This document shows, piece by piece, positions 1-64,000 of a stretch of 64,000 bases of DNA (the first letter of the stretch is position 1; every line of letters begins with the position of its first letter). Source of the stretch: Lysobacter sp. yr284. GTDB taxonomy: Bacteria > Pseudomonadota > Gammaproteobacteria > Xanthomonadales > Xanthomonadaceae. The translations under genes and the position numbers were made by a program. Where the stretch lies: positions 1,116,001 through 1,180,000 of the forward strand of contig NZ_FNPT01000001.1 of the NCBI RefSeq assembly GCF_900107375.1. The letters are read 5' to 3'. The notes under the pieces are model-generated. The model ran no database searches. It was not told where the DNA came from and was given only the letters and a program-made list of their open reading frames with translations.

Positions 1-22
1 GCAGGAAATTACGTCTATCCAT
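1..22 (-). CDS. DUF1501 family protein, first 7 codons only (partial)
   Basis: The reverse strand opens an ATG frame at 22 reading MDRRNFL before the window ends. A short basic start with RR and an F-L pair is the usual beginning of a twin-arginine export signal. It lies 9 bases after the stop of the DUF1800 gene. DUF1800 and DUF1501 proteins are a well-known adjacent pair in Proteobacteria, with DUF1501 members often Tat-exported. The assignment rests on this context and seven residues only. Confidence 0.5.
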
Positions 23-31
23 GGCGGCGGC

Positions 32-1840
32 TCACTTCTGCACGTTGTATTCGGGCGAGTTGAAGATCAGGTACAGCGCGCGCCGCACCCGGTTCACCCC
101 GCCATCGTTGTTGCGTACGCCGTTGAGATGGCTCGACAGCGCTTGCCGCATCGCCGGCGACATCTGCCCCGACAGAAACAGCAGGTCGTAGCGGTCCAGC
201 AACGCGCCCGGATCGGCGGCCAGCGGCAGGTCGCGGGCGAACGCCGGGGTCGCTTCGGTGTGCATGCGTCCGAGGATGAACCACCAGTAATTGTTGGTGG
301 CCGGGATCTGCGAATCGTTGGCCAGCGTCATTTCCGGCGCGACCAGTCCGAGTTCGCCGACCTCGCCCTGCGGCGCGTAGTCGGGCCGGAAGAAGTTGAA
401 CACCGACGGCGAGCCCAACGGAACCTGGCCCAACTGGCGTTGGTAGTAGCTCGGCGCGGACGCGACGAAGCGGCCGCCGTCGCCGCGCAGGTTCAAGGCC
501 CGGTACAGGTGGGTCAGGCGCAGCATCGGTTCGCGCACCTTGCCGAAGTGCGGCGGCTGCGCCGACGGCGTGCGCGCCTCGGCGTCGAGCAAGATCGCCT
601 TGACCACCGCCTTCATGTCGCCGCGCACGCCCTGGCCGTTGTCGGCGAACTTCGCCGCCACCCGCGCCACGTAGGCCGGGCTCGGATTGCTGGTGACCAG
701 GCGCTGGATCATCTGGCGGCCGATGAACGGCCCGACGTTGGGATGCTGGAAGATGTTGTCGAGCGCCGCGGCCAGGTCGCTCTGCGCGCTGCCGCCGGCC
801 GGCAGCACGCCGCCGGCCAGCGCCACGCCCGGATACGCGAGCAATTGCTTGGACTGCGTGCTGGCATGGAACTGCGGATACGCCGCCATCGGCCGCTCGC
901 GCGCGGGATCGAGGCGGCCTGCGCCGCAACCGCGGAAGTTCTTGCAGCCTTGGTACGACCAGCCGGTGAACACGTGAGCGAAGCCCTGGATCGTGTCCTG
1001 GCCGTAAGTCGGCAACGTCTGTCCGCCGTCGAGCGCCGGCGTACCGTCGGCGTTGAGCCGCACCAGTCCCACGCTGAACAGTTGCATCACCTCACGCGCA
1101 TAGTTCTCGTCCGGCCGGATGTTGAGCGCGGCGTCGGGCTTCTCGTTGCCGAGCATCGACAGGTAGGTGCCCATCGCCGGATGCAGGGTGACGTCTTCGA
1201 GCAACTGGCGGTAGTTGCCCAGGCCTTGGTGGACCAGCACGTCGTAGTAGCTGGCGGCGCCGGTGCCGAAGCGCAGTTGCCCGTTGTTCGTGGAGATCAC
1301 CATGATCTGGCTGAGCGCGAACGCCACGCGCTGGCGCAACTGGTCGCGATGATCCAGGCCCGGAACGAGCGCGTCGGGACCGCCGATCGCCATCTGCAGC
1401 CAGGCTTCCAGGCGCTGCTCGCCGACCGCGCCCTGCCCGGTCGGGTTCGGCACCAGCGTCTTCAGATAGGCCAGGTGCGAAGAGGCCGGCAATGCGAACT
1501 GCTCGTCGATCCAGCGCTCGTAGGTGCCCAGCGCGCGCAGGTGGGCGATGTCTTCAAAGGTCGGCCCGAACGTGGCCTGGGCCAGGAAGCGTGCGGCGGC
1601 GGCGTCGGACTCGACCGCCATCGGCGCGGCGGGGCCCGGAACGCCCGGATTGGTCGGCGTACCCGGCACGGGCGGGCCCGGCACGGGCGGGCCCGGCGTC
1701 TGCGGTGCGGTCGGCGCGGGCTGGGCGCCGCCGGCGGACCTGGAACCTGCGCCGCCGCAACCCGACGCGGCGAGCGCCAGCGCCAGCGCGGCCAGCGCGA
1801 CGCCGCGGCGCGCAGCGGCGCCTGTGTGTCTGATCGGCAT
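32..1840 (-). CDS. DUF1800 family lipoprotein
   Basis: This 602-residue protein starts with a basic stretch, a hydrophobic segment and a lipobox-like ASGC near residue 28, so it is probably an exported lipoprotein. A proline/glycine-rich spacer (about residues 35-72) follows. The main body matches the DUF1800 pattern as I know it: an early FLAQATFGPT segment, then PDENYAREVMQLFSVGL and FTGWSY in the middle. The molecular function of DUF1800 is not established. The next gene downstream starts as a DUF1501 protein, its usual partner, so the two are probably one operon transcribed from the 1841-2127 gap. The start agrees with the signal peptide. Family call fairly sure, role unknown. Confidence 0.8.
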   Translation of the reverse strand: MPIRHTGAAARRGVALAALALALAASGCGGAGSRSAGGAQPAPTAPQTPGPPVPGPPVPGTPTNPGVPGPAAPMAVESDAAAARFLAQATFGPTFEDIAHLRALGTYERWIDEQFALPASSHLAYLKTLVPNPTGQGAVGEQRLEAWLQMAIGGPDALVPGLDHRDQLRQRVAFALSQIMVISTNNGQLRFGTGAASYYDVLVHQGLGNYRQLLEDVTLHPAMGTYLSMLGNEKPDAALNIRPDENYAREVMQLFSVGLVRLNADGTPALDGGQTLPTYGQDTIQGFAHVFTGWSYQGCKNFRGCGAGRLDPARERPMAAYPQFHASTQSKQLLAYPGVALAGGVLPAGGSAQSDLAAALDNIFQHPNVGPFIGRQMIQRLVTSNPSPAYVARVAAKFADNGQGVRGDMKAVVKAILLDAEARTPSAQPPHFGKVREPMLRLTHLYRALNLRGDGGRFVASAPSYYQRQLGQVPLGSPSVFNFFRPDYAPQGEVGELGLVAPEMTLANDSQIPATNNYWWFILGRMHTEATPAFARDLPLAADPGALLDRYDLLFLSGQMSPAMRQALSSHLNGVRNNDGGVNRVRRALYLIFNSPEYNVQK

Positions 1841-2127
1841 GATCTATCCCTGTCGGTCGATGTCGTGCGCGGCGGCCGCCTGCGGCAACCGCGGGCGCAC
1901 ACGCTACCGCTATCGACACGCCGGGCGACGAGAGGACAGTCGCATTCCTGCGGCGCTTTCGAGCCGATTTTCGCCTGGTGCTGGCTCAGTGAATGCGCAA
2001 TGCACGCAGAATGCATCCTCATGCGATGGCCGACGCATTCCGCCGCGCTACCGATGCCCGCAGCGACGCAAGGCGACGATGCGCGCCGCGCGCCGCCGGC
2101 TCCGGCGCGCAGCGGGACGCGCCTCGC

Positions 2128-3228
2128 TCAATCCAGCCGCTTGCGGAACCGCGCCACCGCCAGGCTCATCATCACCACGATGAAACCCAGCAGGTAGGCG
2201 ACGTCGCGCCACAGCTCCAGCAGTCCCGCGCCGCGCAGCATCACCCCGCGGATCAGGCGCAGGAAGTGGGTCATCGGCAGGATCTCGGCCAGCCATTGCG
2301 CCGGCGCCGGCATGCCGGCGTAGGGGAACATGAAGCCCGACAGCAGGATCGAGGGCAGCAGGATGAAGACGGTCATCTGCATGGCCTGGAACTGCGAGGC
2401 AGCCTTGGTCGAGATCATCAACCCCAGCGCGAGGTTGGCCAGGATCAGCAGCACCGCGGCGGCGTAGACGTCGAGCACGCTGCCCTTGACCGGCACGTCG
2501 AACAGCCACAGCCCGAGCAGCAGCACCACGCTGGTCTGCAGCAGGCCGATCACCGCGTACGGCAGGACCTTGCCGACCATCAGCTCGGTGCGGCTCACCG
2601 GCGTGGTGATCAGCAGTTCCATGTTGCCGCGCTCGCGTTCGCGCACGATCGCCACCGCGGTGAACATCACCATGGTCATGGTCAGGATCACCCCGATCAG
2701 CCCCGGCACGATGTTGACCGGCGAGCGCCGCTGCGGGTTGTAGAACGCGACCACGCCGATCGCGCCGGTATTGGGCGCGGCCCTGCGCGGCGCGGCGGCG
2801 GAACTGTCGACCGGCGTCTGCGCCAGTTGCGCGGCGGCGCTCTGGACCACGGTATCGCTGCCGTCGACCATCACCTGCAGCACCTCGCGGCCGTCGATGC
2901 GGCGGCGTTCGAAGTCCGGCGGCACCGCGATGCCGACGCTGATCTCGCCGCGCCGGAGCATGCCGACCAACTGCTGCGGCGTGTCGGCGTGCGCGACCGT
3001 GCGAATCACGCCGGTGGCGACCATGTCCATGACCAGCGCGCGCGAGGCGGCGGTGCCGGCCTGGTCGGCGACCGCGGCGGTGAGGCCGCGCGGGTTGAGG
3101 TTGATGGCGTAGCCGAACAGCACCAGTTGCCCGACCGGGATCATCACGATCATCGCCAGGGTGATGCGGTCGCGGCGCAGCTGCCGCACTTCCTTGAGCA
3201 CGATCGCCCACAGCCGGCGCAGTTTCAT
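2128..3228 (-). CDS. ABC-2 type transporter permease
   Basis: This 366-residue membrane protein has one N-terminal transmembrane segment (about residues 22-45), a long extracytoplasmic region to about 180, and a cluster of five hydrophobic helices to the end, the usual ABC2_membrane_3 plan. VRERERGNMELLITTPV, a typical coupling stretch of this family, lies between the second and third helices. Its ATG overlaps the stop of the ATPase gene (ATGA), so it is probably translationally coupled and forms an efflux pump with the ATPase and HlyD-type protein. The related E. coli ybh locus has two permeases; only one is present here, so it would act as a homodimer. Substrate unknown. Confidence 0.88.
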   Translation of the reverse strand: MKLRRLWAIVLKEVRQLRRDRITLAMIVMIPVGQLVLFGYAINLNPRGLTAAVADQAGTAASRALVMDMVATGVIRTVAHADTPQQLVGMLRRGEISVGIAVPPDFERRRIDGREVLQVMVDGSDTVVQSAAAQLAQTPVDSSAAAPRRAAPNTGAIGVVAFYNPQRRSPVNIVPGLIGVILTMTMVMFTAVAIVRERERGNMELLITTPVSRTELMVGKVLPYAVIGLLQTSVVLLLGLWLFDVPVKGSVLDVYAAAVLLILANLALGLMISTKAASQFQAMQMTVFILLPSILLSGFMFPYAGMPAPAQWLAEILPMTHFLRLIRGVMLRGAGLLELWRDVAYLLGFIVVMMSLAVARFRKRLD

Positions 3229-4226
3229 GCGCCCTCCCCGCGCGCCGGCGCGGCGCGCGGCGCCTCGCCGCGGGTGGCGGCGACGAACACGTCTTCCAGG
3301 TTGGGCTTGGCCTTGGCCACCTGCGCCTCCAGCCCGGCGGCGCGCAACGCGTCGGTCAGGCCTTGTTCGGCGGTGTCGGCATCGGCCAGCAGCACGCGCA
3401 GGTCGTTGCCGATCTGGGCCACGCTGAGCACGCCGGGCAGGTCGACCAGCGCGCGCTGGGCCTTGCGCGGCTGCGCGGCGCGCACTTCCACCGCGCGGCC
3501 TTGCAGTTCGCCGGTGAGCTCGGCCGGCGTGCCGTCGGCGACCAGCGCGCCGCGGTCGAGGATGGCCAGGCGATGGCAGCGTTCGGCCTCGTCCATGTAA
3601 TGGGTGGACACCAGCAAGGTGGTGCCGGCATCGGCCAGTTCGAACAGTTTTTCCCAGAAGTCGCGGCGCGATTCGGGATCGACCGCGCTGGTGGGTTCGT
3701 CGAGGAACAGCAGCTCGGGCTCGTGGATCACCGCGCCGGCCAGGGCCAGGCGTTGTTTCTGGCCGCCGCTCATGGTGCCGGCGAGCTGGTCCTGGCGGTC
3801 GCCGAAGCGGTATTGCTCGATCAACGCACCGATGCGCTTGCGCGCGGCGGCCTTGGGGATGTCCTGCACGGCGGCGAGGAATTCCAGGTTCTCGCGCACG
3901 CTCAGGTCTTCGAACAGCGAGAACTTCTGGGTCATGTAGCCGATGCGCCGGCGCAGCGCTTCGGCCTGCGTCGGGATCTTCAGGCCCAGCACTTCGATCT
4001 CGCCCTCGCTCGGCGTCAGCAAGCCGCACAGCATGCGGATGGTGGTCGACTTGCCCGAGCCGTTGGGGCCGAGGAAGCCGTAGACGCAGGCGCGCGGCAC
4101 GGTCAGGTCGACCCGGTCCACCGCCAGCAGCTCGCCGAAGCGCTTGCTCATGCCGCGCGCGCGGATCGCCGGCGCCTCGGCCGTCGCCGGAGCCGCCGTC
4201 GCGCGCGGGGCCGCGGCGGCGCTCAC
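3225..4226 (-). CDS. ABC transporter ATP-binding protein
   Basis: This 333-residue protein has a complete nucleotide-binding domain: Walker A GPNGSGKST, signature TMSGGQKQR, Walker B LLFLDEPTSAVD and a switch histidine in VSTHYMDEAERC. A short C-terminal extension follows, as in DrrA-like drug or polymer exporters. It would power the permease encoded next. I chose a GTG at 4226 that overlaps the stop of the HlyD gene; a later ATG at 4151 (MSKRFGEL) would drop an Ala/Pro-rich leader of about 25 residues and is a real alternative. It has one NBD, unlike the double-NBD YbhF. Confidence 0.88.
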   Translation of the reverse strand: MSAAAAPRATAAPATAEAPAIRARGMSKRFGELLAVDRVDLTVPRACVYGFLGPNGSGKSTTIRMLCGLLTPSEGEIEVLGLKIPTQAEALRRRIGYMTQKFSLFEDLSVRENLEFLAAVQDIPKAAARKRIGALIEQYRFGDRQDQLAGTMSGGQKQRLALAGAVIHEPELLFLDEPTSAVDPESRRDFWEKLFELADAGTTLLVSTHYMDEAERCHRLAILDRGALVADGTPAELTGELQGRAVEVRAAQPRKAQRALVDLPGVLSVAQIGNDLRVLLADADTAEQGLTDALRAAGLEAQVAKAKPNLEDVFVAATRGEAPRAAPARGEGA

Positions 4227-5356
4227 GGCGCGAACTCGGCCCGCACCGGCAGGCCGGCCGGCAGTTCGACCGCGTCGGCGTCGGTCAGCTCGACCTCGCA
4301 CAGATAGCTCAGGCGCGCGGCGTCCTCGCCGGTCAGCGCGTAGTACGGGGTGAAGCTGGATTCGCTGCGGATCATGCGCACGCGGCCGTTCCAGGCACGC
4401 TCGCGGCCTTCCACATAGACCTTGGCCAGGCGGCCGACGCGCACGTCCTGGCGGATCGGCTCGGGCACGTACACGCGCGCGAACGGGCGCGGGCCGACCA
4501 GCATCACCGCCAGCGGCGAGCCGACCGGGGCCTGGTCGCCGAGCTTGTACGGCAGGCTGTCGACCACGCCGTCGCGCGGCGCCAGCACGTCGAGCTTGGC
4601 GAAGGTCGCTTGTTGCACCGCCGCCTGGGCCTGCGCGGCAGCGAGCGCGGCGCGGCCCTGGGCGATGTCTTCGCGGCGGTTGCCGCGTTCGAGTTCCAGC
4701 AACGCCGCTTCGGCCGCGCGCACCTGCGCCAGCGCGTTGCCGGCGGCAGCGCGGGCGCGGTCGACTTCGGCCGCGGCGATCAACTGGCGCTGGCCGAGCG
4801 GACGCACGCGCTCGAAATACGCGCCGGCGTCGCGTTGCTGCGCCTGCGCGGCGGCGAGGTTGGCGCGGGCCTGGTCGATGGCCTCGCGGCGCGGGCCGGC
4901 CTCCAGTTCCGCCAGCGCCTGCGCCGATTGCTGCGCCTGCGCCTGCGCGGCCTGCAGTTGCGAGCGGCCGCGGTCGGGTTCGAGTTGCAGCACGCGCGCG
5001 CCGGCCTTGACCCGCTGGCCTTCGCGCACGTCGATGCGCACGACTTTCTCGGCCGCGGGCGCGGGCAAGGTGATGCGGTCCCATTCCAGCGTGCCCAGCG
5101 CCTGCGGCGGCTGGCGCGCGCAACCGGCGAGCGCGAGCGCGGCGAGCACGCACAGGCCGGCGCGGCGGCGCGCGGCGCGGTCGCGCGGCGCCGCGGCGGT
5201 TTGCTCGCGACTCGGCGCGCGCGCGGCGGCGGACGGCGCCGCAGCGGCGTCCGTCGATGCGGCTGCGGCCAGGGCGCGGCTGCGCAGCGGGATCCAGGCG
5301 GCCGCGCACGGCGCGGTGCGGGTGTGGGCGTGGCGGGCGTCGCGCTGCGCGCTCAT
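4223..5356 (-). CDS. HlyD-family periplasmic adaptor (membrane fusion protein)
   Basis: This 377-residue protein has the membrane-fusion plan: an early lipoyl half (VVRIDVREGQRVKAGARVL), a long Ala/Gln-rich coiled-coil hairpin (about residues 125-265), the second lipoyl half (VLAPRDGVVDSLPYKLGDQ) and a beta-barrel end. It would bridge the inner-membrane ABC pump to an outer-membrane channel. The ATG at 5356 overlaps the TetR stop (ATGA). From that start, a lipobox-like LAGC falls only at residue 79, after a basic Ala-rich stretch, so either the true start is downstream or the N-terminus is unusually long. It resembles YbhG. Substrate unknown. Confidence 0.85.
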   Translation of the reverse strand: MSAQRDARHAHTRTAPCAAAWIPLRSRALAAAASTDAAAAPSAAARAPSREQTAAAPRDRAARRRAGLCVLAALALAGCARQPPQALGTLEWDRITLPAPAAEKVVRIDVREGQRVKAGARVLQLEPDRGRSQLQAAQAQAQQSAQALAELEAGPRREAIDQARANLAAAQAQQRDAGAYFERVRPLGQRQLIAAAEVDRARAAAGNALAQVRAAEAALLELERGNRREDIAQGRAALAAAQAQAAVQQATFAKLDVLAPRDGVVDSLPYKLGDQAPVGSPLAVMLVGPRPFARVYVPEPIRQDVRVGRLAKVYVEGRERAWNGRVRMIRSESSFTPYYALTGEDAARLSYLCEVELTDADAVELPAGLPVRAEFAP

Positions 5357-6036
5357 GGCGTCAATCCCCGGTCGAGCAAGGCCAGTGCGTGGCGGCGCTG
5401 CGCCGCCAGGTCGAGATCGTCGGCGCCGAACAGGTGCCGCCAGATCGGCGCGCTCGCCGCCGGGAACAGGGTCAGGCCGATCAGGCTGACCATCAGCAGG
5501 CGCGGGTCGAGGTCGGCGTTGATCCGGCCCTGCGCCTGCGCCTGGGCGAAACGCGCGGCGAGCATGCGCGGCAGCAGCGGGCCGATCTTGTCGTACAGCA
5601 GGGTCTGGCGCAGCGCCCCGCCCTCGCACAGCACCTCGCGCACCCACAGCGACGGCAGCCACGGATGGGTTTCGATGATGCGGCCGATGTTGGCGACGAA
5701 ACGGCCGACCAAATCGAAGACGTCGTCGCCGCCGTCGGCCAGTCCCTCGCGCAGACCGACGATCAGCGGGAACAGCCGTTCGTTGCTGACCGCCTCCTGC
5801 AGTTGCTCCTTATCGCCGAAGTAGTAATGCAGCAGGGCCGGATTGACCCCGGCCTCGGCGGCGATCGCGCGCAGCGAGGTCGCGGCGATGCCCTGGCGGG
5901 CGTAGCAGGCGATGGCCGCGTCGAGCAGGCGCTCGCGCAGGTCGGGGCTGTCGGCGGCGGCGGGTCGGCCGGGCGCGCGCTTCGGCGCCGCGGTCTTGCG
6001 CGGACGGCCGCGCCTGGCAGGCTTGGGGGTGTCCAT
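5353..6036 (-). CDS. TetR/AcrR family repressor (CecR-like) of the efflux operon
   Basis: This 227-residue regulator has a basic Pro/Ala-rich leader, then a TetR helix-turn-helix at about residues 35-80 (LLDAAIACYARQGI, TSLRAIAAEAGVNPALLHYY). The C-terminal ligand domain looks like the CecR/DUF1956 type. It is the first gene of a four-gene operon in which every junction overlaps: TetR, HlyD, ATPase, permease. The order matches the E. coli cecR-ybhGFSR arrangement. It probably represses its own operon through the AT-rich sequence just upstream. The inducer cannot be read from the sequence. Confidence 0.88.
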   Translation of the reverse strand: MDTPKPARRGRPRKTAAPKRAPGRPAAADSPDLRERLLDAAIACYARQGIAATSLRAIAAEAGVNPALLHYYFGDKEQLQEAVSNERLFPLIVGLREGLADGGDDVFDLVGRFVANIGRIIETHPWLPSLWVREVLCEGGALRQTLLYDKIGPLLPRMLAARFAQAQAQGRINADLDPRLLMVSLIGLTLFPAASAPIWRHLFGADDLDLAAQRRHALALLDRGLTP

Positions 6037-6040
6037 GGGA

Positions 6041-6070
6041 TATATTTAATTCAGTGATTAATTAGTTAGC
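6041..6070 (-). promoter_or_regulatory. Probable TetR operator and promoter
   Basis: Immediately before the TetR start lies a 30-base AT-rich island in an otherwise GC-rich sequence. It contains TTAATT-N6-TTAATT (6046-6063), which includes the inverted repeat TAAT-N6-ATTA. Its composition and its place right at the start codon fit an autoregulatory operator overlapping a promoter. The operator role is inferred. Confidence 0.5.
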
Positions 6071-6116
6071 AAGCGCGGGCCGACAAACGGTTGCCCTGCC
6101 CTGCGCCTGCAGCCCT

Positions 6117-6212
6117 GTAGGAGCGGCGCGAGCCGCGGCCGCGGGGGTGCCGCACGCGGCGAAGGCTTCCTCGTAGTTGCGTTGTCACGGTCGCGGCTTG
6201 CGCCGCTCCTAC
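6117..6212. repeat. GTAG-type REP palindrome pair
   Basis: The left arm begins GTAGGAGCGGCGCGAGCCGC and can fold into a GCGGC/GCCGC hairpin; the right arm (6189-6212) is its inverse, ending in GCTCCTAC. The pair forms a BIME-like unit with about 48 bases between the arms. Short palindromes with a 5' GTAG/GTGG head are typical of REPs mobilised by RAYT transposases in Xanthomonadaceae. Confidence 0.85.
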
Positions 6213-6242
6213 AGGAGGCTTCGGCCGCCACGCGATCTGCCT

Positions 6243-6338
6243 GTAGGAGCGGCGCGAGCCGCGACCGCGGGGGCGCCGTTCGCGGCGAAGGCTTCGTCGT
6301 AGCCGCGTTGTCGCGGTCGCGGCTTGCGCCGCTCCTAC
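6243..6338. repeat. GTAG-type REP palindrome pair, second copy
   Basis: This second inverted pair has the same layout and spacing as the one at 6117. Even the inner sequence (gcgaaggcttc, cgtag) is shared, so the two arose by local duplication. Together they fill the gap between the TetR promoter and the end of the hydrolase gene. Confidence 0.85.
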
Positions 6339-6354
6339 AGGGGGCCGCGGCGGT

Positions 6355-7227
6355 TCAATCGGCCGCGTCGAGCACCGCGTGCGGATGGCGCTGGCGCCAT
6401 TGCGCCAGCGTGTCGGCGCAGTGCGAGGGGATCACCCAGGCGCCGTGGTGGGTGTCGCGGAACCGCGCCAGCCGGCGCAGGGTGTCGAGGTAGGCGCCGG
6501 CGTCGTCCATCGCCAGTCGCTGGGTCAGCCACGGCAGCGCCTGCGGCCGGTCGAGCTGTTCGCGCCGCCAGAACGCGTCGGCGGCGAGCACCACGCGTTC
6601 GCCGTCGCGGGTGCGCAGGGCCAGGCCGATCTGGCCGCGGGCGTGGCCCGGCAGCGACAGCGCGTGCAGGCTGCCGTCGCCGAACAGGTCCCAGCCCTCG
6701 CCGAGGCCGGCCAGGTCGGCCGCCAGCGGGCGCCGGCCGTCCTCGTCGAGCAATTGCAGGCGCCCGGCGAAGTCGGCCGGCAGCAGTTCCTTCCATATCT
6801 GCGCATGCAGCAGTTCCAGCCAACCGGCCTGGCCGATCCGGCGCCAGCCCTGGGCATGGGCGACGAAACGCGCGTTGCGGAATTCGCCGAGGCCGCCGAT
6901 GTGGTCGGGATGGAAGTGGCTGATCACCAACAGGCGCACGTCGTCGGCGTCGAGGCCGCGCTGGCGCAGCAGGTGCGCGGCGTCGGCGTGCGGCGGGCAG
7001 CAGGCGTGGATGGCGCGGCGATAGACCCAGCGCAGGCCGGCGCGCATCGCCTCGCGCGCATCGGGGCCGTAGCCGCAGTCGAACAGGATCGCGCCCTGCA
7101 CCGGATGCTCGATCAGCGCCCAGCCCGCGGGAAAGCGCATGCGCGCGCCGGCGGCGAGGCCGAGATGGCGCGGATCGGCGCAGCTGTGGCCGGACGCGGC
7201 CAACGTCAGCGCCACCTCGCCGCTCAC
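6355..7227 (-). CDS. Metallo-beta-lactamase-fold hydrolase
   Basis: This 290-residue protein carries the MBL signature HFHPDH near residue 105 (ISHFHPDHIGG). Further metal ligands are likely in LPGHARGQ, VLAADAFW and the late PSHC, a complete two-metal set as in quorum-quenching lactonases and other soluble MBL hydrolases. It has no signal peptide, so it is cytoplasmic. The GTG start at 7227 overlaps the stop of the reductase gene, so it is co-translated with it and probably belongs to the same pathway as the FabH-like synthase. A thioesterase-like or lactonase role is possible; the substrate cannot be read from the sequence. Confidence 0.8.
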   Translation of the reverse strand: MSGEVALTLAASGHSCADPRHLGLAAGARMRFPAGWALIEHPVQGAILFDCGYGPDAREAMRAGLRWVYRRAIHACCPPHADAAHLLRQRGLDADDVRLLVISHFHPDHIGGLGEFRNARFVAHAQGWRRIGQAGWLELLHAQIWKELLPADFAGRLQLLDEDGRRPLAADLAGLGEGWDLFGDGSLHALSLPGHARGQIGLALRTRDGERVVLAADAFWRREQLDRPQALPWLTQRLAMDDAGAYLDTLRRLARFRDTHHGAWVIPSHCADTLAQWRQRHPHAVLDAAD

Positions 7228-8243
7228 GTCCGCCGCTCCGCGCGCGCCAGTTCGCGCAAGGTCTTGTCCAGCGCTTCGTCCATGTTCACCCGCGGACGAT
7301 ACCCCAGTTCGTCGCGCGCGCGGGCGATGTCCAGGGTCATGTCGACGCTGAGCAGCTCGACGCCGTAACGCAGCAGCGGCGGTTCGGTGTCGGGCCGGAA
7401 GCGGCGGTGGAACGCTTCCACCGCGCTCGCCAGCGCCAGCGCCAGCGGCTTGGGCACGCGCTTGCGCGGGCGCGGCAGCGACAGCGAGTCGGCGAGGCGG
7501 TCGATCACGTTCCAGATCGCCACCGGTTCGCCGTTGCTGATGTTGTAGACGCGCCCGCCCAGCCGCCACGAGGCGTCCATCGCCAGCACGGTCGCGTCGA
7601 CCACGTTGTCGATGTAGCTCAGATCGACCCGGCACTGCTCGTCGCCGATCCGTCGCAGGCGGCCGGCGCGCAATGCCTGCGCCAGGCGCGGCAGGATCGC
7701 GCTGTCGCCGGGGCCGAAGATCGCGCGCGGCCGCAGCGCCAGCGCCGACACGCCGCCAGCGGCGCAGCGTTCGAACACCAGGCGTTCGGCGACGAGCTTG
7801 GTCGCGGCGTAGTCGTTGACGGGCTTGGCCGGCAGGCGATGGTCTTCGCCGATGCCCAGGTGCGGCGCGCCGTCGTGGTAGATGCCCGGCGTGGAGATGT
7901 GCACCAGCCGCCGCACCTGGCGCGCGATGCAGGCGCCGACGACGTGTTCGGTGGCGGTGATGTTGGCGGCGACGAAGGCCTCGCGCCGGCCCCACGGGCT
8001 GGACAGCGCGGCGCAATGCACGACGGTGTCGGCGCCGCGCAGGACCCGGTGCACCGCGGCTTCGTCGGTGAGATCGAGCGCGTGGAACTCCACCCCTTGC
8101 GCCTGCAACGCGCGGCCGCGACCGGCGTCGCGCCCCAGCCCGACCACCTGCTGCCACGGCCGCGTCGCCGCCAGATGGCGCGCGAGCGCGCCGCCGAGGA
8201 ACCCGGTGGCGCCGGTGACGACGATGCGGCGTTCGGCGGTCAT
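7224..8243 (-). CDS. NAD-dependent epimerase/3-beta-HSD-type reductase (OleD-like)
   Basis: This 339-residue short-chain reductase has the Rossmann motif GATGFLGG at residues 10-17, a catalytic YAATK (the Y-x3-K pair), a Thr in HISTPGIYH and the RPRAIFGPGDSAILPR stretch that resembles OleD and 3-beta-hydroxysteroid dehydrogenases. OleD reduces a beta-keto acid made by OleA. Here the upstream gene is a FabH/OleA-like synthase and the downstream overlapping gene an MBL hydrolase; no OleB or OleC is in the window. It is likely to reduce the product of the synthase. The start at 8243 puts the Rossmann strand at the N-terminus, as expected. Confidence 0.8.
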   Translation of the reverse strand: MTAERRIVVTGATGFLGGALARHLAATRPWQQVVGLGRDAGRGRALQAQGVEFHALDLTDEAAVHRVLRGADTVVHCAALSSPWGRREAFVAANITATEHVVGACIARQVRRLVHISTPGIYHDGAPHLGIGEDHRLPAKPVNDYAATKLVAERLVFERCAAGGVSALALRPRAIFGPGDSAILPRLAQALRAGRLRRIGDEQCRVDLSYIDNVVDATVLAMDASWRLGGRVYNISNGEPVAIWNVIDRLADSLSLPRPRKRVPKPLALALASAVEAFHRRFRPDTEPPLLRYGVELLSVDMTLDIARARDELGYRPRVNMDEALDKTLRELARAERRT

Positions 8244-8352
8244 GGATGGCGGCCTGCGCGTGATGCGTAGCGACGAGGGGAGCGCGCAGTATCGGCGGAC
8301 GAGGCTTCGGCTGGGGTGCGGCTCGGGTCGTTTGCCGCGATCTGAGCGAAGA

Positions 8353-8600
8353 GCGTCGGGCCGGAAGGCCCTCCCACAGAAACACCCATGGCCCGGATTG
8401 CCGTTGTGGGAGGGGCTTCAGCCCCGACGCCTTTCGATCCCTTCGCTGCGATCCGGCCGAAGAGCGTCGGGCCTGAAGGCCCTCCCACAAAAACACCCGC
8501 GGCCCGGATTGCCGTTGTGGGAGGGGCTTCAGCCCCGACGCCTTTCGATCCGCTCGCCGCGATCTGGGCCAAGAGCGCCGGGCCGGAAGGCCCTTCCGCA
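8353..8600. repeat. Cluster of GTGG-type REP palindromes
   Basis: Five elements of a second REP family fill this gap: GTGGGAGGGGCTTCAGCCCC and its inverse alternate at about 8353-8378, 8406-8430, 8460-8487, 8518-8545 and 8572-8600 (the last diverged). Each folds into a GGGGCT/AGCCCC hairpin. The sequences between elements (ctttcgatcc, cgaagagcgtcggg) are also repeated, which shows unit-wise duplication. The repeats separate the synthase gene from the reductase gene. Confidence 0.82.
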
Positions 8601-8650
8601 CGCGATGCGGTTTTCGCCGTGTCCCGCGCGGTCCGCATCCTGGTCCGGGC

Positions 8651-9736
8651 TCAGTAGGTCAGGGTCAGGCCGACGCCGGACAGGCCGGCGCCGGTGCCGA
8701 GCAGGACGCCGGGGTCGCCGCGCCGGATCAGGCCTTCGCGCACGCCCTGTTCCAGCGCCAGCGGGATCGAGGCGGCGATGCAGTTGCCGGTGTGCTCCAG
8801 GGTGCGCACCATCGCCGCGCCCGGGAAGCCGATCTGCTCGATCACCTCCAGCGCGGCGCGGCTGGCCTGGTGCGGCGCGACCCAGCGCAGCGCGGCGCGC
8901 GCGGCCATGTCGTCGAGGCCGAGCCGGCGCATCACGTACGGGACCAGGCGGATGCCGCTGCGCAGCGCGGCCTGGCCCTGCATCGAGAACAAGGCGTCGG
9001 CCGGCTGCGTGCTCGGCCCCAGCGGCGGCCGCCAGCTGCCGCCGCCGCGCAGGGTGGTGATCTCCACGCCCTCGCCCATCGTGCGCCAGGCGATGCGGTG
9101 GATGCGGCTGGGGCTGTCGTGGGGCGCGCGTTCGAGCACCGCCGCCGCGGCGCCGTCGCCGAACAGGGTGCAGACCTCGGGATTGGCGAAATCCAGGCCG
9201 ACCGAGGCGATCTCGCTGCTGACCACCAGCGCGCGCGCGATGCGGCCGTGGTGGATGCGTTCGGCCGCCAGTTCCAGCGCGGCGACGAAGCTCAGGCAGG
9301 TGGCGTGCACCGACAGCGACGGGATGCCGGAGCGGCCCAGGCCGAGTTCGCGCTGCAGCAGCGGGCCGCCGTCGGGAATCGCGCGCTCGGCCGAACCGGA
9401 GGCGTTGACGATCAGGTCCAGCTCGGCCGGCGCGACGCCGGCGCGCTCGCAGGCCTGCAACGCGGCCTGCGCGCCCATCCAGCTGGCGCGCTCGGTTTCC
9501 GGCTCGGCCCAATGGCGGAACGCGACGCCGCTGTTCTCCAGCGCCCAGCCGCGCGGCAGGCCGACGCGGTCCTCGATCTGCGCGCTGTCCACGCGCTGGC
9601 GCGGCAGGTAGCGGCCGAGACCGGCGATGCGCACGCGCCAATCCAGGTCGGGCGTGGCGCCGGGACCGCGGCGTTCGCCGGCGGCGTTCGCCGTCGCTGC
9701 GGCCGGCGGGTTGTGCTGCGTGGTTCGGATGTCCAT
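8651..9736 (-). CDS. Beta-ketoacyl-ACP synthase III family protein (FabH/OleA-like)
   Basis: This 361-residue thiolase-fold enzyme shows the Cys-His-Asn triad of KAS III: Cys in SVHATCLSF, His in WVAPHQAS and Asn in EHTGNCIAAS, with the glycine-rich LGTGAGLSGVG end. The first 30 residues are an Ala/Arg-rich extension without a recognisable signal. It probably condenses two acyl thioesters. It is not in a fatty-acid gene cluster; the downstream genes encode an OleD-like reductase and an MBL hydrolase, so a specialised lipid or small molecule is likely. The closest named activities are OleA (head-to-head condensation) and FabH-like enzymes of natural-product pathways; which one cannot be decided here. 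Confidence 0.82.
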   Translation of the reverse strand: MDIRTTQHNPPAAATANAAGERRGPGATPDLDWRVRIAGLGRYLPRQRVDSAQIEDRVGLPRGWALENSGVAFRHWAEPETERASWMGAQAALQACERAGVAPAELDLIVNASGSAERAIPDGGPLLQRELGLGRSGIPSLSVHATCLSFVAALELAAERIHHGRIARALVVSSEIASVGLDFANPEVCTLFGDGAAAAVLERAPHDSPSRIHRIAWRTMGEGVEITTLRGGGSWRPPLGPSTQPADALFSMQGQAALRSGIRLVPYVMRRLGLDDMAARAALRWVAPHQASRAALEVIEQIGFPGAAMVRTLEHTGNCIAASIPLALEQGVREGLIRRGDPGVLLGTGAGLSGVGLTLTY

Positions 9737-10196
9737 GTGCGGGCGCAGTATGCGTCAGTGCGGCGGCTTTGCCGATAGCGGGCGGGGGAGCGCAAGGATC
9801 GCGGGGCCTGTGTGGGATGTGGGGTTCGTGGCTGTGGCTGTAGTAAGTAACGAATGGCCGTGGCAGCGGTGACGGTGACAATGGCAGTGGCGGCGACATT
9901 GGCGGCGGTGGCGGTGGCGACGATCGCGATTGAGTAATGCGGGCCTGTTGTGGGAGGGACTTCAGTCCCGACGCTGTTCGATCCGCTCGCAGCGACCTGA
10001 ACGCAAAGCGTCGGGACTGAAGTCCCTCCCACCACATCCCCAGCGTCTGCGACGGTGCCGGCGCAACCCGATCCGCCGCCGGACCGCGCCCCATGCAGCC
10101 ACCGCGACGATCCGCCCCTTGCCTGCGCGCGGCCGGCCCGCGATCCTGTCGCCACCGCCGGGTCCGCGCCGCATCGCGGGCCGAAGGAGTCCGCCG
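9737..10196. other. Non-coding gap with low-complexity GGY/GGC stretch and REP
   Basis: I see no gene here. From about 9825 to 9930 the plus strand is dominated by short GTGGCN/GGCGGT triplet runs, a low-complexity tract. It is followed by the REP pair at 9950-10032. The first 90 bases must hold the promoter of the FabH-like gene, but no clear boxes stand out. Confidence 0.6.
9950..10032. repeat. GTGG-type REP pair with compensated stem
   Basis: The left arm (9950-9974) is GTGGGAGGGACTTCAGTCCC followed by GACGC; the right arm (10008-10032) is its exact inverse. Compared with the copies at 8406, two stem bases differ, but as a pair: GGGGCT/AGCCCC has become GGGACT/AGTCCC, so the hairpin is kept. 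Confidence 0.85.
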
Positions 10197-10439
10197 ATGC
10201 CGCCATCGCCCGCCCCTGCCCCGCCGCCGCCCGCCTCCGGCCTGCTGTCGCGCGAGGCGCTGGGCTTCTGGTTCCTCGGCCTGGGCGCGCTGGGGCTGGT
10301 GCGCGCGTGGATGCGCGCGGCCCGCCACGGCGGGTTCGCAACCGACACCGTATCGCTGCTGTGGCTGGTCGGCTCGGCCGTGTTGGTCGTGGTCGGCGCG
10401 GTGCGGATCTGGCGCGCGCTGCGCAGCGCGCGCCGCTGA
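10197..10439 (+). CDS. Small two-helix membrane protein
   Basis: This 80-residue frame begins 6 bases after a strong ribosome-binding site (GAAGGAGT at 10183-10190). After a Pro/Ala-rich cytoplasmic leader it has a hydrophobic helix at about residues 22-38, a basic loop, and a second helix at about 50-69, ending in basic residues. It precedes phoH by 195 bases on the same strand. I do not recognise a family. The ribosome-binding site and the amphipathic pattern argue that it is real. Confidence 0.6.
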   Translation: MPPSPAPAPPPPASGLLSREALGFWFLGLGALGLVRAWMRAARHGGFATDTVSLLWLVGSAVLVVVGAVRIWRALRSARR

Positions 10440-10633
10440 GCCTCGCCGAACCGCCGCTGCGGCGCCGGCGCGAGCGCACCGCCCCGATCGCATCGATTCG
10501 GCCCGACGCCCCGCTGCGTCCCGTTGGCGATCCGCCGCGTCCCGCCCGCCGCGGCTTTGCGAAAACCGGCCGACAGGCGCAAGCTGTGACACCCCAGCAC
10601 GCCTCGCGTGCACGATCCGCCTACGCTTCCGCC

Positions 10634-11620
10634 ATGCCCGCACGCACCGCCTCCGAATTCACCCTGGACCCCGCCGACAGCGAGCGTCTGGCCAACCTCA
10701 GCGGCCCGTTCGACGGCCACCTGCGCATGATCGAACTGCGCCTGGGCGTGGAAATCGCCAACCGCGGCAACATCTTCCGCATCGACGGCCCCGACGGCGC
10801 GGTCGGCCAGGCCGAGAAGCTGCTGCGCCGGCTGTGGAAGGACGCGGCCGAGGAAACCCTCGACGACAACGCGATCCACCTGGCGCTGACCGAAAGCGGC
10901 GCCGAACAGGTCGCGCAGCAGGACTTCGAACCGCAGGAAGTCGCGATCCGGGTCAAGCGCGGCACCATCCGCGGCCGCGGCGCCAACCAGGCCAAGTACC
11001 TGCACGCGATCGCCACCCACGACATCAATTTCGGCATCGGCCCGGCCGGCACCGGCAAGACCTTCCTGGCCGTCGCCAGCGCGGTCGAGGCGCTCAACGA
11101 ATCGCGCGTGCAGCGGTTGATCCTGGTGCGCCCGGCGGTCGAGGCCGGCGAGAAGCTCGGCTTCCTGCCCGGCGACCTGACCCAGAAGGTCGACCCCTAC
11201 CTGCGCCCGCTCTACGACGCGCTGTACGAGATGTTCGGCGTGGAGAAGGTGGTCAAGCTGCTGGAAAAGAACGTCATCGAGATCGCGCCGCTGGCCTACA
11301 TGCGCGGGCGCACCCTCAACGACGCCTACGTGATCCTGGACGAAGCGCAGAACACCACCATCGAACAGATGAAGATGTTCCTGACCCGCATCGGCTACGG
11401 CAGCACCGCGGTGGTCACCGGCGACCTCACCCAGATCGACCTGCCCAAGCACGTCAAGTCGGGCCTCAGGGACGCGCTGGACGTGCTGCGCAACGTCGAC
11501 GGCATCAGTTTCACCTTCTTCGAGGCCAAGGACGTGGTCCGCCACCCCATGGTCGCGCGCATCGTCAGCGCCTACGACGCCCGCGACGCCAAGGACGCGC
11601 AGACCGGACCGGCCGCCTGA
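10634..11620 (+). CDS. phoH: PhoH family ATPase (YbeZ)
   Basis: This 328-residue protein has a KH-like N-terminal part and a PhoH P-loop domain from about residue 105: Walker A GPAGTGKT at 136-143, [18 protein letters not shown], Walker B VILDEAQN and [10 protein letters not shown]. YbeZ is a cytoplasmic ATPase that works with the endoribonuclease YbeY, encoded next on the same strand, in 16S rRNA maturation and stress response. The ATG at 10634 gives the usual length. The next gene of the standard operon, corC, is displaced about 10 kb downstream by inserted pilin genes. Confidence 0.93.
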
Positions 11621-11819
11621 GGCGACGGCCCGGACGCCCGCGCGCCGCCGGTTCGGCTGCGGCGACCGCGCAGGCAGCGGCGCGACCGCGGCCGCGCAGG
11701 CTGCACCGCGACGGCCAGGGCCCGGCCCCGGCCGCCGCACCACGAGCGCCGGCCCGCGGCTGCAGCTGCGTCGCCGCCACCGCACCACCCGAACCTTCGC
11801 ATTGCCAGTGAGCGCCACG

Positions 11820-12302
11820 ATGACCAAAGGTCCCGTCCGACTCGATGTCGCCATCAACTACGCCCTGCCGCGCAAGGGACTGCCGGCCGCCACCAGCTTC
11901 CGCAAGTGGGTCGCCGCCGCGCTCGACGGCCGCATCCGCGAGGCCGACCTGGCGATCCGCCTGGTCGACAGCAAGGAAGGCCGTTCGCTCAACCGCCACT
12001 ACCGCGGCCGCGACTACGCCACCAACGTGCTGAGCTTCCCGGCCGACCTGCCCGAGGGGCTGCCCGAAGGGGTCAAGCTGCCGCTGCTCGGCGACCTGGT
12101 CATCTGCGCGCCGGTGGTCGCGCGCGAGGCGCGCGAGCAGAAGAAGGCGCTCAATGACCACTACGCGCACCTGACCGTCCACGGCGTGCTGCATCTGCTC
12201 GGCTGGGACCACGAGGACGAGCGCGAGGCCGAATGCATGGAACAGTTGGAGCGCGAGATCCTGGCGACGCTCGGCGTGGCCGATCCCTACCTGGACGATT
12301 GA
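11820..12302 (+). CDS. ybeY: Endoribonuclease YbeY
   Basis: This 160-residue protein contains the zinc-binding signature [14 protein letters not shown] (H-x3-H-x5-H) that defines YbeY, the single-strand RNase for 16S rRNA 3' end maturation and ribosome quality control. The central NVLSFPAD and LLGDLVIC stretches are also typical. I used the ATG at 11820; an in-frame GTG at 11808 would add four residues, and no ribosome-binding site clearly decides. It follows phoH by 199 bases, a larger gap than usual for this pair. Confidence 0.93.
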
Positions 12303-12369
12303 CCCCGGGCGATCGCCGGCGCGCAGCGCGAACGCCGCGCGCCGCGAACGCCGCTGCGGCCGGCGCGGC

Positions 12370-12876
12370 TCAGAGGCAGTCGGCCAGCCCGTCGTAGATG
12401 GACCGCGTGGTCCCCGGCAAGGTCGCATACAGCGGGCGTTCGCCCGTCAGCGCTCCCAGCAAGGCCTGTACGGTGGTTTTTCGCGCCAGCGGCGCCCGGC
12501 ATCGCCAAGCCTTGGGCGCGACCGCAACCCGGCCGGTCGCGACATCGACCTCTTCGTGGCTGGCCGCGAAGGCCCAGATGCATTGCCCGAGAACGCCGCT
12601 GCCGGCTTCGACCGAGCAGACGAAACGCAGGGCCTGGATGTTGCTGTAGTCGCCCTCGCAAAAGGTGTCGCCGCAGATCTCGTCGAAGTTCTCGCGCAAG
12701 CGATACAGCAACTCGTACCAGGCGTTGATCTCGGCTTCGCTGCGCAGATAGCCGCCGACTTCGATGTAGTTCGAAGCCGCCGCTTGCGGCTCGACTTGCG
12801 CCGCCTGGGCCCGACTGCATTGCCCGAACGAACCTAGCGCCAACACCACGCCCCACCAACAACCGCCGATTCGCAT
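12370..12876 (-). CDS. Hypothetical secreted cysteine-containing protein
   Basis: This 168-residue protein follows an excellent ribosome-binding site (AAGGAGG, 7 bases before ATG). A hydrophobic signal peptide with a likely cleavage after AQA (about residue 25) suggests export to the periplasm or outside. The mature part has about seven cysteines (CGDTFCEGDY, FVC, QCIW, WRCRA, ADCL), so disulfides are likely. I recognise no domain. It stands alone between ybeY (convergent) and the pilin operon (same strand, upstream), and could be the last gene transcribed from that side. Confidence 0.7.
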   Translation of the reverse strand: MRIGGCWWGVVLALGSFGQCSRAQAAQVEPQAAASNYIEVGGYLRSEAEINAWYELLYRLRENFDEICGDTFCEGDYSNIQALRFVCSVEAGSGVLGQCIWAFAASHEEVDVATGRVAVAPKAWRCRAPLARKTTVQALLGALTGERPLYATLPGTTRSIYDGLADCL

Positions 12877-13043
12877 CGCATTCCTCCTTGAAAACCGCTC
12901 CTTGGGATCGCCGGCGAGCGGATGAGCCGCACCGGCGAAAGCGATGCTCGGCTATCCGCCGCCCGCTGTCCGGCGGTCTTCGCCCCGCACCGGGGTAGGA
13001 ATATGCCGCGCCTGGATGCGGCCGCGCCGGCCGGCGATGACCG

Positions 13044-13499
13044 TCACCAACACCGCGCCGGCTCCATCGAACCGGAGATGGAGCGGGCGCCGGCCTGATT
13101 GATGCTCAGCGTTCCGCATCCGCTGTCGGCCGTCTGCGTTCCCGTAGGCGTCGCCGACAAGCTGAAGGCATTGGCGTCGGCGTCGCCCGAGGTGCGCTCG
13201 AGCAGGTAGAAAGCCTGCCCGGCCCGCGGCGAACGCTTGTCGCCCGCCGGCACGCTGGCCCAGAACCCCGCGTAGGTGTTGTTCAAGGTGTAGAAGCGCT
13301 CCGCGCGCTGCGCCAGTTCCACCAGGTCCGCCTTGGCTTGTGCGCGCCGCCCCTTGCGTACGCTGTCTTCGTAGGCGGGATAGGCGATCGCCGCCAGCAC
13401 GCCGACGATCGCCACTGCGATCATCAGCTCGATCAGGGTGAATCCCGCGTGCGCCCGCGCGCGATCGCGGGCGCCGCGCGCGACATCATGAACCGGCAT
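13044..13499 (-). CDS. pilE: Type IV pilin PilE-like
   Basis: This is a 151-residue prepilin from the start used. A basic leader ends in Gly19, followed by FTLIELMIAVAIVGVLAAIA with Glu at +5, the prepilin peptidase motif and pilin helix. The mature part has two C-terminal cysteines (SGCGTLS and the final RCW), a pilin D-loop. I chose the ATG at 13499 because GGAG lies 9 bases before it. In-frame ATGs at 13514 and 13532 lengthen the leader; the one at 13532 overlaps the pilY1 stop (TGATG). It closes the fimT-pilV-pilW-pilX-pilY1-pilE operon of minor pilins, which primes type IV pilus assembly. Confidence 0.88.
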   Translation of the reverse strand: MPVHDVARGARDRARAHAGFTLIELMIAVAIVGVLAAIAYPAYEDSVRKGRRAQAKADLVELAQRAERFYTLNNTYAGFWASVPAGDKRSPRAGQAFYLLERTSGDADANAFSLSATPTGTQTADSGCGTLSINQAGARSISGSMEPARCW

Positions 13500-13531
13500 G
13501 CCGGAGTTCTCCATGCTCGTCGACGGAACCA

Positions 13532-16500
13532 TCAGCGCACCTGTCGCCACGACTGCCGTCCGCAGGGACGCGGCAAGTACAGCGGGCCCGAACCGTTGCT
13601 GCGCAGGACCATCGAGCACTGCTTCGCGGCCAGTTGCTCGCGCAGCGCGGCCTCGCTGGAGCAATTCGGATCGGTGCCGCACGCGACGATCTGCGAGCCC
13701 GGCGGCGGCGGCAGCAAGACCGTGGTGTCCTTGGCCGGCGCGCTCACCTTGTTGTCCAGCGACACGCTGCCGCAATCGCCGCTGCATACGCTGCTGCCGC
13801 CCGGCGAGGTGCTGACGCCGGCCATCGATCCGCCGCCGGAGTACATGTCCACTCCGAACAACCAGTTGCGGCCGCCGGCCTCGCAGTCGTTCCCCAGCGG
13901 CTCGAAGGTGGTGAAGAACACCTTGCCGTTCTGCAGCCGCGGCCGGCCGATGAAGCGTTCGCCGACCGCGGTTCCGGCCTTGAGGTCGATGAACCAGCCC
14001 GCCTGCTTGGGTTCGTTGCGGCTCACGTTGCGCACGCGGTAGCCGGCGCTGTTGGTGCCCGCGCTCAGCACCTGCTCGCCCAGCACCGCGGTCCGGTCGC
14101 CGCGCACCGGCGTGGCGCAGGCGGCGCTCGCGCAGCGATCGAAAATCCCGTACAGGCTCTGCACCTGCGGATTGCTGCCGACGATGTTGTCGCCGACCGC
14201 GAAGTAGCGGCCGGTACCGAAATACACCGCCGCGCCTCCGCCGGGGCCGCGCGCCACTTCCAGCCCGCCGGTGATGGGCTGGGCGACGCCGGCCGCGTCC
14301 TTGGCGCTGAACAACGGTGTCCCGCCGAAGGCGACCGACCAACGGCCGGCCGCGCCCGCGGACAAATCGAACTTCCACACATTGCCCTGCAGGTCGCCGC
14401 CGTACACCGTGTCGACCAGGCCGTCGCTGTTGTACAGCGCGACCGGGGCGATGTTCATCAGCCCGTTCCTGACCGCGTACGCCGCGCCCGCCGGCTTCAG
14501 CCGCGCCAGCACCTCGCCGGTGTTCGCATCGACCACGAACAGCACCGGCGCGCCGGTGCTGGCGTTGACGCCGTTGCCGAACAAGGCGACCCAACGCGGC
14601 GCGCCGGCCGCGCCATCGCCGACGATCGGCACGATCGCCGGCCGCCCGAGGACATGCCCGAGGTCGTCGGTCGCCGCGGCGCTGCCGTCGCCGTCGGTTC
14701 CGCGCAATTCCCACAACACCGAGGCGCTGCCGAATCCGTCGGGATCGGTCGCGTCGAGCGCGGACACCGAACGGCCGCCGGCGCCGGCGCTGGCCACCAG
14801 CAGCGTCCGCCATCCGCCGCTGGCGGAGGTGGGGACGTCGCCCGACACCACGTCGCCGTCCATGGTGTAGCGATGATCGTATTGCGGGTTCGCGAGGTCG
14901 CCCATGCGCGAGAGCGCCGCCGACGGGATATAGGCGAAGCGTTCCCTGCCGCCGCTGGCGGTCGCGTCGAAGGCATGCAGCATGCCGTCGTTGGCGCCGA
15001 CGTAGGCGGTGTTGCGCGTCGCGCTCTTGCTCTTGACGAAGGTCTTGTAGCTGCTGCCGAGCGTGCTCTTCCATCCCGGCGACGCCTGCAGCGCCCAGTC
15101 GCCCCAGCCGAAGTCGTCCTTGGACGAAACGATCTCCAGGGTCGAGTTGACGATGTCGCCCAACACCTCGCTGCGCCTGCGGAACGGCGCGGCATTGGTC
15201 GCGCCCCTGAGATACGCCACCACATCGGCCGCGGTCTTGCCGGCCATCCAGCTCTCCGCGCCGGTCAGGCCCAGGCGCTGCAACGGCGCGATCAAGGGGT
15301 TCGCAGCGAGCTCGCTCGCGGTGAAATCGCGCACCGCGACGGCGGCCCGGACCGCGCCGTTCGCGCCGACCTTGGTCGGCTCCAGCGCCATGCGGATCTT
15401 GCGCGCCCCTGCGGCGGCCTGCGCAGTCAACAGTTTCGCGGCGCTCCAGCGCTCGCCGCCGAGGCTGCCGTCTTGATTGAGGCCGTACGCGGACAGATTC
15501 CCGACCCAGTCGTTGGTCGCCTTGGTCGTCTCCATCTTGAACGAGGCATCGATGACGAAGGAGGCATCCGGGGTCAGGCGCGCGCCCGCGGCGCCGCCGC
15601 CGCTGACCGACGGCGGCGCCGCGGCGTCTTCGATCAGCGCGCGCAGTTGCCGTTTCAACTTGGCCGGATCGCGGGCGATGAGGTAGTTGTCCGGCTCGCC
15701 GTCGCCGTCGTTGTCCCAATCCGGGTTGGTATCGTTGTCGGCGCTGTCGCCGATCTGGGTGCCGTACTTGGCGGCGAACCACAACGGCGATTCGAGCGAG
15801 CCGGACGCCTGGTCGGCCGCGGTGAACTTGCGCACCACCGGCCGCCGCCACTGGCGGTTGAAGGCGTTGTTCATCGGCCAACGCACCTTGTCCGGGGACT
15901 CGCCGGTCAGCAGGTTGAAGGTCGCGCTGGGAGGACACACCGCGCCATTGGGCCTGCGGCAATTGCTTGCGCCTTCGGGCGGGTCGTGGCGATAGACGCC
16001 CGGATAGGCGCCGTTCCCGGACAGCGCGCCGGCGACGCCGAATCCCATGTGGAAATGCCCGCCCGAGGACGAACCGATGCCTTCCACCCGCACCAACACC
16101 TCGTTTTCGGCGACCACCGGCCGTTGATTGCCCGCGGTGCAAACCGGCGCCGATTGCACTGCGGTGTCGCTGTCGATGCCGGTCCCCCAGCACACGTCGT
16201 AGCCGGCGAAGCCGGCGGTCGTCTCGACGCTGCAGGCCGAGCCGACGCAGTAGCTGATCATGAAGGCGACGTCGCGGTCGTTCGCCTCGCCGGCCAAGGC
16301 GCCGTCCCAGGTGTACATCAGGCTGCCGGCCCTGCCGTCGGTGCGGAAATGCCGGCCATACACGCGGCCGTCCGCGCCGGCCTGCTGGCCGGCCTGCGTG
16401 TCGATCAGCTGGCAACTCCTGCCGGTCGAGAAATCGTCCGCCTTGCAGATCGGCGACAGGGTGATGGTTCGCGCCGCCGCGCCGGTTCCGCCCATCTCGA

Positions 16501-18406
16501 TTTCGATCTTCGGCAAGGTATCGGCCAGGGCGACGGCATAGGTGACGACGTTGTTGATCCTGCCGGCGGGGCGGCCCTTGTTGGCCAGGTCCGGACGCAG
16601 GTCGCGCTCGTAGGCGGTCTTGGCCAGGCCGGCGACCATGTAGCTGCCTTCGCGCTGCGGCGCGTCGTCGCAGATGCCGCGCACCCAGGCCAGGTTCGAG
16701 ATCGTCGTGGCCGTGCAGACGAAGGTGGCCGACGACTGGGACAGGTTCGCCGGCGGCGCCGTGGCGCCGAAACCGACGAAATAGCGCTTGCCTTCGAGCC
16801 CTTCGGTCTGTCCCAAAGCAGCGGTCGCGACAGCCGCGGAGTCCAGTCCGGACGGCGAGGCGGGGATATTGTTGCCGTCGTAGGTATTGGTGCCGCTGGA
16901 CAGGATCATGATCCGGCAACTGGCGCAGTAACCGTTGCCGCCGCCGTAGGCTTGAGCCGGCCCGTAGGGATCGACCCAGGCCGGACGTGGCGCTCCGGTG
17001 ACATCGCCGACCGTGGATACCGTCGCGAAGGTCCCGGTGGGCTCGCTCCCGGCGAAGTAACGCAAGGCCTCGGCGTACATTTCGCCGATCGGGTTGCCCC
17101 AAGGCGTGCATGCGTAGGCGGTGGCCGGGCCGGGATCGACGATCATCGAATTCGAAAGGGCGCCGCGACAGTCGCCGTTCCAGTTGTAGGTGAGATTCCA
17201 ACGTTCGTCAGGGTCGCTGCTCGCAATGTTGGTCGAGTTCCAGCCGATGCCCCGGCCGTCCCAGTTCACCAGCCTGAAGCGGTCGAGGGTATTGACGATG
17301 CCCTGGCTGCCATCGACCTGATTGCAGAACTTGCCGTTCGCCAGATCGACCTCATCGCCCGCCACGCAACCGCTGGCGGCGGCGCCGTTGCCGGCGAACA
17401 GGCCGATGTTCTTGCGCAGCACGCCGCCGTCGCGCGGCCGGCTGTAGGTCCCCGAGATCAGGCCGAAGCGGAGCCGCCCGGTTTCGCCGTATTCCTGCAG
17501 CAGGCCGGCCGGCTTCCAGGAACTGCCGCCGTAGGGCTTGCAAAAGTACTCGCGGGCGTCGGCGGCGGCGGCGGGATCGCACACCTCGATCCGCACGACC
17601 CTGTCGACGATGGCCGCGCGCGCCGGCCGGTCGCCGTCGCCGTCGGGCGGGCCGCCGCGAACGTTCAACGGCGCCAGCTTGGCTACGCACTGGGCGTACT
17701 CGGTCACGCCCCAGCTGGGATACGCCCCGGACGCGTATCGCAGCAACGGTGCCCCCTTGCCCGTGCTGTCGAGCTCCAGCGGCCCGTCTTGCAGACTGAC
17801 GTTGCAGAACGTCGTAGGCGCGCTCGCCCCCGGAACGTAACTGGCGATGTCGCTGCCGCGATAGACCTTGGACCATGCGTGGCTGTCGCTGGGCAGGTGG
17901 GCGCGTTCTATGACCGTGAGGCCGGCCGAGTCGGTGGAACGCTTGCCTCCGTACAGCACGTAGCGCAGCAGGTCGAGCCGGCTCATCGCGACCCAGTTGG
18001 CGAAGTTGCCGCTCCATTGGCCGTTGCATTTGTGGTCTTTCTTGCGTCCGGGCGCCGCCTTGAAGACCTTCTTCGCGGTGTCATATGCGTAGCACAACTC
18101 CGGATCGAAGTATCCCTCGTAGGTGATCGCGTTGTCGTAGGTCGGATCGAGCAGGCCGTCGCCGTCGGCGTCGGTCAGGTTCGAGTAGTCGCTGTAAGCC
18201 CGCTCGAACAGTTGCTCGTCGCGCGACGCCACCATCATCATCAGCGGCGGCACGGAATTGGCCGTGTACAACGGCTTCTCGGCCATCGGGTAATCGTTGA
18301 TCGACGCCCGGCTGTCGCCGGAATGGCTCAGCCACAGCCAGCCGGCGACCGCGCACGCGGCGACGGCGAAGCAGGCGGCGTTGCGCAATTGGGTCTTGGA
18401 ATTCAT
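13532..18406 (-). CDS. pilY1: Type IV pilus tip adhesin PilY1
   Basis: This is a very large secreted protein (1,624 residues) with an N-terminal hydrophobic signal (about residues 10-26). Calcium-type DxDxDG loops occur near the N-terminus (DADGDGLLDP) and mid-protein (DWDNDGDGEPDN). The C-terminal third (about 1,000-1,500) has the PilY1 beta-propeller features AYVGANDGMLHAFDA, RRMGDLANPQYDHRYTMDGD-like repeats and GGLEVARGPGG. PilY1 sits at the pilus tip with the minor pilins and acts in adhesion, pilus extension and surface sensing. The N-terminal half before the propeller is lineage-variable and is probably the adhesive part. It lies 16 bases after pilX. Confidence 0.93.
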   Translation of the reverse strand: MNSKTQLRNAACFAVAACAVAGWLWLSHSGDSRASINDYPMAEKPLYTANSVPPLMMMVASRDEQLFERAYSDYSNLTDADGDGLLDPTYDNAITYEGYFDPELCYAYDTAKKVFKAAPGRKKDHKCNGQWSGNFANWVAMSRLDLLRYVLYGGKRSTDSAGLTVIERAHLPSDSHAWSKVYRGSDIASYVPGASAPTTFCNVSLQDGPLELDSTGKGAPLLRYASGAYPSWGVTEYAQCVAKLAPLNVRGGPPDGDGDRPARAAIVDRVVRIEVCDPAAAADAREYFCKPYGGSSWKPAGLLQEYGETGRLRFGLISGTYSRPRDGGVLRKNIGLFAGNGAAASGCVAGDEVDLANGKFCNQVDGSQGIVNTLDRFRLVNWDGRGIGWNSTNIASSDPDERWNLTYNWNGDCRGALSNSMIVDPGPATAYACTPWGNPIGEMYAEALRYFAGSEPTGTFATVSTVGDVTGAPRPAWVDPYGPAQAYGGGNGYCASCRIMILSSGTNTYDGNNIPASPSGLDSAAVATAALGQTEGLEGKRYFVGFGATAPPANLSQSSATFVCTATTISNLAWVRGICDDAPQREGSYMVAGLAKTAYERDLRPDLANKGRPAGRINNVVTYAVALADTLPKIEIEMGGTGAAARTITLSPICKADDFSTGRSCQLIDTQAGQQAGADGRVYGRHFRTDGRAGSLMYTWDGALAGEANDRDVAFMISYCVGSACSVETTAGFAGYDVCWGTGIDSDTAVQSAPVCTAGNQRPVVAENEVLVRVEGIGSSSGGHFHMGFGVAGALSGNGAYPGVYRHDPPEGASNCRRPNGAVCPPSATFNLLTGESPDKVRWPMNNAFNRQWRRPVVRKFTAADQASGSLESPLWFAAKYGTQIGDSADNDTNPDWDNDGDGEPDNYLIARDPAKLKRQLRALIEDAAAPPSVSGGGAAGARLTPDASFVIDASFKMETTKATNDWVGNLSAYGLNQDGSLGGERWSAAKLLTAQAAAGARKIRMALEPTKVGANGAVRAAVAVRDFTASELAANPLIAPLQRLGLTGAESWMAGKTAADVVAYLRGATNAAPFRRRSEVLGDIVNSTLEIVSSKDDFGWGDWALQASPGWKSTLGSSYKTFVKSKSATRNTAYVGANDGMLHAFDATASGGRERFAYIPSAALSRMGDLANPQYDHRYTMDGDVVSGDVPTSASGGWRTLLVASAGAGGRSVSALDATDPDGFGSASVLWELRGTDGDGSAAATDDLGHVLGRPAIVPIVGDGAAGAPRWVALFGNGVNASTGAPVLFVVDANTGEVLARLKPAGAAYAVRNGLMNIAPVALYNSDGLVDTVYGGDLQGNVWKFDLSAGAAGRWSVAFGGTPLFSAKDAAGVAQPITGGLEVARGPGGGAAVYFGTGRYFAVGDNIVGSNPQVQSLYGIFDRCASAACATPVRGDRTAVLGEQVLSAGTNSAGYRVRNVSRNEPKQAGWFIDLKAGTAVGERFIGRPRLQNGKVFFTTFEPLGNDCEAGGRNWLFGVDMYSGGGSMAGVSTSPGGSSVCSGDCGSVSLDNKVSAPAKDTTVLLPPPPGSQIVACGTDPNCSSEAALREQLAAKQCSMVLRSNGSGPLYLPRPCGRQSWRQVR

Positions 18407-18422
18407 GTCGTAACCCGCCCGA

Positions 18423-18908
18423 TCAGGGAATGAAGATCGTGTCGATGGCGGCGCTGGCGCCGGCGTTCGCGTCCAGGTCGCCGCGCAGGGCGCTGATCTG
18501 GTAGATGTTGCCGGTGTCTTCGTTCTTCTTGCCGCCGACGACCAGGCTGGAGGCGGACAGGCATTTGTCGATCCGGCGGGTATGGGTGGCGCTGTCGGAT
18601 GCGGCCGCATTGGCCCAGGTGGACGGGTCGTAGGCGGTCGAACACAGCTCCTCGTCGGCCTGGAACGTGCCGCCTGCGCCGTACAGCGCCGAGCGGATCG
18701 CGGTCTCGCGTTGCCGGGCGAGCGCTTCCGCGTTCTGGAACGCCGTATTGACGCGCCCGTAGTTGGCCGACATGCGCTCCTGCATGCCGGTCACCTGCAT
18801 GCCCACCAGGCCCAGCAAGGCCAGCAGGATCAACATGATCAGCGCGATGTAGAGCGCGGCGCCGCGTTGGCGCTGGGGCGGCGTCGGATGAAGGCGGTTG
18901 GAGGACAT
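18423..18908 (-). CDS. pilX: Minor pilin assembly protein PilX
   Basis: This 161-residue protein has a basic leader (PPQRQRGAAL) followed by one long hydrophobic helix (about residues 18-40, ALYIALIMLILLALLGLVG) and a small soluble domain with two cysteines. PilX lacks the classic Glu at +5, as here. It lies between pilW and pilY1, 15 bases from pilW, and is part of the initiation complex of type IV pili. Confidence 0.88.
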   Translation of the reverse strand: MSSNRLHPTPPQRQRGAALYIALIMLILLALLGLVGMQVTGMQERMSANYGRVNTAFQNAEALARQRETAIRSALYGAGGTFQADEELCSTAYDPSTWANAAASDSATHTRRIDKCLSASSLVVGGKKNEDTGNIYQISALRGDLDANAGASAAIDTIFIP

Positions 18909-18923
18909 GCGGCGTGCTCCCGG

Positions 18924-20135
18924 TCAGTTCCCGAACAGTCGGTTGCGCAAGGCGATGGTGGATTCGTACACGGTGCGGTAGCGGCCGTCGTCGGCCGGCG
19001 CGGTCTGCACGCCGAGCAACCGCGGCTTTTCCGCGATCAGGTTCGCGGCCGTGCCGGCGCCGTCGGCGCTGCGCAGCAGCAACCCGACCTGGACCAGTCC
19101 GACCCGCCGCCACGGCAGCGGGTCGGCGCCCGGCTGCACCGCGCTGGCCACGGCCTGGCGAGATACGAAACCGGTCGGCTGGCGCGCCTGGTCGGTCTGG
19201 CTGTCCAGGCCGTAGATCAACTGCATGTTCTCGACGCCTTCGACCAGCGGCTCGGGCGCGCCGCCGACCAGCGTCGTCGCGGCGGCGCCCGGTTCGGCGG
19301 TGAAGCGCGCGCGATACAGCGTCGGTTCGTTGCCGGCCTGGGGGTTGGCCGCGACGTAATACACCATCGTCTCGGCGCGATGGAGCGTGGCTTGGCCGGG
19401 CGAGAACGGCGCCTCGCCGAGGTCGGAGCGGTTGAGCCCGGACACCGTCACCGCGATGGTCGTATCGGCCCCGCCCTCGGCGACCGAGGTGGCCTCGAAG
19501 CTGGTCGCGTTCTGGCAGTCGGCGATCGCCAGCAGTCCGGGGCGCGCGTAGCCGTTGGCGGCGATGACCTGGTTCCAGCGCGCGCTGTCGACGGTGATGC
19601 TCGACGCGGAGACGGCCTTGACCGGGACGCTCTCGGGCGAGAAGAAGCGCACCGCGACCACGTCGCTGCCCGCCATCGGCGCCGGCGTCAGCGCGGCGAT
19701 GTAGCCGGGCAGGTTCGGCGCGCCGGCCCAGGCGCCGCTGGCCGGCAGCCCGACGCTGCCGCCGGGCGCGGTGCCGCTGGCCTCGAACCCCTGGATCATG
19801 TGGTTGAAACGCAATGCATCGGGCGCGGCGTCGAGTTGCGCCGCGCTGGGCCGCTGCTGGGCGACGAACGCCGAGCGGAATCCCGCCGGCTCCGACAGGA
19901 ACCGGGTCTGGTCGTTGAGGCAGCCCATGTGCCCGGCCATGCGCAGGTCGCGCTGCAGGTAGTCCATGGCGAAGCGGCCGTTTTCCTGCACCCGCGCCAG
20001 GCCTTCGGAAAGTTTGTAGCTGGCCCGCGATGCATCGAAGATCTTGAGCAGGCCCAGGACCAACAGCGCGCCCAGGACCAGGGCGACCATCAGTTCGATC
20101 AGGCTGAAACCGGAAACGCGGCGCAGGCGGGTCAT
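18924..20135 (-). CDS. pilW: Minor pilin PilW
   Basis: This 403-residue minor pilin has a short basic leader, then the prepilin motif G-FSLIELMVALVLGALLVLG with Glu at +5. The long soluble domain has GRFAMDYLQRDLRMAGHMGC, a stretch typical of PilW. The ATG at 20135 overlaps the pilV stop (ATGA), which shows coupling and gives a 9-residue leader. It works with PilV, PilX, FimT and PilY1 in priming pilus assembly at the inner membrane. Confidence 0.92.
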   Translation of the reverse strand: MTRLRRVSGFSLIELMVALVLGALLVLGLLKIFDASRASYKLSEGLARVQENGRFAMDYLQRDLRMAGHMGCLNDQTRFLSEPAGFRSAFVAQQRPSAAQLDAAPDALRFNHMIQGFEASGTAPGGSVGLPASGAWAGAPNLPGYIAALTPAPMAGSDVVAVRFFSPESVPVKAVSASSITVDSARWNQVIAANGYARPGLLAIADCQNATSFEATSVAEGGADTTIAVTVSGLNRSDLGEAPFSPGQATLHRAETMVYYVAANPQAGNEPTLYRARFTAEPGAAATTLVGGAPEPLVEGVENMQLIYGLDSQTDQARQPTGFVSRQAVASAVQPGADPLPWRRVGLVQVGLLLRSADGAGTAANLIAEKPRLLGVQTAPADDGRYRTVYESTIALRNRLFGN

Positions 20136-20644
20136 AGCTCGGAACTCACCGCGACCCGCCCGTTGGCGTTGTTGCCGACCGCGCCGACGCCGGCGCGCGC
20201 GTCGGACCATTGGATCGCCACCGTGGTGCGCGCGCCGTCCTGGGTCACCACCGCGAACGCGCCGGCGCCGAGGGTCGAGCGCACCTGGCATTTCCAGCGC
20301 GCGGCGCTCTCGGCCGGGCCGACGAAACCGCTGACCGCGCGCGAACAGTTCTTGCCGGTCACGCCGCTGAAACTGCCTTCGTCGATCTGGGCGAATTGAG
20401 CGGACAAGGCGCGGTTCGCGCGAATCTGGTCGAGCAGGTCGTAGGCCAGGTTGAAGGCCTGGGTCCGATAGTTGGCGCTTTGCGAGTAGCGCACGCTCAG
20501 GGTCTGCATCATCGCCAGGCCGAGCAATCCGAAACCGATCACCAGCATCGCGATCAGCACCTCGATCAGGCTGAAACCGCGCTGGCGCGCTGGCGCGGCG
20601 CGCATCCGGCGCCGCGAACGAACCCGTGCCAGCGCTACGGACAT
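20132..20644 (-). CDS. pilV: Minor pilin PilV
   Basis: This 170-residue prepilin has a basic leader, then RG-FSLIEVLIAMLVIGFGLLG with Glu at +5. The following AMMQTLSVRYSQSANYRTQAF stretch is typical of PilV. The start at 20644 overlaps the end of the upstream fimT gene by 10 bases. The leader is about 27 residues, a little long; a Met at residue 15 (MRAAPARQRG) could be the true start. Confidence 0.9.
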   Translation of the reverse strand: MSVALARVRSRRRMRAAPARQRGFSLIEVLIAMLVIGFGLLGLAMMQTLSVRYSQSANYRTQAFNLAYDLLDQIRANRALSAQFAQIDEGSFSGVTGKNCSRAVSGFVGPAESAARWKCQVRSTLGAGAFAVVTQDGARTTVAIQWSDARAGVGAVGNNANGRVAVSSEL

Positions 20645-21162
20645 GTCTTTCGCTCCATGCGCACCTGGCCGGCGACGCCCAGGCTGATCTCGCGCATCAA
20701 CCCGGCGCCCGCGGCGCAGTCCGCCGGCTTGAGGGTGAAGCGGCGCGGATAACCGTCCTTCAAGCGTCCGCGCAAGTCGAAAGCAAGTTGGGCGGCATCG
20801 CCGCCGGTCGCCGCCGCATCGATCTCGACCTGCGGATTGGGCGCGAAGTAACGCAACACCTCGTCGGACTGCGGCGCGTCGTTGTTGTTGCGGTCGGTCC
20901 ACACCATCCAGCCGTCGCTCCAGCTTCCGCCGCAGCCCAGGCCGTCGCGCGAGGCGCAGACATGGCCGCCGCGCGGCGTGCGCATGGCCTCGCTGCGCGC
21001 CAGGGTCAGCGCGGCCTGCATTTCGTTCGTCGACGTCGCGATCCGGTTCGAGCGGATCGCGTACTGGAAGCTCGGCAACCCCAGCCCCAGCAGGATCGCG
21101 ACCAGCGAGATCGTCACCAGCAGTTCGATCAAGGTGAAGCCGCGTACGTTGCATGCGCGCAC
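20635..21162 (-). CDS. fimT: Minor pilin FimT/GspH family
   Basis: This is a 175-residue prepilin when started at the GTG at 21162, which follows AGGGGA by 6 bases. It then reads a short leader and RG-FTLIELLVTISLVAILLG with Glu at +5. The GspH/FimT domain shows ALTLARSEAM and WSDGWMVWTDRNNN. FimT in Xanthomonadaceae has been linked to DNA binding in natural transformation. It is the first gene of the six-gene minor pilin operon. An upstream ATG frame exists but would give an implausible 85-residue leader. Confidence 0.9.
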   Translation of the reverse strand: MRACNVRGFTLIELLVTISLVAILLGLGLPSFQYAIRSNRIATSTNEMQAALTLARSEAMRTPRGGHVCASRDGLGCGGSWSDGWMVWTDRNNNDAPQSDEVLRYFAPNPQVEIDAAATGGDAAQLAFDLRGRLKDGYPRRFTLKPADCAAGAGLMREISLGVAGQVRMERKTCP

Positions 21163-21570
21163 GATCGTTTCCCCTCGGTTGCGACCGGGACGAATCGTCG
21201 ATCCCTCGACGTCGGCTGGGAACACAGCGACCGATCGGCGGTCGGCGAACGAAGACGGGCGGAAGAGATTCAGTAGAAAGCGTGCGCGTCCATCACAAGC
21301 ATTCCGTCCAAGTTTCTTCGCTTTGCGCGAAGCCCTGGATCGCCGCGCCGACGGCGTCCGCAACTTCGTCGGCGATGCGGCGCGCGGGCACTTGCGCGCG
21401 GCCCCGCCCCGCTCCCGATACGGGCATCGGACGGCCGATCGTCGCAGTCGCAGGCCGCGTTCCCAGCGGACATCGCGGCCGACTCCGAACCGCGGATCGG
21501 AACTTTCCTATTCGCCCTCGCCGTAGCGGCGGCGACACTGGCGCCTCGCACGCCACGCCAAGGAAGGCGC
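21163..21570. promoter_or_regulatory. Divergent promoter region between the pilin operon and the lone prepilin gene
   Basis: This 408-base gap separates two genes transcribed away from each other, so it must hold both promoters. I see no gene and no clear -35/-10 or sigma-54 boxes. Around 21,300-21,350 there is a short AT-richer patch (caagtttcttcgc). Confidence 0.45.
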
Positions 21571-22104
21571 ATGAAAACAATGCAGGGAATCTCCGTCGTC
21601 GAAGTCGTACTGGCCCTGGCGATCGCCGCGCTATTGGCGGGCGTCGCGGCGCCGGCCGCGTTATCGGCCTTTCTCGCGGTCCGATACGCGAGCGTTCGCG
21701 CCGCCCTCGGCGAGAGCGTGCTGGTGTCCAACCGGCTGTCCGCCGCCAGCGGCGGGGTCGCGGTGCTGTGCCCCAGCGATCCGCGCGGGCATTGCCGCGA
21801 CGGCACGGACTGGAGTTCGGGTTGGCTGGTCTATGCCGACATCGACCAGGACCGCAGCTTCGGCGCCCACGACATCCTCCTGCAGCGCCAGCCGCCGCTG
21901 GCCGAAGGCTTGCGCCTGGTCAGCACCGACGGCCGCCGGCGGATCGTCTTCCATCCCGATGGCAGCAGTTCGGGCAGCAACGTTACCTTCAGCCTGTGCA
22001 GCCGTTCCGGCGACCGCGTGGAAACGCTGGTGCTGTCCAATGCCGGGCGGTTCCGCATCGCGCCCGGCTCCGACGAACAGCGGCGCGCCTGCCGCGGGCG
22101 CTGA
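21571..22104 (+). CDS. Lone GspH/FimT-like prepilin
   Basis: This 177-residue protein has a good ribosome-binding site (AAGGAAG, 5 bases before the ATG) and a very short leader MKTMQG, followed by ISVVEVVLALAIAALLAGVA with Glu at +5. Ile replaces the usual Phe at +1. The soluble domain resembles GspH/FimT (DWSSGWLVYADIDQD, then a GRRRIVFHPDGSSSGSN-type turn) and has four cysteines. It is oriented away from the pilin operon, beside fimT, and looks like a diverged paralogue of FimT. It may be a separate tip pilin or a DNA-uptake pilin. Confidence 0.8.
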   Translation: MKTMQGISVVEVVLALAIAALLAGVAAPAALSAFLAVRYASVRAALGESVLVSNRLSAASGGVAVLCPSDPRGHCRDGTDWSSGWLVYADIDQDRSFGAHDILLQRQPPLAEGLRLVSTDGRRRIVFHPDGSSSGSNVTFSLCSRSGDRVETLVLSNAGRFRIAPGSDEQRRACRGR

Positions 22105-22293
22105 CGGCCGCCGGCGCGCACCGCTGCCCGCATCCCTGCGCAGGATGCGCCGCCGCATCGCGCGAGGGCATCGAAACCACGTATTCAGCATCCTTCGGCC
22201 GGGGGCGCTCCCGGGACCGCCCCGCTCCCGGCCCGACTTCCGGGTTAAACTGCCGGACCGGCCCCTCCCCCAGGGGGCGCAACCGAAAACCGA

Positions 22294-23160
22294 ATGTCCG
22301 AGGACGACAGTAGTACCCACTCGCCGGAACCCCACGAGAAACGGCGCTCCTGGCTCGACCGCATCAGCTCCGCGCTGTCGGGCGAACCCAGCTCCCGCGA
22401 AGACCTGGTCGAGTTGCTGCGCGACGCCCAGTCCGACGGCCTGATCGCCGCCGATACCCTGCGCATGATGGAAGGCGCGATCGCGGTCTCCGACCTCACC
22501 GTCGGCGATGTGATGATCCCGCGCTCGCAGATGGTCGCGCTGCCGGCCGACGCCAAGTTCCTCGACCTGATGAAGCTGGTGGTCGAATCCGGCCATTCGC
22601 GCTTCCCGGTGCACGGCGAGGACAAGGACGAGATCCTCGGCATCCTGCTGGCCAAGGACCTGTTGCGCGGCGTGGTCGCCGACAACGGGCCGGGCACGAT
22701 CCACGAACTGCTGCGCCCGGCGGTGCTGATTCCCGAATCCAAGCGCCTGGACGTGCTGCTGCGCGAGTTCCGCCAGTCGCGCAACCACATGGCCATCGTC
22801 ATCGACGAGCACGGCGGCGTCGCCGGACTGCTGACCATCGAGGACGTGCTCGAGCAGATCGTCGGCGACATCGACGACGAGCACGACGAGGCCGAGAACC
22901 CCGACGCGCTGATCGCGGCGCAGGCCGACGGCCAGTACGTGGTCGACGCGCTGACGCCGATCGACGGTTTCAACGAGCGCTTCGGCGCCGACTTCGACGA
23001 CGACGAGTACGACACCATCGGCGGCCTGGTGACCGCGGCGATCGGGCACCTGCCCGAGGCCGGCGAGGAACTGACCCTGGGCCGGTTCGTGTTCCGCGTC
23101 GCCAGCGCCGATGCGCGGCGGGTGCACGCCTTCCACGTGGGCGTGCTCGGCGGCGATTGA
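22294..23160 (+). CDS. corC: CorC/HlyC family CBS-domain protein
   Basis: This 288-residue cytoplasmic protein has two CBS domains (from VGDVMIPRSQMVALPAD at about residue 70, and a second from about 135 with VIDEHGGVAGLLTIEDVLEQIVGDI) and a C-terminal CorC_HlyC domain (about 205-285). There are no membrane helices, as in E. coli CorC (YbeX). YbeX is linked to magnesium handling and ribosome metabolism and is normally encoded directly after ybeY. Here it lies about 10 kb away on the same strand, beyond the inserted pilin block. Confidence 0.92.
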   Translation: MSEDDSSTHSPEPHEKRRSWLDRISSALSGEPSSREDLVELLRDAQSDGLIAADTLRMMEGAIAVSDLTVGDVMIPRSQMVALPADAKFLDLMKLVVESGHSRFPVHGEDKDEILGILLAKDLLRGVVADNGPGTIHELLRPAVLIPESKRLDVLLREFRQSRNHMAIVIDEHGGVAGLLTIEDVLEQIVGDIDDEHDEAENPDALIAAQADGQYVVDALTPIDGFNERFGADFDDDEYDTIGGLVTAAIGHLPEAGEELTLGRFVFRVASADARRVHAFHVGVLGGD

Positions 23161-23195
23161 ACCGCGCCGTTTGGTTTCGCGCATCGATCCGCATT

Positions 23196-23221
23196 CCGGC
23201 CCCTCTGGGGCCGGTTTTCGT
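23196..23221 (+). terminator. Rho-independent terminator after corC
   Basis: CCGGCCCC-TCT-GGGGCCGG forms a perfect 8-bp stem, followed by TTTTCGTTTG. It lies 36 bases after the corC stop, so the following DUF4105 gene has its own promoter or is only read through. Confidence 0.8.
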
Positions 23222-23387
23222 TTGGGGCGGGATTTCGGCCCTGCTGCGCGAAGCCCGGTTTGCCGCGCTCGGTGGAGAACGCGCCGGGCCCGAAGGCGTT
23301 CCCACAAGCCCAGCCGGCAAGCGCCACGGGCCGGGCCGCGCCACTGTTTACAATGGCCGCCACCCGTCCCGCCGGATCCAGCCGCCC

Positions 23388-24725
23388 GTGACCGCTCTTC
23401 CCCGCTTCGTCCGGCTCTACGCCCTGCTCGCCCTGTTGTCGCTGCTGCCGTTGGCCCAGGCCGCCCCGCCGCCGGTGGCGGGCGTCGCCGAAACCGTCGC
23501 CGGCAGCGGCGCCAAGGCCGGCGCTGACGGCCAGGACGCCGCCGCCGCAACGCCGGCAACGTCGGCCGTGCCGCCGCCCGCCCCTGCCCGGACCGCGGCC
23601 GCCGCCGGCGTCCCGCGCATCGGCGTGGTCACCATGCAGCCGGGCCAGGAATTCTGGTCGCGCTTCGGCCACGACGCCCTGGTGGTGTACGACCGCGCCA
23701 CCGACAAGGCGGTCTCGTACAACTTCGGCTACTTCGACCCCAGCGATCCGGACTTCGTCCAGCGCTTCGTCCGCAACGACATGCGCTATCGGCTGGTGGC
23801 GCTGCCGTTCGACCAGGACATGGCCCAGTACCAGTACGAGGGCCGCAAGGTCGAGTTGCAGTGGTTGGACTTGAACGACGCGCAGGCGCGCGCGCTGGCC
23901 GAGTCGTTGCGGGTCAATGCGCTGCCGCAGAACGCGTTCTACCGCTACCAGTATTTCGACGACAACTGCTCGATCCGGGTGCGCGACGCGATCGACCGCA
24001 CCCTGCGCGGCAACCTGCGCCGGCAGACCGAGGGCCGCTCGCACGGCAACACCTTGCGCAGCGAGGCGCTGCGCCTGTCCAAGCCCGAGCCGTGGATGTG
24101 GTTCGTGCTCGACGTGCTGATGGGACCGCAGACCGACCTGCCGGTGCCGGTGTGGGCCGAGTCGTACGTGCCCGGGCGCCTGGCCGCGGCGCTGCGCGAG
24201 GTCAAGAACGACGAAGGCCGGCCGCTGGTGGAGTCCGAGCGGACGCTGCTGCCCTCGCACATCCCGGCGGAGCCGGAAGCCACGCCGCTGCCGTGGTGGC
24301 CGTGGGCGCTGGCCGGCATCGGCCTGGGCGCCGCGCTGGCCTGGATCGGCCGGCGCAGCCCGCGCGTGCTCGCCGTCGCCGCGCTGCCGCTGTGGACGGC
24401 GCTCGGCGTAATCGGCGCCTTGCTGGTGTACGCCTGGCTCGGCACCGGCCACACCTACATCCACGCCAACCGCAACCTGCTGCTGTTCGACCCGCTGTGC
24501 CTGCTGCTGCTGTTCGGCGGCGTGCGCGCGCTGCGCGGGCGCGACCCGGGGCCGGTGTTCGGCTGGCTGAGCCTGGCGGTGGCGCTGGCGGCGGTCGCCT
24601 CGTTGTTCGTGTACTGGCTGCCGGTGTATCCGCAGCGCAATGCGCACTGGATCGCGCTGTGGCTGCCGGTCCACCTCGGCCTGTGGCTCGGCTTCCGCCC
24701 GGCGGCGCGGCTCGCGCGCCGCTGA
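23388..24725 (+). CDS. DUF4105 (Lnb N-terminal periplasmic) membrane protein
   Basis: This 445-residue protein starts with a signal peptide (LLALLSLLPLAQA) and an Ala/Pro-rich linker. A periplasmic domain (about residues 75-240) contains QEFWSRFGHDALVVYD, FGYFD and YFDDNCSIRVRDAI, the conserved Phe-Gly-His and Asp-Asn-Cys features of DUF4105. It then has five hydrophobic helices (about 295-440). The domain is related to papain-like folds with a Cys-His pair, so hydrolysis is possible. The GTG at 23388 is the only start in frame before the signal peptide. The place is where lnt often follows corC, but this is not Lnt. Role unknown. Confidence 0.82.
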   Translation: MTALPRFVRLYALLALLSLLPLAQAAPPPVAGVAETVAGSGAKAGADGQDAAAATPATSAVPPPAPARTAAAAGVPRIGVVTMQPGQEFWSRFGHDALVVYDRATDKAVSYNFGYFDPSDPDFVQRFVRNDMRYRLVALPFDQDMAQYQYEGRKVELQWLDLNDAQARALAESLRVNALPQNAFYRYQYFDDNCSIRVRDAIDRTLRGNLRRQTEGRSHGNTLRSEALRLSKPEPWMWFVLDVLMGPQTDLPVPVWAESYVPGRLAAALREVKNDEGRPLVESERTLLPSHIPAEPEATPLPWWPWALAGIGLGAALAWIGRRSPRVLAVAALPLWTALGVIGALLVYAWLGTGHTYIHANRNLLLFDPLCLLLLFGGVRALRGRDPGPVFGWLSLAVALAAVASLFVYWLPVYPQRNAHWIALWLPVHLGLWLGFRPAARLARR

Positions 24726-24843
24726 GCGGACGCCGCGGCGATTGCCGGCCTCGTGCGCGGCCTGCGCGCCGACGCGCGGCCCGCGCGGGCGCGGGCGGGC
24801 GTCCGCGCTTGCCCCCGCCCGGACGCGGGCGCAGGATGCGCGC

Positions 24844-25836
24844 ATGAGCGATCCTTCCCTGCCCCAATGCGTCATCAACTGCGCCGCCTACGACCGTAAC
24901 GGCGACCGCCGCGACATCACCCTGGACCAGATCAGCGACGTGCTCGCCGTCGACGACGGCAGCTTCGTCTGGGTCGGCCTGTACGAGCCGGACGAGAGCA
25001 TCCTCGACAAGCTGCAGGAAGAATTCTGCCTGCACGATCTGGCGGTCGAGGACGCGCACAACGCGCACCAGCGGCCGAAGATCGAGGCCTACGGCAACTC
25101 GCTGTTCATCGCCATCCACACCGCGCAGAAGATCGACAACCGCATCCGCTTCGGCGAGACCCACCTGTTCGTCGGCCCGCGCTACCTGGTGACCGTGCGC
25201 CACGGCGCCTCGATCAGCTACAAGTCCGCGCGCATGCGCATGGAGCGCGAACCCGACCTGCTCGAACACGGCCCCGGCGCGGCGCTGTACGCGGTGCTCG
25301 ACAGCGTGGTCGACAACTTCATGCCGATCGTCGAGGGCTTCACCCAGGAGCTCAACGAGTTGGAGAAGGACATCTTCTCCGAGGACTTCCGCAACGAGAC
25401 GGTGCGCGAGCTGTACGACCTCAAGCGCGAACTGACCCGGCTGCGCATGGCGGTGTCGCCGCTGCAGGACATCCTCGGCCAGCTGGCGCGCTCGCGCGGC
25501 GGGCTGATCGACGAGGAGATCCAGCTGTATTTCCGCGATGTGCTCGACCACGCCGTGCGCATCAACGAGACCACCGACACCCTGCGCGAGATGCTGACCG
25601 CCGCGGTCAGCGTGAACCTGTCGCTGGTGACGGTGCGCCAGGGCGAGATCGTCAAGCGCCTGGGCGCCTGGGCGGCGCTGCTGGCGGCGCCGACCTTGAT
25701 CGCGAGTTGGTACGGCATGAACTTCACCCACATGCCGGAACTGGCGGGGCAGTTCAGCTACGCCGTCCTGATCAGCGTGGTGGTGGTGACCTGCCTGGTG
25801 CTGTACATCGGCTTCAAGCGGGCCAAGTGGCTGTAG
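24844..25836 (+). CDS. corA: CorA-family magnesium/cobalt transporter
   Basis: This 330-residue protein has a large cytoplasmic alpha/beta and long-helix domain and two C-terminal transmembrane helices (about residues 270-290 and 303-322). The pore signature YGMNF lies at the end of the first helix, followed by the short MPELAGQ loop. CorA forms a homopentameric magnesium channel gated by internal magnesium. Several members of this subgroup may carry zinc or other divalent cations, so the substrate is not settled. The CorC protein encoded two genes upstream has been linked to CorA function in enterobacteria. Confidence 0.9.
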   Translation: MSDPSLPQCVINCAAYDRNGDRRDITLDQISDVLAVDDGSFVWVGLYEPDESILDKLQEEFCLHDLAVEDAHNAHQRPKIEAYGNSLFIAIHTAQKIDNRIRFGETHLFVGPRYLVTVRHGASISYKSARMRMEREPDLLEHGPGAALYAVLDSVVDNFMPIVEGFTQELNELEKDIFSEDFRNETVRELYDLKRELTRLRMAVSPLQDILGQLARSRGGLIDEEIQLYFRDVLDHAVRINETTDTLREMLTAAVSVNLSLVTVRQGEIVKRLGAWAALLAAPTLIASWYGMNFTHMPELAGQFSYAVLISVVVVTCLVLYIGFKRAKWL

Positions 25837-25874
25837 CGCGTTGCCGCAGGCTGCGCCGCAGCCACAGCCCCCTG

Positions 25875-26334
25875 TAGGAGCGGCGCGAGCCGCGACCTCG
25901 CAGCCGCGACGCAAGCGCGGTTGCGCGGTCGCAGCTTGCGCAGTTCCTACAGTCGGATGCCCAACCACGCGGCGATCCGGCGAAAGCCCCCTGTAGGAGC
26001 GGCGCGAGCCGCGACCCGCGACCTCGCAGCTGCGACGCAAGCGCGGTTGCGCGGTCGCAGCTTGCGCAGCTCCTACAGTCGGATGCCCAACGACGCAGCG
26101 ATCCGGCCGCAGCCCCTGTAGGAGCGGCGCGAGCCGAGACCCGCGACTCCGCAGCTGCGACGCAAGCGCGGTTGCGCGGTCGCAGCTTGCGCAGCTCCTA
26201 CAGCCGGATGCCCACCGACGCAGCGATCCGGCCGCAGCCCCTGTAGGAGCGGCGCGAGCCGCGACCCGCGACCTCACAGCCGCGACGCAAGCGCGGTTGC
26301 GCGGTTGCGCGGTCGCAGCTTGCGCAGCGCCTAC
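25875..26334. repeat. Four-unit tandem array of GTAG-type REP pairs
   Basis: Four units begin at 25875, 25993, 26118 and 26243 (spacing 118, 125 and 125 bases). Each has a left arm GTAGGAGCGGCGCGAGCCG, an inner stretch with gcgacgcaagcgcggttgcg, an inverse right arm, and a shared spacer resembling cggatgcccaacgacgc. In every unit the right arm reads gcagcttgcgcag instead of the usual gcggcttgcgccg, so the array was expanded from one already mutated unit. It fills the 689-base gap between corA and cstA; no gene is seen there. Confidence 0.88.
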
Positions 26335-26525
26335 AGCCGGATACCCACCCGCGCCGCGATCCGGCCGTCCACGCGCCCCAACCGCCGCGCATCGCACCGC
26401 CAACGGCCCCGATCCGGCGCCTAAGACCAAAGTATCAGCCCGTTTTGCGCGCCTTTGCCGCGCTGCGCATTGACCCGCCCGGGCCCAGGCGCGACGCTTC
26501 CTGGGTCCTATCCGGGAGGGTCGTC

Positions 26526-28598
26526 ATGAAAAATGGTCTGGGCAAGGTGGGCTGGGCGGCCCTCGCGGTACTCGGGGCGTTCTGCCTCGGCACGGTCGCG
26601 CTGCGGCGCGGCGAGCACATCAATGCGCTGTGGATCGTCACCGCCGCGGTGTCGATCTATCTGGTCGCGTACCGCTACTACTCGCTGTTCATCGCCGACA
26701 AGGTGATGCAGCTCGACCCGACCCGGGCCACGCCCGCGTTCGTCAACAACGACGGCCTGGACTACGTGCCGACCAACAAGCACGTCTTGTTCGGCCATCA
26801 CTTCGCCGCCATCGCCGGCGCCGGCCCGCTGGTCGGACCGGTACTCGCCGCGCAGATGGGCTACCTGCCCGGGCTGCTGTGGCTGATCGTCGGCGTGGTC
26901 GTGGCCGGCGCGGTGCAGGACTTCATGGTCCTGTTCGTCTCCAGCCGCCGCAACGGCCGCTCGCTCGGCGACCTGGTGCGCGAGGAGATGGGCCGCATCC
27001 CCGGCACCATCGCCCTGTTCGGCGCGTTCCTGATCATGATCATCATCCTCGCGGTGCTGGCGATGATCGTGGTCAAGGCGCTGGCGGAAAGCCCCTGGGG
27101 CATGTTCACCGTGATCGCGACCCTGCCCATCGCGGTGCTGATGGGCGTGTACATGCGCTACATCCGGCCCGGCAAGATCGGCGAGATATCGGTGGTCGGG
27201 CTGGTGCTGCTGTTGCTGGCGATCTGGTACGGCGGCAAGGTCGCCGCCGATCCGGTGTTGGGCCCGGCCTTCACCTTCACCGCCACCCAGATCACCTGGA
27301 TGCTGATCGGCTACGGTTTCGTCGCCGCGGTGCTGCCGGTGTGGCTGGTGCTGGCGCCGCGCGATTACCTGTCGACCTTCCTCAAGATCGGCACCATCGT
27401 CGGCCTCGCCATCGGCATCCTGATCGTGATGCCGGACCTGCGCATGCCGGCGCTGACCCAGTTCACCGACGGCAACGGCCCGGTGTGGAAGGGCGGGCTG
27501 TTCCCGTTCCTGTTCATCACCATCGCCTGCGGCGCGGTGTCGGGCTTCCACGCGCTGATCTCTTCGGGCACCACGCCCAAGCTGCTCGCCAACGAATCGC
27601 ATATGCGCTACATCGGTTACGGCGGCATGCTGATGGAATCCTTCGTCGCGATCATGGCGCTGGTGGCCGCCTCCGTGATCGACCCGGGCGTGTACTTCGC
27701 CATGAACAGCCCGGCCGCATTGGTCGGCAGCGACGTGCACGCGGTCGCGCAGACGATCAGCGGCTGGGGCTTCGCGGTGACGCCGGAGGTGTTGGAAGCC
27801 ACCGCCAAGGACATCGGCGAACACACCATCCTGGCCCGCGCCGGCGGCGCGCCGACGCTCGCGGTCGGCATCGCCCAGATCCTGCACAACGTGCTGCCGG
27901 GCGAGAACACGATGGCGTTCTGGTACCACTTCGCGATCCTGTTCGAAGCGCTGTTCATCCTCACCGCGGTCGACGCCGGCACCCGCGCCGGGCGCTTCAT
28001 GCTGCAGGACCTGCTCGGCAGCTTCGTGCCGGCGCTGCGCCGCACCGAGGCCTGGGGCCCGAACCTGATCGCCACCGGCGGCTGCGTGGCGCTGTGGGGC
28101 TACTTCCTCTACCAGGGCGTGGTCGATCCGCTCGGCGGCATCAACACCCTGTGGCCGCTGTTCGGCATCGCCAACCAGATGCTCGCCGGCATCGCGCTGA
28201 TGCTGTGCACGGTGGTGTTGTTCAAGATGAAGCGCGACCGCTACGCCTGGGTCACCATCGTGCCGACGATCTGGCTGCTGATCTGCACCACCGCCGCCGG
28301 CCTGATCAAGATCTTCGACTCCAACCCGGCGGTGGGCTTCCTCGCCCAGGCGCACAAGTACAGCGCCGCCATCGCCAAGGGCGAGGTCACCGCGCCGGCC
28401 AAGAGCCTGGAGCAAATGCACCAGATCATGGTCAACAGCTACGTCAACACCGGCCTGACCGCGTTGTTCCTGTTCGTGGTGTTCAGCGTGCTGGTGTATT
28501 CGCTCGGCGCGATCGCGAAGGCGCGGGCGAACCCGCAGCGCAGCGACCGCGAGTCGCCCTACGTGGCGCTCAAACCGCACGAAATGGGGAGCCTGTGA
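26526..28598 (+). CDS. cstA: Carbon starvation protein A (CstA family pyruvate/peptide transporter)
   Basis: This 690-residue protein has about 16-18 transmembrane helices through its length. Typical CstA stretches are present: YYSLFIADKVMQLD, NNDGLDYVPTNKHVLFGHHFAAIAGAGPL (read in parts), FHALISSGTTPK and TAVDAGTRAGRFMLQD. CstA/BtsT proteins import pyruvate or peptides under carbon starvation. A GGGAGG ribosome-binding site precedes the ATG at 26526. The stop overlaps the start of the small YbdD/YjiX-type gene, its standard partner, as TGATG. Confidence 0.93.
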   Translation: MKNGLGKVGWAALAVLGAFCLGTVALRRGEHINALWIVTAAVSIYLVAYRYYSLFIADKVMQLDPTRATPAFVNNDGLDYVPTNKHVLFGHHFAAIAGAGPLVGPVLAAQMGYLPGLLWLIVGVVVAGAVQDFMVLFVSSRRNGRSLGDLVREEMGRIPGTIALFGAFLIMIIILAVLAMIVVKALAESPWGMFTVIATLPIAVLMGVYMRYIRPGKIGEISVVGLVLLLLAIWYGGKVAADPVLGPAFTFTATQITWMLIGYGFVAAVLPVWLVLAPRDYLSTFLKIGTIVGLAIGILIVMPDLRMPALTQFTDGNGPVWKGGLFPFLFITIACGAVSGFHALISSGTTPKLLANESHMRYIGYGGMLMESFVAIMALVAASVIDPGVYFAMNSPAALVGSDVHAVAQTISGWGFAVTPEVLEATAKDIGEHTILARAGGAPTLAVGIAQILHNVLPGENTMAFWYHFAILFEALFILTAVDAGTRAGRFMLQDLLGSFVPALRRTEAWGPNLIATGGCVALWGYFLYQGVVDPLGGINTLWPLFGIANQMLAGIALMLCTVVLFKMKRDRYAWVTIVPTIWLLICTTAAGLIKIFDSNPAVGFLAQAHKYSAAIAKGEVTAPAKSLEQMHQIMVNSYVNTGLTALFLFVVFSVLVYSLGAIAKARANPQRSDRESPYVALKPHEMGSL

Positions 28599-28819
28599 TG
28601 GGCACCGCGCTGGTTCCGGTCGGCCAGTACCAGTCGTTCAAGCGCGCCTGGCGGCGCATCGTGCAGACCGCGCGGCTGTGCTGCGGGGTGCCGGATTACG
28701 ACAACTACGTCCGGCATCTCATGGAGAAGCATCCGGAGCGGCCGATTCCGGATTACGCGACGTTCTTCCGCCAACGCCAGGAAGCGCGTTATGGCGGCGG
28801 GCGGATCGGGTGTTGTTGA
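28598..28819 (+). CDS. YbdD/YjiX family small protein (DUF466)
   Basis: This 73-residue protein has the family pattern of a Trp-x6-ARLCCGVPDYDNYVRH core, HPERPIPDYATFFRQRQEARYG and a cysteine at the end. Members are encoded right after cstA or btsT and appear to be needed for their transport activity. The ATG shares its A with the cstA stop, so translation is coupled. Confidence 0.92.
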   Translation: MGTALVPVGQYQSFKRAWRRIVQTARLCCGVPDYDNYVRHLMEKHPERPIPDYATFFRQRQEARYGGGRIGCC

Positions 28820-28840
28820 AGCGCTGAATGCGCGAGAAAG

Positions 28841-28869
28841 AAAAAGGCCGCCTACGGGCGGCCTTTTTC
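28841..28869 (+). terminator. Rho-independent terminator of cstA-ybdD
   Basis: AAAGGCCGCC-TACG-GGCGGCCTTTTTC is a strong stem with an A-tract before and a T-tract after it, 22 bases past the stop of the small gene. Confidence 0.9.
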
Positions 28870-28977
28870 GTATGCGGATTCGCCACGCCCTCTCCCCTCG
28901 TCGTTCCCGCGAACGCGGGAATGACGGCGGGTGGGTACGCGGCAACCCACGGACCGGCGCGGCCTCGCGATCCTCCT

Positions 28978-29048
28978 GTAGGAGCGGCGCGAGCCGCGAC
29001 CGCGACACCGCAGATACGACGCAACCGCGGTATCCCGGTCGCGACGCC
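28978..29048. repeat. GTAG-type REP, partial pair
   Basis: A canonical GTAGGAGCGGCGCGAGCCGC arm starts at 28978. The opposite arm is cut short: only ggtcgcg remains near 29037 before the stop of the next gene. The downstream part may have been lost or overwritten at the end of that gene. Confidence 0.7.
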
Positions 29049-29049
29049 G

Positions 29050-29724
29050 CTATCCGCACTCCCACCGCGGAACCACCGCGAAACGCGGGGACTCGAACGC
29101 CGGATAGACCGACAAAGCCCGCGCGGCGACGTCCTCGTCGATCATGCCGGTGGAATCGTCCGCCACCGGCCCCGCGGCTGCGGCCAGCGAGCGCAGCGCT
29201 TGCGCCGGCGCGTCGGATAAATAGGAAGCGGCCGCCTGCAGATTGGCCAGCACGCACTCGCGCGCCTGCATCGGGGAAAAATCGTCCAGCAGATGCTCGA
29301 AGTCGAGCGCGCTTTCCACCAGCCGGGCGAACACGAATTGCTCGAAGCCGGCCGCGTCCATCGCGCTGTCGCCGCGGTCGTGCCAGACCATGCCGGCCCC
29401 GGCCGCCTCGCCCGTGGCGGTGCGCATCAGGCAATAGGCGTCGCCGGCGCCGGAGATCGCGAACGGCAGGAACGCGCGGCCGTCCTGGAAACGCGGATCG
29501 AGCCATTCCTCGGCGATCTGCCGCGCCCGCTCGGGGCCGATCCATTCCAGGTCGTAGACGCAGGACAGCAGCGGCCGCGCGCGCAGCGTGTACTCGAACC
29601 AGTTCGCCTGCCAGTCCTCCCGGCTCGATCCGTAGCGCGTGCGGCCATCGGCCAGCAACCGCTCCAGCATCGGCGGCAGGGCGATGCCGCAGTGCGCGGC
29701 CAGGGATTGGAATGTCGCGGTCAT
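29050..29724 (-). CDS. SMI1/KNR4-like (SUKH) protein
   Basis: This 224-residue soluble protein starts with FQSLAAHCGIALPPMLERLL, and mid-protein has FLPFAISGAGDAYCLM followed by MVWHD. This order (helix, then Pro-rich loop, then F-a-x-x-G-x-G-D-x-y strand) is the pattern of SMI1/KNR4 (SUKH) domains, often used as immunity proteins against polymorphic toxins or as stand-alone binding proteins. No toxin gene adjoins. No signal peptide, so cytoplasmic. The family call is by pattern only. Confidence 0.55.
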   Translation of the reverse strand: MTATFQSLAAHCGIALPPMLERLLADGRTRYGSSREDWQANWFEYTLRARPLLSCVYDLEWIGPERARQIAEEWLDPRFQDGRAFLPFAISGAGDAYCLMRTATGEAAGAGMVWHDRGDSAMDAAGFEQFVFARLVESALDFEHLLDDFSPMQARECVLANLQAAASYLSDAPAQALRSLAAAAGPVADDSTGMIDEDVAARALSVYPAFESPRFAVVPRWECG

Positions 29725-29769
29725 CAGAGCCTTTATCTTGCCGACGCGCGGACGCCGCGCGATCTATCT

Positions 29770-29852
29770 GTAGGAGCGGCGCAAGCCGCGACCGCACAAT
29801 CTCGCTTAAGTCGCATGTGAGGTTACGCGGTCGCGGCTTGCGCCGCTCCTAC
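29770..29852. repeat. GTAG-type REP palindrome pair
   Basis: The left arm GTAGGAGCGGCGCAAGCCGC starts at 29770 and the exact inverse ends at 29852 (ggtcgcggcttgcgccgctc, ctac). It lies between two minus-strand genes, only 8 bases from the DUF819 stop, and could act on the 3' end of that transcript. Confidence 0.85.
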
Positions 29853-29860
29853 AGGAGACA

Positions 29861-31120
29861 TCAAGCCGGCGTATCGCCGGCGATGGAACGCAAGGTGATG
29901 CCGACAAGATAGGCCAGCCCGGTGCCGGTGGCGTAGCCCAGCGTGCCCAGCAACGCGCCCACCGGCGCCAGCGAGGGATGGAACGCCGAGGCCACCACCG
30001 GCGCCGAAGCCGGCCCGCCGATGTTGCTCTGCGAGCCGATCGCGAAATAGAACAGCGGCACCTTGAGCAAGCGGCCGACGCCCCACAGGATCGCGATGTG
30101 CACCACGATCCACATCAGGCCCAGCGCGAACAGCCACGGCTTGTCGAGCAGCGCCAGGATGTCCATCTGCAAGCCGATGCAGGCGATCAGGAAGTACAGC
30201 AACAGGCTGCCGATCTTCGATGCGCCGGCGCCTTCGAGCTGGCGCGCGCGGGTGAAGCTCAGGCCCAGGCCGGCGAAGGTGGACACCGCGACCACCCAGA
30301 AGAACGGCTCGTGCAGGCTCACCGTGCGCGCCCACGACACGTTGGCGCCGAACCAGGCCGACAGCGGCGTGGCGATGGCATGGGCCAGGCCGACCACGCC
30401 GAAGGCGATGCCGACGATCATCGCCAGGTCGGCCAGGGTCGGCACGCGTTCGTGCTGGGCGCGGAAGTCCTCGATCCGGCGCTTGAGTTCCTCGATGCCG
30501 CTGACGTCGGCGCCGCTGCGTGCGTCGATGGCCTGGGCGCGGCTGGCCAGGAAGATCAGCGCCGCCATCCATACATAACCCACGCCGACGTCGACCACGG
30601 CGAACTGGCCGAAGGTGGTCGCGTCGACCTGGAAGATCTCCTTCATCGCCAGCATGTTGGCGCCGCCGCCGATCCAGCTGCCGGCCAGCGCCGCCATGCC
30701 GCCCCAGGTGTCGCCGGCGACCGTTTCCGGATGCAGCGCGCGCATGGCCACGAACGCGACGATGGCGCCGAAGGCGACGCTCAGCGAGGACACCGCGTAC
30801 ATGATGAGCAGCTTGGGCCCGAGCTTGAGCACGCCCTTGAGGTCGATGGTCAGCGTCAGCAGCACCAGCGCGGCCGGCAGCAGCACGCGGCTGGCGACCG
30901 GGTTGTAGAGCTTGGTGTTGTTGCCGTCGACCAGGCCGACGGTGTTGTAGATGCCGGGGATGAAGTAGCACAGCAGCAGCGCCGGGACGAAGGTGTAGAA
31001 CTTCTTCCAGAAGCCGGTCTGCTGCGAGGAGCTCCAGAACACCAGGCCGAGGGTGGTGGCGATCAGGCCGAGGACGACGATGTCGTTGCTGATGAGCGCC
31101 GCGCGGGCGGTGTCGGGCAT
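29861..31120 (-). CDS. DUF819 family membrane protein
   Basis: This 419-residue integral membrane protein has about ten or eleven hydrophobic helices and a cytoplasmic loop with charged residues near 210-240 (IEELKRRIEDFRAQHER). GGMAALAGSWIGGGANMLAMKE in the middle and IGSQSNIGGPASAPVVASAF near the end are glycine-rich repeated half-motifs, as in transporters of the DUF819/YjcL type with two related halves. The substrate is not known. The start follows AGGGGAAG. It stands alone between REP pairs. Confidence 0.82.
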   Translation of the reverse strand: MPDTARAALISNDIVVLGLIATTLGLVFWSSSQQTGFWKKFYTFVPALLLCYFIPGIYNTVGLVDGNNTKLYNPVASRVLLPAALVLLTLTIDLKGVLKLGPKLLIMYAVSSLSVAFGAIVAFVAMRALHPETVAGDTWGGMAALAGSWIGGGANMLAMKEIFQVDATTFGQFAVVDVGVGYVWMAALIFLASRAQAIDARSGADVSGIEELKRRIEDFRAQHERVPTLADLAMIVGIAFGVVGLAHAIATPLSAWFGANVSWARTVSLHEPFFWVVAVSTFAGLGLSFTRARQLEGAGASKIGSLLLYFLIACIGLQMDILALLDKPWLFALGLMWIVVHIAILWGVGRLLKVPLFYFAIGSQSNIGGPASAPVVASAFHPSLAPVGALLGTLGYATGTGLAYLVGITLRSIAGDTPA

Positions 31121-31233
31121 GCGGGCTTCCCCTGGCTAAGGCGACTCCGCTTTTACTTCGGATCGGCCCCGACGGGCAAGGCCCGGTGGTGGCGCGACGC
31201 GAGTTCAGGTGGCGCGATGCGGCCGCAGCCGCT

Positions 31234-31316
31234 GTAGGAGCGACGCAAGTCGCGACCGCGACACCGCACATACGACGCAGGCGAGGTATCGCGGTCGCGG
31301 CTCGCGCCGCTCCTAC
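31234..31316. repeat. GTAG-type REP pair with altered stem
   Basis: The left arm GTAGGAGCGACGCAAGTCGC at 31234 keeps a perfect stem although both stem halves differ from the usual form (GCGGC/GCCGC became GCGAC/GTCGC). The right arm, ending at 31316, keeps the usual sequence with a gcgag loop. Confidence 0.82.
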
Positions 31317-31347
31317 AGTCGTAGACGGGCCGACGCGGCTATCGGAT

Positions 31348-31385
31348 ACAAACAAAAACAAGAAGGCCGCCCGGAGGCGGCCTTC
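31348..31385 (-). terminator. Rho-independent terminator of the S9 peptidase gene
   Basis: Read on the minus strand, GAAGGCCGCC-TCCG-GGCGGCCTTC is followed by TTGTTTTTGTTTG. It lies just past the stop of the peptidase gene. Confidence 0.88.
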
Positions 31386-31408
31386 GCGCACACCAGAACC
31401 CGCGTCGC

Positions 31409-33490
31409 TTACTGGCCGATATGCTGCTTCAGCCAGCCGTTGACCGTGTCGTGCCACAGCACGCTGTTCTGCGGCTTGAGCACCCAGTGGTTCTCGTCCG
31501 GGAAGTACAGGAACTTGGACTCGATGCCCTGGCGCTGCAGCGCGGTGAACACGCCGATGCCCTGCTCGACCGGGATGCGGAAGTCCTGCTGGCCGTGGAT
31601 GACCAGCATCGGCACCTTCCAGTCCTTGACGTGGTTGACCGGGTTGAACTTCTCGTACGCGGCCGGCTTCTCGAACGGCGTGCCGCCCTGCTCCCACTCG
31701 GTGAACCACAGCTCTTCGGTGGCGTAGCCCATCATGCGCTGGTCGAACACGCCGTCGTGGCTGACCAGGCACTTCCACGGCTGCTGCCAGTTGCCGGCGA
31801 TCCAGTTGACCATGAAGCCGCCGTACGACGCGCCCAGCGCGCAGGCCTTGTCGCCGTCGAGGAAGGAATACTTCTTCTGCGCCGCGGCCCAGCCCTTCTG
31901 CAGGTCTTCCAGCGGGCGGTCGCCCCAGTGCTGGCTGATCGCGTCGGTGAAGGCCTGGCCGTAGCCGGTGGAGCCGTGGAAGTCGATCATCACCACCGCG
32001 TAGCCCTGGCCGGCGTAGGTCTGCGGGTTCCAGCGGTAGCTCCAGCCGTTGCCGAAGCTGCCCTGCGGGCCGCCGTGGATCAGGAACGCGACCGGGTACT
32101 TCTTGCCTTCCTGGTAGTTCCACGGCTTGACCACGTAGCCGTACACGCTGTCGCCGTTCCAGCCCTTGAACTCGAACTGCTCGAAATCGCCGAACTGGGT
32201 GTTGCCCAGGATGTCCGACGCGCTCGGGGTGATCGCGCGCTCCGGCGCGCCGTCGAGGCCGCCGACGAAGATCTGGTCGCCGCTCTTGAGCGTGTTGCGG
32301 GTGAAGGCGAAGGTCTTGCCGGCCAGCGTCGGCGAATTGACCGTGCCGTCGGCGATCAGGCGGGTGGCCTTGCCGCTGGCGATGTCGACGCCGAACAACG
32401 GCTGCTGGCCGAGGTCTTCGGTGGTGGTGTAGATGGTCTTGCCGTCGGCCGACAGCACGATGTTGGAGGCCGAGCGGTCCCACTGCGGCGCGATCTCGCG
32501 CGCCTTGCCGCTGGCCAGGTCGAGTTCCATCAGCGCGTAGCGGTCGGCTTCGAAGCCGGGGCGCTTCATCGCGCGGTAGTACAGGGTCTTGCCGTCGGCG
32601 CTGAAGGTCGCGCCGGTGTCCCAGGCGGGGTTCGAGGCGGTCAGGTTCTTGGCGGCGCCGCCGTCGGCGCCGACCAGGTACAGGTCGAAGTTGGTCGACC
32701 ACGGTTCCTTGGCGTCGGCCTTGCGCGCGCTGAACACCAGCGACTGGCCGTCGGGCGACCAGGTGTACTCGCTGCTGTCGCCGAACGGGCGCGAAGGCAC
32801 ATCGCCGATCACTTCACCGCTGACCAGCTTGGCGCTCGCCGCGGTCTTGCCGGCCGCCGGCAGGTCGGTCACGAACAGGCGGTTGAGGCGGCCGTCGTTC
32901 CACGCGTCCCAGTGGCGGATGAACATGCGGTCGAACACCTTGCCCGAGGCCTTGCTCTTCTCGGCCGCGTCGAGCTTCTTCTTGCTGCAGGCCAGGTCGG
33001 CCGCGCAATCGGGATAGGCCTCGGCGTTGAAGGCGATGCGCTTGCCGTCGGGCGAGAGCTGGAAGCCGCCGACGTCGCCGTCGAACGCGGTCACCTGCTT
33101 CGGCACGCCGCCGCTCAGCGGCAGCGAGTACAGCTGCGAGCTGCCGCCCTTGCTGCTGAGGAAGTACACGGTCTTGCCGTCGGGCGAAAACGCCGGCGAA
33201 TTGACGCTCCAGCCGTCCGGGGTCAGGCGCTTGGGCGGGGCGGCGTCGCGCGCGAACAGGTCCTCGATCCACAGCGAGGTGGCGGACTTGTTGGCGGCGA
33301 AGTCGACCGTGCGCTTGGCGAACACCAACTGGCGGCCGTCGGGCGACAGGGTCGGCGAGGAATAGCGGTCCATGCTCGCCAGGTCGCGGATCTGCAGGCC
33401 CTGCGGCGCGGGCGGCGTGAGCGAGAAAGCCGGCGCGGATGCGCAGGCCAGCGACAGGGCCAGCGGCAGGAGGGCGTGGCGTGGCGTCAT
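31409..33490 (-). CDS. Secreted S9 (prolyl oligopeptidase family) peptidase
   Basis: This 693-residue protein starts with a signal peptide (LLPLALSLACASAPAFS). A beta-propeller of TolB/WD-like repeats follows (about residues 35-400; SPDGRQLVFAKR, SPDGKTVYFLSS, SPDGQSLVFSAR). The C-terminal alpha/beta-hydrolase (about 430-693) has the nucleophile Ser in GASYGGFM, Asp in HGQQDFRIP and His in PDENHWV. Such enzymes cut short peptides, often as dipeptidyl or acylaminoacyl peptidases, in the periplasm. An OPT transporter gene on the same strand (upstream) and a divergent POT transporter gene suggest peptide scavenging. Confidence 0.92.
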   Translation of the reverse strand: MTPRHALLPLALSLACASAPAFSLTPPAPQGLQIRDLASMDRYSSPTLSPDGRQLVFAKRTVDFAANKSATSLWIEDLFARDAAPPKRLTPDGWSVNSPAFSPDGKTVYFLSSKGGSSQLYSLPLSGGVPKQVTAFDGDVGGFQLSPDGKRIAFNAEAYPDCAADLACSKKKLDAAEKSKASGKVFDRMFIRHWDAWNDGRLNRLFVTDLPAAGKTAASAKLVSGEVIGDVPSRPFGDSSEYTWSPDGQSLVFSARKADAKEPWSTNFDLYLVGADGGAAKNLTASNPAWDTGATFSADGKTLYYRAMKRPGFEADRYALMELDLASGKAREIAPQWDRSASNIVLSADGKTIYTTTEDLGQQPLFGVDIASGKATRLIADGTVNSPTLAGKTFAFTRNTLKSGDQIFVGGLDGAPERAITPSASDILGNTQFGDFEQFEFKGWNGDSVYGYVVKPWNYQEGKKYPVAFLIHGGPQGSFGNGWSYRWNPQTYAGQGYAVVMIDFHGSTGYGQAFTDAISQHWGDRPLEDLQKGWAAAQKKYSFLDGDKACALGASYGGFMVNWIAGNWQQPWKCLVSHDGVFDQRMMGYATEELWFTEWEQGGTPFEKPAAYEKFNPVNHVKDWKVPMLVIHGQQDFRIPVEQGIGVFTALQRQGIESKFLYFPDENHWVLKPQNSVLWHDTVNGWLKQHIGQ

Positions 33491-33623
33491 GGCGAACCTC
33501 TGAACGTTGAGCGGTGAGCGATGCGGGGAAGCGGCGGCGCGAAGCGCGGCCGCACTTGCGGGGAAGATCGGCGGGACCGAATGCGCGACGGCCCGGCATC
33601 GCTGCCGGGCCGTCGCCGGCGGA

Positions 33624-35582
33624 TCAGTCGTGCGCGGCCGCGGCCGGCGTGGTCGCGTTCTTGCTGCTGCGGTAGAACAGCCACACCACCGCCGCCAGCA
33701 CCGCCAGGCCGACCAGCGGGCCGAAGTGGAACGCCTCCGGCAGCGCCAGCACGTTGCGGTTGCTGGTGATCACGATCGGGAAGGCGATGGCGATGCCCAT
33801 CAGCGCCTCGCCGGTGATCAGGCCGGCGGCGAACAGGGTGCCCGGACGGTGCACGCGGTCGCTTTCCTCTTCGCTGCTGTTCGCGGTCAGGCCGCGACGG
33901 CGGCCGACGATGTGCGAGAGCAGGCCGCCGAGGAAGATCGGCACCATCAGCTCCAGCGGCAGGTAGATGCCGATCGCCGCGGCCAGCACCGGCACGCGGA
34001 ACTTGGCCTGGCGCGACTTCAGCCATTCGTCGAAGGCGATGATGATCGCGCCGATGCCTGCGCCGATGCCGATCATCGTCCACGGCAGTTCGCCGCCGAA
34101 CAGGCCCTTGGCGACCGAAGCCATCAGCGTGGCCTGCGGCGCCGCCAGCGAGTTGGGATGCTCCGGCGTCGGCGCGCCGATGCCGTAGGCGGCGGCCAGC
34201 AGGTTCAGCACCGGCGCCATGATCAGCGCGCACGAGAACGCGCCGATGCCGAGCATCAGCTGCTGCTTCCACGGCGTGGCGCCGACGATGTAGCCGGCCT
34301 TGAGGTCCTGCAGGTTGTCGCCGCCGACCGCCGCGGCGCAGCACACCACCGCGCCGATCATGATCGCGGCGACCGCGCCGATCGGCGAGTCGCGGCCCAG
34401 CATCAGCACCAGCACCGCCGAGGCGAACAGGATGGTGGAGATGGTGATGCCCGAGACCGGGTTGTTGGACGAACCGATCAGGCCGGCCAGGTACGCCGAC
34501 ACCGACACGAACAGGAAGCCGGCGACGATCATGATGATGGTCATCGGCACGCTGACGAACCAGTTGCCGACGATGGCCTGATACAGCAGCAGCAGCGGCA
34601 GCACGAAGCCGACCAGGGCCACCAGCATCCACTTCATCGGCAGGTCGCGGTCGGTCTCGGCGACTTCGCCGACCGCCGCGCTCTTGCGCGCCGCGGCCAG
34701 GCCGCTCTTGACCCCCGACAGCAGCGACTTGCGCAGCGAGAACAACGTCCACACGCCGCCGATCAGCATGGTGCCGACGCCGAGGTAACGCACCTTGGCC
34801 GACCAGATCGCGCCGCCGATGTCGGCCGCGCTGCCGCCGGCGATCTTCGCCGCCAGCGCCGGATCGGAGTCGAGGAAGAACATGTGGTAGATCGGGATCG
34901 CGAACTGCCACGACAGGATCGAGCCGGACACCACCACGATGCCGACGTTGAGGCCGACGATGTAGCCCACGCCGATCAGCGCCGGCGACAGGTTGGTGCC
35001 CATGTAGCCCAGGTACTTGCCCATGAAACCCGAGACCACGGCGTTGTCCGGGATCAGCTTCATGCCGCTTTCGGCCGCGAGCTTGAGCAAGGCGCCGATG
35101 GCGCCGGCCAGGCCGAGGATCTTCATGCCCGGGCCCGGGTTCTCGCCGGCCTTGAGCACTTCCGCGGCGGCCTTGCCTTCGGGGAAGGGCAGCGGGTCTT
35201 CGACGATCATCGAGCGCCGCAGCGGCACCGAGAACAGCACGCCGAGCAGGCCGCCGAGGCCGGCGATGGCGAGCACCCACGAGTAACGGAAGTCCTGCCA
35301 GTAGCCCAGGATCACCAGCGCCGGAATGGTGAAGATCACGCCCGCGGCGATCGACGAACCGGCCGAGGCGCCGGTCTGGACGATGTTGTTCTCCAGGATG
35401 GTGCCGCCGCCGAGCAGGCGCAGCACGGCCATGGAGATCACCGCGGCCGGGATCGCGGTGGCGATGGTCAGGCCGGCGAACAGGCCCAGGTAAGCGTTGG
35501 CGGCGGCCAGGATCACCGCCAGGAAGACGGAGAGCAGGACGGCGCGGAAGGTCAATTGGGGCTGCTTGGCGGGTGAGGCCAT
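33624..35582 (-). CDS. OPT family oligopeptide transporter
   Basis: This 652-residue membrane protein has about 15-16 helices and OPT-type stretches: NAYLGLFAGLTIATAIPAAV near residue 30, ENNIVQTGASAGSSIAAG near 65 and GGDNLQDLKAGYIVGATPW in the second half. OPT proteins import oligopeptides or metal-peptide chelates. I used the ATG at 35582, which has GGAG 6 bases upstream; another ATG four codons earlier (35594, METP) is possible. It lies 133 bases upstream of the secreted S9 peptidase gene on the same strand, so the two may be co-transcribed. Confidence 0.9.
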   Translation of the reverse strand: MASPAKQPQLTFRAVLLSVFLAVILAAANAYLGLFAGLTIATAIPAAVISMAVLRLLGGGTILENNIVQTGASAGSSIAAGVIFTIPALVILGYWQDFRYSWVLAIAGLGGLLGVLFSVPLRRSMIVEDPLPFPEGKAAAEVLKAGENPGPGMKILGLAGAIGALLKLAAESGMKLIPDNAVVSGFMGKYLGYMGTNLSPALIGVGYIVGLNVGIVVVSGSILSWQFAIPIYHMFFLDSDPALAAKIAGGSAADIGGAIWSAKVRYLGVGTMLIGGVWTLFSLRKSLLSGVKSGLAAARKSAAVGEVAETDRDLPMKWMLVALVGFVLPLLLLYQAIVGNWFVSVPMTIIMIVAGFLFVSVSAYLAGLIGSSNNPVSGITISTILFASAVLVLMLGRDSPIGAVAAIMIGAVVCCAAAVGGDNLQDLKAGYIVGATPWKQQLMLGIGAFSCALIMAPVLNLLAAAYGIGAPTPEHPNSLAAPQATLMASVAKGLFGGELPWTMIGIGAGIGAIIIAFDEWLKSRQAKFRVPVLAAAIGIYLPLELMVPIFLGGLLSHIVGRRRGLTANSSEEESDRVHRPGTLFAAGLITGEALMGIAIAFPIVITSNRNVLALPEAFHFGPLVGLAVLAAVVWLFYRSSKNATTPAAAAHD

Positions 35583-36051
35583 CGGCGTCTCCATCGCGGG
35601 TGGGCGGGCGGTGCGGCGGTGTATGCGAACGCTCGTCCGGCGGGCCGGCAGCGGGGCAATCCGCCGATGATCGCATCCGCCGCGCCCGCCTGTAAAAGTG
35701 CAGTGCGGCAAAAAGCGGGATTGGGCAAAAGCCCGCGCGATAGCATGAACAGGCGGATTTTTCCGGGGTTGCGCGGGAAAACCGCCGAACGCACGGCCGC
35801 CGGGACGGCTTTTGTGGGAGCAGCTTGAGCCCCGACGCTGTTGTTTCGGCCGGGAACGAGCCCTGCCGGCGAGCGCAGCCGAAAGCGTCGCGGCTCAAGC
35901 CCCTCCCACAAAAGCTCGTCCGCAAAGCCCCGCAGTGCCGGCATGAAGCCCGCGCGAATGCGGCCGGCCCGGCAAAACCGCCCTGCCCTGGCCCCGGCCG
36001 CCGCGGCCTATACTCCGCCTCTTCGCGCCCACCGCCGACCGGAATCCGCTA
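35583..36051. promoter_or_regulatory. Divergent promoter region, OPT and POT transporters
   Basis: This 469-base gap lies between two peptide transporter genes transcribed apart. It holds a REP pair (35814-35909) and no gene. TATACT at 36008-36013, 38 bases before the POT start, could be a -10 box for that gene; no good -35 is seen. Confidence 0.35.
35814..35909. repeat. GTGG-type REP pair, imperfect
   Basis: The left arm is GTGGGAGCAGCTTGAGCCCC-GACGC (35814-35838) and the inverse right arm (35885-35909) reads gcgtcgcggctcaagcccct followed by cccac. Both contain the family head GTGGGAG, but each has one or two stem mismatches, so this is an older or decaying copy. Confidence 0.75.
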
Positions 36052-37830
36052 GTGACCGCAGCAAGCTCCGCTACGCCCGCGCCCCACGCCGCCCGCGACG
36101 ACGACTTCCTCGGCCATCCCAAGGGCCTGTACGTCTGCTTCTTCACCGAGATGTGGGAGCGCTTCTCCTTCTACGGCATGAAGGCGCTGCTGCTGTTGTA
36201 TCTGCTGAAGTACCACCTGTTCGGCGACGACGCCGGCTACGACCTGATCGGCGCCTACGGCGGATTGGTCTATGCGGTGCCGGTGATCGGCGGCCTGGTC
36301 GCCGACCGCTACCTGGGCATGCGCAAGGCGGTGGTGCTCGGCGGCGTGCTGCTGGTGCTCGGCCACCTGGGCATGGCCTACGAAGGCCACGCGGCGAAGC
36401 TGGTCGACGGCAAGGTGGTGCGCGACGAAACCGCAATGCAGGTGTTCTACCTGTCGCTGGCGCTGATCATCGCCGGCGTCGGCTTCCTCAAGCCCAACAT
36501 CTCCACCATCGTCGGCAAGCTCTATCCGCAGGACGATCCGCGCCGCGACTCGGGCTTCACCCTGTTCTACGCCGGCATCAACGTCGGCGCGCTGTTCTCC
36601 TCGCTGATCTGCGCCTTCCTCGGCGAGACCTACGGCTGGAAGTACGGCTTCGGCGCCGCCGGCATCGGCATGATCGCCGGGCTGGCGACGTTCCTGTGGG
36701 GCCAGCGTTACCTGCACGGCCACGCCGAACCGGCCGAACCGGCCAAGCTGCGCGAGAAGGTCAACGGCCTCTCGCGCGAAGCCTGGATTTACCTGGGCAG
36801 CGCCGGCGGCGTGCTGGTGCTGTGGGGCACGATCCAGTTCGCCTCGCAGGTCACCCTGCAGCTCGGCGGCCTCAGCTTCACCGCGGCGCTGGCGATCATG
36901 CTCGCCACCTTGCTGGTGTTCATGATCTGGTTCTTCGGCTTCATCGCCCGCCAGTGCACCAAGGTCCAGCGCGAGCAGATGCTGGCGCTGGTGGTGCTGA
37001 TCCTGGCGGTGCTGATCTTCTTCACCCTGTACGAACAGACCTACGGCTCGTGGGTGACCTTCAACGACCGGCTGATGACCAAGGACATGTTCGGCGTGGT
37101 CGCCGCCGCCGGCTACAAGCCGCCGCTGCCGTGGTCGTTGTTCTCGATGGCCGCCAGCCCGGTGCTGATGGTAGCCGCGCTGATGGCCAGCGACCGCGGC
37201 CGCGGCGGCCTGGCCAAGGCGCTGGTCGGGCTGCTGGTGCTGGGCCTGGCCGTGGCCACCGCCCACGACGTGGTGCTGGTGCCGCAGACCGCCGGCTCGC
37301 TGACCTACCTGGGCCCGTTCTTCCTGGTGGTGCTGGCGCCGCTGTTCTCGTGGCTGTGGCCGTGGCTGGCGCGGCGCGGGCGCAACCCGAGCAAGCCGGT
37401 GACGATGTCGTTGGGGCTGATCCTCGCCGGCCTGTCGTTCCTGCCGCTGGTCGCCGCGGCCAAGATCTCCGGCGGTGGCGAACTGGCCAGCGTGTGGTAC
37501 CTGGTGCTGGCCTATCTGGTGCTGGAAATCGGCGAGATGTGCCTGTCGCCGCTGGGCCTGTCGGCGGTCACCCAACTGTCGGTGGCGCGCGTGGTCGGCC
37601 TGATGATGGGCGCGTTCTGGCTGTCGACCGCGTTCTCGGAAGTGCTGGCGGCGCAGTTGGCGAAGATCGCGTCGCTGGAGATTCCCGAAGGCGGCGTCAT
37701 CGACATGGCCTCCGCCTCGCTCAAGTACGGCGAACTGTTCTCGATGCTGACCTGGCTGGGAATCGGCTCGGGCGTGGTGTTCCTGCTGCTGTCGCCGTGG
37801 CTGAAGCGGTGGATGCACGGGGTGCAGTGA
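36052..37830 (+). CDS. POT/PTR2 family proton-dependent peptide transporter
   Basis: This 592-residue MFS protein carries the POT signature ExxERF as FFTEMWERFSFYGMKALLL in its first helix, GGLVADRYLGMRKAV in loop 2-3 and GFTLFYAGINVGALFSSL, the PTR2 family pattern. It has about 14 helices. POT proteins import di- and tripeptides with protons. The start is a GTG at 36052. It is divergent from the OPT transporter-S9 peptidase pair, which suggests a peptide-use region. A strong terminator follows. Confidence 0.93.
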   Translation: MTAASSATPAPHAARDDDFLGHPKGLYVCFFTEMWERFSFYGMKALLLLYLLKYHLFGDDAGYDLIGAYGGLVYAVPVIGGLVADRYLGMRKAVVLGGVLLVLGHLGMAYEGHAAKLVDGKVVRDETAMQVFYLSLALIIAGVGFLKPNISTIVGKLYPQDDPRRDSGFTLFYAGINVGALFSSLICAFLGETYGWKYGFGAAGIGMIAGLATFLWGQRYLHGHAEPAEPAKLREKVNGLSREAWIYLGSAGGVLVLWGTIQFASQVTLQLGGLSFTAALAIMLATLLVFMIWFFGFIARQCTKVQREQMLALVVLILAVLIFFTLYEQTYGSWVTFNDRLMTKDMFGVVAAAGYKPPLPWSLFSMAASPVLMVAALMASDRGRGGLAKALVGLLVLGLAVATAHDVVLVPQTAGSLTYLGPFFLVVLAPLFSWLWPWLARRGRNPSKPVTMSLGLILAGLSFLPLVAAAKISGGGELASVWYLVLAYLVLEIGEMCLSPLGLSAVTQLSVARVVGLMMGAFWLSTAFSEVLAAQLAKIASLEIPEGGVIDMASASLKYGELFSMLTWLGIGSGVVFLLLSPWLKRWMHGVQ

Positions 37831-37849
37831 GCGTTCGGTCCGCGGCATG

Positions 37850-37878
37850 AAAAAGGGCGCCCGCGGGCGCCCTTTTTC
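37850..37878 (+). terminator. Rho-independent terminator of the POT gene
   Basis: AAAAGGGCGCC-CGC-GGGCGCCCTTTTTCG is a long stem flanked by A and T runs, 20 bases after the stop. Confidence 0.9.
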
Positions 37879-37917
37879 GTTTTCGACCGGTAGCTTCGGC
37901 GCGACCGGCAGCTGCCC

Positions 37918-38100
37918 GGTCGCGGCTTGCGCCGCTCCTACAGCAGGACGCACCGCAACCCGAAGCCCTTGTAGGAGCGGCGCGAGCCGCGACCGCGACA
38001 CCGCAGCAACGACGCAACCGCCCTGCCCTGCGCTAGCGCATCGCCGCGCGCTTACCACAGCCCCTTGTAGGAGCGGCGCGAGCCGCGACCGCGACACCGC
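37918..38100. repeat. Three GTAG-type REP arms
   Basis: An inverse arm at 37918-37941 (ggtcgcggcttgcgccgctc, ctac) is followed by two forward arms at 37971 and 38067 (GTAGGAGCGGCGCGAGCCGC). The forward units also share the tail gaccgcgacaccgc. They fill the convergent gap between the POT gene and rmlD. Confidence 0.82.
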
Positions 38101-38165
38101 GCCTGCGACGCAACCGGCCACTGCGCAGTCGCTGCATCACGGCTTCGCGCAAGCCAGGACAAACG

Positions 38166-39068
38166 CTAGCGCTCCATCGCCACCCGCAAGCCATCGCGCC
38201 AGTCCGGCAACGCCAATCCGTACTCCTCGCGCAGCCGCCGCGTATCCAGCACCGAATACGCCGGCCGCTGCGCCGGCGTCGGATACTCGGCGGCGGCGAT
38301 CGGCAGCACCCGCGGCGCGCGCGCCAGCAGGCCGCGCGCCACCGCTTCGGCGAAGATCGCTTCGGCGAAGCCGTGCCAGGTGGTCTCGCCCGCGGCCGCG
38401 AGGTGGCGCACGCCGGATTCGCCGATGCCGCGTTCGAGAATGCGCGCGACCGCCTCGGCCAGCAGCCAGGCCGGGGTCGGCGAACCGCGCTGGTCGGCGA
38501 CCACGCGCAGTTCTTCGCGCTCGCCGCCCAGGCGCAGCATGGTGCGCAGGAAGTTGTGGCCATGGGTCGCCGCGTACACCCATGCGGTGCGCAGGACCAG
38601 ATGGCGCGCGCCGCTGGCGGCGACGGCGCGCTCGCCGGCGAGCTTGCTGCGGCCGTAGACGTTGAGCGGCGCGGTCGCATCGTCCTCGCGGTACGGGCGC
38701 TGGCCGCGGCCGTCGAAGACGTAGTCGGTGGAAAAGTGGATCAAGCCGATGCCGAGCGCGGCGCAGGCCTGCGCCAGCCGTCCCGGCGCGGTCGCGTTGA
38801 TCGCCTGCGCCAACTCCGGCTCGGATTCGGCGCGGTCCACCGCAGTGTAGGCCGCGGCGTTGACCACATGGTCCGGACGCAGGCGCTGCAGCAGCGGCGC
38901 GATCGCCTCGGCTTCGGCCAGGTCCAGCGCCTCGCAGGCGCCGCCGTCGGCGAGCCGGCCGCTGCGCGTGGTCGCCAGCACCTCGTCCGAATCGCTGGCC
39001 AGACGTCGGCGCAGTTCGACGCCGAGCTGGCCGTCGCCGCCGACCACCAGCACCCGGCCCAGGCTCAT
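38166..39068 (-). CDS. rmlD: dTDP-4-dehydrorhamnose reductase
   Basis: This 300-residue SDR enzyme has the Rossmann motif GGDGQLG at residues 10-16, NAAAYTAVDRAE, STDYVFDG and the catalytic YGRSK. It reduces dTDP-4-keto-L-rhamnose with NADPH, the last step to dTDP-L-rhamnose for LPS and exopolysaccharide. The ATG at 39068 overlaps the rmlC stop (ATGA). It is the last gene of rmlBACD. Confidence 0.95.
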   Translation of the reverse strand: MSLGRVLVVGGDGQLGVELRRRLASDSDEVLATTRSGRLADGGACEALDLAEAEAIAPLLQRLRPDHVVNAAAYTAVDRAESEPELAQAINATAPGRLAQACAALGIGLIHFSTDYVFDGRGQRPYREDDATAPLNVYGRSKLAGERAVAASGARHLVLRTAWVYAATHGHNFLRTMLRLGGEREELRVVADQRGSPTPAWLLAEAVARILERGIGESGVRHLAAAGETTWHGFAEAIFAEAVARGLLARAPRVLPIAAAEYPTPAQRPAYSVLDTRRLREEYGLALPDWRDGLRVAMER

Positions 39069-39622
39069 GGCGCGTAGACCGGCAAGCGCTCTTCGGGCAC
39101 GTCGCGCAACCACAGCGCGGCCTGGTCCTTGGCCGACAGCAGCGGCTCGCTCAACGGCCAGTCCACGCCCAGGCCGGGGTCGTCCCAGCGGATGCCGACT
39201 TCGGCCTGGGCGTCGTAGGTGTTGGTGCACAGGTAGCTGAAGGTGGCCCGCTCGCTGAGCACGGCGAAGCCGTGGGCGAAGCCTTCGGGCACCCAGAAGT
39301 GGCGCTTGTTCTCGCCGCTGAGCAGCACCGCGGTCCAGCGGCCGAAGTGCGGCGAGCCGCGGCGGATGTCCACCGCCACGTCCCAGACTTCGCCGTCGAG
39401 CACGCTGACCAGCTTGCCCTGCGGCTTGGGCCACTGGTAATGCAGGCCGCGCAGCACGCCGCGCGCGGACGAGGACACGTTGCCCTGGACGAAGCGCAGG
39501 CGCAGGCCAGCGGCGTCGAGCTTGTCCTGGTTGAAGGATTCGTAGAAGAAGCCGCGCGCGTCGCCGAACACTTGCGGTTCCAGCACCAGACAGCCCGGCA
39601 GATCGGTTTCGATGATTTTCAT
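39065..39622 (-). CDS. rmlC: dTDP-4-dehydrorhamnose 3,5-epimerase
   Basis: This 185-residue cupin has DARGFFYESFNQ, the catalytic His in LRGLHYQWP, and FWVPEGFAHGFAVLSE with the tyrosine-bearing FSYLCTN. It epimerises C3 and C5 of dTDP-4-keto-6-deoxyglucose. It lies in order after rmlA and overlaps rmlD. Confidence 0.95.
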   Translation of the reverse strand: MKIIETDLPGCLVLEPQVFGDARGFFYESFNQDKLDAAGLRLRFVQGNVSSSARGVLRGLHYQWPKPQGKLVSVLDGEVWDVAVDIRRGSPHFGRWTAVLLSGENKRHFWVPEGFAHGFAVLSERATFSYLCTNTYDAQAEVGIRWDDPGLGVDWPLSEPLLSAKDQAALWLRDVPEERLPVYAP

Positions 39623-39656
39623 GGGGTACGTCGCTTGCGTCGCCGCAGCCCGCCGC

Positions 39657-40541
39657 TCACGGCACCGGGCCGCGTTCGATCAGGCTCAGCAGGTATTGGC
39701 CGTAGCCGTTCTTGGTCAACGGCCGGGCCAGTTCGGTGAGTTGTCCCGCGTCGATCCAGCCGTTGCCGTAGGCGATCTCCTCCGGGCAGCAGATGCGCAG
39801 GCCCTGGCGGGTCTCGATGGTCTCGATGAAGTTCGACGCTTCCAGCAGCGACTGGTGGGTGCCGGTGTCGAGCCAGGCGTAGCCGCGGCCGAGCTGCTCC
39901 AGGTGCAGCGAGCCTTCGTCGAGGTACTTGCGGTTGAGGTCGGTGATCTCCAACTCGCCGCGCGCGGACGGCTTGAGCTGGGCGGCGAAATCGCTGGCGC
40001 GGCCGTCGTAGAAGTACAGGCCGGTCACCGCATAGCGCGAACGCGGCTTGAGCGGTTTTTCCTCCAGCCCGATCACCCGGCCCTCGCCGTCGAATTCGGC
40101 CACGCCGTAGCGCTCCGGATCGCTGACCCAGTAGCCGAACACGGTCGCGCCTTCGCCGCGCGCGTCGGCGCGCTTGAGGATCGCGGTCAGGCCGGGGCCG
40201 TGGAAGATGTTGTCGCCCAGCACCAGGCAGCTGGGCTGGCCGGCGACGAAGTCGCGGCCGATCAGATAGGCCTGGGCCAGCCCGTCGGGACTGGGCTGGA
40301 CAGCGTACTCGATGCGCATGCCCCACTGCGAGCCGTCGCCGAGCAGGTGCTGGAACAGCGGCTGCTCATGCGGGGTGTTGATCACCAGCACTTCGCGGAT
40401 GCCCGCCAGCATCAGCACGCTGAGCGGGTAGTAGATCATCGGCTTGTCGTACACCGGCAGCAGCTGCTTGCTGATCGCCTGAGTGATCGGATACAGCCGG
40501 GTGCCGGAGCCGCCGGCCAGGATGATGCCCTTGCGGTTCAT
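39657..40541 (-). CDS. rmlA: Glucose-1-phosphate thymidylyltransferase
   Basis: This 294-residue nucleotidyltransferase begins [14 protein letters not shown], the pyrophosphorylase signature, followed by [16 protein letters not shown]. It makes dTDP-glucose from glucose-1-phosphate and dTTP, the first step of the rhamnose pathway, and is usually feedback-inhibited by dTDP-rhamnose. It is the second gene of the operon. Confidence 0.96.
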
Positions 40542-40576
40542 TGCATGTCCCCTTGCGAACTGCGGATCGTCACCGG

Positions 40577-41629
40577 TCAGGCCTGGCCGATTCGTTCGAG
40601 TCGATAGCTGCCGTCGAGCACGCGCCGCACCCAGTCCTGGTGCTGCAGGTACCACTCGACGGTGCGCTCGATGCCCTGCTCGAAGGTCACCGTCGGCGCC
40701 CAGCCGAGTTCGTTCTTGAGCTTGGACGCGTCGATGGCGTAGCGGCGGTCGTGGCCCGGGCGGTCGGCGACGAAGGCGATCAACGACTCGCGCGCGCGGC
40801 CGTCGGCGAGCGGGCGGCGCGCGTCGAGCAGCGCGCAGATGGTCTTGACCACGGTCAGGTTGGGACGCTCGGCGTCGCCGCCGACGTTGTAGGTCTCGCC
40901 GACCCGCCCGGCCTGGAGCACGCGCGCGATCGCCGCGCAGTGGTCGCCGACGTACAGCCAGTCGCGCACGTTCATGCCGTCGCCGTACACCGGCAGGGCC
41001 TCGCCGGCCAGGGCCTTGGCGATCACCAGCGGGATGAGCTTTTCCGGGAACTGGTACGGGCCGTAGTTGTTGGAGCAGTTGGTGGTCAGCGTCGGCAGGC
41101 CGTAGGTGTGGTGGAACGCGCGGACCAGATGATCGGAGGCGGCCTTGGAAGCGGAATACGGCGAATTCGGCGCGTACGGCGTGGTCTCGCTGAACTTGCC
41201 GTCGTCGCCGAGCGAGCCGTAGACCTCGTCGGTGGACACGTGCAGGAAACGGAAACCGTCGCGGCCGGCGGGGCCGAGCGATTTCCAGTAGTCGCGCGCC
41301 TGCTCCAGCAGGCTCAGGGTGCCGACCACGTTGGTGTGCACGAACGCGGCCGGGCCGTCGATGGAGCGATCGACGTGGCTCTCGGCGGCGAAGTTGACCA
41401 CGGCGTCGGGACGATGCTCGGCCAGCAGCCGCCCGACCAGCCCGGCGTCGCCGATGTCGCCCTGGACGAACACGTGCCCCGCCTCGCCGTCCAGCGGCGC
41501 CAGGGTGTCGCGGTTGCCGGCGTAGGTGAGCAGGTCGAGGTTGACGACCTTGACGCCGCGGCGCACCGCGTCGAGGACGAAGTTGCCGCCGATGAAACCG
41601 GCGCCGCCGGTCACTAGCCAGGTGGGCAC
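40577..41629 (-). CDS. rmlB: dTDP-glucose 4,6-dehydratase
   Basis: This 350-residue SDR dehydratase has [12 protein letters not shown] at the N-terminus, [10 protein letters not shown] with the catalytic Asp-Glu pair, [10 protein letters not shown] with the Tyr-x3-Lys pair, and [14 protein letters not shown]. It oxidises and dehydrates dTDP-glucose to the 4-keto-6-deoxy sugar. The start is a GTG at 41629 with AAGGAG 9 bases upstream, which decides against longer frames. It opens the rmlBACD operon. Confidence 0.95.
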
Positions 41630-42043
41630 GCAGGACACTCCTTGGGGACATTGCGGGTTGCTATTGCGGACTGCGGGCCGTGGACACGATGAGGGCATGG
41701 CGCGGAGCCCGGTGCGGCCCAGGGCTCGCACGATCGCTCCAGCCTGCCCGTCGGCCACGGCAAGGGGCTGATTGTAGGACTTTTTGTACCGCCGCCGGCA
41801 CCGCCGCCAGGGGCATGGACGGCTTGCCTACAGCTTGTGTGCCACGACACTACGCATTCGCGCGCACGGTTGCATCGGAACTGTGCGCAATGCCCTCTAA
41901 GCCCCGAATGCGGTGCCGCCCCAGGGGAATGCCCTGGCGGTCGTCGGCATGGCCGTCGACAGCGGGCGGACCGGTGCTGGAGGGGCCGTCCGGGTCCTGC
42001 TACCGTTCGCCTTCATCGGCCGGGGAACGGCAGGGGCAACGAC
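41630..42043. promoter_or_regulatory. Divergent promoter region, rmlB and KAP NTPase
   Basis: This gap of 414 bases separates two divergent genes and has no credible gene. On the minus strand, TACAAT at 41776-41771 lies in a short AT-richer patch and is a fair -10 candidate for the rml operon; no clear -35 was found. The composition drops in GC toward the NTPase gene. Confidence 0.4.
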
Positions 42044-43888
42044 ATGGAAAACGTCAATCGCCACATCGAAGATTTCCTGAGCTACTACACCGCCCTCGAC
42101 GCCGAACATCCGCCGGGCTATGCGGTGATGCTCGACGGCCCCTGGGGCATCGGCAAAACCTATCTGGTCCGCGACCTGCTCAAACGCCTCGTCGGCCCCC
42201 AGGGCTACTGTTATGTAAGCCTCTATGGGGTATCCAAGACGGAAGACATCGACGATGCCATCGTCGCAGCGATGTTTCCGGTGGCGGGGCACAAGGCCAC
42301 CCGGATCACCGCAGGGCTGATCAAATCAGCAGCAGGCATGTTCAAGATTTCCACCAACCTCAAGCTTGCGGACATCGTCGACAAGTTCCGCGGCGGCCTG
42401 TATGTGTTCGACGATCTAGAGCGCTGCACGATGCCGATCGACGTCGTGCTGGGCTATATCAACGAGTTCGTCGAGCACAACGGCTGCAAGGTGGTTCTGA
42501 TCGCCAACGAAAGCGAGATCGATGCACGGGCGGACGCGAAGTACCGGCGTCGCCGCGAGAAGCTGATCGGCAAGACCTTGCAGATCCGTCCGGACACGGC
42601 CCGGGTGCTCGACCTTTTCATCGGGAAGATCAAGGACGCACAGACCCGCGACTTCGTGGCCAGCCAGAAACAACCGCTGACGCGGATCTTCGAGCAGTCG
42701 CAGGCGCACAACCTGCGCATCCTGCAACAGACTCTGTGGGACTTCGAGCGCTTGTACGCACTCATGGACGCGCGCCACCGCGCCAACGAAATCGGCTGCG
42801 CCAAAGTGCTCGCCACCTTCGCGGCCGTGTCTCTGGAGATCAAGGCAGGCCGGTTGAACGAAGTGGACATCGAGCCTCGCAGCAGCCGAGCTATCGAAGA
42901 GTACATCCGTCGCAGGAAAAGTCGTGACGACGACGATGGCGCGTTGCGCATCGAAAAGCCCGCGCCATTGCGCGACGCGGCCACGCGCTACCGCGACGCG
43001 GACGTATACGATCCTGCGCTGTCCAACCGGATATTAATCGACGTACTGATTCGTGGATTTCTGGACAAGGACATGATCGCCGAGTCGCTCGATCGCAGTC
43101 CCGCGTTCGCTCCGCCGGACAAGAAGCAAGCATGGAAGACCGTGTGGCATTGGAAAGATGTCGAAGACGACGAGTTCCAAGCGGCCCTGACTGAAATGGA
43201 ACAGCAGTTCGAGCAGCGCCACTTCGCAATAGCAGGAGAAATCCTGCATGTTTTCGGACTGAGGCTATGGGCTGCCCAACAGAACTTCCTTTCGTTCAAT
43301 CCGGACGTCGTGGTTCAACAGTGCCTTGCGTATGTCGAGGACCTCAACGAAAAACGACTACTCCCGCTCGAATCGATGCCGCAACAGCATCCATCGGAAG
43401 GCATGGCTTACGACGGGCTGGATGTCTACATGAGGACATCACAGGAGTTCATGACGATTTTCCAGAACCTGACAGAGACCGGGCACAAGGCCGAGCAGGA
43501 CCTATATCCGCTTTATGCGCGCGAATTGCTGCAATTGATGACGAAAAATCTGGACGAATTCAAGCAAAAAATCGCCGACCCCGATTCTTTCTACAATTAC
43601 ACCCGCGCCCCGGTACTCAAACAGTTAAAGCTGCACGATTTCTACCCGGCATTCGACAGCCTCAGCATCCGCAACAAGGAGGCGGTCTTTTCGGCGATCC
43701 TCCTTCGCTATCAGGACCCGAAACGCAACACTTTACTGCGCCGCGAAAAGCACTGGCTAGAAGAACTGTTGTCGATGCTCAAGCGTGACCTGAATATCAG
43801 CCACTTCACCCGGTTGCGTCTGAACGGGCTGATCGACAGTTATCTGAAACCTGCCATCAAGAGGCTTGACGAAGCTGAAAGTGCCTGA
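42044..43888 (+). CDS. KAP-like P-loop NTPase, lone candidate defence protein
   Basis: This 614-residue protein has a KAP-type NTPase domain (about residues 1-300): Walker A GPWGIGKT at 32-39, YVSLYGVSKTEDID just after it (a common KAP feature), Walker B LYVFDDLERC at about 119-128 and the sensor-like VVLIANESEID. The C-terminal half is charged and helical with no motif I know; no membrane helices are evident between the Walker motifs. KAP NTPases occur in several antiphage systems. GC is clearly lower than in the neighbours (31 of 60 bases, 52%, in each of the lines 43561-43620 and 43621-43680), which suggests transfer. No partner gene adjoins. Start: ATG after CAGGGG. Confidence 0.75.
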   Translation: MENVNRHIEDFLSYYTALDAEHPPGYAVMLDGPWGIGKTYLVRDLLKRLVGPQGYCYVSLYGVSKTEDIDDAIVAAMFPVAGHKATRITAGLIKSAAGMFKISTNLKLADIVDKFRGGLYVFDDLERCTMPIDVVLGYINEFVEHNGCKVVLIANESEIDARADAKYRRRREKLIGKTLQIRPDTARVLDLFIGKIKDAQTRDFVASQKQPLTRIFEQSQAHNLRILQQTLWDFERLYALMDARHRANEIGCAKVLATFAAVSLEIKAGRLNEVDIEPRSSRAIEEYIRRRKSRDDDDGALRIEKPAPLRDAATRYRDADVYDPALSNRILIDVLIRGFLDKDMIAESLDRSPAFAPPDKKQAWKTVWHWKDVEDDEFQAALTEMEQQFEQRHFAIAGEILHVFGLRLWAAQQNFLSFNPDVVVQQCLAYVEDLNEKRLLPLESMPQQHPSEGMAYDGLDVYMRTSQEFMTIFQNLTETGHKAEQDLYPLYARELLQLMTKNLDEFKQKIADPDSFYNYTRAPVLKQLKLHDFYPAFDSLSIRNKEAVFSAILLRYQDPKRNTLLRREKHWLEELLSMLKRDLNISHFTRLRLNGLIDSYLKPAIKRLDEAESA

Positions 43889-44188
43889 GCGGCGAACATC
43901 AGAAGACAACGTTGTCCTGCAACGATAAGCGCACGCGGCCCAATTCTCCTGAATTACCGCAACGAAGCGTCCGCCAAACGTGCGTCGGTGTTTCCCCCTA
44001 GACCCGCAGCCACACTACGCCCGCCGTGCCATCACCAGACCGTGATCGCCTGCCGCTTCGCGTCAAGCTGACAACGTTATCCACCCCACTCCGCCTCAAC
44101 TGCCGGTGCTAGGTTCAGCGCCGCCCTCGCGAACGCGATCCACACGCGAGCGGCGTACAACCTCCTTTCTTGTGCAGGAGAGTCTCCG
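43889..44188. other. Gene-free gap with two copies of GACAACGTT(G/A)TC
   Basis: No gene is seen in these 300 bases. GACAACGTTGTC, a perfect 12-base palindrome, lies at 43905-43916, 17 bases after the NTPase stop. A near copy, GACAACGTTATC, is at 44070-44081. The GC content climbs back through this stretch. It also carries the promoter of the following secreted protein, but no boxes are clear. Confidence 0.5.
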
Positions 44189-44947
44189 ATGAAGCATCTC
44201 GTCCCGTTCACCCTGCTCGCCGCCTGCGCCCTGGCCGCGCCCGCCGCGCACGCCGTCGTCGTCGGCGGCATCGTCAGCACCGACGCGCGCTGGCCGGCCG
44301 CGGCCGCCGGCTACGACCGCATGAGCTTCTACGATCAGGTCGTCCAGGACGGCGGCGCGCGCTCGAACTACTTCTGGGCCAACCAGTTCTGGTTCGTCGG
44401 CGGCGACGGCGGCTACATCGGCCTGCAGAACCGCAGCGGCCAGCACTGGATCAATTTCTCGATCTGGCTGGCCAGCGGCTGGGACCCGGCCAGCCGCGCA
44501 GCCTGCAACCACTTCTCGCACGAAGGCAGCGGCGTGCAATGCCAGCTCAAGTGGGACTGGAAGACCGGGCACAAGTACAAGGTCGAGGTCGCGCGCGCGT
44601 CCAACCGCGTCACCGGCACCGTCACCGACCTGATGACCGGTGACAGCGTCGCGGTCGCCACGATCCTGATCCCCACCGGCTGGAGCGGCCTCAAGAACAC
44701 CACGGTCAGCTTCGTCGAGGAATACAGCCAGGGCAGCAACCAGTTGGCGTCGTGCAGCGTGATCGGCGCGCAGTCCTCGGTGTTCCACCTGCCGGTGGCC
44801 AACGGCAACCTGCCGGCCAGCAGCCAGACCACCAAGACCTACGGCAACTGCAACGACCGCAACATCGTCCACGCCGCCTGCGACGCCGGCGGCAAGTGCA
44901 TCAACATCGTCGGCGATCTGGGCGGGTTCGCGTCGCCGGCGGAGTGA
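44189..44947 (+). CDS. Secreted protein, possibly DUF3472-like
   Basis: This 252-residue protein has a clear signal peptide (LVPFTLLAACALAAPAAHA) and an excellent ribosome-binding site (GCAGGAGAG). The mature part includes FWFVGGDGGYIGLQN, HWINFSIWLASGW, CQLKWDWKTGHKYKVEV and four or more paired cysteines (CNDRN, ACDAGGKC). The Tyr-Gly-Leu-Gln followed by Phe-Ser-Ile-Trp pattern recalls DUF3472 lectin-like domains, but this is tentative. It is probably an extracellular binding protein of unknown target. Confidence 0.65.
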   Translation: MKHLVPFTLLAACALAAPAAHAVVVGGIVSTDARWPAAAAGYDRMSFYDQVVQDGGARSNYFWANQFWFVGGDGGYIGLQNRSGQHWINFSIWLASGWDPASRAACNHFSHEGSGVQCQLKWDWKTGHKYKVEVARASNRVTGTVTDLMTGDSVAVATILIPTGWSGLKNTTVSFVEEYSQGSNQLASCSVIGAQSSVFHLPVANGNLPASSQTTKTYGNCNDRNIVHAACDAGGKCINIVGDLGGFASPAE

Positions 44948-44972
44948 GTTCGCGCGCGGCCGCGGACGCCGG

Positions 44973-46016
44973 CTAAGGCGCGCACTCCAGCACCGTATGC
45001 CCGCTGTCCAGGCGCTCCACGCCGAGCACCCGCAGCCGCGCCGCCTCGACCAGGCGGCGCAGTTGCGCCTCGTCCAGCCCGCGCGTGCCGTCCTCGCAGA
45101 TCACCTTCTGGAACAAGGCGCGCGGCGCATCGGATTCGCGCTCGAACAGCGGCTCGACGATCAGCAAGCGCGGCGACGCCCGGCCCGGCTCGGCCGCGGC
45201 GGTCTGCGCCATCGCCGCGCGCGCGGCGGCCAGCAGCTTCAGGCCGCTGTCGAAGGACCAGTCGTAGAGCACGTTCTTGACCAGATAGAGGTCGCCGCCG
45301 GCGGGGATCTCGTCGAACACGTCGGCCGCGCGGAACTCCAGCCGCGCATCGCCGGCACCGCCGGCGCGCTGCGCGGCGCGGGCGCAGACGCTGGGGCGGT
45401 CCAGACAGATGCCGCGCAGATGCGGATGGGCGTCGAGCAGGCCGCGCAGGAACGCGCCGCTGCCGCCGCCGATGTCGATCGCCGTGGCCGCGGCGGCGAA
45501 GCCGGGACGCGCGGCGAGCGCCCGCGCCACCGGCCGCGCCAGTTCGGCCATGGCTTCGTCGAAGATCGCCTCGGCCTCGGGATGCGCGGCGAGGTACTCG
45601 TAGAGCGAGGTGCCGAAGGCGGCGCGGAAGCCGGAACGTCCGCTGCGCACGGTGTCCAGCAGGCCGGCGAAGGCGTCGTCGTAGGTCTCGGCCATCAGGA
45701 TGCAGACGTGGCGCTGCGACTGCGGATGATCGCCGTGCAGCGCCTGGTAGGCCTCGCCGAGGCGGAAGCGGCCTTCGCCGTCGATCTCGAACACGCCGGC
45801 CATCGCCAGGGTGTGCAGCAGCAGCGCCAGCATCTCGGGATCGGTGCGGGTCTGCGCGGCCAGTTCGGCGGACGTGCGCGCCTGCGTCGCGGTCAGCTCG
45901 GCCAGGCCCAGGCGCGCCGCCACCGCCAGCGCGCGCGCGAACACGCCGCTCGCGGCCAGTTGCGCCGGCCCCGGCGGACGCGGGGTGGAAGAGGATTGGT
46001 CGCTCGCCGTGCCCAT
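44973..46016 (-). CDS. SAM-dependent O-methyltransferase (acetylserotonin OMT-like)
   Basis: This 347-residue protein has an N-terminal winged-helix dimerisation domain (about residues 15-100, ASGVFARALAVAARLGLAELTA) and a Methyltransf_2 catalytic domain with the SAM loop DIGGGSGAFLRGLL near residue 180. VKNVLYDWSFDSGLKLL holds the usual catalytic region, with Tyr-Asp in place of the common His-Asp. Such enzymes methylate phenolic or polyketide hydroxyls in secondary metabolism. The ATG at 46016 follows AAGGAG. It is 71 bases downstream of a fatty-acid hydroxylase-type gene and may be co-transcribed with it. Substrate unknown. Confidence 0.85.
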   Translation of the reverse strand: MGTASDQSSSTPRPPGPAQLAASGVFARALAVAARLGLAELTATQARTSAELAAQTRTDPEMLALLLHTLAMAGVFEIDGEGRFRLGEAYQALHGDHPQSQRHVCILMAETYDDAFAGLLDTVRSGRSGFRAAFGTSLYEYLAAHPEAEAIFDEAMAELARPVARALAARPGFAAAATAIDIGGGSGAFLRGLLDAHPHLRGICLDRPSVCARAAQRAGGAGDARLEFRAADVFDEIPAGGDLYLVKNVLYDWSFDSGLKLLAAARAAMAQTAAAEPGRASPRLLIVEPLFERESDAPRALFQKVICEDGTRGLDEAQLRRLVEAARLRVLGVERLDSGHTVLECAP

Positions 46017-46087
46017 CGTGTTCTCCTTGGCCGGTTGCCGTTCGGAAAGCCGCCGCAAGCATCGCGGCGCGCCGGGAAACCAATGCC

Positions 46088-47026
46088 CTAGCCGTCCGCA
46101 GCGCGGTCGCGCGCGGGCGCCGGGCCGCTGCGGCCGTCGCCGTCGCGATGCTCGTAGCGCGCGCGCCGGCGCAGCGGATGCAGGACGCTGGCGAACACCG
46201 AGCGGGTCTGCGGGAACGTGGCCGGATCGATCAGCCCCACCCGCAACGGCCTGCTCCCGGGACGCCAGGTGTAGCTGCCGAACACGTGGTCCCAGATCGA
46301 CAGTTCCGCGCCGAAGTGACCGGCGTCGGCCGGATCGGTGCTGTGGTGCAGGCGATGCTGTTCCGGCCCGACCACGATATGGTTGAGCCAGCCCAGGCGC
46401 ACGTCGATGTTGGCGTGGGCGATGTAGCCCTGGGCCAGCACGAAGATGCCGATGGCGAACACCGAAGCCTCGGAAAACCCGGCCAGGGCCAGCGCGAACT
46501 GCACCACGAACTGGTCGATGGCGACGTCGAAGACATGGTTGACGCCGTTGTTGCCGACGTTGACCTTGCCCGGCACGTGATGGATCCCGTGCACGCGCCA
46601 CAGCCAGCGGTTGTGGTGGCTGAGCCGGTGCATGACATAGCCGGCGAGCGAGCCCAGCAGCAACGCCAGCGGAATCTCCGCCCACATCGGCAGGCGCGGC
46701 TGCGCCGGCGCCACCGCGGTCGCCGCGGCCGCGACCAGCCCCGCCGACAACGCGCCGCCGAGGACGGTCAGCAGGAAGTAGATGCCGTACTGCGCCCACT
46801 CGCGGCGGGTCGGATGCCAGTCGACGTCGTAAGGGATGAAGCGCTCCAGGATGCCCAGGTAGAGCATGGTTCCGAGCAGGAACGAGAAGCTGGTCGCGCC
46901 CGGGTCCCAGTGCAGGCGCAGGCCCAGGATCGCGGTCGCCAGCGCTGCCGCCAGCAGCAGCGGATAGGCCGCGCGGCGCAGCAACGGGTATCGCGATGCT
47001 TGCTCGCATGTGCGCTGGGACGCCAT
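46088..47026 (-). CDS. Sterol desaturase/fatty acid hydroxylase superfamily protein
   Basis: This 312-residue membrane protein has four or five helices and the di-iron histidine boxes HRLSHH (about residue 147), HGIHH and EQHRLHH, in the usual order of the superfamily. It would hydroxylate or desaturate a lipid in the inner membrane. I chose the ATG at 47026, with GGAG 8 bases upstream; an ATG two codons earlier lies too close to that site. The methyltransferase gene follows on the same strand. Confidence 0.85.
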   Translation of the reverse strand: MASQRTCEQASRYPLLRRAAYPLLLAAALATAILGLRLHWDPGATSFSFLLGTMLYLGILERFIPYDVDWHPTRREWAQYGIYFLLTVLGGALSAGLVAAAATAVAPAQPRLPMWAEIPLALLLGSLAGYVMHRLSHHNRWLWRVHGIHHVPGKVNVGNNGVNHVFDVAIDQFVVQFALALAGFSEASVFAIGIFVLAQGYIAHANIDVRLGWLNHIVVGPEQHRLHHSTDPADAGHFGAELSIWDHVFGSYTWRPGSRPLRVGLIDPATFPQTRSVFASVLHPLRRRARYEHRDGDGRSGPAPARDRAADG

Positions 47027-47471
47027 CGCCATTCTCCGTGGTTTGCGCGCAGCGTCGGCTGCGGCCGCGCCGGCCGGCGCGGCGCTCGGCCCGCTCGGCG
47101 AGGCAGCTTTGTACACGAACGATCCGGCCGTATCGGTGACCGCGATCATGGATGGCCGCCGCGCGCGACATGCGCATGCGCACGTTGGCTTCGATCTCAA
47201 ACCACTGGAAAACAGCGCCGCTGCGGTCACACCGGCAGCGCGATGGGCGCCGCGTACGCGCCGCGATGCCGCTTCGCCGCCGGCTCAACGCGACCGGAAA
47301 CGACCGCACGTTCGGTTGCGCTGCGGCATGGATCGCGCCGCGAACGCGCGTGCGCCGGCGCGACCGCGGGCAAACAAAAGCCCTCGCGAACGAGGGCTTT
47401 TGCTGAAGGCGCGGATGCGCGTCGCGTTTTGCAACTGCGGCGCGCGTAGCGCAATGGCGGCATCGCCGCGG
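47027..47471. other. Gene-free gap with terminator
   Basis: This 445-base region between two minus-strand genes holds the terminator at 47376-47402 and, near 47,027-47,370, the probable promoter of the hydroxylase gene. The frames read through it in several phases look like random Arg/Ala-rich translation, so I call no gene. Confidence 0.5.
47376..47402 (-). terminator. Rho-independent terminator of the GH18 gene
   Basis: AAAAGCCCTCG-CGAA-CGAGGGCTTTT is a near-perfect stem. On the minus strand it is followed by GTTTGCC. It lies about 70 bases past the GH18 stop and could work in both directions. Confidence 0.8.
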
Positions 47472-48341
47472 TCAGGGAACGTAGTCCACCGACTCCGCTT
47501 CGCCCGCCTGCGCCTTGACGATCTGCGTGTAGTACGCCTCGGCCGAAGCCGTATCGAGGAAGGCGTTCGGCGCCCAGATCATCACGCCCTGGTAGCCGCC
47601 GTCCTCGACGTCCTGGGCGATCGAGCGCACCGACGAGGCCGGGCTGAACTGCGGCGAGATGCCGAGGAACAGCGCGTTCTTGCTCATCCCGTAGCCGACG
47701 TACGGCGCCAGGTAGCTCACGCTGCCGGCGTAGGTCATCTCATAGCCTTCGGTGAGGTAGTCGGCCGCGTTCGACGGCGAACGGAAGTAGCTGGAATCCG
47801 ACCACAGCGCCTTCGACAGGGTCTTGCCGGCGAACTTGCTGTTGGCGCGGATCGCCTTGAGCACCGAATAGAACGCCTTGGCGTTGCCGGAGCACTGCGA
47901 ATACTCGTCGTCGACGCTGATCCCGTCCAGGCCGTACTTGACCACGTCGGCGACCATCGCATTGGCGAGCTTGGTCGCCGCGGCCGCGCTCATGTTGCAC
48001 GACCAGCCCGCGTTCTGGTGGTTGCCCAGGTAGGAGATCTGGACCTTGATGCCCTTGGCCTGCAGGCCGCGCACGATGCTGATGTTGTCCTTGAGGATCG
48101 CGCTCATCTCGGCGTTGTAGTACAGCACCGGCGTGTTGGGCGTGCTGCCGTTGATGTTGGCGGCGAACAGGACCAAGTCGGAGAAGAACGGCTGGCCGTC
48201 GCTGCTGACCAGGTAATGGCCTACGTCTTTCACGTTCTGCGGCGAAGGATTGTTCAAGAACACGACATTGCGCGCCGACGCTTCGCCAACGCCGAAAAAC
48301 GCCATTAGACCGACCGCAAGAAGCGCAGATTTTCCAAACAT
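47472..48341 (-). CDS. Secreted GH18 endo-beta-N-acetylglucosaminidase (Endo H-like)
   Basis: This 289-residue protein has a signal peptide (LLAVGLMAFFGVGEASA) and a GH18 barrel: the strand VQISYLGNHQNAGW, then the catalytic strand LDGISVDDEYSQ near residue 148, and a late VMIWAPNA. Endo H/F enzymes have DGxDxDDEY here; the final Asp and the catalytic Glu are kept, but the central Asp is Ser. Such enzymes cut the chitobiose core of N-glycans, for example on fungal glycoproteins. An AGGAG ribosome-binding site precedes the ATG. It is monocistronic, with its own terminator. Confidence 0.8.
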   Translation of the reverse strand: MFGKSALLAVGLMAFFGVGEASARNVVFLNNPSPQNVKDVGHYLVSSDGQPFFSDLVLFAANINGSTPNTPVLYYNAEMSAILKDNISIVRGLQAKGIKVQISYLGNHQNAGWSCNMSAAAATKLANAMVADVVKYGLDGISVDDEYSQCSGNAKAFYSVLKAIRANSKFAGKTLSKALWSDSSYFRSPSNAADYLTEGYEMTYAGSVSYLAPYVGYGMSKNALFLGISPQFSPASSVRSIAQDVEDGGYQGVMIWAPNAFLDTASAEAYYTQIVKAQAGEAESVDYVP

Positions 48342-48990
48342 TGGCTGATCTCCTCTGGTTTTAGCTGGAAAACGCTATCGATTTGACCGGCGCGCGGGCC
48401 GTTTTCGAAACCGTATCCTGCGCGTCCAGCCTAGAAACGAACCAAGAGGCGAACATCCCTACGGTCCGCTTCGCCATGCGCGCCGACAGCGCGGCGCGAC
48501 GCGGAGTTATCGCATCCGCGCGCGGCGCGTGCGCGAACGCAGGTCACAGCGTTCGCGTCGCGCGGCCGCGGCGATGCGCGGCGCCGGCGCAACGGGCTGA
48601 ACGACAAGAACGCCATGCAACGCATGCGTACGAACGAGCGGATCGCCGCCGGCTGCCGCCGATGGCGGAGCGCGTGCGCGGCCCGCGGCGGCGGCCGCGG
48701 CGATGGCGAGGTTCGACGGGGTTCGGCAAGGACGTCGCGCAGGTCGAGCGCACCGACGGATTCGCGCGCGCGGCCGTTCGCGAGGAAACCGCGCCCGCGC
48801 CGCCCGGCCGACATCTCGGCGCGACGTTCGGCCGGCCACCCGCAGGCGGCGAAGCCACGGTGCGCGCGGCCCGGGCCCGGCGCTGCGGCCGCGAACGCAG
48901 CCACGGCCGGGACGCAGTGAGCGAGCGTGAGTCACCGTTCGCGTCCGCGACGGCAGGATACGGCGCACATCCACACGCAAGGAACGCACC
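48342..48990. other. 649-base gene-free gap
   Basis: This gap lies between the divergent GH18 gene and the small secreted protein gene. Long frames cross it on both strands, but they are Arg/Ala/Gly-rich with no motif, start site or codon bias, so I reject them. The part next to the GH18 gene (48,342-48,430) is AT-richer and probably holds that promoter. Confidence 0.5.
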
Positions 48991-49323
48991 ATGAAGACCA
49001 TGGAAACGATCGGTCTCGCGCTCGCCCTGCTCGTCAGCTTCGGCGCCAGCGCGCAGAGCGTCGACGGCCCGAACACGCCCTGCATCGGCCAGCCCACCGC
49101 CTACAAGCTGTGCCTGAGCCAGAACTTCCCCTACAACTGGGCTTGGAGCGTCAACAACGGCGCTTCGGTCGTGGACATGGGCACCGACGGCATCAGCTGC
49201 TACCTGGCGACGGTCACTCCCGGCGCGTCGGCGTTCTTCCTGACCTTCAGCCAGAGCAATCCGCCCGGGCTGCCGCAACCGGCCAACATCACCAAGTACG
49301 CGGTGCCGCGGCGCTGCAACTGA
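48991..49323 (+). CDS. Small secreted protein
   Basis: This 110-residue protein has a signal peptide (IGLALALLVSFGASAQS) and four or five cysteines in the mature part (TPCIGQ, KLCLSQ, ISCYL, RRCN), so it is probably disulfide-stabilised. The ATG follows AAGGA by 7 bases. No family is recognised. The reading WAWSVNNGASVVDMGTDG looks like an Ig-like or PKD-like strand pair, which is only a guess. It converges on the TonB receptor gene. Confidence 0.65.
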   Translation: MKTMETIGLALALLVSFGASAQSVDGPNTPCIGQPTAYKLCLSQNFPYNWAWSVNNGASVVDMGTDGISCYLATVTPGASAFFLTFSQSNPPGLPQPANITKYAVPRRCN

Positions 49324-49344
49324 GCGCGGCGGCCGCCCCGCGGC

Positions 49345-49376
49345 GCCGTCGCGCCGGCCTGCGCCGGCGCGACGGC
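49345..49376. terminator. Bidirectional hairpin between convergent genes
   Basis: GCCGTCGCGCCGGC-CTGC-GCCGGCGCGACGGC is a perfect 14-bp stem between two stop codons, 5 bases from the receptor stop. There is no T-tract, so intrinsic termination is not certain. Confidence 0.6.
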
Positions 49377-49381
49377 GATGC

Positions 49382-52300
49382 TCAGAACTTGTAGCCGACA
49401 GTGAAGCTGTAGCTGCGCCCGAAGATGCTCGCGTAATCCGGCGAATCGCCGAGGAAGCTGTTCGGGTCGTAGAACGGCAAGCGGTCGAACAGGTTCTTGA
49501 CGGTGACGCCGACGTTGAGCTTGTCGGTCGGGCGCCAGTTCAGGCTCAGGTTGGCGGTCCACCACGACGGCGCGCCGTCGCACTGCGGCTTGGGCACCGG
49601 CAGGTAGCCGGCGGTGCAGGTCTGCTCGTTGTTGTCGACTTCGTCGACGCGCTCGCGCGCCCACTTGCTGCCGCCGACGTAGTTGACGAACACGCTGGTG
49701 GTGAACTTCTGGTAGTTCCAGTCGGCGTTGATCGTCGCGCGCAGGCGCGGGTTGTTGTAGTAGCCGACGGTGTCGCCGTAGAACCAGCCGCTTTCGTCGT
49801 CGAGGTAGGAGCGGTTGCGGTTGGCGATGGTCGCGGCCAGGCCGATGTTGAGGCCGCCCCACTCGCCCAGCGAGAAACGGCTGCGCGCGTCGATGTCGAA
49901 GCCGTCGATCAGGGTGCGGCCGCGGTTCTTGTACTGGCCGACCACGCTGGCGACGTTGCCGGCGCTGTAGCCCGGCAGCGTGCCCGGGCAGGCCACGCCG
50001 CTGGCCGGGTCGGCGCACATCGCCGCCAGCGCCGCGACCGCGGCGCGGTCGGAGTCGGTGATCGGCGAACGGCGCAGTTCGGAGATGTCCTGGATCTTGC
50101 TGAAGTCCGGCGCGGCGATTTCGTTGCGGCGATAGACGAACCAGTAGTCGGCCGAGACCGACAGCCAGTCCAGCGGTTCGAACACCACGCCCAAGGTGGC
50201 GATCTTGGCCTTCTCCGGCTTGAGTTCCTGGTTGGGCTGGGTCATGCGCGCGACGGTGCGGCTGCAGTCGACGTTGAGCAGCGAGTTGCCCAGGTCAACG
50301 TCGCCGGGGCGGCGCGACTGGCGCAGCAGGTTGGCGATCGCGTTGGTCTCGTTGCAGCGCAGTTCGTCGCGGAAGCCGCCGAGCTGGGCGAACACGCCGC
50401 CGGTGCCGGCCTCGGCCAGGCTCGGCGCGCGGAAGCCTTCCGAGTAGGTGCCGCGCAGCAGCAACTGCGGCATCACCTGGTACTTCAGGCCGATCTTCGG
50501 CGCGACGTTGGCGCTGAAGTTCGGGTACTTGTCCACGCGCAGCGCGGCGTCGAGTTCGAGCTTGTCGGTCAGCGGCGCCACGGTCTCGGCGAACAGCGCG
50601 TAGGTGTTGCGCTTGCCGTCGAACCACGAACCGCCCTGCTGGGTGATCAGGCCGCGCGCGGCGTCCTCGTTGCCCGGGGTGTAGAAGGTCTCGCGGCTGA
50701 TGTTGAAGCCGAACGCCGCGCGCATCTCGCCGGCCGGCAGCTGCGCCAGCGGGCCTTCGATCTTGCCGTCGAGGGTATGCAGGCGGGTCCAGGACTGGAT
50801 GTCGAAGGTCGGATAGGCCTCGCGCAGCAGCGCCGCGTTGGCCTCGCTGATCTCGCCGAACTTGTACGCCGGATGGTCGGAGATGATCACCCGGCCGGTG
50901 CCCGGGTCGACGGTGAACGGGCCGAAGGCCTTGCGGAAGCCGTCGAGGTTGACGTTGATGGTCTGGTAGGTGATCGAGTGGCTGCCGGCGGTGGCGAAGG
51001 CGGTTTCCCAGTTCCAGTCGCCGAGGTCGCCGCGCATCCCGGCCACGGCGCGGTAGCTCTGGTCGGTGTTGCGCTGGCCGAAGTAGTTCTTGCCGGCGTC
51101 CTGCAGCAGGTAGTTCAGGCCGACCACGCCGCCCATCATCGCCTTGAGTTCGGGGCTGGCGCGGTTGTACTCGTTGTTCGGGCCCAGGAACGGATACAGG
51201 AACTGGTTGACGTTGGCGCCGGTATCGCGCGAGAACCAGCTGGTCGGGTTGCCGGTGGTGGTGCCGAAGGAACGCGGGGTGCCGCCGTTGGCGCGCAGGT
51301 CGATGTCGGTGTAGGTCAGCTCGGCGAAGGCCTCGGTGCTCTCGCCGATCAGGAAGTGGGCGTTGACGTAGCCGGTCATGCGCTCGGTCTGCGCGCCGGC
51401 GTCGATCTCGTTGTTCATCCAGGTCTGCCAGATGCAACGCGGGCCCGCGGCTTCGCCGGTCAGCACGCTGTTGCAGCCCGGCGCTGCTTCCTGCACGCGC
51501 GCGCCGGTGCGCGGATCGAAGGCGAAGTAGGTGCCGGGGTTGAACTCGCCCGGCTTGCTGCCGGTGCCCAGGCGCAGGTTCTTGATGTAGTTCGGATTGT
51601 TGATGTAGTACTGGTTCGGCCGCTTGTCGTAGAAGTCGCTCAGCGGGATCGCGTCGCGGCGGTAGAAATTGAACGAGCCGTAGACGTTGTAGCGGTCGCG
51701 GTCGAGGTCGCCGAAGCCGGCGGTGATGCTGGCCTGGTGCTCGCCGTAGGAATCGATGCGCGAGGACACGTCGGTGGTCGCGGTGATCTCGGCGCCCTGG
51801 TAGTTGCGCTTGGTGATCACGTTGATGACGCCGGCCATCGCGTCGGTGCCGTACACGGCCGAGGCGCCGTCGGTCAGCACTTCCATGCGTTCGATCGCCG
51901 CGGCGGGGATCGAGTCGATGTTGACGAACTGGGTCTGGAACCCGGCCGGCGCGCCGTAATACGACAGCCGGCGGCCGTTGAGCAGCACCAGCGTCGCCTG
52001 CGCGCCGAGGCCGCGCAGGTTGGCCTGCGAGGCGCCGTCGGAGCCGGTGAACAGCGAGCGCGAGTCCTGCTGCGCCGGGCGCGCGGCCGGCAGGTTGTCG
52101 AGCACCTGCAACAGGGTGCGCGCGCCCATGTTCTCGATGTCCTGCTTGCTGATCACCTGCACCGGCGAAGCGGTTTCCACGTCCAGGCGGCGGATGTTGG
52201 AACCGGTGACCTCCACGCGCGAGAGTTCGGTGGTCTTGCTCTTGCCGTCCGCGCCGTCGCTGCCCTGCTCCTGTGCGGCGGCGATGGACGCGTGGCCGAG

Positions 52301-52399
52301 CAGCGCGGCGGCGAGCGCCAGCGACAGCGGAGCGAGGGGGAAACGCGGGGCGGAACGGCGGGCGCTGTGACGGCGCGGGCGACGGCTGGCGGGCGACAT
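49382..52399 (-). CDS. TonB-dependent outer-membrane receptor
   Basis: This 1,005-residue protein has an Arg-rich leader and signal peptide (LSLALAAALLGHASIAAAQ). A plug domain follows (about residues 55-190): VEVTGSNIRRLDVETASPVQ, VISKQDIENMGARTLLQVL and TDGASAVYGTDAMAGVINVI. The 22-strand barrel ends in FTVGYKF with a terminal aromatic residue. Large receptors of this type in Xanthomonadaceae import oligosaccharides or peptides. The ATG at 52399 follows AGGAG. It lies 206 bases downstream of the GH31 gene on the same strand, so the likely cargo is the glycan that enzyme cuts, an inference from position only. Confidence 0.9.
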   Translation of the reverse strand: MSPASRRPRRHSARRSAPRFPLAPLSLALAAALLGHASIAAAQEQGSDGADGKSKTTELSRVEVTGSNIRRLDVETASPVQVISKQDIENMGARTLLQVLDNLPAARPAQQDSRSLFTGSDGASQANLRGLGAQATLVLLNGRRLSYYGAPAGFQTQFVNIDSIPAAAIERMEVLTDGASAVYGTDAMAGVINVITKRNYQGAEITATTDVSSRIDSYGEHQASITAGFGDLDRDRYNVYGSFNFYRRDAIPLSDFYDKRPNQYYINNPNYIKNLRLGTGSKPGEFNPGTYFAFDPRTGARVQEAAPGCNSVLTGEAAGPRCIWQTWMNNEIDAGAQTERMTGYVNAHFLIGESTEAFAELTYTDIDLRANGGTPRSFGTTTGNPTSWFSRDTGANVNQFLYPFLGPNNEYNRASPELKAMMGGVVGLNYLLQDAGKNYFGQRNTDQSYRAVAGMRGDLGDWNWETAFATAGSHSITYQTINVNLDGFRKAFGPFTVDPGTGRVIISDHPAYKFGEISEANAALLREAYPTFDIQSWTRLHTLDGKIEGPLAQLPAGEMRAAFGFNISRETFYTPGNEDAARGLITQQGGSWFDGKRNTYALFAETVAPLTDKLELDAALRVDKYPNFSANVAPKIGLKYQVMPQLLLRGTYSEGFRAPSLAEAGTGGVFAQLGGFRDELRCNETNAIANLLRQSRRPGDVDLGNSLLNVDCSRTVARMTQPNQELKPEKAKIATLGVVFEPLDWLSVSADYWFVYRRNEIAAPDFSKIQDISELRRSPITDSDRAAVAALAAMCADPASGVACPGTLPGYSAGNVASVVGQYKNRGRTLIDGFDIDARSRFSLGEWGGLNIGLAATIANRNRSYLDDESGWFYGDTVGYYNNPRLRATINADWNYQKFTTSVFVNYVGGSKWARERVDEVDNNEQTCTAGYLPVPKPQCDGAPSWWTANLSLNWRPTDKLNVGVTVKNLFDRLPFYDPNSFLGDSPDYASIFGRSYSFTVGYKF

Positions 52400-52605
52400 C
52401 GGAACTCTCCTGGCAGGATGACTGCGGCGCGAATGGCGGAATGAAGGCAACAGCGATCCCGGGCCGCGGCCATCGGGCCGCAGTCGGTGTGGGCGGGGGG
52501 AGGAGCGGTGTTGCGTTTGTGTGCGGGGTTGCGGGTTCGGTGTGCGGCGCTACCTGTTCGGCGCGGTGTGCACGGCGGGCGGGAGTGGCGGGGCGTTGCG
52601 TCGGT

Positions 52606-55600
52606 TCATGGCGGCAGGATGCTGGCGCTGTCGCCCTCCTGGCCGATCAGCGCGGCGTTGGCCCAGTTGGCGCAGACCTGGGCGGGTTGGCTGCCTTGCG
52701 CGCCGAGCGTGCGCAGGCTCAGCGACGCCAGGCCGCGGATGTCGAGTTCGGGCTTGACCACGCCCGGCGCCTTGACCAGGCCGCTGTCGTAGAGCAGCCG
52801 GCCGTCGCCCCAGACCTGGAACTGCAGGCCGCCGGCGGCGCGGCAGGCGTCGTCGATGCCGAGGTCGGCGCGCAGCAGGCGCCACTGGCCCTGCAATTTC
52901 AGGTCGATGCGGCTGGCCGCGCCGACGCCGAGGCCGCGGCGGAACAGCAGGCCGTTCATGCGCAGCGGCTGTTCGCCGCGGAACGCGCGGTCGGCGCGCA
53001 CCTGCGCGGCCAGCGCCGGCGGCAGCGCCAGTTCGGACAGATAGCGCTGCTGCGCCGGGCGTTCGGGCTGCGGGTGTTCGAGGATGTGGAAGCTCGACAG
53101 CGCGATCGGGCCGACGTCGCGCGGCTGCAGCGCATCGACCGCGCGCGCCGCGCCGGCCTGCGCCGCGGTGACCATCGGGTCGGTCGCGGAAGCGCCGTCG
53201 CCCTCGGGGTTCTGCACGCTGAGCACGCGGAAACGCAGCAGGCGGCCGGCGCGCGCGGGGAACGCGATGCGCTGGGTGTCCTGCTTGAGCTGCAGGCGGC
53301 CGCGCGCGACCGGTTCGCCCCACTCGCCGTTGCTGTCGCCCAGGTAGACCTCGTAATCGCGGACCTGGCCGTGCTTCCAGTTCTTGTCGTTGCGCGGCGC
53401 CAGTTCGATGCCGTCGATCAGCTTGCGTTCGCCGAAGCCGATCGTCCATTCGTGCGCGCCGGTGCGCACCGCCTGGTTGCGCACGCTGCGGAACCAGGTG
53501 TTCGCGTCGTCGTCGAACGCGTTTTCCAGGGCATGGCCGGGTTCTTCGGCCGGACGGTTGACCACCAGCAGGCCGTCGGCCGGCAGCGCGCGGCCCAGCG
53601 CCGGCGCGGCCGGGAAGGCGTCGTCGGCGGCCGCCGCGGCGACCGGAATGTCGAGCGCGAACTGCAGCGGCGCGCGGATGTCGACCGCGGCGCTGCGCAC
53701 GTGCACGCTGCCCTTGCGGTCGTTGGCGTCGAAGTACCAGCCCTGCGGCGCCGCCTGCAAGGCGGCGGCGTCGGCCAGCTTCGGCAGCGCGCGGCCGTCC
53801 AGCGTCACCGCGCGCGGCGCCTGCCGGCTGAGCACGCGCAGCGCGTAGCGGCGCTGCGGCAACTGGCCCTGGTACTGACCGCGCACCGCGTCGATCGAGA
53901 CCGTGGTCGGGCCGCTGCCGGCCGCCGGCGCGCTCATGCGCACCTGCTGCACGCTGGACTCGCCTTTTTCGTAACGGCGGGTGTTGCCGTCGTCCTCGTA
54001 CATCGCGTATTGCGACTCACCCTGCGGATACAGGTCGAAGCTGATTTCGTCGAGCGGCTTCTCGCCGTCGTAGAGCATCGCCGGGTGCATCGGCACGATC
54101 GCGCCGGCGCGCACGAACACCGGCAGCGTCGCCAGTTCGACCTGGCGATCCAGCTCGCGCCCGGCGGCGCCGGCCTGCACCGCGCGGCCGTCCCAGTAGT
54201 CGATCCAGCGCCCGGCCGGCAGATGGATGCCGCGCCGCCAGCCGCGGCTGGCGGCCTGGCTGCGGTACACCGGCGCGACCAGCAGGTCGCGGCCGAGCAG
54301 GAACTGGTACTTGTAGGCTTCGTCGCGCGCGTGCGGGTCTTGCGGGTAATCCCACATCAGCCCGCGCACCGGCGGCGCGCCGCTGTGTGCGGCCTCCTGG
54401 ACCAGCCCGTACATGTACGGCGTCAGCCGCATCTTCAACTTCAGGTAATCGCGGTTGATGCTGCGGTAGGGCTCGTCGAACCACCACGGATGCTTGCGCG
54501 CGTTCGACGACCAGCCCGACATGCCCATCAGCACCGGGGTGAAGGCTTTCCATTGCAGGTCGCGGGTGTAGGTCTCGGCGCTGCCGCCGAAGATCGCATC
54601 GACGTCGCCGGTGGCGTAGGCCATGCCCGACAGGCCCGAGCCGACCAGGGTCGGCACGTGCCAGCGGATGTAGTCCCAACTCGCGCTCTGGTCGCCGGTC
54701 CAGGCCACCGCGTAGCGCTGGATGCCGGCCCAGCCCATCACCGTCCACAGGAACGGGCGCGAGTCGGAGTTCTTGAGGATGCCGTCGAACGCGGATTGAT
54801 TGGCGTCGAGCGCGAACTGGTAGCCCTTGCCGGTCCAGGCCACGTCGAGCTTCTGCACGCGGCTGCCGGCGGTGCCGACTTCCCAGGCGATCTTGTCGAC
54901 CCCGTTCTCGGTCCACAGGCCGGTGCGGAAGCCGTACTTCGCCAGCCCCTTCACCGTCTCGGGCAGTTGCTTGTAGCCGCAGCCGTAGCCGTCGTTGGGC
55001 AGGATCCAGCCGCCGGGCATGTCGTGCTCGCGGTACTGGCGCGCGACGCTCTCTACCACGTCGGGCGTGGTGCCGGTGGGGCCGTCGTGCCAGCCTTCGG
55101 GCACGGTGCCGGGCTTCTTAATGTTGTCGCCGTCGTTGTAGCAATCGGCGTCGCCGTACGACAGCGCCCAGCGCGGCAGCAGCACCGGGCGGCCGGTCAG
55201 GCGGGTGTAGCGTTCGAGCAGGCGCGGCAGTTCGCCGACGAAGTAGTACGCGTCGAAGCGGTCCTCGCGGTGCAGCAGCGTGGCCTGGTCGCCCTGGCGC
55301 AGGTCGTAGCTGCCGTCGCTCCAGGTGTTGCGCAGCACGCCCCAGCCGCGCGAGCTCAGCAGCATCGGCGCCGGGCTGGGGCGGTCGCCCTCTTCCCAGC
55401 CGCCGGAGTACGAGACCTCCAGTTCGCGGCCCTTGAACTGGTAGCGGCCGTTCTGCTGGCCGCCGCCGTAGAAGGCTTCGTCGGGCTGCGAGGACAGCAC
55501 CTGCACGCTCTGGTTCGCGTCCAGGTCCAGCGGCTGCAGTTCCTGCCACAGCGGCGTGCGGCGCTCGCCGTCGATGCGTTCCAGGCTCAGCTTCAGCGGC

Positions 55601-56019
55601 TGGCGCTGCACGTGCAGGACCAGCGCGCCGGTGCGCACGCGCACTTCGGCGGCGTCTTCCTCCAGCGCGGCGCGGACCTGCGCCGGCGGCTGCGCCAGCA
55701 CGATCGGCGCGGCCTTGTCGCCGGCGCCGCTGAGCTTGCCGCCGCGCCCGGCCTGGACCCGCACGATGTCGTCGGCCAGCACTTCGATGCGCAGCACGCT
55801 GCCGTTGTCGGTGCTCAGCTCCCAGTTCGGGGTCGCGCCGGCGCCGGCGCGCACCGCGCGCAGGTTGCCGACCGGTTCGGCCGCGGCCGGCAGCGCGCAG
55901 GCGCACAGCGCGGCCAGGATCGCGCGGCGCAGCAGCGCGCCCGGCAGGCGAACGCCCGCCGCAGCCGCGCTCGGAGAAAGCGCGCTCGACAGACGCGGAC
56001 CACGCACACGGAATTCCAC
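52606..56019 (-). CDS. Secreted GH31 glycosidase with C-terminal sugar-binding modules, likely alpha-N-acetylgalactosaminidase
   Basis: This 1,137-residue protein has a signal peptide (RRAILAALCACALPAAA), an N-terminal galactose-mutarotase-like domain, and a GH31 barrel (about residues 275-590). The likely nucleophile is Asp392 in KLDVAWTGKGY and the acid/base Asp443 in WTGDQS. GWILPNDGYGCGY and GLWTENG resemble the GH31 subgroup that includes alpha-GalNAc-ases. The C-terminus has an F5/8 type C (CBM32-like) module (about 795-905) and an NPCBM-like module (about 985-1,125). The GTG at 56019 has GGGGG upstream. It is divergent from GalNAc catabolic genes, across shared AgaR-type sites, so alpha-linked GalNAc is the likely substrate. 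Confidence 0.83.
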   Translation of the reverse strand: MEFRVRGPRLSSALSPSAAAAGVRLPGALLRRAILAALCACALPAAAEPVGNLRAVRAGAGATPNWELSTDNGSVLRIEVLADDIVRVQAGRGGKLSGAGDKAAPIVLAQPPAQVRAALEEDAAEVRVRTGALVLHVQRQPLKLSLERIDGERRTPLWQELQPLDLDANQSVQVLSSQPDEAFYGGGQQNGRYQFKGRELEVSYSGGWEEGDRPSPAPMLLSSRGWGVLRNTWSDGSYDLRQGDQATLLHREDRFDAYYFVGELPRLLERYTRLTGRPVLLPRWALSYGDADCYNDGDNIKKPGTVPEGWHDGPTGTTPDVVESVARQYREHDMPGGWILPNDGYGCGYKQLPETVKGLAKYGFRTGLWTENGVDKIAWEVGTAGSRVQKLDVAWTGKGYQFALDANQSAFDGILKNSDSRPFLWTVMGWAGIQRYAVAWTGDQSASWDYIRWHVPTLVGSGLSGMAYATGDVDAIFGGSAETYTRDLQWKAFTPVLMGMSGWSSNARKHPWWFDEPYRSINRDYLKLKMRLTPYMYGLVQEAAHSGAPPVRGLMWDYPQDPHARDEAYKYQFLLGRDLLVAPVYRSQAASRGWRRGIHLPAGRWIDYWDGRAVQAGAAGRELDRQVELATLPVFVRAGAIVPMHPAMLYDGEKPLDEISFDLYPQGESQYAMYEDDGNTRRYEKGESSVQQVRMSAPAAGSGPTTVSIDAVRGQYQGQLPQRRYALRVLSRQAPRAVTLDGRALPKLADAAALQAAPQGWYFDANDRKGSVHVRSAAVDIRAPLQFALDIPVAAAAADDAFPAAPALGRALPADGLLVVNRPAEEPGHALENAFDDDANTWFRSVRNQAVRTGAHEWTIGFGERKLIDGIELAPRNDKNWKHGQVRDYEVYLGDSNGEWGEPVARGRLQLKQDTQRIAFPARAGRLLRFRVLSVQNPEGDGASATDPMVTAAQAGAARAVDALQPRDVGPIALSSFHILEHPQPERPAQQRYLSELALPPALAAQVRADRAFRGEQPLRMNGLLFRRGLGVGAASRIDLKLQGQWRLLRADLGIDDACRAAGGLQFQVWGDGRLLYDSGLVKAPGVVKPELDIRGLASLSLRTLGAQGSQPAQVCANWANAALIGQEGDSASILPP

Positions 56020-56101
56020 CTTGCCCCCAAGGCCCGTTCGACGGGCATTCCGAAAACCAGACGACCAACAGCGGTTGCGGCCGACTCTAGGGCAGGGTTT
56101 C

Positions 56102-56318
56102 GAAAGCTGTCAACAAATTGAAAGTAAAAAGGAAGAATTTCTCACTCAAAACGAAAGTTTGTGCAATGCAATACTTTCTAAACATCGTGAAAACGCCTGT
56201 TAAGCGCGTAACGAAAGCGCGACTCCATCGATCTTTCGCTTTGTCTTCACGGGATCGCAGCCTAGGCCTATCCGGCCCATTTCTTTTGTTTTGCTTTCGA
56301 TATTTGACTTTCCGAAAG
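56102..56318. promoter_or_regulatory. Divergent control region with nine CTTTC/GAAAG boxes (AgaR operators)
   Basis: GAAAG occurs at 56102, 56120, 56153, 56213 and 56314, and CTTTC at 56174, 56233, 56294 and 56308, within 217 bases. At 56280-56299 a period-five TTTNN run (TTTCT TTTGT TTTGC TTTCG) matches the arrangement of E. coli AgaR sites. At 56308-56318, CTTTC-C-GAAAG is an inverted repeat. The region is AT-rich and lies between the GH31 gene and agaS. Multiple CTTTC copies are the known mark of AgaR sites in Proteobacteria. Confidence 0.8.
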
Positions 56319-56356
56319 AAAACGCTGATCGTGCCGTCGCTCAACAGGAATCATCC

Positions 56357-57511
56357 ATGGACGTCACTCCGCTTTCCGACTCGTCCGCCTGGCAGCGCCT
56401 GGGCGGAGCCGACACCGCCGCCGAGATCGCCCAGCAGCCGGCGCTGTGGGACCGGCTGGCCGCCGATCTGGCGCAGGCGCACGAACGCGTGCAGGCCTTC
56501 CTCGGCGACCGCCTCAACGATCCGCGCCAGCGCGTGCTGTTCACCGGCGCCGGCAGTTCCGGCTTCATCGCCGACATGGTCGCCGACCGCATCAACGCGC
56601 AGTGGCCGGCCGATGTGCGCGCCGTGCACACCACCAGCCTGCTGACCCATCCCGCGCTGTACCTGCAGCGCGACCGCCCGACCCTGCTGGTGTCGTTCGG
56701 CCGCAGCGGCTCCAGCCCGGAGAGCGTGGCCGCGGTCGAACTGCTGCGCGCCCAGGTCGACGATGCGCGCTTTCTCGACATCACCTGCAATCCCGAAGGC
56801 GAGCTGGCGCGCCGCGGCAAGGGCCGCGAGGACACCTGCACCCTGCTGATGCCGGCGGCCAGTTGCGACCGCGCCTTCGCCATGACCAGCAGCCTGAGCT
56901 GCATGCTGCTGGCGGCGCTGGCGGTGTTCGACGCCGCGCCGTGGGAGCAGCGCCTGGAGCACCTGCGCCAGGCCGCCGCGCTGGCGCGCGAAGGCCTCGC
57001 CCAGTGGAGCCAGGCCGCCGGCGCGCTGGCGCTGCGGCCGTTCCAGCGCGTGATCTATCTCGCCAGCGGCCCGCTGGAAGCGCTGGCGCGCGAGGCGGCG
57101 CTGAAAGTGCTCGAACTCACCGCCGGCCAGGTGCTGGCGCTGGCCAACACGCCGCTGGGCTTCCGCCACGGCCCCAAGTCGACCCTCGACGGCGCCACCC
57201 TGGTGGTGGTGATGCGCAGCAACCACGCGCTGGCGCGCCGCTACGAGCATGACCTGCTCGACGAACTGCGCCGCGACGGCGTGGCCGGGCAGGTGCTGGC
57301 GATCGGCCCGCATTCGGACATCGGCGGCGGCGACGACTACAGCCTGCGCGCGCCGCCGCTGGACGACAGCTGGCTGGCGCCGGTGTGGCTGACCTTCGCC
57401 CAGGTCTTCGCCCTGCAGCGCTCGGCCGCGCTCGGCCTGACCCCGGACAATCCGTTCCCGGACGGCACCGTCAACCGCGTGGTCAAGGGCGTCACCATCC
57501 ACCAGGGCTGA
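56357..57511 (+). CDS. agaS: Galactosamine-6-phosphate deaminase/isomerase AgaS
   Basis: This 384-residue protein has two SIS domains: FTGAGSSGFIADMVADRI near residue 60, LVSFGRSGSSPESVAA near 110, and YLASGPLEALAREAALKVLELTAG in the second half. This is the AgaS pattern. AgaS deaminates galactosamine-6-phosphate to tagatose-6-phosphate in GalNAc catabolism. A start at 56357 (AGGA before it) gives the usual length; an upstream frame continues into the operator region and is unlikely. It is the first gene of agaS-ROK-agaZ-agaR-agaA, five genes in close order. Confidence 0.88.
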   Translation: MDVTPLSDSSAWQRLGGADTAAEIAQQPALWDRLAADLAQAHERVQAFLGDRLNDPRQRVLFTGAGSSGFIADMVADRINAQWPADVRAVHTTSLLTHPALYLQRDRPTLLVSFGRSGSSPESVAAVELLRAQVDDARFLDITCNPEGELARRGKGREDTCTLLMPAASCDRAFAMTSSLSCMLLAALAVFDAAPWEQRLEHLRQAAALAREGLAQWSQAAGALALRPFQRVIYLASGPLEALAREAALKVLELTAGQVLALANTPLGFRHGPKSTLDGATLVVVMRSNHALARRYEHDLLDELRRDGVAGQVLAIGPHSDIGGGDDYSLRAPPLDDSWLAPVWLTFAQVFALQRSAALGLTPDNPFPDGTVNRVVKGVTIHQG

Positions 57512-57516
57512 GCCTC

Positions 57517-58461
57517 ATGTCTGAACCCGCACGCGCCGCCGTCGGCTACGGCATCGACATCGGCGGCACCAAGATCGAACTGGTCGCCTGCGATGCCGCG
57601 CTGGAAGTGCTGCACCGCCGCCGCATCGCCACCCCGCAGGGCGACTACGACGGCTTCCTGGCCGCGCTGGAAACCCTGGTGGCCGAGGCCGACGCCGAGC
57701 TGGCCGAGGCCGGGCGGGTGCGGTCCGGCGCCGCGGTCGGCATCGCCCTGCCCGGCGTGCGCGACCGCCGCAGCGGGCTGCAGCTCAGCGCCAACGTGCC
57801 GGCGCTGACCGGCCGCAAAGTCGCCGCGGACCTGCAGGCGCGGCTGCGCCGGCCGCTGCGTTTCGGCAACGACCTGCAATGCTTCGCCTTGTCCGAAGCG
57901 CACGGCGGCGCCGCCGACGGCTATCCGAGCATGTTCGGCGCGATCCTCGGCACCGGCGCGGGCGGCGGCTATTGCCTGCACGGCCGGCTGGTGTCCGGCT
58001 TCAACGGCATCGCCGGCGAATGGGGCCACTGGAGCGTGCCGGCGCACCTGTTGCAACGCCACAACCTGCCGCTGCTGGACTGCGCCTGCGGCCTGCGCGG
58101 CTGCCTGGAGCGCTATGTCTCCGGCAGCGGCCTGGTCGCGCTGTACCGCCACTTCGGCGCCCAGGCCGCCGACGCCGGCGCGGTGTTCGCCGACGCCGAC
58201 GCCGGCGACGCGCGCGCCCGAGAAGCGCGCGCCGTGCACCTGGATCTGCTCGGCCACGGCCTGGCCGCGCTGGTACTGGCGCTGGACCCGCACGTGATCG
58301 TGCTCGGCGGCGGCCTGTCGCAGCACGCGCCGCTGTACGACGCGCTGCCGGCCGCGGTCGCCGCGCACCTGTTCAAGGGCGTGCAGGTGCCGCCGATCGT
58401 GCCGCCGCGCTTCGGCGATGCCGGCGGCGCGCGCGGCGCCGCCTTGCTCGCGCTGTCCTGA
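57517..58461 (+). CDS. ROK family sugar kinase, probable GalNAc kinase
   Basis: This 314-residue ROK kinase has the ATP loop GIDIGGTKIELV, GTGAGGGYCLHG, the ROK zinc signature near residue 190 (GHWSVPAHLLQRHNLP, CACGLRGCLERYVSGSG) and VLGGGLS near the end. In the GalNAc pathway of Shewanella-type bacteria, AgaK phosphorylates cytoplasmic GalNAc when no PTS is used, which fits this operon, where no PTS gene is present. It lies 5 bases after agaS. By sequence alone, GlcNAc, glucose or fructose could be substrates; position favours GalNAc. Confidence 0.85.
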   Translation: MSEPARAAVGYGIDIGGTKIELVACDAALEVLHRRRIATPQGDYDGFLAALETLVAEADAELAEAGRVRSGAAVGIALPGVRDRRSGLQLSANVPALTGRKVAADLQARLRRPLRFGNDLQCFALSEAHGGAADGYPSMFGAILGTGAGGGYCLHGRLVSGFNGIAGEWGHWSVPAHLLQRHNLPLLDCACGLRGCLERYVSGSGLVALYRHFGAQAADAGAVFADADAGDARAREARAVHLDLLGHGLAALVLALDPHVIVLGGGLSQHAPLYDALPAAVAAHLFKGVQVPPIVPPRFGDAGGARGAALLALS

Positions 58462-58504
58462 CCCGCCACGCCCTGCCCGTTCCATCCAAGTTCCGGAGTC
58501 CGCC

Positions 58505-59833
58505 ATGTCGCCCGTGCAATCGCTGATCGCCTCCCACCGCCAGGGCCGCAACGTCGGCCTGTACAGCGTGTGCTGCAGCAACGAACTGGTGCTGCGCGCG
58601 GCGATGGACGTGGCCGGCCGCCACGGCACCGTGCTGCTGATCGAAGCCACCTCCAACCAGGTCGACCAGTTCGGCGGCTACACCGGCATGACCCCGCCGC
58701 AGTACCGCGACTACGTGCGCGCGCTGGCGAGCGAAGAGAATTTCCCGATCGAGCGGCTGGTGCTCGGCGGCGATCATCTGGGCCCCAACGCCTGGCAGAA
58801 GCGCCCGGCCGACGAGGCGATGGCGAACGCGCGGGTGCTGATCGAGGCCTACGTCGCCGCCGGCTTCCACAAGATCCACCTCGATTGCAGCATGTCCTGC
58901 GCCGACGACCCCACCCCGCTGCCCGACGCCACCGTCGCCGCGCGCTCGGCCGAACTGGCGCGCATCGCCGAGCGCACCGCCGCCGCGCACGGCCTGCCGC
59001 CGCCGGTGTACGTGATCGGCACCGAAGTGCCGGTGCCCGGCGGCGAAGCCTCGCTGGCCGGCGGCCTGCAGGTGACCACGCCGCAGGCGGCCGAGCAGAC
59101 CCTGGCGATCCACCGCGAGGCCTTCGCCGCGCCCGACCTGGCCGCGGCCTGGGAGCGGGTGATCGCGATGGTGGTGCAGCCGGGCGTGGACTTCGACCAC
59201 AGCAGCGTGCACGACTACGACCCCGACGCCGCCCGCGCCCTGGCCGATTTCCTCGAACGCCAGCCGCGCATCGTGTTCGAGGCGCATTCCACCGACTACC
59301 AGCGCGAGGACGGCCTGCACGCGCTGGTGCGCGACCACTTCGCCATCCTCAAGGTCGGCCCGGCGGCGACCTTCGCCTACCGCGAGGCGCTGTTCGCGCT
59401 GGCCGCGATCGAGGCCGAGCTGCTGCCGCCGGCGCAGCGCTCGGACCTGCCGCAGACGCTGGAGCGCTGCATGCTCGAACACCCCAAGCACTGGCAGCAG
59501 CACTACCACGGCGACGACGACGAACTGCGCCGGCTGCGCGCCTACGCGCTTAGCGACCGCTGCCGCTACTACTGGGGCGAGCCGGCCCTGGTCGCGGCGG
59601 TGCAGCGCCTGTTCGACAACCTGCGCGCGCACGCGCCGCCGCTGTTCCTGCTCAGCCAGCACCTGCCCGAGCAGTACCGCGCGGTGCGCGCCGGCGCGCT
59701 GGCCAACCGCCCCGAGGCGCTGGTCCGCCATCGCATCGGCCTGTGCCTGGACGAGTACGCGCGCGCCTGTTCGGCGAACGCGGCCGGCGCGCGCACGGCC
59801 GCCGGCCGCGCGGCCGCCGCGGCGAACGGCTAA
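58505..59833 (+). CDS. agaZ: Tagatose-bisphosphate aldolase non-catalytic subunit family protein AgaZ
   Basis: This 442-residue protein has the full GatZ/KbaZ/AgaZ pattern: VCCSNELVLRAAMD, LLIEATSNQVDQFGGYTGMTP, LGGDHLGPNAW, IHLDCSMSCADD, IGTEVPVPGGE, FEAHSTDYQ and ILKVGPAATFAYREALFAL. In E. coli this family assists the class II aldolase KbaY/GatY on tagatose-1,6-bisphosphate. No GatY/KbaY homologue is in the window, so either the aldolase lies elsewhere or AgaZ acts differently here. The C-terminal 25 residues are Ala-rich and poorly conserved. Confidence 0.88.
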   Translation: MSPVQSLIASHRQGRNVGLYSVCCSNELVLRAAMDVAGRHGTVLLIEATSNQVDQFGGYTGMTPPQYRDYVRALASEENFPIERLVLGGDHLGPNAWQKRPADEAMANARVLIEAYVAAGFHKIHLDCSMSCADDPTPLPDATVAARSAELARIAERTAAAHGLPPPVYVIGTEVPVPGGEASLAGGLQVTTPQAAEQTLAIHREAFAAPDLAAAWERVIAMVVQPGVDFDHSSVHDYDPDAARALADFLERQPRIVFEAHSTDYQREDGLHALVRDHFAILKVGPAATFAYREALFALAAIEAELLPPAQRSDLPQTLERCMLEHPKHWQQHYHGDDDELRRLRAYALSDRCRYYWGEPALVAAVQRLFDNLRAHAPPLFLLSQHLPEQYRAVRAGALANRPEALVRHRIGLCLDEYARACSANAAGARTAAGRAAAAANG

Positions 59834-59860
59834 TCTTCGGTTTTCCCCGCGGACCCGACG

Positions 59861-60643
59861 ATGGCCACGCGCAATACCCGCTCCCGCCGGCAGCAGATCC
59901 TGCAGTGCCTGATCGAACAAGGCTCGGTCCAGGTCGCCGAACTGGTCGAGCGCTTCGAGGTCTCGGCGGTGACCATCCGCGCCGACCTCAGCCACATCGA
60001 ATCGCAGGGCTTGGCCACCCGCACCCACGGTGGCGCCACCCTGGTGCGCACGCCGCCGCAGGAGCAGGACATCCATGAGAAGGACGCGCTGAACCTGCCG
60101 CTGAAGGAACGCATCGGCGCGCGCGCCGCGCAGTTGGTGCAGGCCGGCGACAACATCATCATCGACTCGGGCTCCACCACCATGACCCTGGCCCGCCACC
60201 TGCGCGGCCACCGCGACGTCACGGTGATGACCAACGGCCTCAACATCGCCTGGGAGCTGGCCAACGCGCCCGGCGTTGACGTGCTGCTCAGCGGCGGCCT
60301 GCTGCGCAAGCAGTCGCTGTCGCTGCAGGGCAGTCAGGCCGAGGCCAGCCTCAACGCCTACAGCTTCGATACCTTGTTCCTCGGCGTGGACGGCCTGGAC
60401 CTGCAGTTCGGCCTGACCACCCACGACGAAGCCGAAGCCCGCCTCAACCACCGCATGGTCGAGCACGCGCGCCGGATCGTGGTGCTGACCGACGCCTCCA
60501 AGTTCGGCCGGGTCAGCCTGCACCGCATCGCCCGGCTCGACCAGGTCCACGCCATCATCACCGACGCCGGCATCGACGAGCGCTACCGCGAGGGGCTGCT
60601 GCGGCTGGGCATCGAGGTGATCATCGCCGAGCCGCTGGCGTGA
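59861..60643 (+). CDS. agaR: DeoR family repressor, AgaR-like
   Basis: This 260-residue regulator has a DeoR winged helix-turn-helix at about residues 10-60 (ILQCLIEQGSVQVAELVERF, VSAVTIRADL, THGGATLV). The sugar-phosphate-binding domain has DSGSTTMTLARHL, TNGLNIAWEL, GLTTHDEAEARLN and VLTDASKFG. Effectors of such repressors are phosphorylated sugars. It sits inside the operon it should control; the nine CTTTC/GAAAG boxes at 56102-56318 fit AgaR. The agaA start overlaps its stop. Confidence 0.87.
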   Translation: MATRNTRSRRQQILQCLIEQGSVQVAELVERFEVSAVTIRADLSHIESQGLATRTHGGATLVRTPPQEQDIHEKDALNLPLKERIGARAAQLVQAGDNIIIDSGSTTMTLARHLRGHRDVTVMTNGLNIAWELANAPGVDVLLSGGLLRKQSLSLQGSQAEASLNAYSFDTLFLGVDGLDLQFGLTTHDEAEARLNHRMVEHARRIVVLTDASKFGRVSLHRIARLDQVHAIITDAGIDERYREGLLRLGIEVIIAEPLA

Positions 60644-61749
60644 GCGGACTTCGTACCTTGCACGGCCGCATCCTCACCCCCGCCGGCTGGCGCCGCGGGC
60701 GCATCGGCTTCGACACGCACGTGCGCAGCATCGAGGACGCCGGCGGCGCGGGCGGCGACGAGGAGCGCATCGTCCTGCCCGGCTTCATCGACCTGCACGT
60801 GCACGGCGCCGCCGGCGTCGACCTGATGCAGGGCTTCGATGTCGCGCGCACCATCGCCCGCGCCCACGTCCGCTACGGCACCACCGCCCTGCTCGGCACC
60901 ACCATGACCGCCGCCGAGGACGACATCGTCCACGCCCTGCATGGGCTGGCCGCGGCGATGGCCGCGCCCGATCCGGACGCGGCGCAGATCCTCGGCGTGC
61001 ATCTGGAAGGCCCCTTCATCAGCCCGCACCGGCTCGGCGCGCAACCGCCGCTGACGGTGGAGGCCACGCTCGATTCGGTGCGGCGCCTGCACGCGCTGGC
61101 GCCGATCCGGGTGCTGACCCTGGCGCCGGAGATCGGCCGCCACACCGAACTGATCCCGGCGCTGTGCGCGCTCGGCATCCGCGTGCAGGTCGGCCACAGC
61201 GCCGGCACTTACGAGGAAGGGTTGGCCGCGCTGCGCGCCGGCGCGTCCGGCTTCACCCACCTGTTCAACGGCATGACCGGGGTGGATCACTACAAGCCCG
61301 GCATCGCCGCGGCCGCGCTCGCCCACGCCGAATACGCCGAGCTGATCCCCGACCTGCAGCACGTGCACCCCGGCGCGATCCGCCTGGCCCTGCGCGCGAT
61401 CCCGCGCCTGTACGCGGTCACCGACGCCACCGCCGCCACCGGCATGCCCGACGGCGAGTACGCGCTGGGCTCGCAGCGCGTGCACAAGTGCCTGGGCTGC
61501 GTGCGCCTGGCCAGCGGCTCGCTGGCCGGCAGCGCGCTGACCATGGACCAGGCGCTGCGCAACCTGGTCGAGGTCGGGCTGGACCTGGCCGACGCCGCCC
61601 ATCGGGTTTCCACCTTCCCGGCCGACTACCTCGGCCTGTCCGACCGCGGCCGGCTCGAACCGGGCGCCCGCGCCGACCTGGTGGTGCTGGACGCGCAATT
61701 GCGCGTGGTCGAGGTGCATGTGGCCGGACGGGCGATCGCCTTGGCCTGA
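60640..61749 (+). CDS. nagA: N-acetylhexosamine-6-phosphate deacetylase (NagA/AgaA)
   Basis: This 369-residue amidohydrolase has DLHVHGAAGVD (first metal His pair), HLEGPFI with the metal Glu, QVGHSAGTYEE, THLFNGMTG, a catalytic Asp in VTDATAATG and LAGSALTMDQA. It removes acetate from GlcNAc-6-P or GalNAc-6-P. In the aga operon, between AgaK and AgaS in the pathway, it most likely acts on GalNAc-6-P (AgaA role), but the two activities cannot be told apart by motif. The GTG start overlaps the agaR stop (GTGA). Confidence 0.9.
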   Translation: MSGLRTLHGRILTPAGWRRGRIGFDTHVRSIEDAGGAGGDEERIVLPGFIDLHVHGAAGVDLMQGFDVARTIARAHVRYGTTALLGTTMTAAEDDIVHALHGLAAAMAAPDPDAAQILGVHLEGPFISPHRLGAQPPLTVEATLDSVRRLHALAPIRVLTLAPEIGRHTELIPALCALGIRVQVGHSAGTYEEGLAALRAGASGFTHLFNGMTGVDHYKPGIAAAALAHAEYAELIPDLQHVHPGAIRLALRAIPRLYAVTDATAATGMPDGEYALGSQRVHKCLGCVRLASGSLAGSALTMDQALRNLVEVGLDLADAAHRVSTFPADYLGLSDRGRLEPGARADLVVLDAQLRVVEVHVAGRAIALA

Positions 61750-62053
61750 GCCGGGCCAGCGCGCCGGCGGCGCGCCGCGCCGCCCGACGTTCCGCTCGAC
61801 GTCCCGCGCGGCCGAACCGCACAAACCGGTCGCCGCGCGCGCTTGCGCCCGGCCCGCGGCGGCGCGGCGACGACGCCGCCGGCTCCGTTCGTACGCCGCG
61901 CGCGCGCGTCCATCCGAAACCCCGGCCCGGCCTGTCCAACGCGGCGCCGCAATGCGTTCGACTTGGATGCGCGCGATCCGGCGCCCGCGCCGCTTCGCCG
62001 CCGGAGCAGCGACCGCGCTGCCCGACCATCGCCACACGCACACAGGAGCATCC
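61750..62053. other. Gene-free gap, 304 bases
   Basis: No gene or terminator is clear. The sequence is Arg/Ala-coding junk in all frames, very GC-rich, and ends with the ribosome-binding site (ACAGGAG) of the next gene. Confidence 0.5.
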
Positions 62054-62374
62054 ATGAAGAAGTCATTGACGACCGTGTTGCCCGCATCCCTCGCCACCCT
62101 CGTACTGGGCCTGGCCCTGGCCGGCGCCGCCGTCGCCGCGCCGCCGGGCGGCATCGGCACCCAGCCGCAGCCGCCGCAGCCCTTCGGCACCTGGCAGGCG
62201 AAGGTGAAGTACCTGTCTCCGCACACCGCGCCCGACGGCCGCCGCCTGACCTGGAAGTACGCCGACATCGTCGCCTCGACCCAGGAGTACTGCGACGCGC
62301 AGTTGCAGAGCTGGATGTCCGGCGGCAACACCAGCGTCGTCGAGTACTGCCACTTCGTAACGGCCGGCGGTTGA
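62054..62374 (+). CDS. Small secreted protein
   Basis: This 106-residue protein has a signal peptide (LATLVLGLALAGAAVA) cleaved near AVAAPP and a Pro/Gly/Gln linker. The conserved-looking core, WQAKVKYLSPHTAPDGRR and EYCDAQLQSWMSGG, includes two cysteines (EYC, EYCHF). The ATG follows AGGAG by 7 bases. I do not recognise a family. It converges on the glucokinase gene and is probably monocistronic. Confidence 0.65.
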   Translation: MKKSLTTVLPASLATLVLGLALAGAAVAAPPGGIGTQPQPPQPFGTWQAKVKYLSPHTAPDGRRLTWKYADIVASTQEYCDAQLQSWMSGGNTSVVEYCHFVTAGG

Positions 62375-62480
62375 TCGCGCCGGCGATGTTTTCGCCGAGG
62401 CGAGCCGATAGCCGATAAGCGCTGATCCGCGCGCGTTGCAGGCGAGCCCGCAACGGCGTATCCGCATCGGCATCGGCGCG

Positions 62481-62510
62481 GGAAACCGGCCGTCGCGACG
62501 GCCGGTTTCC
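62481..62510. terminator. Bidirectional terminator between the small protein gene and glk
   Basis: GGAAACCGGCCGTC-GC-GACGGCCGGTTTCC is a perfect 14-bp stem between convergent stop codons. The stem ends carry short A and T runs (AAA/TTT), the usual form of shared terminators. Confidence 0.75.
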
Positions 62511-62523
62511 TGGTCCGGCGCGG

Positions 62524-63510
62524 TCAGACCGCCAATGCGCTGTCGTAGGTCTCCGCCGCGTGCGCGGCCGCGCCGAGCAGACCCGAGCACGCATGCACCA
62601 CCGCCAGCGCCGGCACTTCGGCCATCGCCGGCGCGAACCGGCCCTTGGCCTCGAACGCGGCGCGAAAGCTGTCGCGCTGCAGCGCGCCCAGCAGCTTGGG
62701 CACGACGCCGCCGGCGAGGAACACCCCGTCCCAGGCGCCGAGGGTCAGCACCAGGTCGCCGGCCATCGAGCCGAACGCGGCGCAGAACAGCTCCACCGCG
62801 CGCGCGCAGCGCGCGTCGCCGGCCGCGGCCTGGGCGTTGATCTGCGCCGGCGACCACGCCTGCGCGGCGACGCCTTCGATCTCGCACACCGCCGCATACA
62901 GGTTCGCCAGTCCCGGCCCGGACACCAGCCGCTCGCACGAAACCCGGCCGAAGCGCCGCATCAGGCATTCCAGCACCTGCATGTCGCGCGGCCGCGACGG
63001 CGCGAAACCGGCGTGGCCGCCTTCGGTCTCCAGCGCGAAGCAGCGGCCGTTGCGCACCAGCAGGCCGCCCACGCCCAGGCCGGTGCCGGGGCCGATCACC
63101 GCATAGGTCTGCGCTGCGCCCATGTCGAAGCCGGGCCAGCCGACCGCGCCGACCGCGACCACGTCGTCCGCGCCCAGGCGCGAGATCGCCATGGCCTGCG
63201 CGGCGAAGTCGTTGATCAGCGCGACCCGCGGCGTGCCCAGCGCCGAGCCGATCTCCGGCGCACGGATCTGCCAAGGATGGTTGGTGATGCGCGCTTCCTC
63301 GCGGCGCACCCGCCCGGCCACCGCGAACACCGCCGCGTCGGCGCGTTCGCCGAGTTCGTCGAGGAAATGGCGCGCGGCGTCGGCGGCGCTGGCGAAGCCG
63401 GCGGCCGGGTACTCGCGCACGCTGTCGCGCAGCAGCCGTTCGCCGCGCGCCAGTTCGGCCATCGCGAAACGCGCGTTGGTGCCGCCGATGTCGCTGACCA
63501 GCACCCGCAT
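62524..63510 (-). CDS. glk: Glucokinase
   Basis: This 328-residue protein has the Glk-family ATP loop DIGGTNARFA, NDFAAQAMA, the GPGTGLGVGG loop, TEGGHAGFAP and the FLAGGVVPKLL end. It lacks the ROK cysteine signature, so it belongs to the proteobacterial glucokinase family, which phosphorylates glucose with ATP. Its ATG overlaps the stop of the upstream gene (TGATG), so it is coupled to a probable glycan-active protein and may use the glucose that protein releases. Confidence 0.9.
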   Translation of the reverse strand: MRVLVSDIGGTNARFAMAELARGERLLRDSVREYPAAGFASAADAARHFLDELGERADAAVFAVAGRVRREEARITNHPWQIRAPEIGSALGTPRVALINDFAAQAMAISRLGADDVVAVGAVGWPGFDMGAAQTYAVIGPGTGLGVGGLLVRNGRCFALETEGGHAGFAPSRPRDMQVLECLMRRFGRVSCERLVSGPGLANLYAAVCEIEGVAAQAWSPAQINAQAAAGDARCARAVELFCAAFGSMAGDLVLTLGAWDGVFLAGGVVPKLLGALQRDSFRAAFEAKGRFAPAMAEVPALAVVHACSGLLGAAAHAAETYDSALAV

Positions 63511-64000
63511 CAGCGCTGCTTCGCCGACGTGGGCGCGGGCACGGGCGCGAACCGCAGCGCCAACACATCCGGCGCGCCCGACACCGCCTCGAGCACCAGC
63601 GTATTGCGCCCGCGCAGCAGCGTCGCCGGCTGCGGCCGGTCCGCCGCGGTCGGCGCGAGGGGCTCGCCGTTGAGGCGGACGCGGATCTCGCCGGCGCCGC
63701 CGCGCCAGCTCAGCCGATAGGTTCCGGCGGCGTCGGCCTGGACGCTGTACTTGAGCCATTCGCCCGGCTGCAGCGCCGCCACCCGCAACTGCGCGCCCTC
63801 TCCGGCCAGGGCGACGCCGTCGTTGCGATAACGCTGCGACGGGTTCCAGCCGGTGTTGGGCTCGCCGCTCTCGTTGGCCGGTTTGCGCGAGAAATACGCC
63901 ACGCCGTTGCGGCCCAGGTCGAAGTCGACCGCCGCCAGTTCGCCGCCGTCGCGGCCGATGCGGTGCGGCTTGAACGGCAGGCTGCGGTCGTCGCGCGGCG
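63510..64000 (-). CDS. C-terminal part of a protein with a CBM6/CBM35-like domain (partial)
   Basis: The frame is open from the window edge to the stop at 63510, giving at least 163 residues. The part seen reads VDFDLGRNGVAYFSR, then QRYRNDGVAL, GEWLKYSVQA and AGTYRLSWR, the usual plan of a CBM6/CBM35 jelly-roll sugar-binding module at the end of secreted glycoside hydrolases. The catalytic domain lies outside the window. The stop overlaps the glk start, so the two are one operon; a glucan-active enzyme is a reasonable guess. Confidence 0.65.
   Translation of the reverse strand, partial: PRDDRSLPFKPHRIGRDGGELAAVDFDLGRNGVAYFSRKPANESGEPNTGWNPSQRYRNDGVALAGEGAQLRVAALQPGEWLKYSVQADAAGTYRLSWRGGAGEIRVRLNGEPLAPTAADRPQPATLLRGRNTLVLEAVSGAPDVLALRFAPVPAPTSAKQR

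Follow-up and report, generated by a model that had tools for sequence, protein, structure and literature searches.

A putative AgaR-controlled, non-PTS cassette for N-acetylgalactosamine harvest and breakdown in Lysobacter sp. yr284

Background

Can a single gene cassette in Lysobacter sp. yr284 account for the harvest and breakdown of N-acetylgalactosamine (GalNAc) by a non-PTS route, and where would such a route end? AgaK, AgaA and AgaS form an established three-step route from GalNAc to tagatose-6-phosphate. An earlier note on a stretch of 64,000 nucleotides from this genome (the window) described within it a complete-looking non-PTS locus for GalNAc-glycan use. By examining the genes of this locus, 80 related loci and the genomes of the family, and by comparison with known systems, we arrive at a scheme that we regard as quite likely: the locus is an AgaR-controlled cassette for non-PTS harvest and breakdown of GalNAc.

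Results and Discussion

A conserved two-armed cassette

Seven genes at 49382-61749 form two diverging arms, the TonB receptor and GH31 genes on the minus strand and agaS-agaK-agaZ-agaR-nagA on the plus strand (Table 1), and all seven reading frames are open in the window. Pfam and NCBIfam profiles recover what the earlier note had read there: a receptor and a two-module GH31 enzyme facing AgaS, a ROK kinase, AgaZ, a DeoR protein and a NagA-like enzyme. Against its labels, the cut-offs of the AgaS, NagK and PRK11170 models and of the separate KbaZ and GatZ models are missed. The same gene order, proposed as something to look for in other Lysobacter genomes, recurs in related loci. AgaR-AgaZ-AgaK-AgaS diverge from GH31 in 75/80, a five-gene order, and all seven genes keep the window's order in 57/80, the receptor lying <400 bp from GH31 among these; gatZ lies 2.4-2.6 kb from a relative of the GH31 gene in 12 of the 12 family genomes that carry that GH31. 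These counts argue for an association beyond chance. The three closest loci (L010, L011 and L012) match the window cassette at 86-88% nucleotide identity (blastn), with a match of near-full length for each gene, and comparison of the flanks shows that homology ends near 49349 and 61776 in each.

Judged by its sequence, the block looks like a slightly unusual form of a pathway of known type, well conserved but with one transport step missing. The non-PTS Aga pathway described for Shewanella consists of Omp-Aga, AgaP, AgaK, AgaA-II and AgaS (PMC2996990; PMC12118421, section 8). Shared with it are a TonB receptor and, replacing the PTS, a separate kinase, a deacetylase and AgaS, here likewise grouped with the receptor (AgaS below its TIGR02815 cut-off); the Lysobacter locus differs in having a GH31 alpha-GalNAcase candidate, in having no permease (AgaP) within the locus, and in an AgaZ that has no class II aldolase match beside it anywhere in the genome. 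With the aga/kba and gat pathways of E. coli it shares AgaR, AgaS, a deacetylase and proteins of the GatZ/KbaZ family, whereas a Pfam scan of the Lysobacter cluster found no PTS genes and the genome has no KbaY/GatY-type aldolase.

Table 1. Coordinates in the window of the cassette, its genes and its proposed control elements.
Feature	Coordinates	Strand	Basis
Cassette extent common to the three closest loci (L010, L011, L012)	49349..61776		blastn
TonB-dependent outer-membrane receptor, proposed GalNAc/GalNAc-glycan importer	49382..52450	-	PF00593, PF07715 (plug and barrel)
GH31 alpha-N-acetylgalactosaminidase candidate	52606..56019	-	Pfam; best solved match 6m76
Asp443 codon, proposed acid/base	54691..54693	-	alignment with Enterococcus residue
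Asp392 codon, nucleophile	54844..54846	-	aligns with the residue that is Ala in 7f7q, Asn in 7f7r
Divergent control region, nine GAAAG/CTTTC elements (candidate AgaR operators)	56020..56356		shuffles; conserved blocks
Promoter-like site, GH31 arm: TTGACA-18-TAGAGT, TTTCGAAA between hexamers	56084..56113	-	sigma-70-like
Operator-like element GTCAACAAATTGAAAG, GH31 arm	56109..56124	+	conserved block
Operator-like element GTCAAATATCGAAAG, agaS arm	56294..56308	-	conserved block
agaS, galactosamine-6-P deaminase/isomerase candidate	56357..57511	+	SIS domain; TIGR02815; 3odp
agaK, sugar kinase of the ROK family, read from its context as a GalNAc kinase	57517..58461	+	PF00480
agaZ, GatZ/KbaZ family, proposed tagatose-6-phosphate 4-epimerase	58505..59833	+	TIGR02810
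agaR, DeoR-family repressor	59861..60643	+	NCBIfam AgaR
nagA/agaA-like deacetylase (GalNAc-6-P deacetylase by context)	60640..61749	+	TIGR00221

Candidate enzymes leading to tagatose-6-phosphate

The agaS reading frame spans 56291-57511 (+), with the ATG at 56357 taken as the start; its product misses the TIGR02815 cut-off (413.6 vs 529.2 bits) though at an E value of 7e-124, and among solved structures it resembles putative tagatose-6-P isomerases (3odp, E 2.6e-82). The putative GalNAc kinase scores below the NagK equivalog cut-off (289 vs 380 bits), and its nearest solved relatives are GlcNAc kinases (7p7i, E 8.7e-72). The candidate deacetylase lies above the TIGR00221 cut-off (231 bits; cut-off 225.65) and below the E. 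coli-type NagA model PRK11170 (164 vs 483 bits), and carries the motifs HVHG, HLEGPF, GHSAG, THLFNGM and TDAT. AgaR exceeds the cut-off of its NCBIfam equivalog (331.5 vs 260 bits).

The end of the route

AgaZ passes the joint model TIGR02810 (600 bits; cut-off 568.8) and falls below the separate models for KbaZ (587 vs 707 bits) and GatZ (485 vs 579 bits). Six active-site residues (C23, E47, H91, E174, H261 and K283) are kept in 76/76 loci; named for GatZ, they are reported to show high conservation in all of the GatZ/KbaZ family (PMC11907403), and so do not separate an epimerase from an aldolase subunit. E. coli GatZ and KbaZ, of the same family and with the same six residues, are reported as fructose-6-P/tagatose-6-P C4 epimerases, shown to convert fructose-6-P to tagatose-6-P for tagatose production (PMC11907403), whereas the Lysobacter AgaZ would, in our proposal, carry out the last step of the GalNAc route.

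A search for class II aldolase (PF01116), positive in its E. coli control, found no match in this genome. GatZ is present in 16 of 79 family genomes, and none of these 16 has a PF01116 match above cut-off, the one in G014 lying below it (20.1 vs 25.5 bits); in the family as a whole the enzyme is rare (above cut-off in 1/79 genomes). Together, the missing class II aldolase and the reported epimerase activity of the E. coli proteins point to AgaZ as the enzyme that probably turns tagatose-6-P into fructose-6-P by C4 epimerisation; an ending through tagatose bisphosphate and its aldol cleavage is thus improbable. A LacC-type kinase was sought with TIGR03168, a model that we take to cover LacC: among four of the five PfkB-family proteins (three scanned as the matched stretch only), none exceeded the cut-off (best 63.9 vs 216.4 bits).

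The absence of matches to class II aldolase, in this genome and above cut-off in the 16 GatZ-bearing genomes, and, among four of the five PfkB-family proteins, to such a kinase makes the textbook ending unlikely, in which tagatose-6-P would pass through tagatose-1,6-bisphosphate to an aldolase and AgaZ would be a kinase or a non-catalytic aldolase subunit, even though AgaZ has been described as a Tag-6-P kinase (PMC4694137) or a 'proposed' kinase (PMC12118421, section 8), the NCBIfam name of TIGR02810 agrees with that ending, and a general phosphofructokinase (PF00365) with a class I aldolase might supply both bisphosphate steps. For the epimerase route, the genome has zwf, pgl, edd and eda next to its separate nag genes. 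We incline slightly towards a broader proposal: that a bisphosphate-free GalNAc pathway, in which AgaZ alone would lead to fructose-6-phosphate and on to the Entner-Doudoroff pathway, is the general solution of a family poor in class II aldolases, carried by a cassette that is mobile between genera and uses a permease of its host.

The GH31 enzyme

The best solved relative of the GH31 enzyme is the Enterococcus alpha-N-acetylgalactosaminidase 6m76 (E 2e-115), the next distinct enzyme following at 1.8e-47. Pfam places F5/8C (CBM32-like) and NPCBM (CBM51-like) modules in the Lysobacter protein, and its N-terminus, judged by eye, is signal-like. What it shares with the Enterococcus faecalis GH31 (6m76, 6m77, 7f7q, 7f7r), in a comparison of catalytic domain and nucleophile, is both of these; the Lysobacter enzyme differs in sitting in an aga operon. 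The Enterococcus residue aligned with Asp443 is presumably the acid/base, and D392 and D443 are both kept in 80/80 related loci. These features support GH31 as a candidate enzyme of the alpha-GalNAcase type, and the assignment is made firmer by a second alpha-GalNAcase family, GH109 (identified by Pfam PF21252 and a match to 2ixa, E 1.7e-145), whose gene occurs in 67/80 related loci. We hold it to be improbable that the GH31 is not an alpha-GalNAcase and that the locus is instead devoted to free galactosamine or a different alpha-linked sugar: the GH31 family spans many specificities (PMC9061262), the kinase resembles GlcNAc kinases and AgaS lies below its family cut-off, but of all solved GH31 enzymes the GalNAcase is by far the nearest to this one, GH109 accompanies most related loci, and AgaR and a deacetylase stand in the operon.

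A comparable pairing is described for Bacteroides thetaiotaomicron, where GH109 and GH31 alpha-GalNAcases of PUL BT4240-50 and BT3169-GH31 feed GalNAc metabolism in a unit that also has an outer-membrane importer and an MFS gene (PMC11992087). There the importer is SusCD and the kinase is placed at O1, in contrast to the TonB receptor and 6-phosphate route proposed here; AgaS, tagatose and a deacetylase do not appear in the main text of that paper.

The control region

GAAAG/CTTTC occurs 9 times between the two arms, against a mean of 1.8 and a maximum of 6 in 2000 shuffles, and the region is conserved, partly even between Xanthomonadales and Oxalobacteraceae. Its promoter-like site is the only sigma-70-like one in 49300-61900 (0.4 expected) and is largely kept across 26 aligned sequences. 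The pattern GTCAA..GAAAG showed no genome-wide enrichment (7 matches vs 5 for the reversed control) and no match near the GH109 and permease genes.

Transport, missing genes and possible mobility

The receptor gene is present in 71/80 related loci; the nearest solved relatives of its product are siderophore, colicin and B12 receptors, the match covering the plug region only, and gene context suggests GalNAc or a GalNAc-glycan as its ligand. No inner-membrane permease is encoded within 49382-61749. An MFS sugar-porter permease gene is found in 62/80 related loci (<500 bp from nagA in 61 of those) but nothing close to it is encoded in this genome (31% over 121 residues at best), while the GH109 gene lies <400 bp past the receptor in 44 loci; both are absent from the window locus and from the three nearest loci. 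The locus is therefore not the complete one that the earlier note saw, which also gave no route beyond tagatose-6-P; its reading as a non-PTS GalNAc utilisation locus, with a GH31 of the alpha-GalNAcase type and a co-conserved TonB receptor, survives. A GH109 copy is present elsewhere in the genome, as are two GGP-type permeases that could substitute for the missing one, and for the entry of GalNAc across the inner membrane the strongest candidate is a GGP permease of the NagP-like kind. The loss of permease and GH109 from the locus, with no close genomic copy of the former and the latter only elsewhere in the genome, might mean that in the L. antibioticus group the cassette is a remnant that no longer works, which is very improbable given the seven open frames in the window, the near-full-length gene matches in L010-L012, the catalytic residues and control region kept there, and the two possible substitute permeases.

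The cassette falls within Stenotrophomonas in a gene tree and lies in four different neighbourhoods in four close relatives; this nesting and scatter suggest that it was acquired or moved by transfer. The mucin-like source once proposed for the substrate finds no support in the sequence: the carriers listed belong to Stenotrophomonas, Lysobacter, Duganella, Massilia, Janthinobacterium and related genera, none of them, to our knowledge, known as mucin specialists. The GalNAc might come from alpha-GalNAc polymers of fungi or bacteria, from LPS or from the O-glycans of animals.

Proposed scheme

In the scheme that we favour, the exported GH31 enzyme, anchored by its two carbohydrate-binding modules, would cut terminal alpha-GalNAc off polysaccharides or glycoproteins. 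It would do so extracellularly or in the periplasm, the compartment to which the Bacteroides GH31 and GH109 have been assigned, acting after import (PMC11992087). The TonB receptor would pass GalNAc or a GalNAc-bearing fragment through the outer membrane, and a permease encoded elsewhere, perhaps the NagP-like one, would take GalNAc in. The ROK kinase would then form GalNAc-6-P, the NagA-like enzyme would remove its acetate, AgaS would convert galactosamine-6-P to tagatose-6-P and ammonia, and AgaZ would yield fructose-6-P, which may enter the Entner-Doudoroff pathway by way of glucose-6-P. AgaR, bound to GAAAG-type repeats in the divergent region, would repress both arms until an intermediate appears.

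Conclusions

The modular GH31, together with the GH31/GH109 pairing in relatives, offers candidate enzymes for removing alpha-GalNAc. AgaZ has been given three different roles, those of kinase, aldolase subunit and epimerase, and its place in a GalNAc operon, in genomes without a class II aldolase, would provide clean natural test cases for its function.

Gene content of the cassette

The cassette lies on contig C32 of the 6.25-Mb source genome, and the most closely related loci are those of Lysobacter antibioticus HS124 (at 91%, the highest identity to the window), of strain 13-6 of the same species and of Lysobacter sp. Root690. A Pfam and NCBIfam scan of ten ORFs in and around the cassette returned, on both arms, the gene content that the earlier note had read from the sequence, and its two-arm layout is thus borne out. 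The labels AgaS, kinase, deacetylase and AgaZ are likely rather than certified by the family models, and on sequence comparison the cassette is a real and conserved GalNAc unit that probably functions.

Features of the cassette, its surroundings, related loci and the source genome (window positions unless a locus or contig is named)
Feature	Location	Arm or strand	Matches and remarks
TonB-dependent receptor		leftward arm, beyond GH31	
GH31 protein		leftward arm	GH31 domains, DUF5110, F5/8C and NPCBM modules
AgaS-family SIS protein		rightward arm	below TIGR02815 cut-off (413.6 vs 529.2), yet E 7e-124
ROK kinase		rightward arm	below NagK equivalog cut-off
GatZ/KbaZ protein (AgaZ)		rightward arm	below separate KbaZ and GatZ models
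DeoR-family regulator		rightward arm	above AgaR equivalog cut-off
NagA-family deacetylase		rightward arm	barely above TIGR00221 cut-off, below E. coli-type NagA model
12.4-kb block	49349-61776		
GH18 endo-beta-N-acetylglucosaminidase H-like gene	47472-48341	-	adjoins receptor; NCBIfam Endoglyc_H 100 bits, under cut-off of 300
DUF3472 protein	44189-44947	+	
tRNA, the window's only one	1722-1820		
Partial nagA and agaR sequences, short and present as second copies	L011:1555-1827		adjoin cassette
MFS permease ORFs	L030:2385-4190; L061:2417-4282		Pfam match split into two stretches
GGP-type permease	C25:101032-102351		NagP equivalog 353 bits, under cut-off of 625
eda, edd, pgl, zwf	C25:135828-144961		adjoin GlcNAc genes

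Conservation across related loci

A scan of one genome per species (84,980 species) found 218 GH31 relatives, and because only the best 80 of these were retained, locus counts lean to close kin; some of the 80 loci are truncated where the contig or the 10-kb flank ends. A tblastn search (>45% identity across half the query) places AgaS, AgaK, AgaZ and AgaR each in 76 of these best 80 of 218 loci, the receptor in 71 and NagA in 69. By position, AgaR-AgaZ-AgaK-AgaS is divergent from GH31 in 75 of the 80, and the seven-gene order of the window, with the receptor within 400 bp, recurs in 57. In other loci of this best-80 set the unit includes two more genes. One, for a GH109 alpha-GalNAcase (67/80), was identified by Pfam PF21252 and 2ixa (E 1.7e-145) and follows the receptor at a distance of at most 400 bp in 44 loci; the other, for an MFS sugar porter of ~600 residues (62/80), lies no more than 500 bp from nagA in 61. 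The counts by ORF clustering were 66 and 62, respectively. A length of ~600 residues is long for a sugar porter, and the split Pfam match of the permease hints at an inserted domain. The GH18 gene beside the receptor occurs in none of the best 80 of 218 loci. Another type of DUF3472 protein is found in 22 of the 80, and in one related locus (L030) a DUF3472 protein of the window's type, with a ricin-type lectin domain, sits between receptor and GH109.

In a sample of 79 genomes drawn from the family, the source genome among them, 12 carry a cassette-type GH31 (E <=1e-150), all 12 with gatZ on the same contig, 2.4-2.6 kb away; of the 16 family genomes with gatZ, four lack a GH31 of this type. 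Titles and abstract openings among the literature matches listed included no paper on the cassette cluster of Xanthomonadales and Oxalobacteraceae, though one may exist.

Control region

GAAAG/CTTTC pentamers occur nine times in the 337-bp divergent region, whereas 2000 dinucleotide shuffles averaged 1.8 and never exceeded 6; in E. coli, the sites of AgaR consist of CTTTC repeats. When the window was aligned with 25 loci out of the 72 whose region was usable (26 sequences in all), conserved blocks emerged on both arms, some of them common to Oxalobacteraceae. The GH31 arm holds TTGACA-18-TAGAGT, the only sigma-70-like site in 12.6 kb (0.4 expected), and since TTTCGAAA lies between its hexamers, a repressor at TTTCGAAA would block this promoter. 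Because the short operator pattern lacks genome-wide enrichment in the source genome (7 occurrences versus 5 in the reversed control), AgaR binding to the control region is something that we only infer.

GH31 specificity and the source of the sugar

Among solved structures, the GH31 protein best matches the Enterococcus alpha-N-acetylgalactosaminidase 6m76 (E 2e-115), the next distinct enzyme following at 1.8e-47. Asp392 is assigned as the nucleophile because Ala and Asn stand at the aligned position in 7f7q and 7f7r, and Asp443 aligns with what we take to be the acid/base residue; Asp occupies both positions in 80/80 related loci (best 80 of 218). An AlphaFold2 model from a 20-row alignment (mean pLDDT 57) was set aside, as residues 276-526, which make up the greater part of the catalytic barrel, had pLDDT below 50. 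BT3169-GH31 is described as inactive on blood group A, as are the B. caccae enzyme and an E. faecalis homologue, unlike GH109, which is active on it (PMC11992087), and a terminal alpha-GalNAc other than blood group A is therefore the better guess for the target of the GH31.

The mucin-like source favored in the earlier note is unsupported, and nothing in the locus names a substrate. The bacterial biofilm polymer Pel is described as partly alpha-1,4-GalNAc (PMC9135694); fungal galactosaminogalactan is a further candidate, and lipopolysaccharide and animal O-glycans are possible sources.

The missing permease and GH109

The claim that the locus is complete proved wrong in one step: there is no permease in the cassette, and a search of the whole source genome turned up no close relative of the MFS permease, the best match having 31% identity over 121 residues. 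Both the GH109 and the MFS genes are absent from the window and from its three nearest loci (L010, L011 and L012). The sole GH109 found by whole-genome search lies on contig C16 and is 73% identical to the GH109 of L030; its surroundings were considered as a second aga locus, and no aga genes were recognized there by eye. Of two SIS-domain matches near it, one resembles an RpiR-type regulator, and the best SIS match, on contig C24, has a KdsD-type neighborhood (by eye).

For the inner-membrane GalNAc step the best candidate by sequence is one of two GGP-type permeases (on C25 and C40), that on C25. A permease search with the short operator pattern returned the two control-region sites and otherwise chance-level matches, and the pattern is near neither these permeases nor the C16 GH109. 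The GlcNAc genes of the genome (GntR-type regulator, SIS protein, nagA) form a separate cluster on C25, so the cassette deacetylase, and by inference the kinase, is probably dedicated to GalNAc.

Origin of the cassette

In a tree of AgaS, AgaR, GH31 and AgaZ (28 rows picked from 76; a gene tree only, with NCBI names), the window and its three kin fall inside Stenotrophomonas. Forcing the Stenotrophomonas rows together was rejected (p-AU 0.0003), as was forcing together all Lysobacter-named rows (p-AU 1e-5), the test groups having been chosen after inspection of a first tree. This nesting suggests transfer of the cassette between genera. One locus titled Bacillus subtilis (L045, JAHREJ010000011.1) is of Stenotrophomonas type, with a GH31 79% identical, and groups with Stenotrophomonas; it is probably contamination or a mislabelled record.

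The 12.4-kb block stands in four different neighborhoods in the four close kin, and homology among them stops at the cassette edges: flanks of 2-7 kb per side from three loci gave no match among the four except the second copies in L011, which look as if they were remnants of an earlier duplication. Such edge-limited homology in differing neighborhoods fits the transfer of a portable block. No integrase was recognized by eye among the listed ORFs, and tRNA-linked insertion was rejected, the only tRNA in the window being far from the cassette. Core-protein identity did not serve as a transfer test, since the medians do not discriminate (72.4% against G006, 27/38 pairs; 68.5% against G013, of the same genus, 17/23 pairs; reciprocal best hits >50%, crude ORF caller).

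AgaZ and the exit from tagatose-6-phosphate

In E. coli, GatZ and KbaZ are described as converting fructose-6-phosphate to tagatose-6-phosphate, with an epimerizing activity termed low, the reverse conversion attributed to earlier work and six active-site residues named (PMC11907403). All six are kept in the AgaZ of the window and in 76/76 AgaZ matches among the best 80 of 218 loci, as expected across the whole GatZ/KbaZ family. The simplest reading of the sequences is that AgaZ alone would complete the pathway, from tagatose-6-phosphate to fructose-6-phosphate. An Entner-Doudoroff exit is available, because the source genome carries zwf, pgl, edd and eda. Among the matches listed, no title or abstract opening described AgaZ as an epimerase in GalNAc breakdown, though such a description may exist.

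Alternatively, a general phosphofructokinase and a class I aldolase may handle tagatose-6-phosphate. Four of the five PfkB proteins of the genome were scanned, three of them over just the part that had matched, with no score reaching TIGR03168 (1-PFK-type), which presumably covers LacC. AgaZ itself is called a tagatose-6-phosphate kinase in GalNAc work (PMC4694137) and a "proposed" one elsewhere (PMC12118421); its NCBIfam name is a non-catalytic aldolase subunit. The role of aldolase subunit does not suit this genome, as the class II aldolase partner (PF01116) has no match in the source genome in a search that was positive in E. coli. PF01116 exceeded its cut-off in one of 79 family genomes (G016, without GatZ) and in none of the 16 with GatZ, although in one of these 16 (G014) a match of 20.1 bits lies under the cut-off. 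This unpaired AgaZ, which on the simplest reading would act as an epimerase, is the most interesting point of the cassette.
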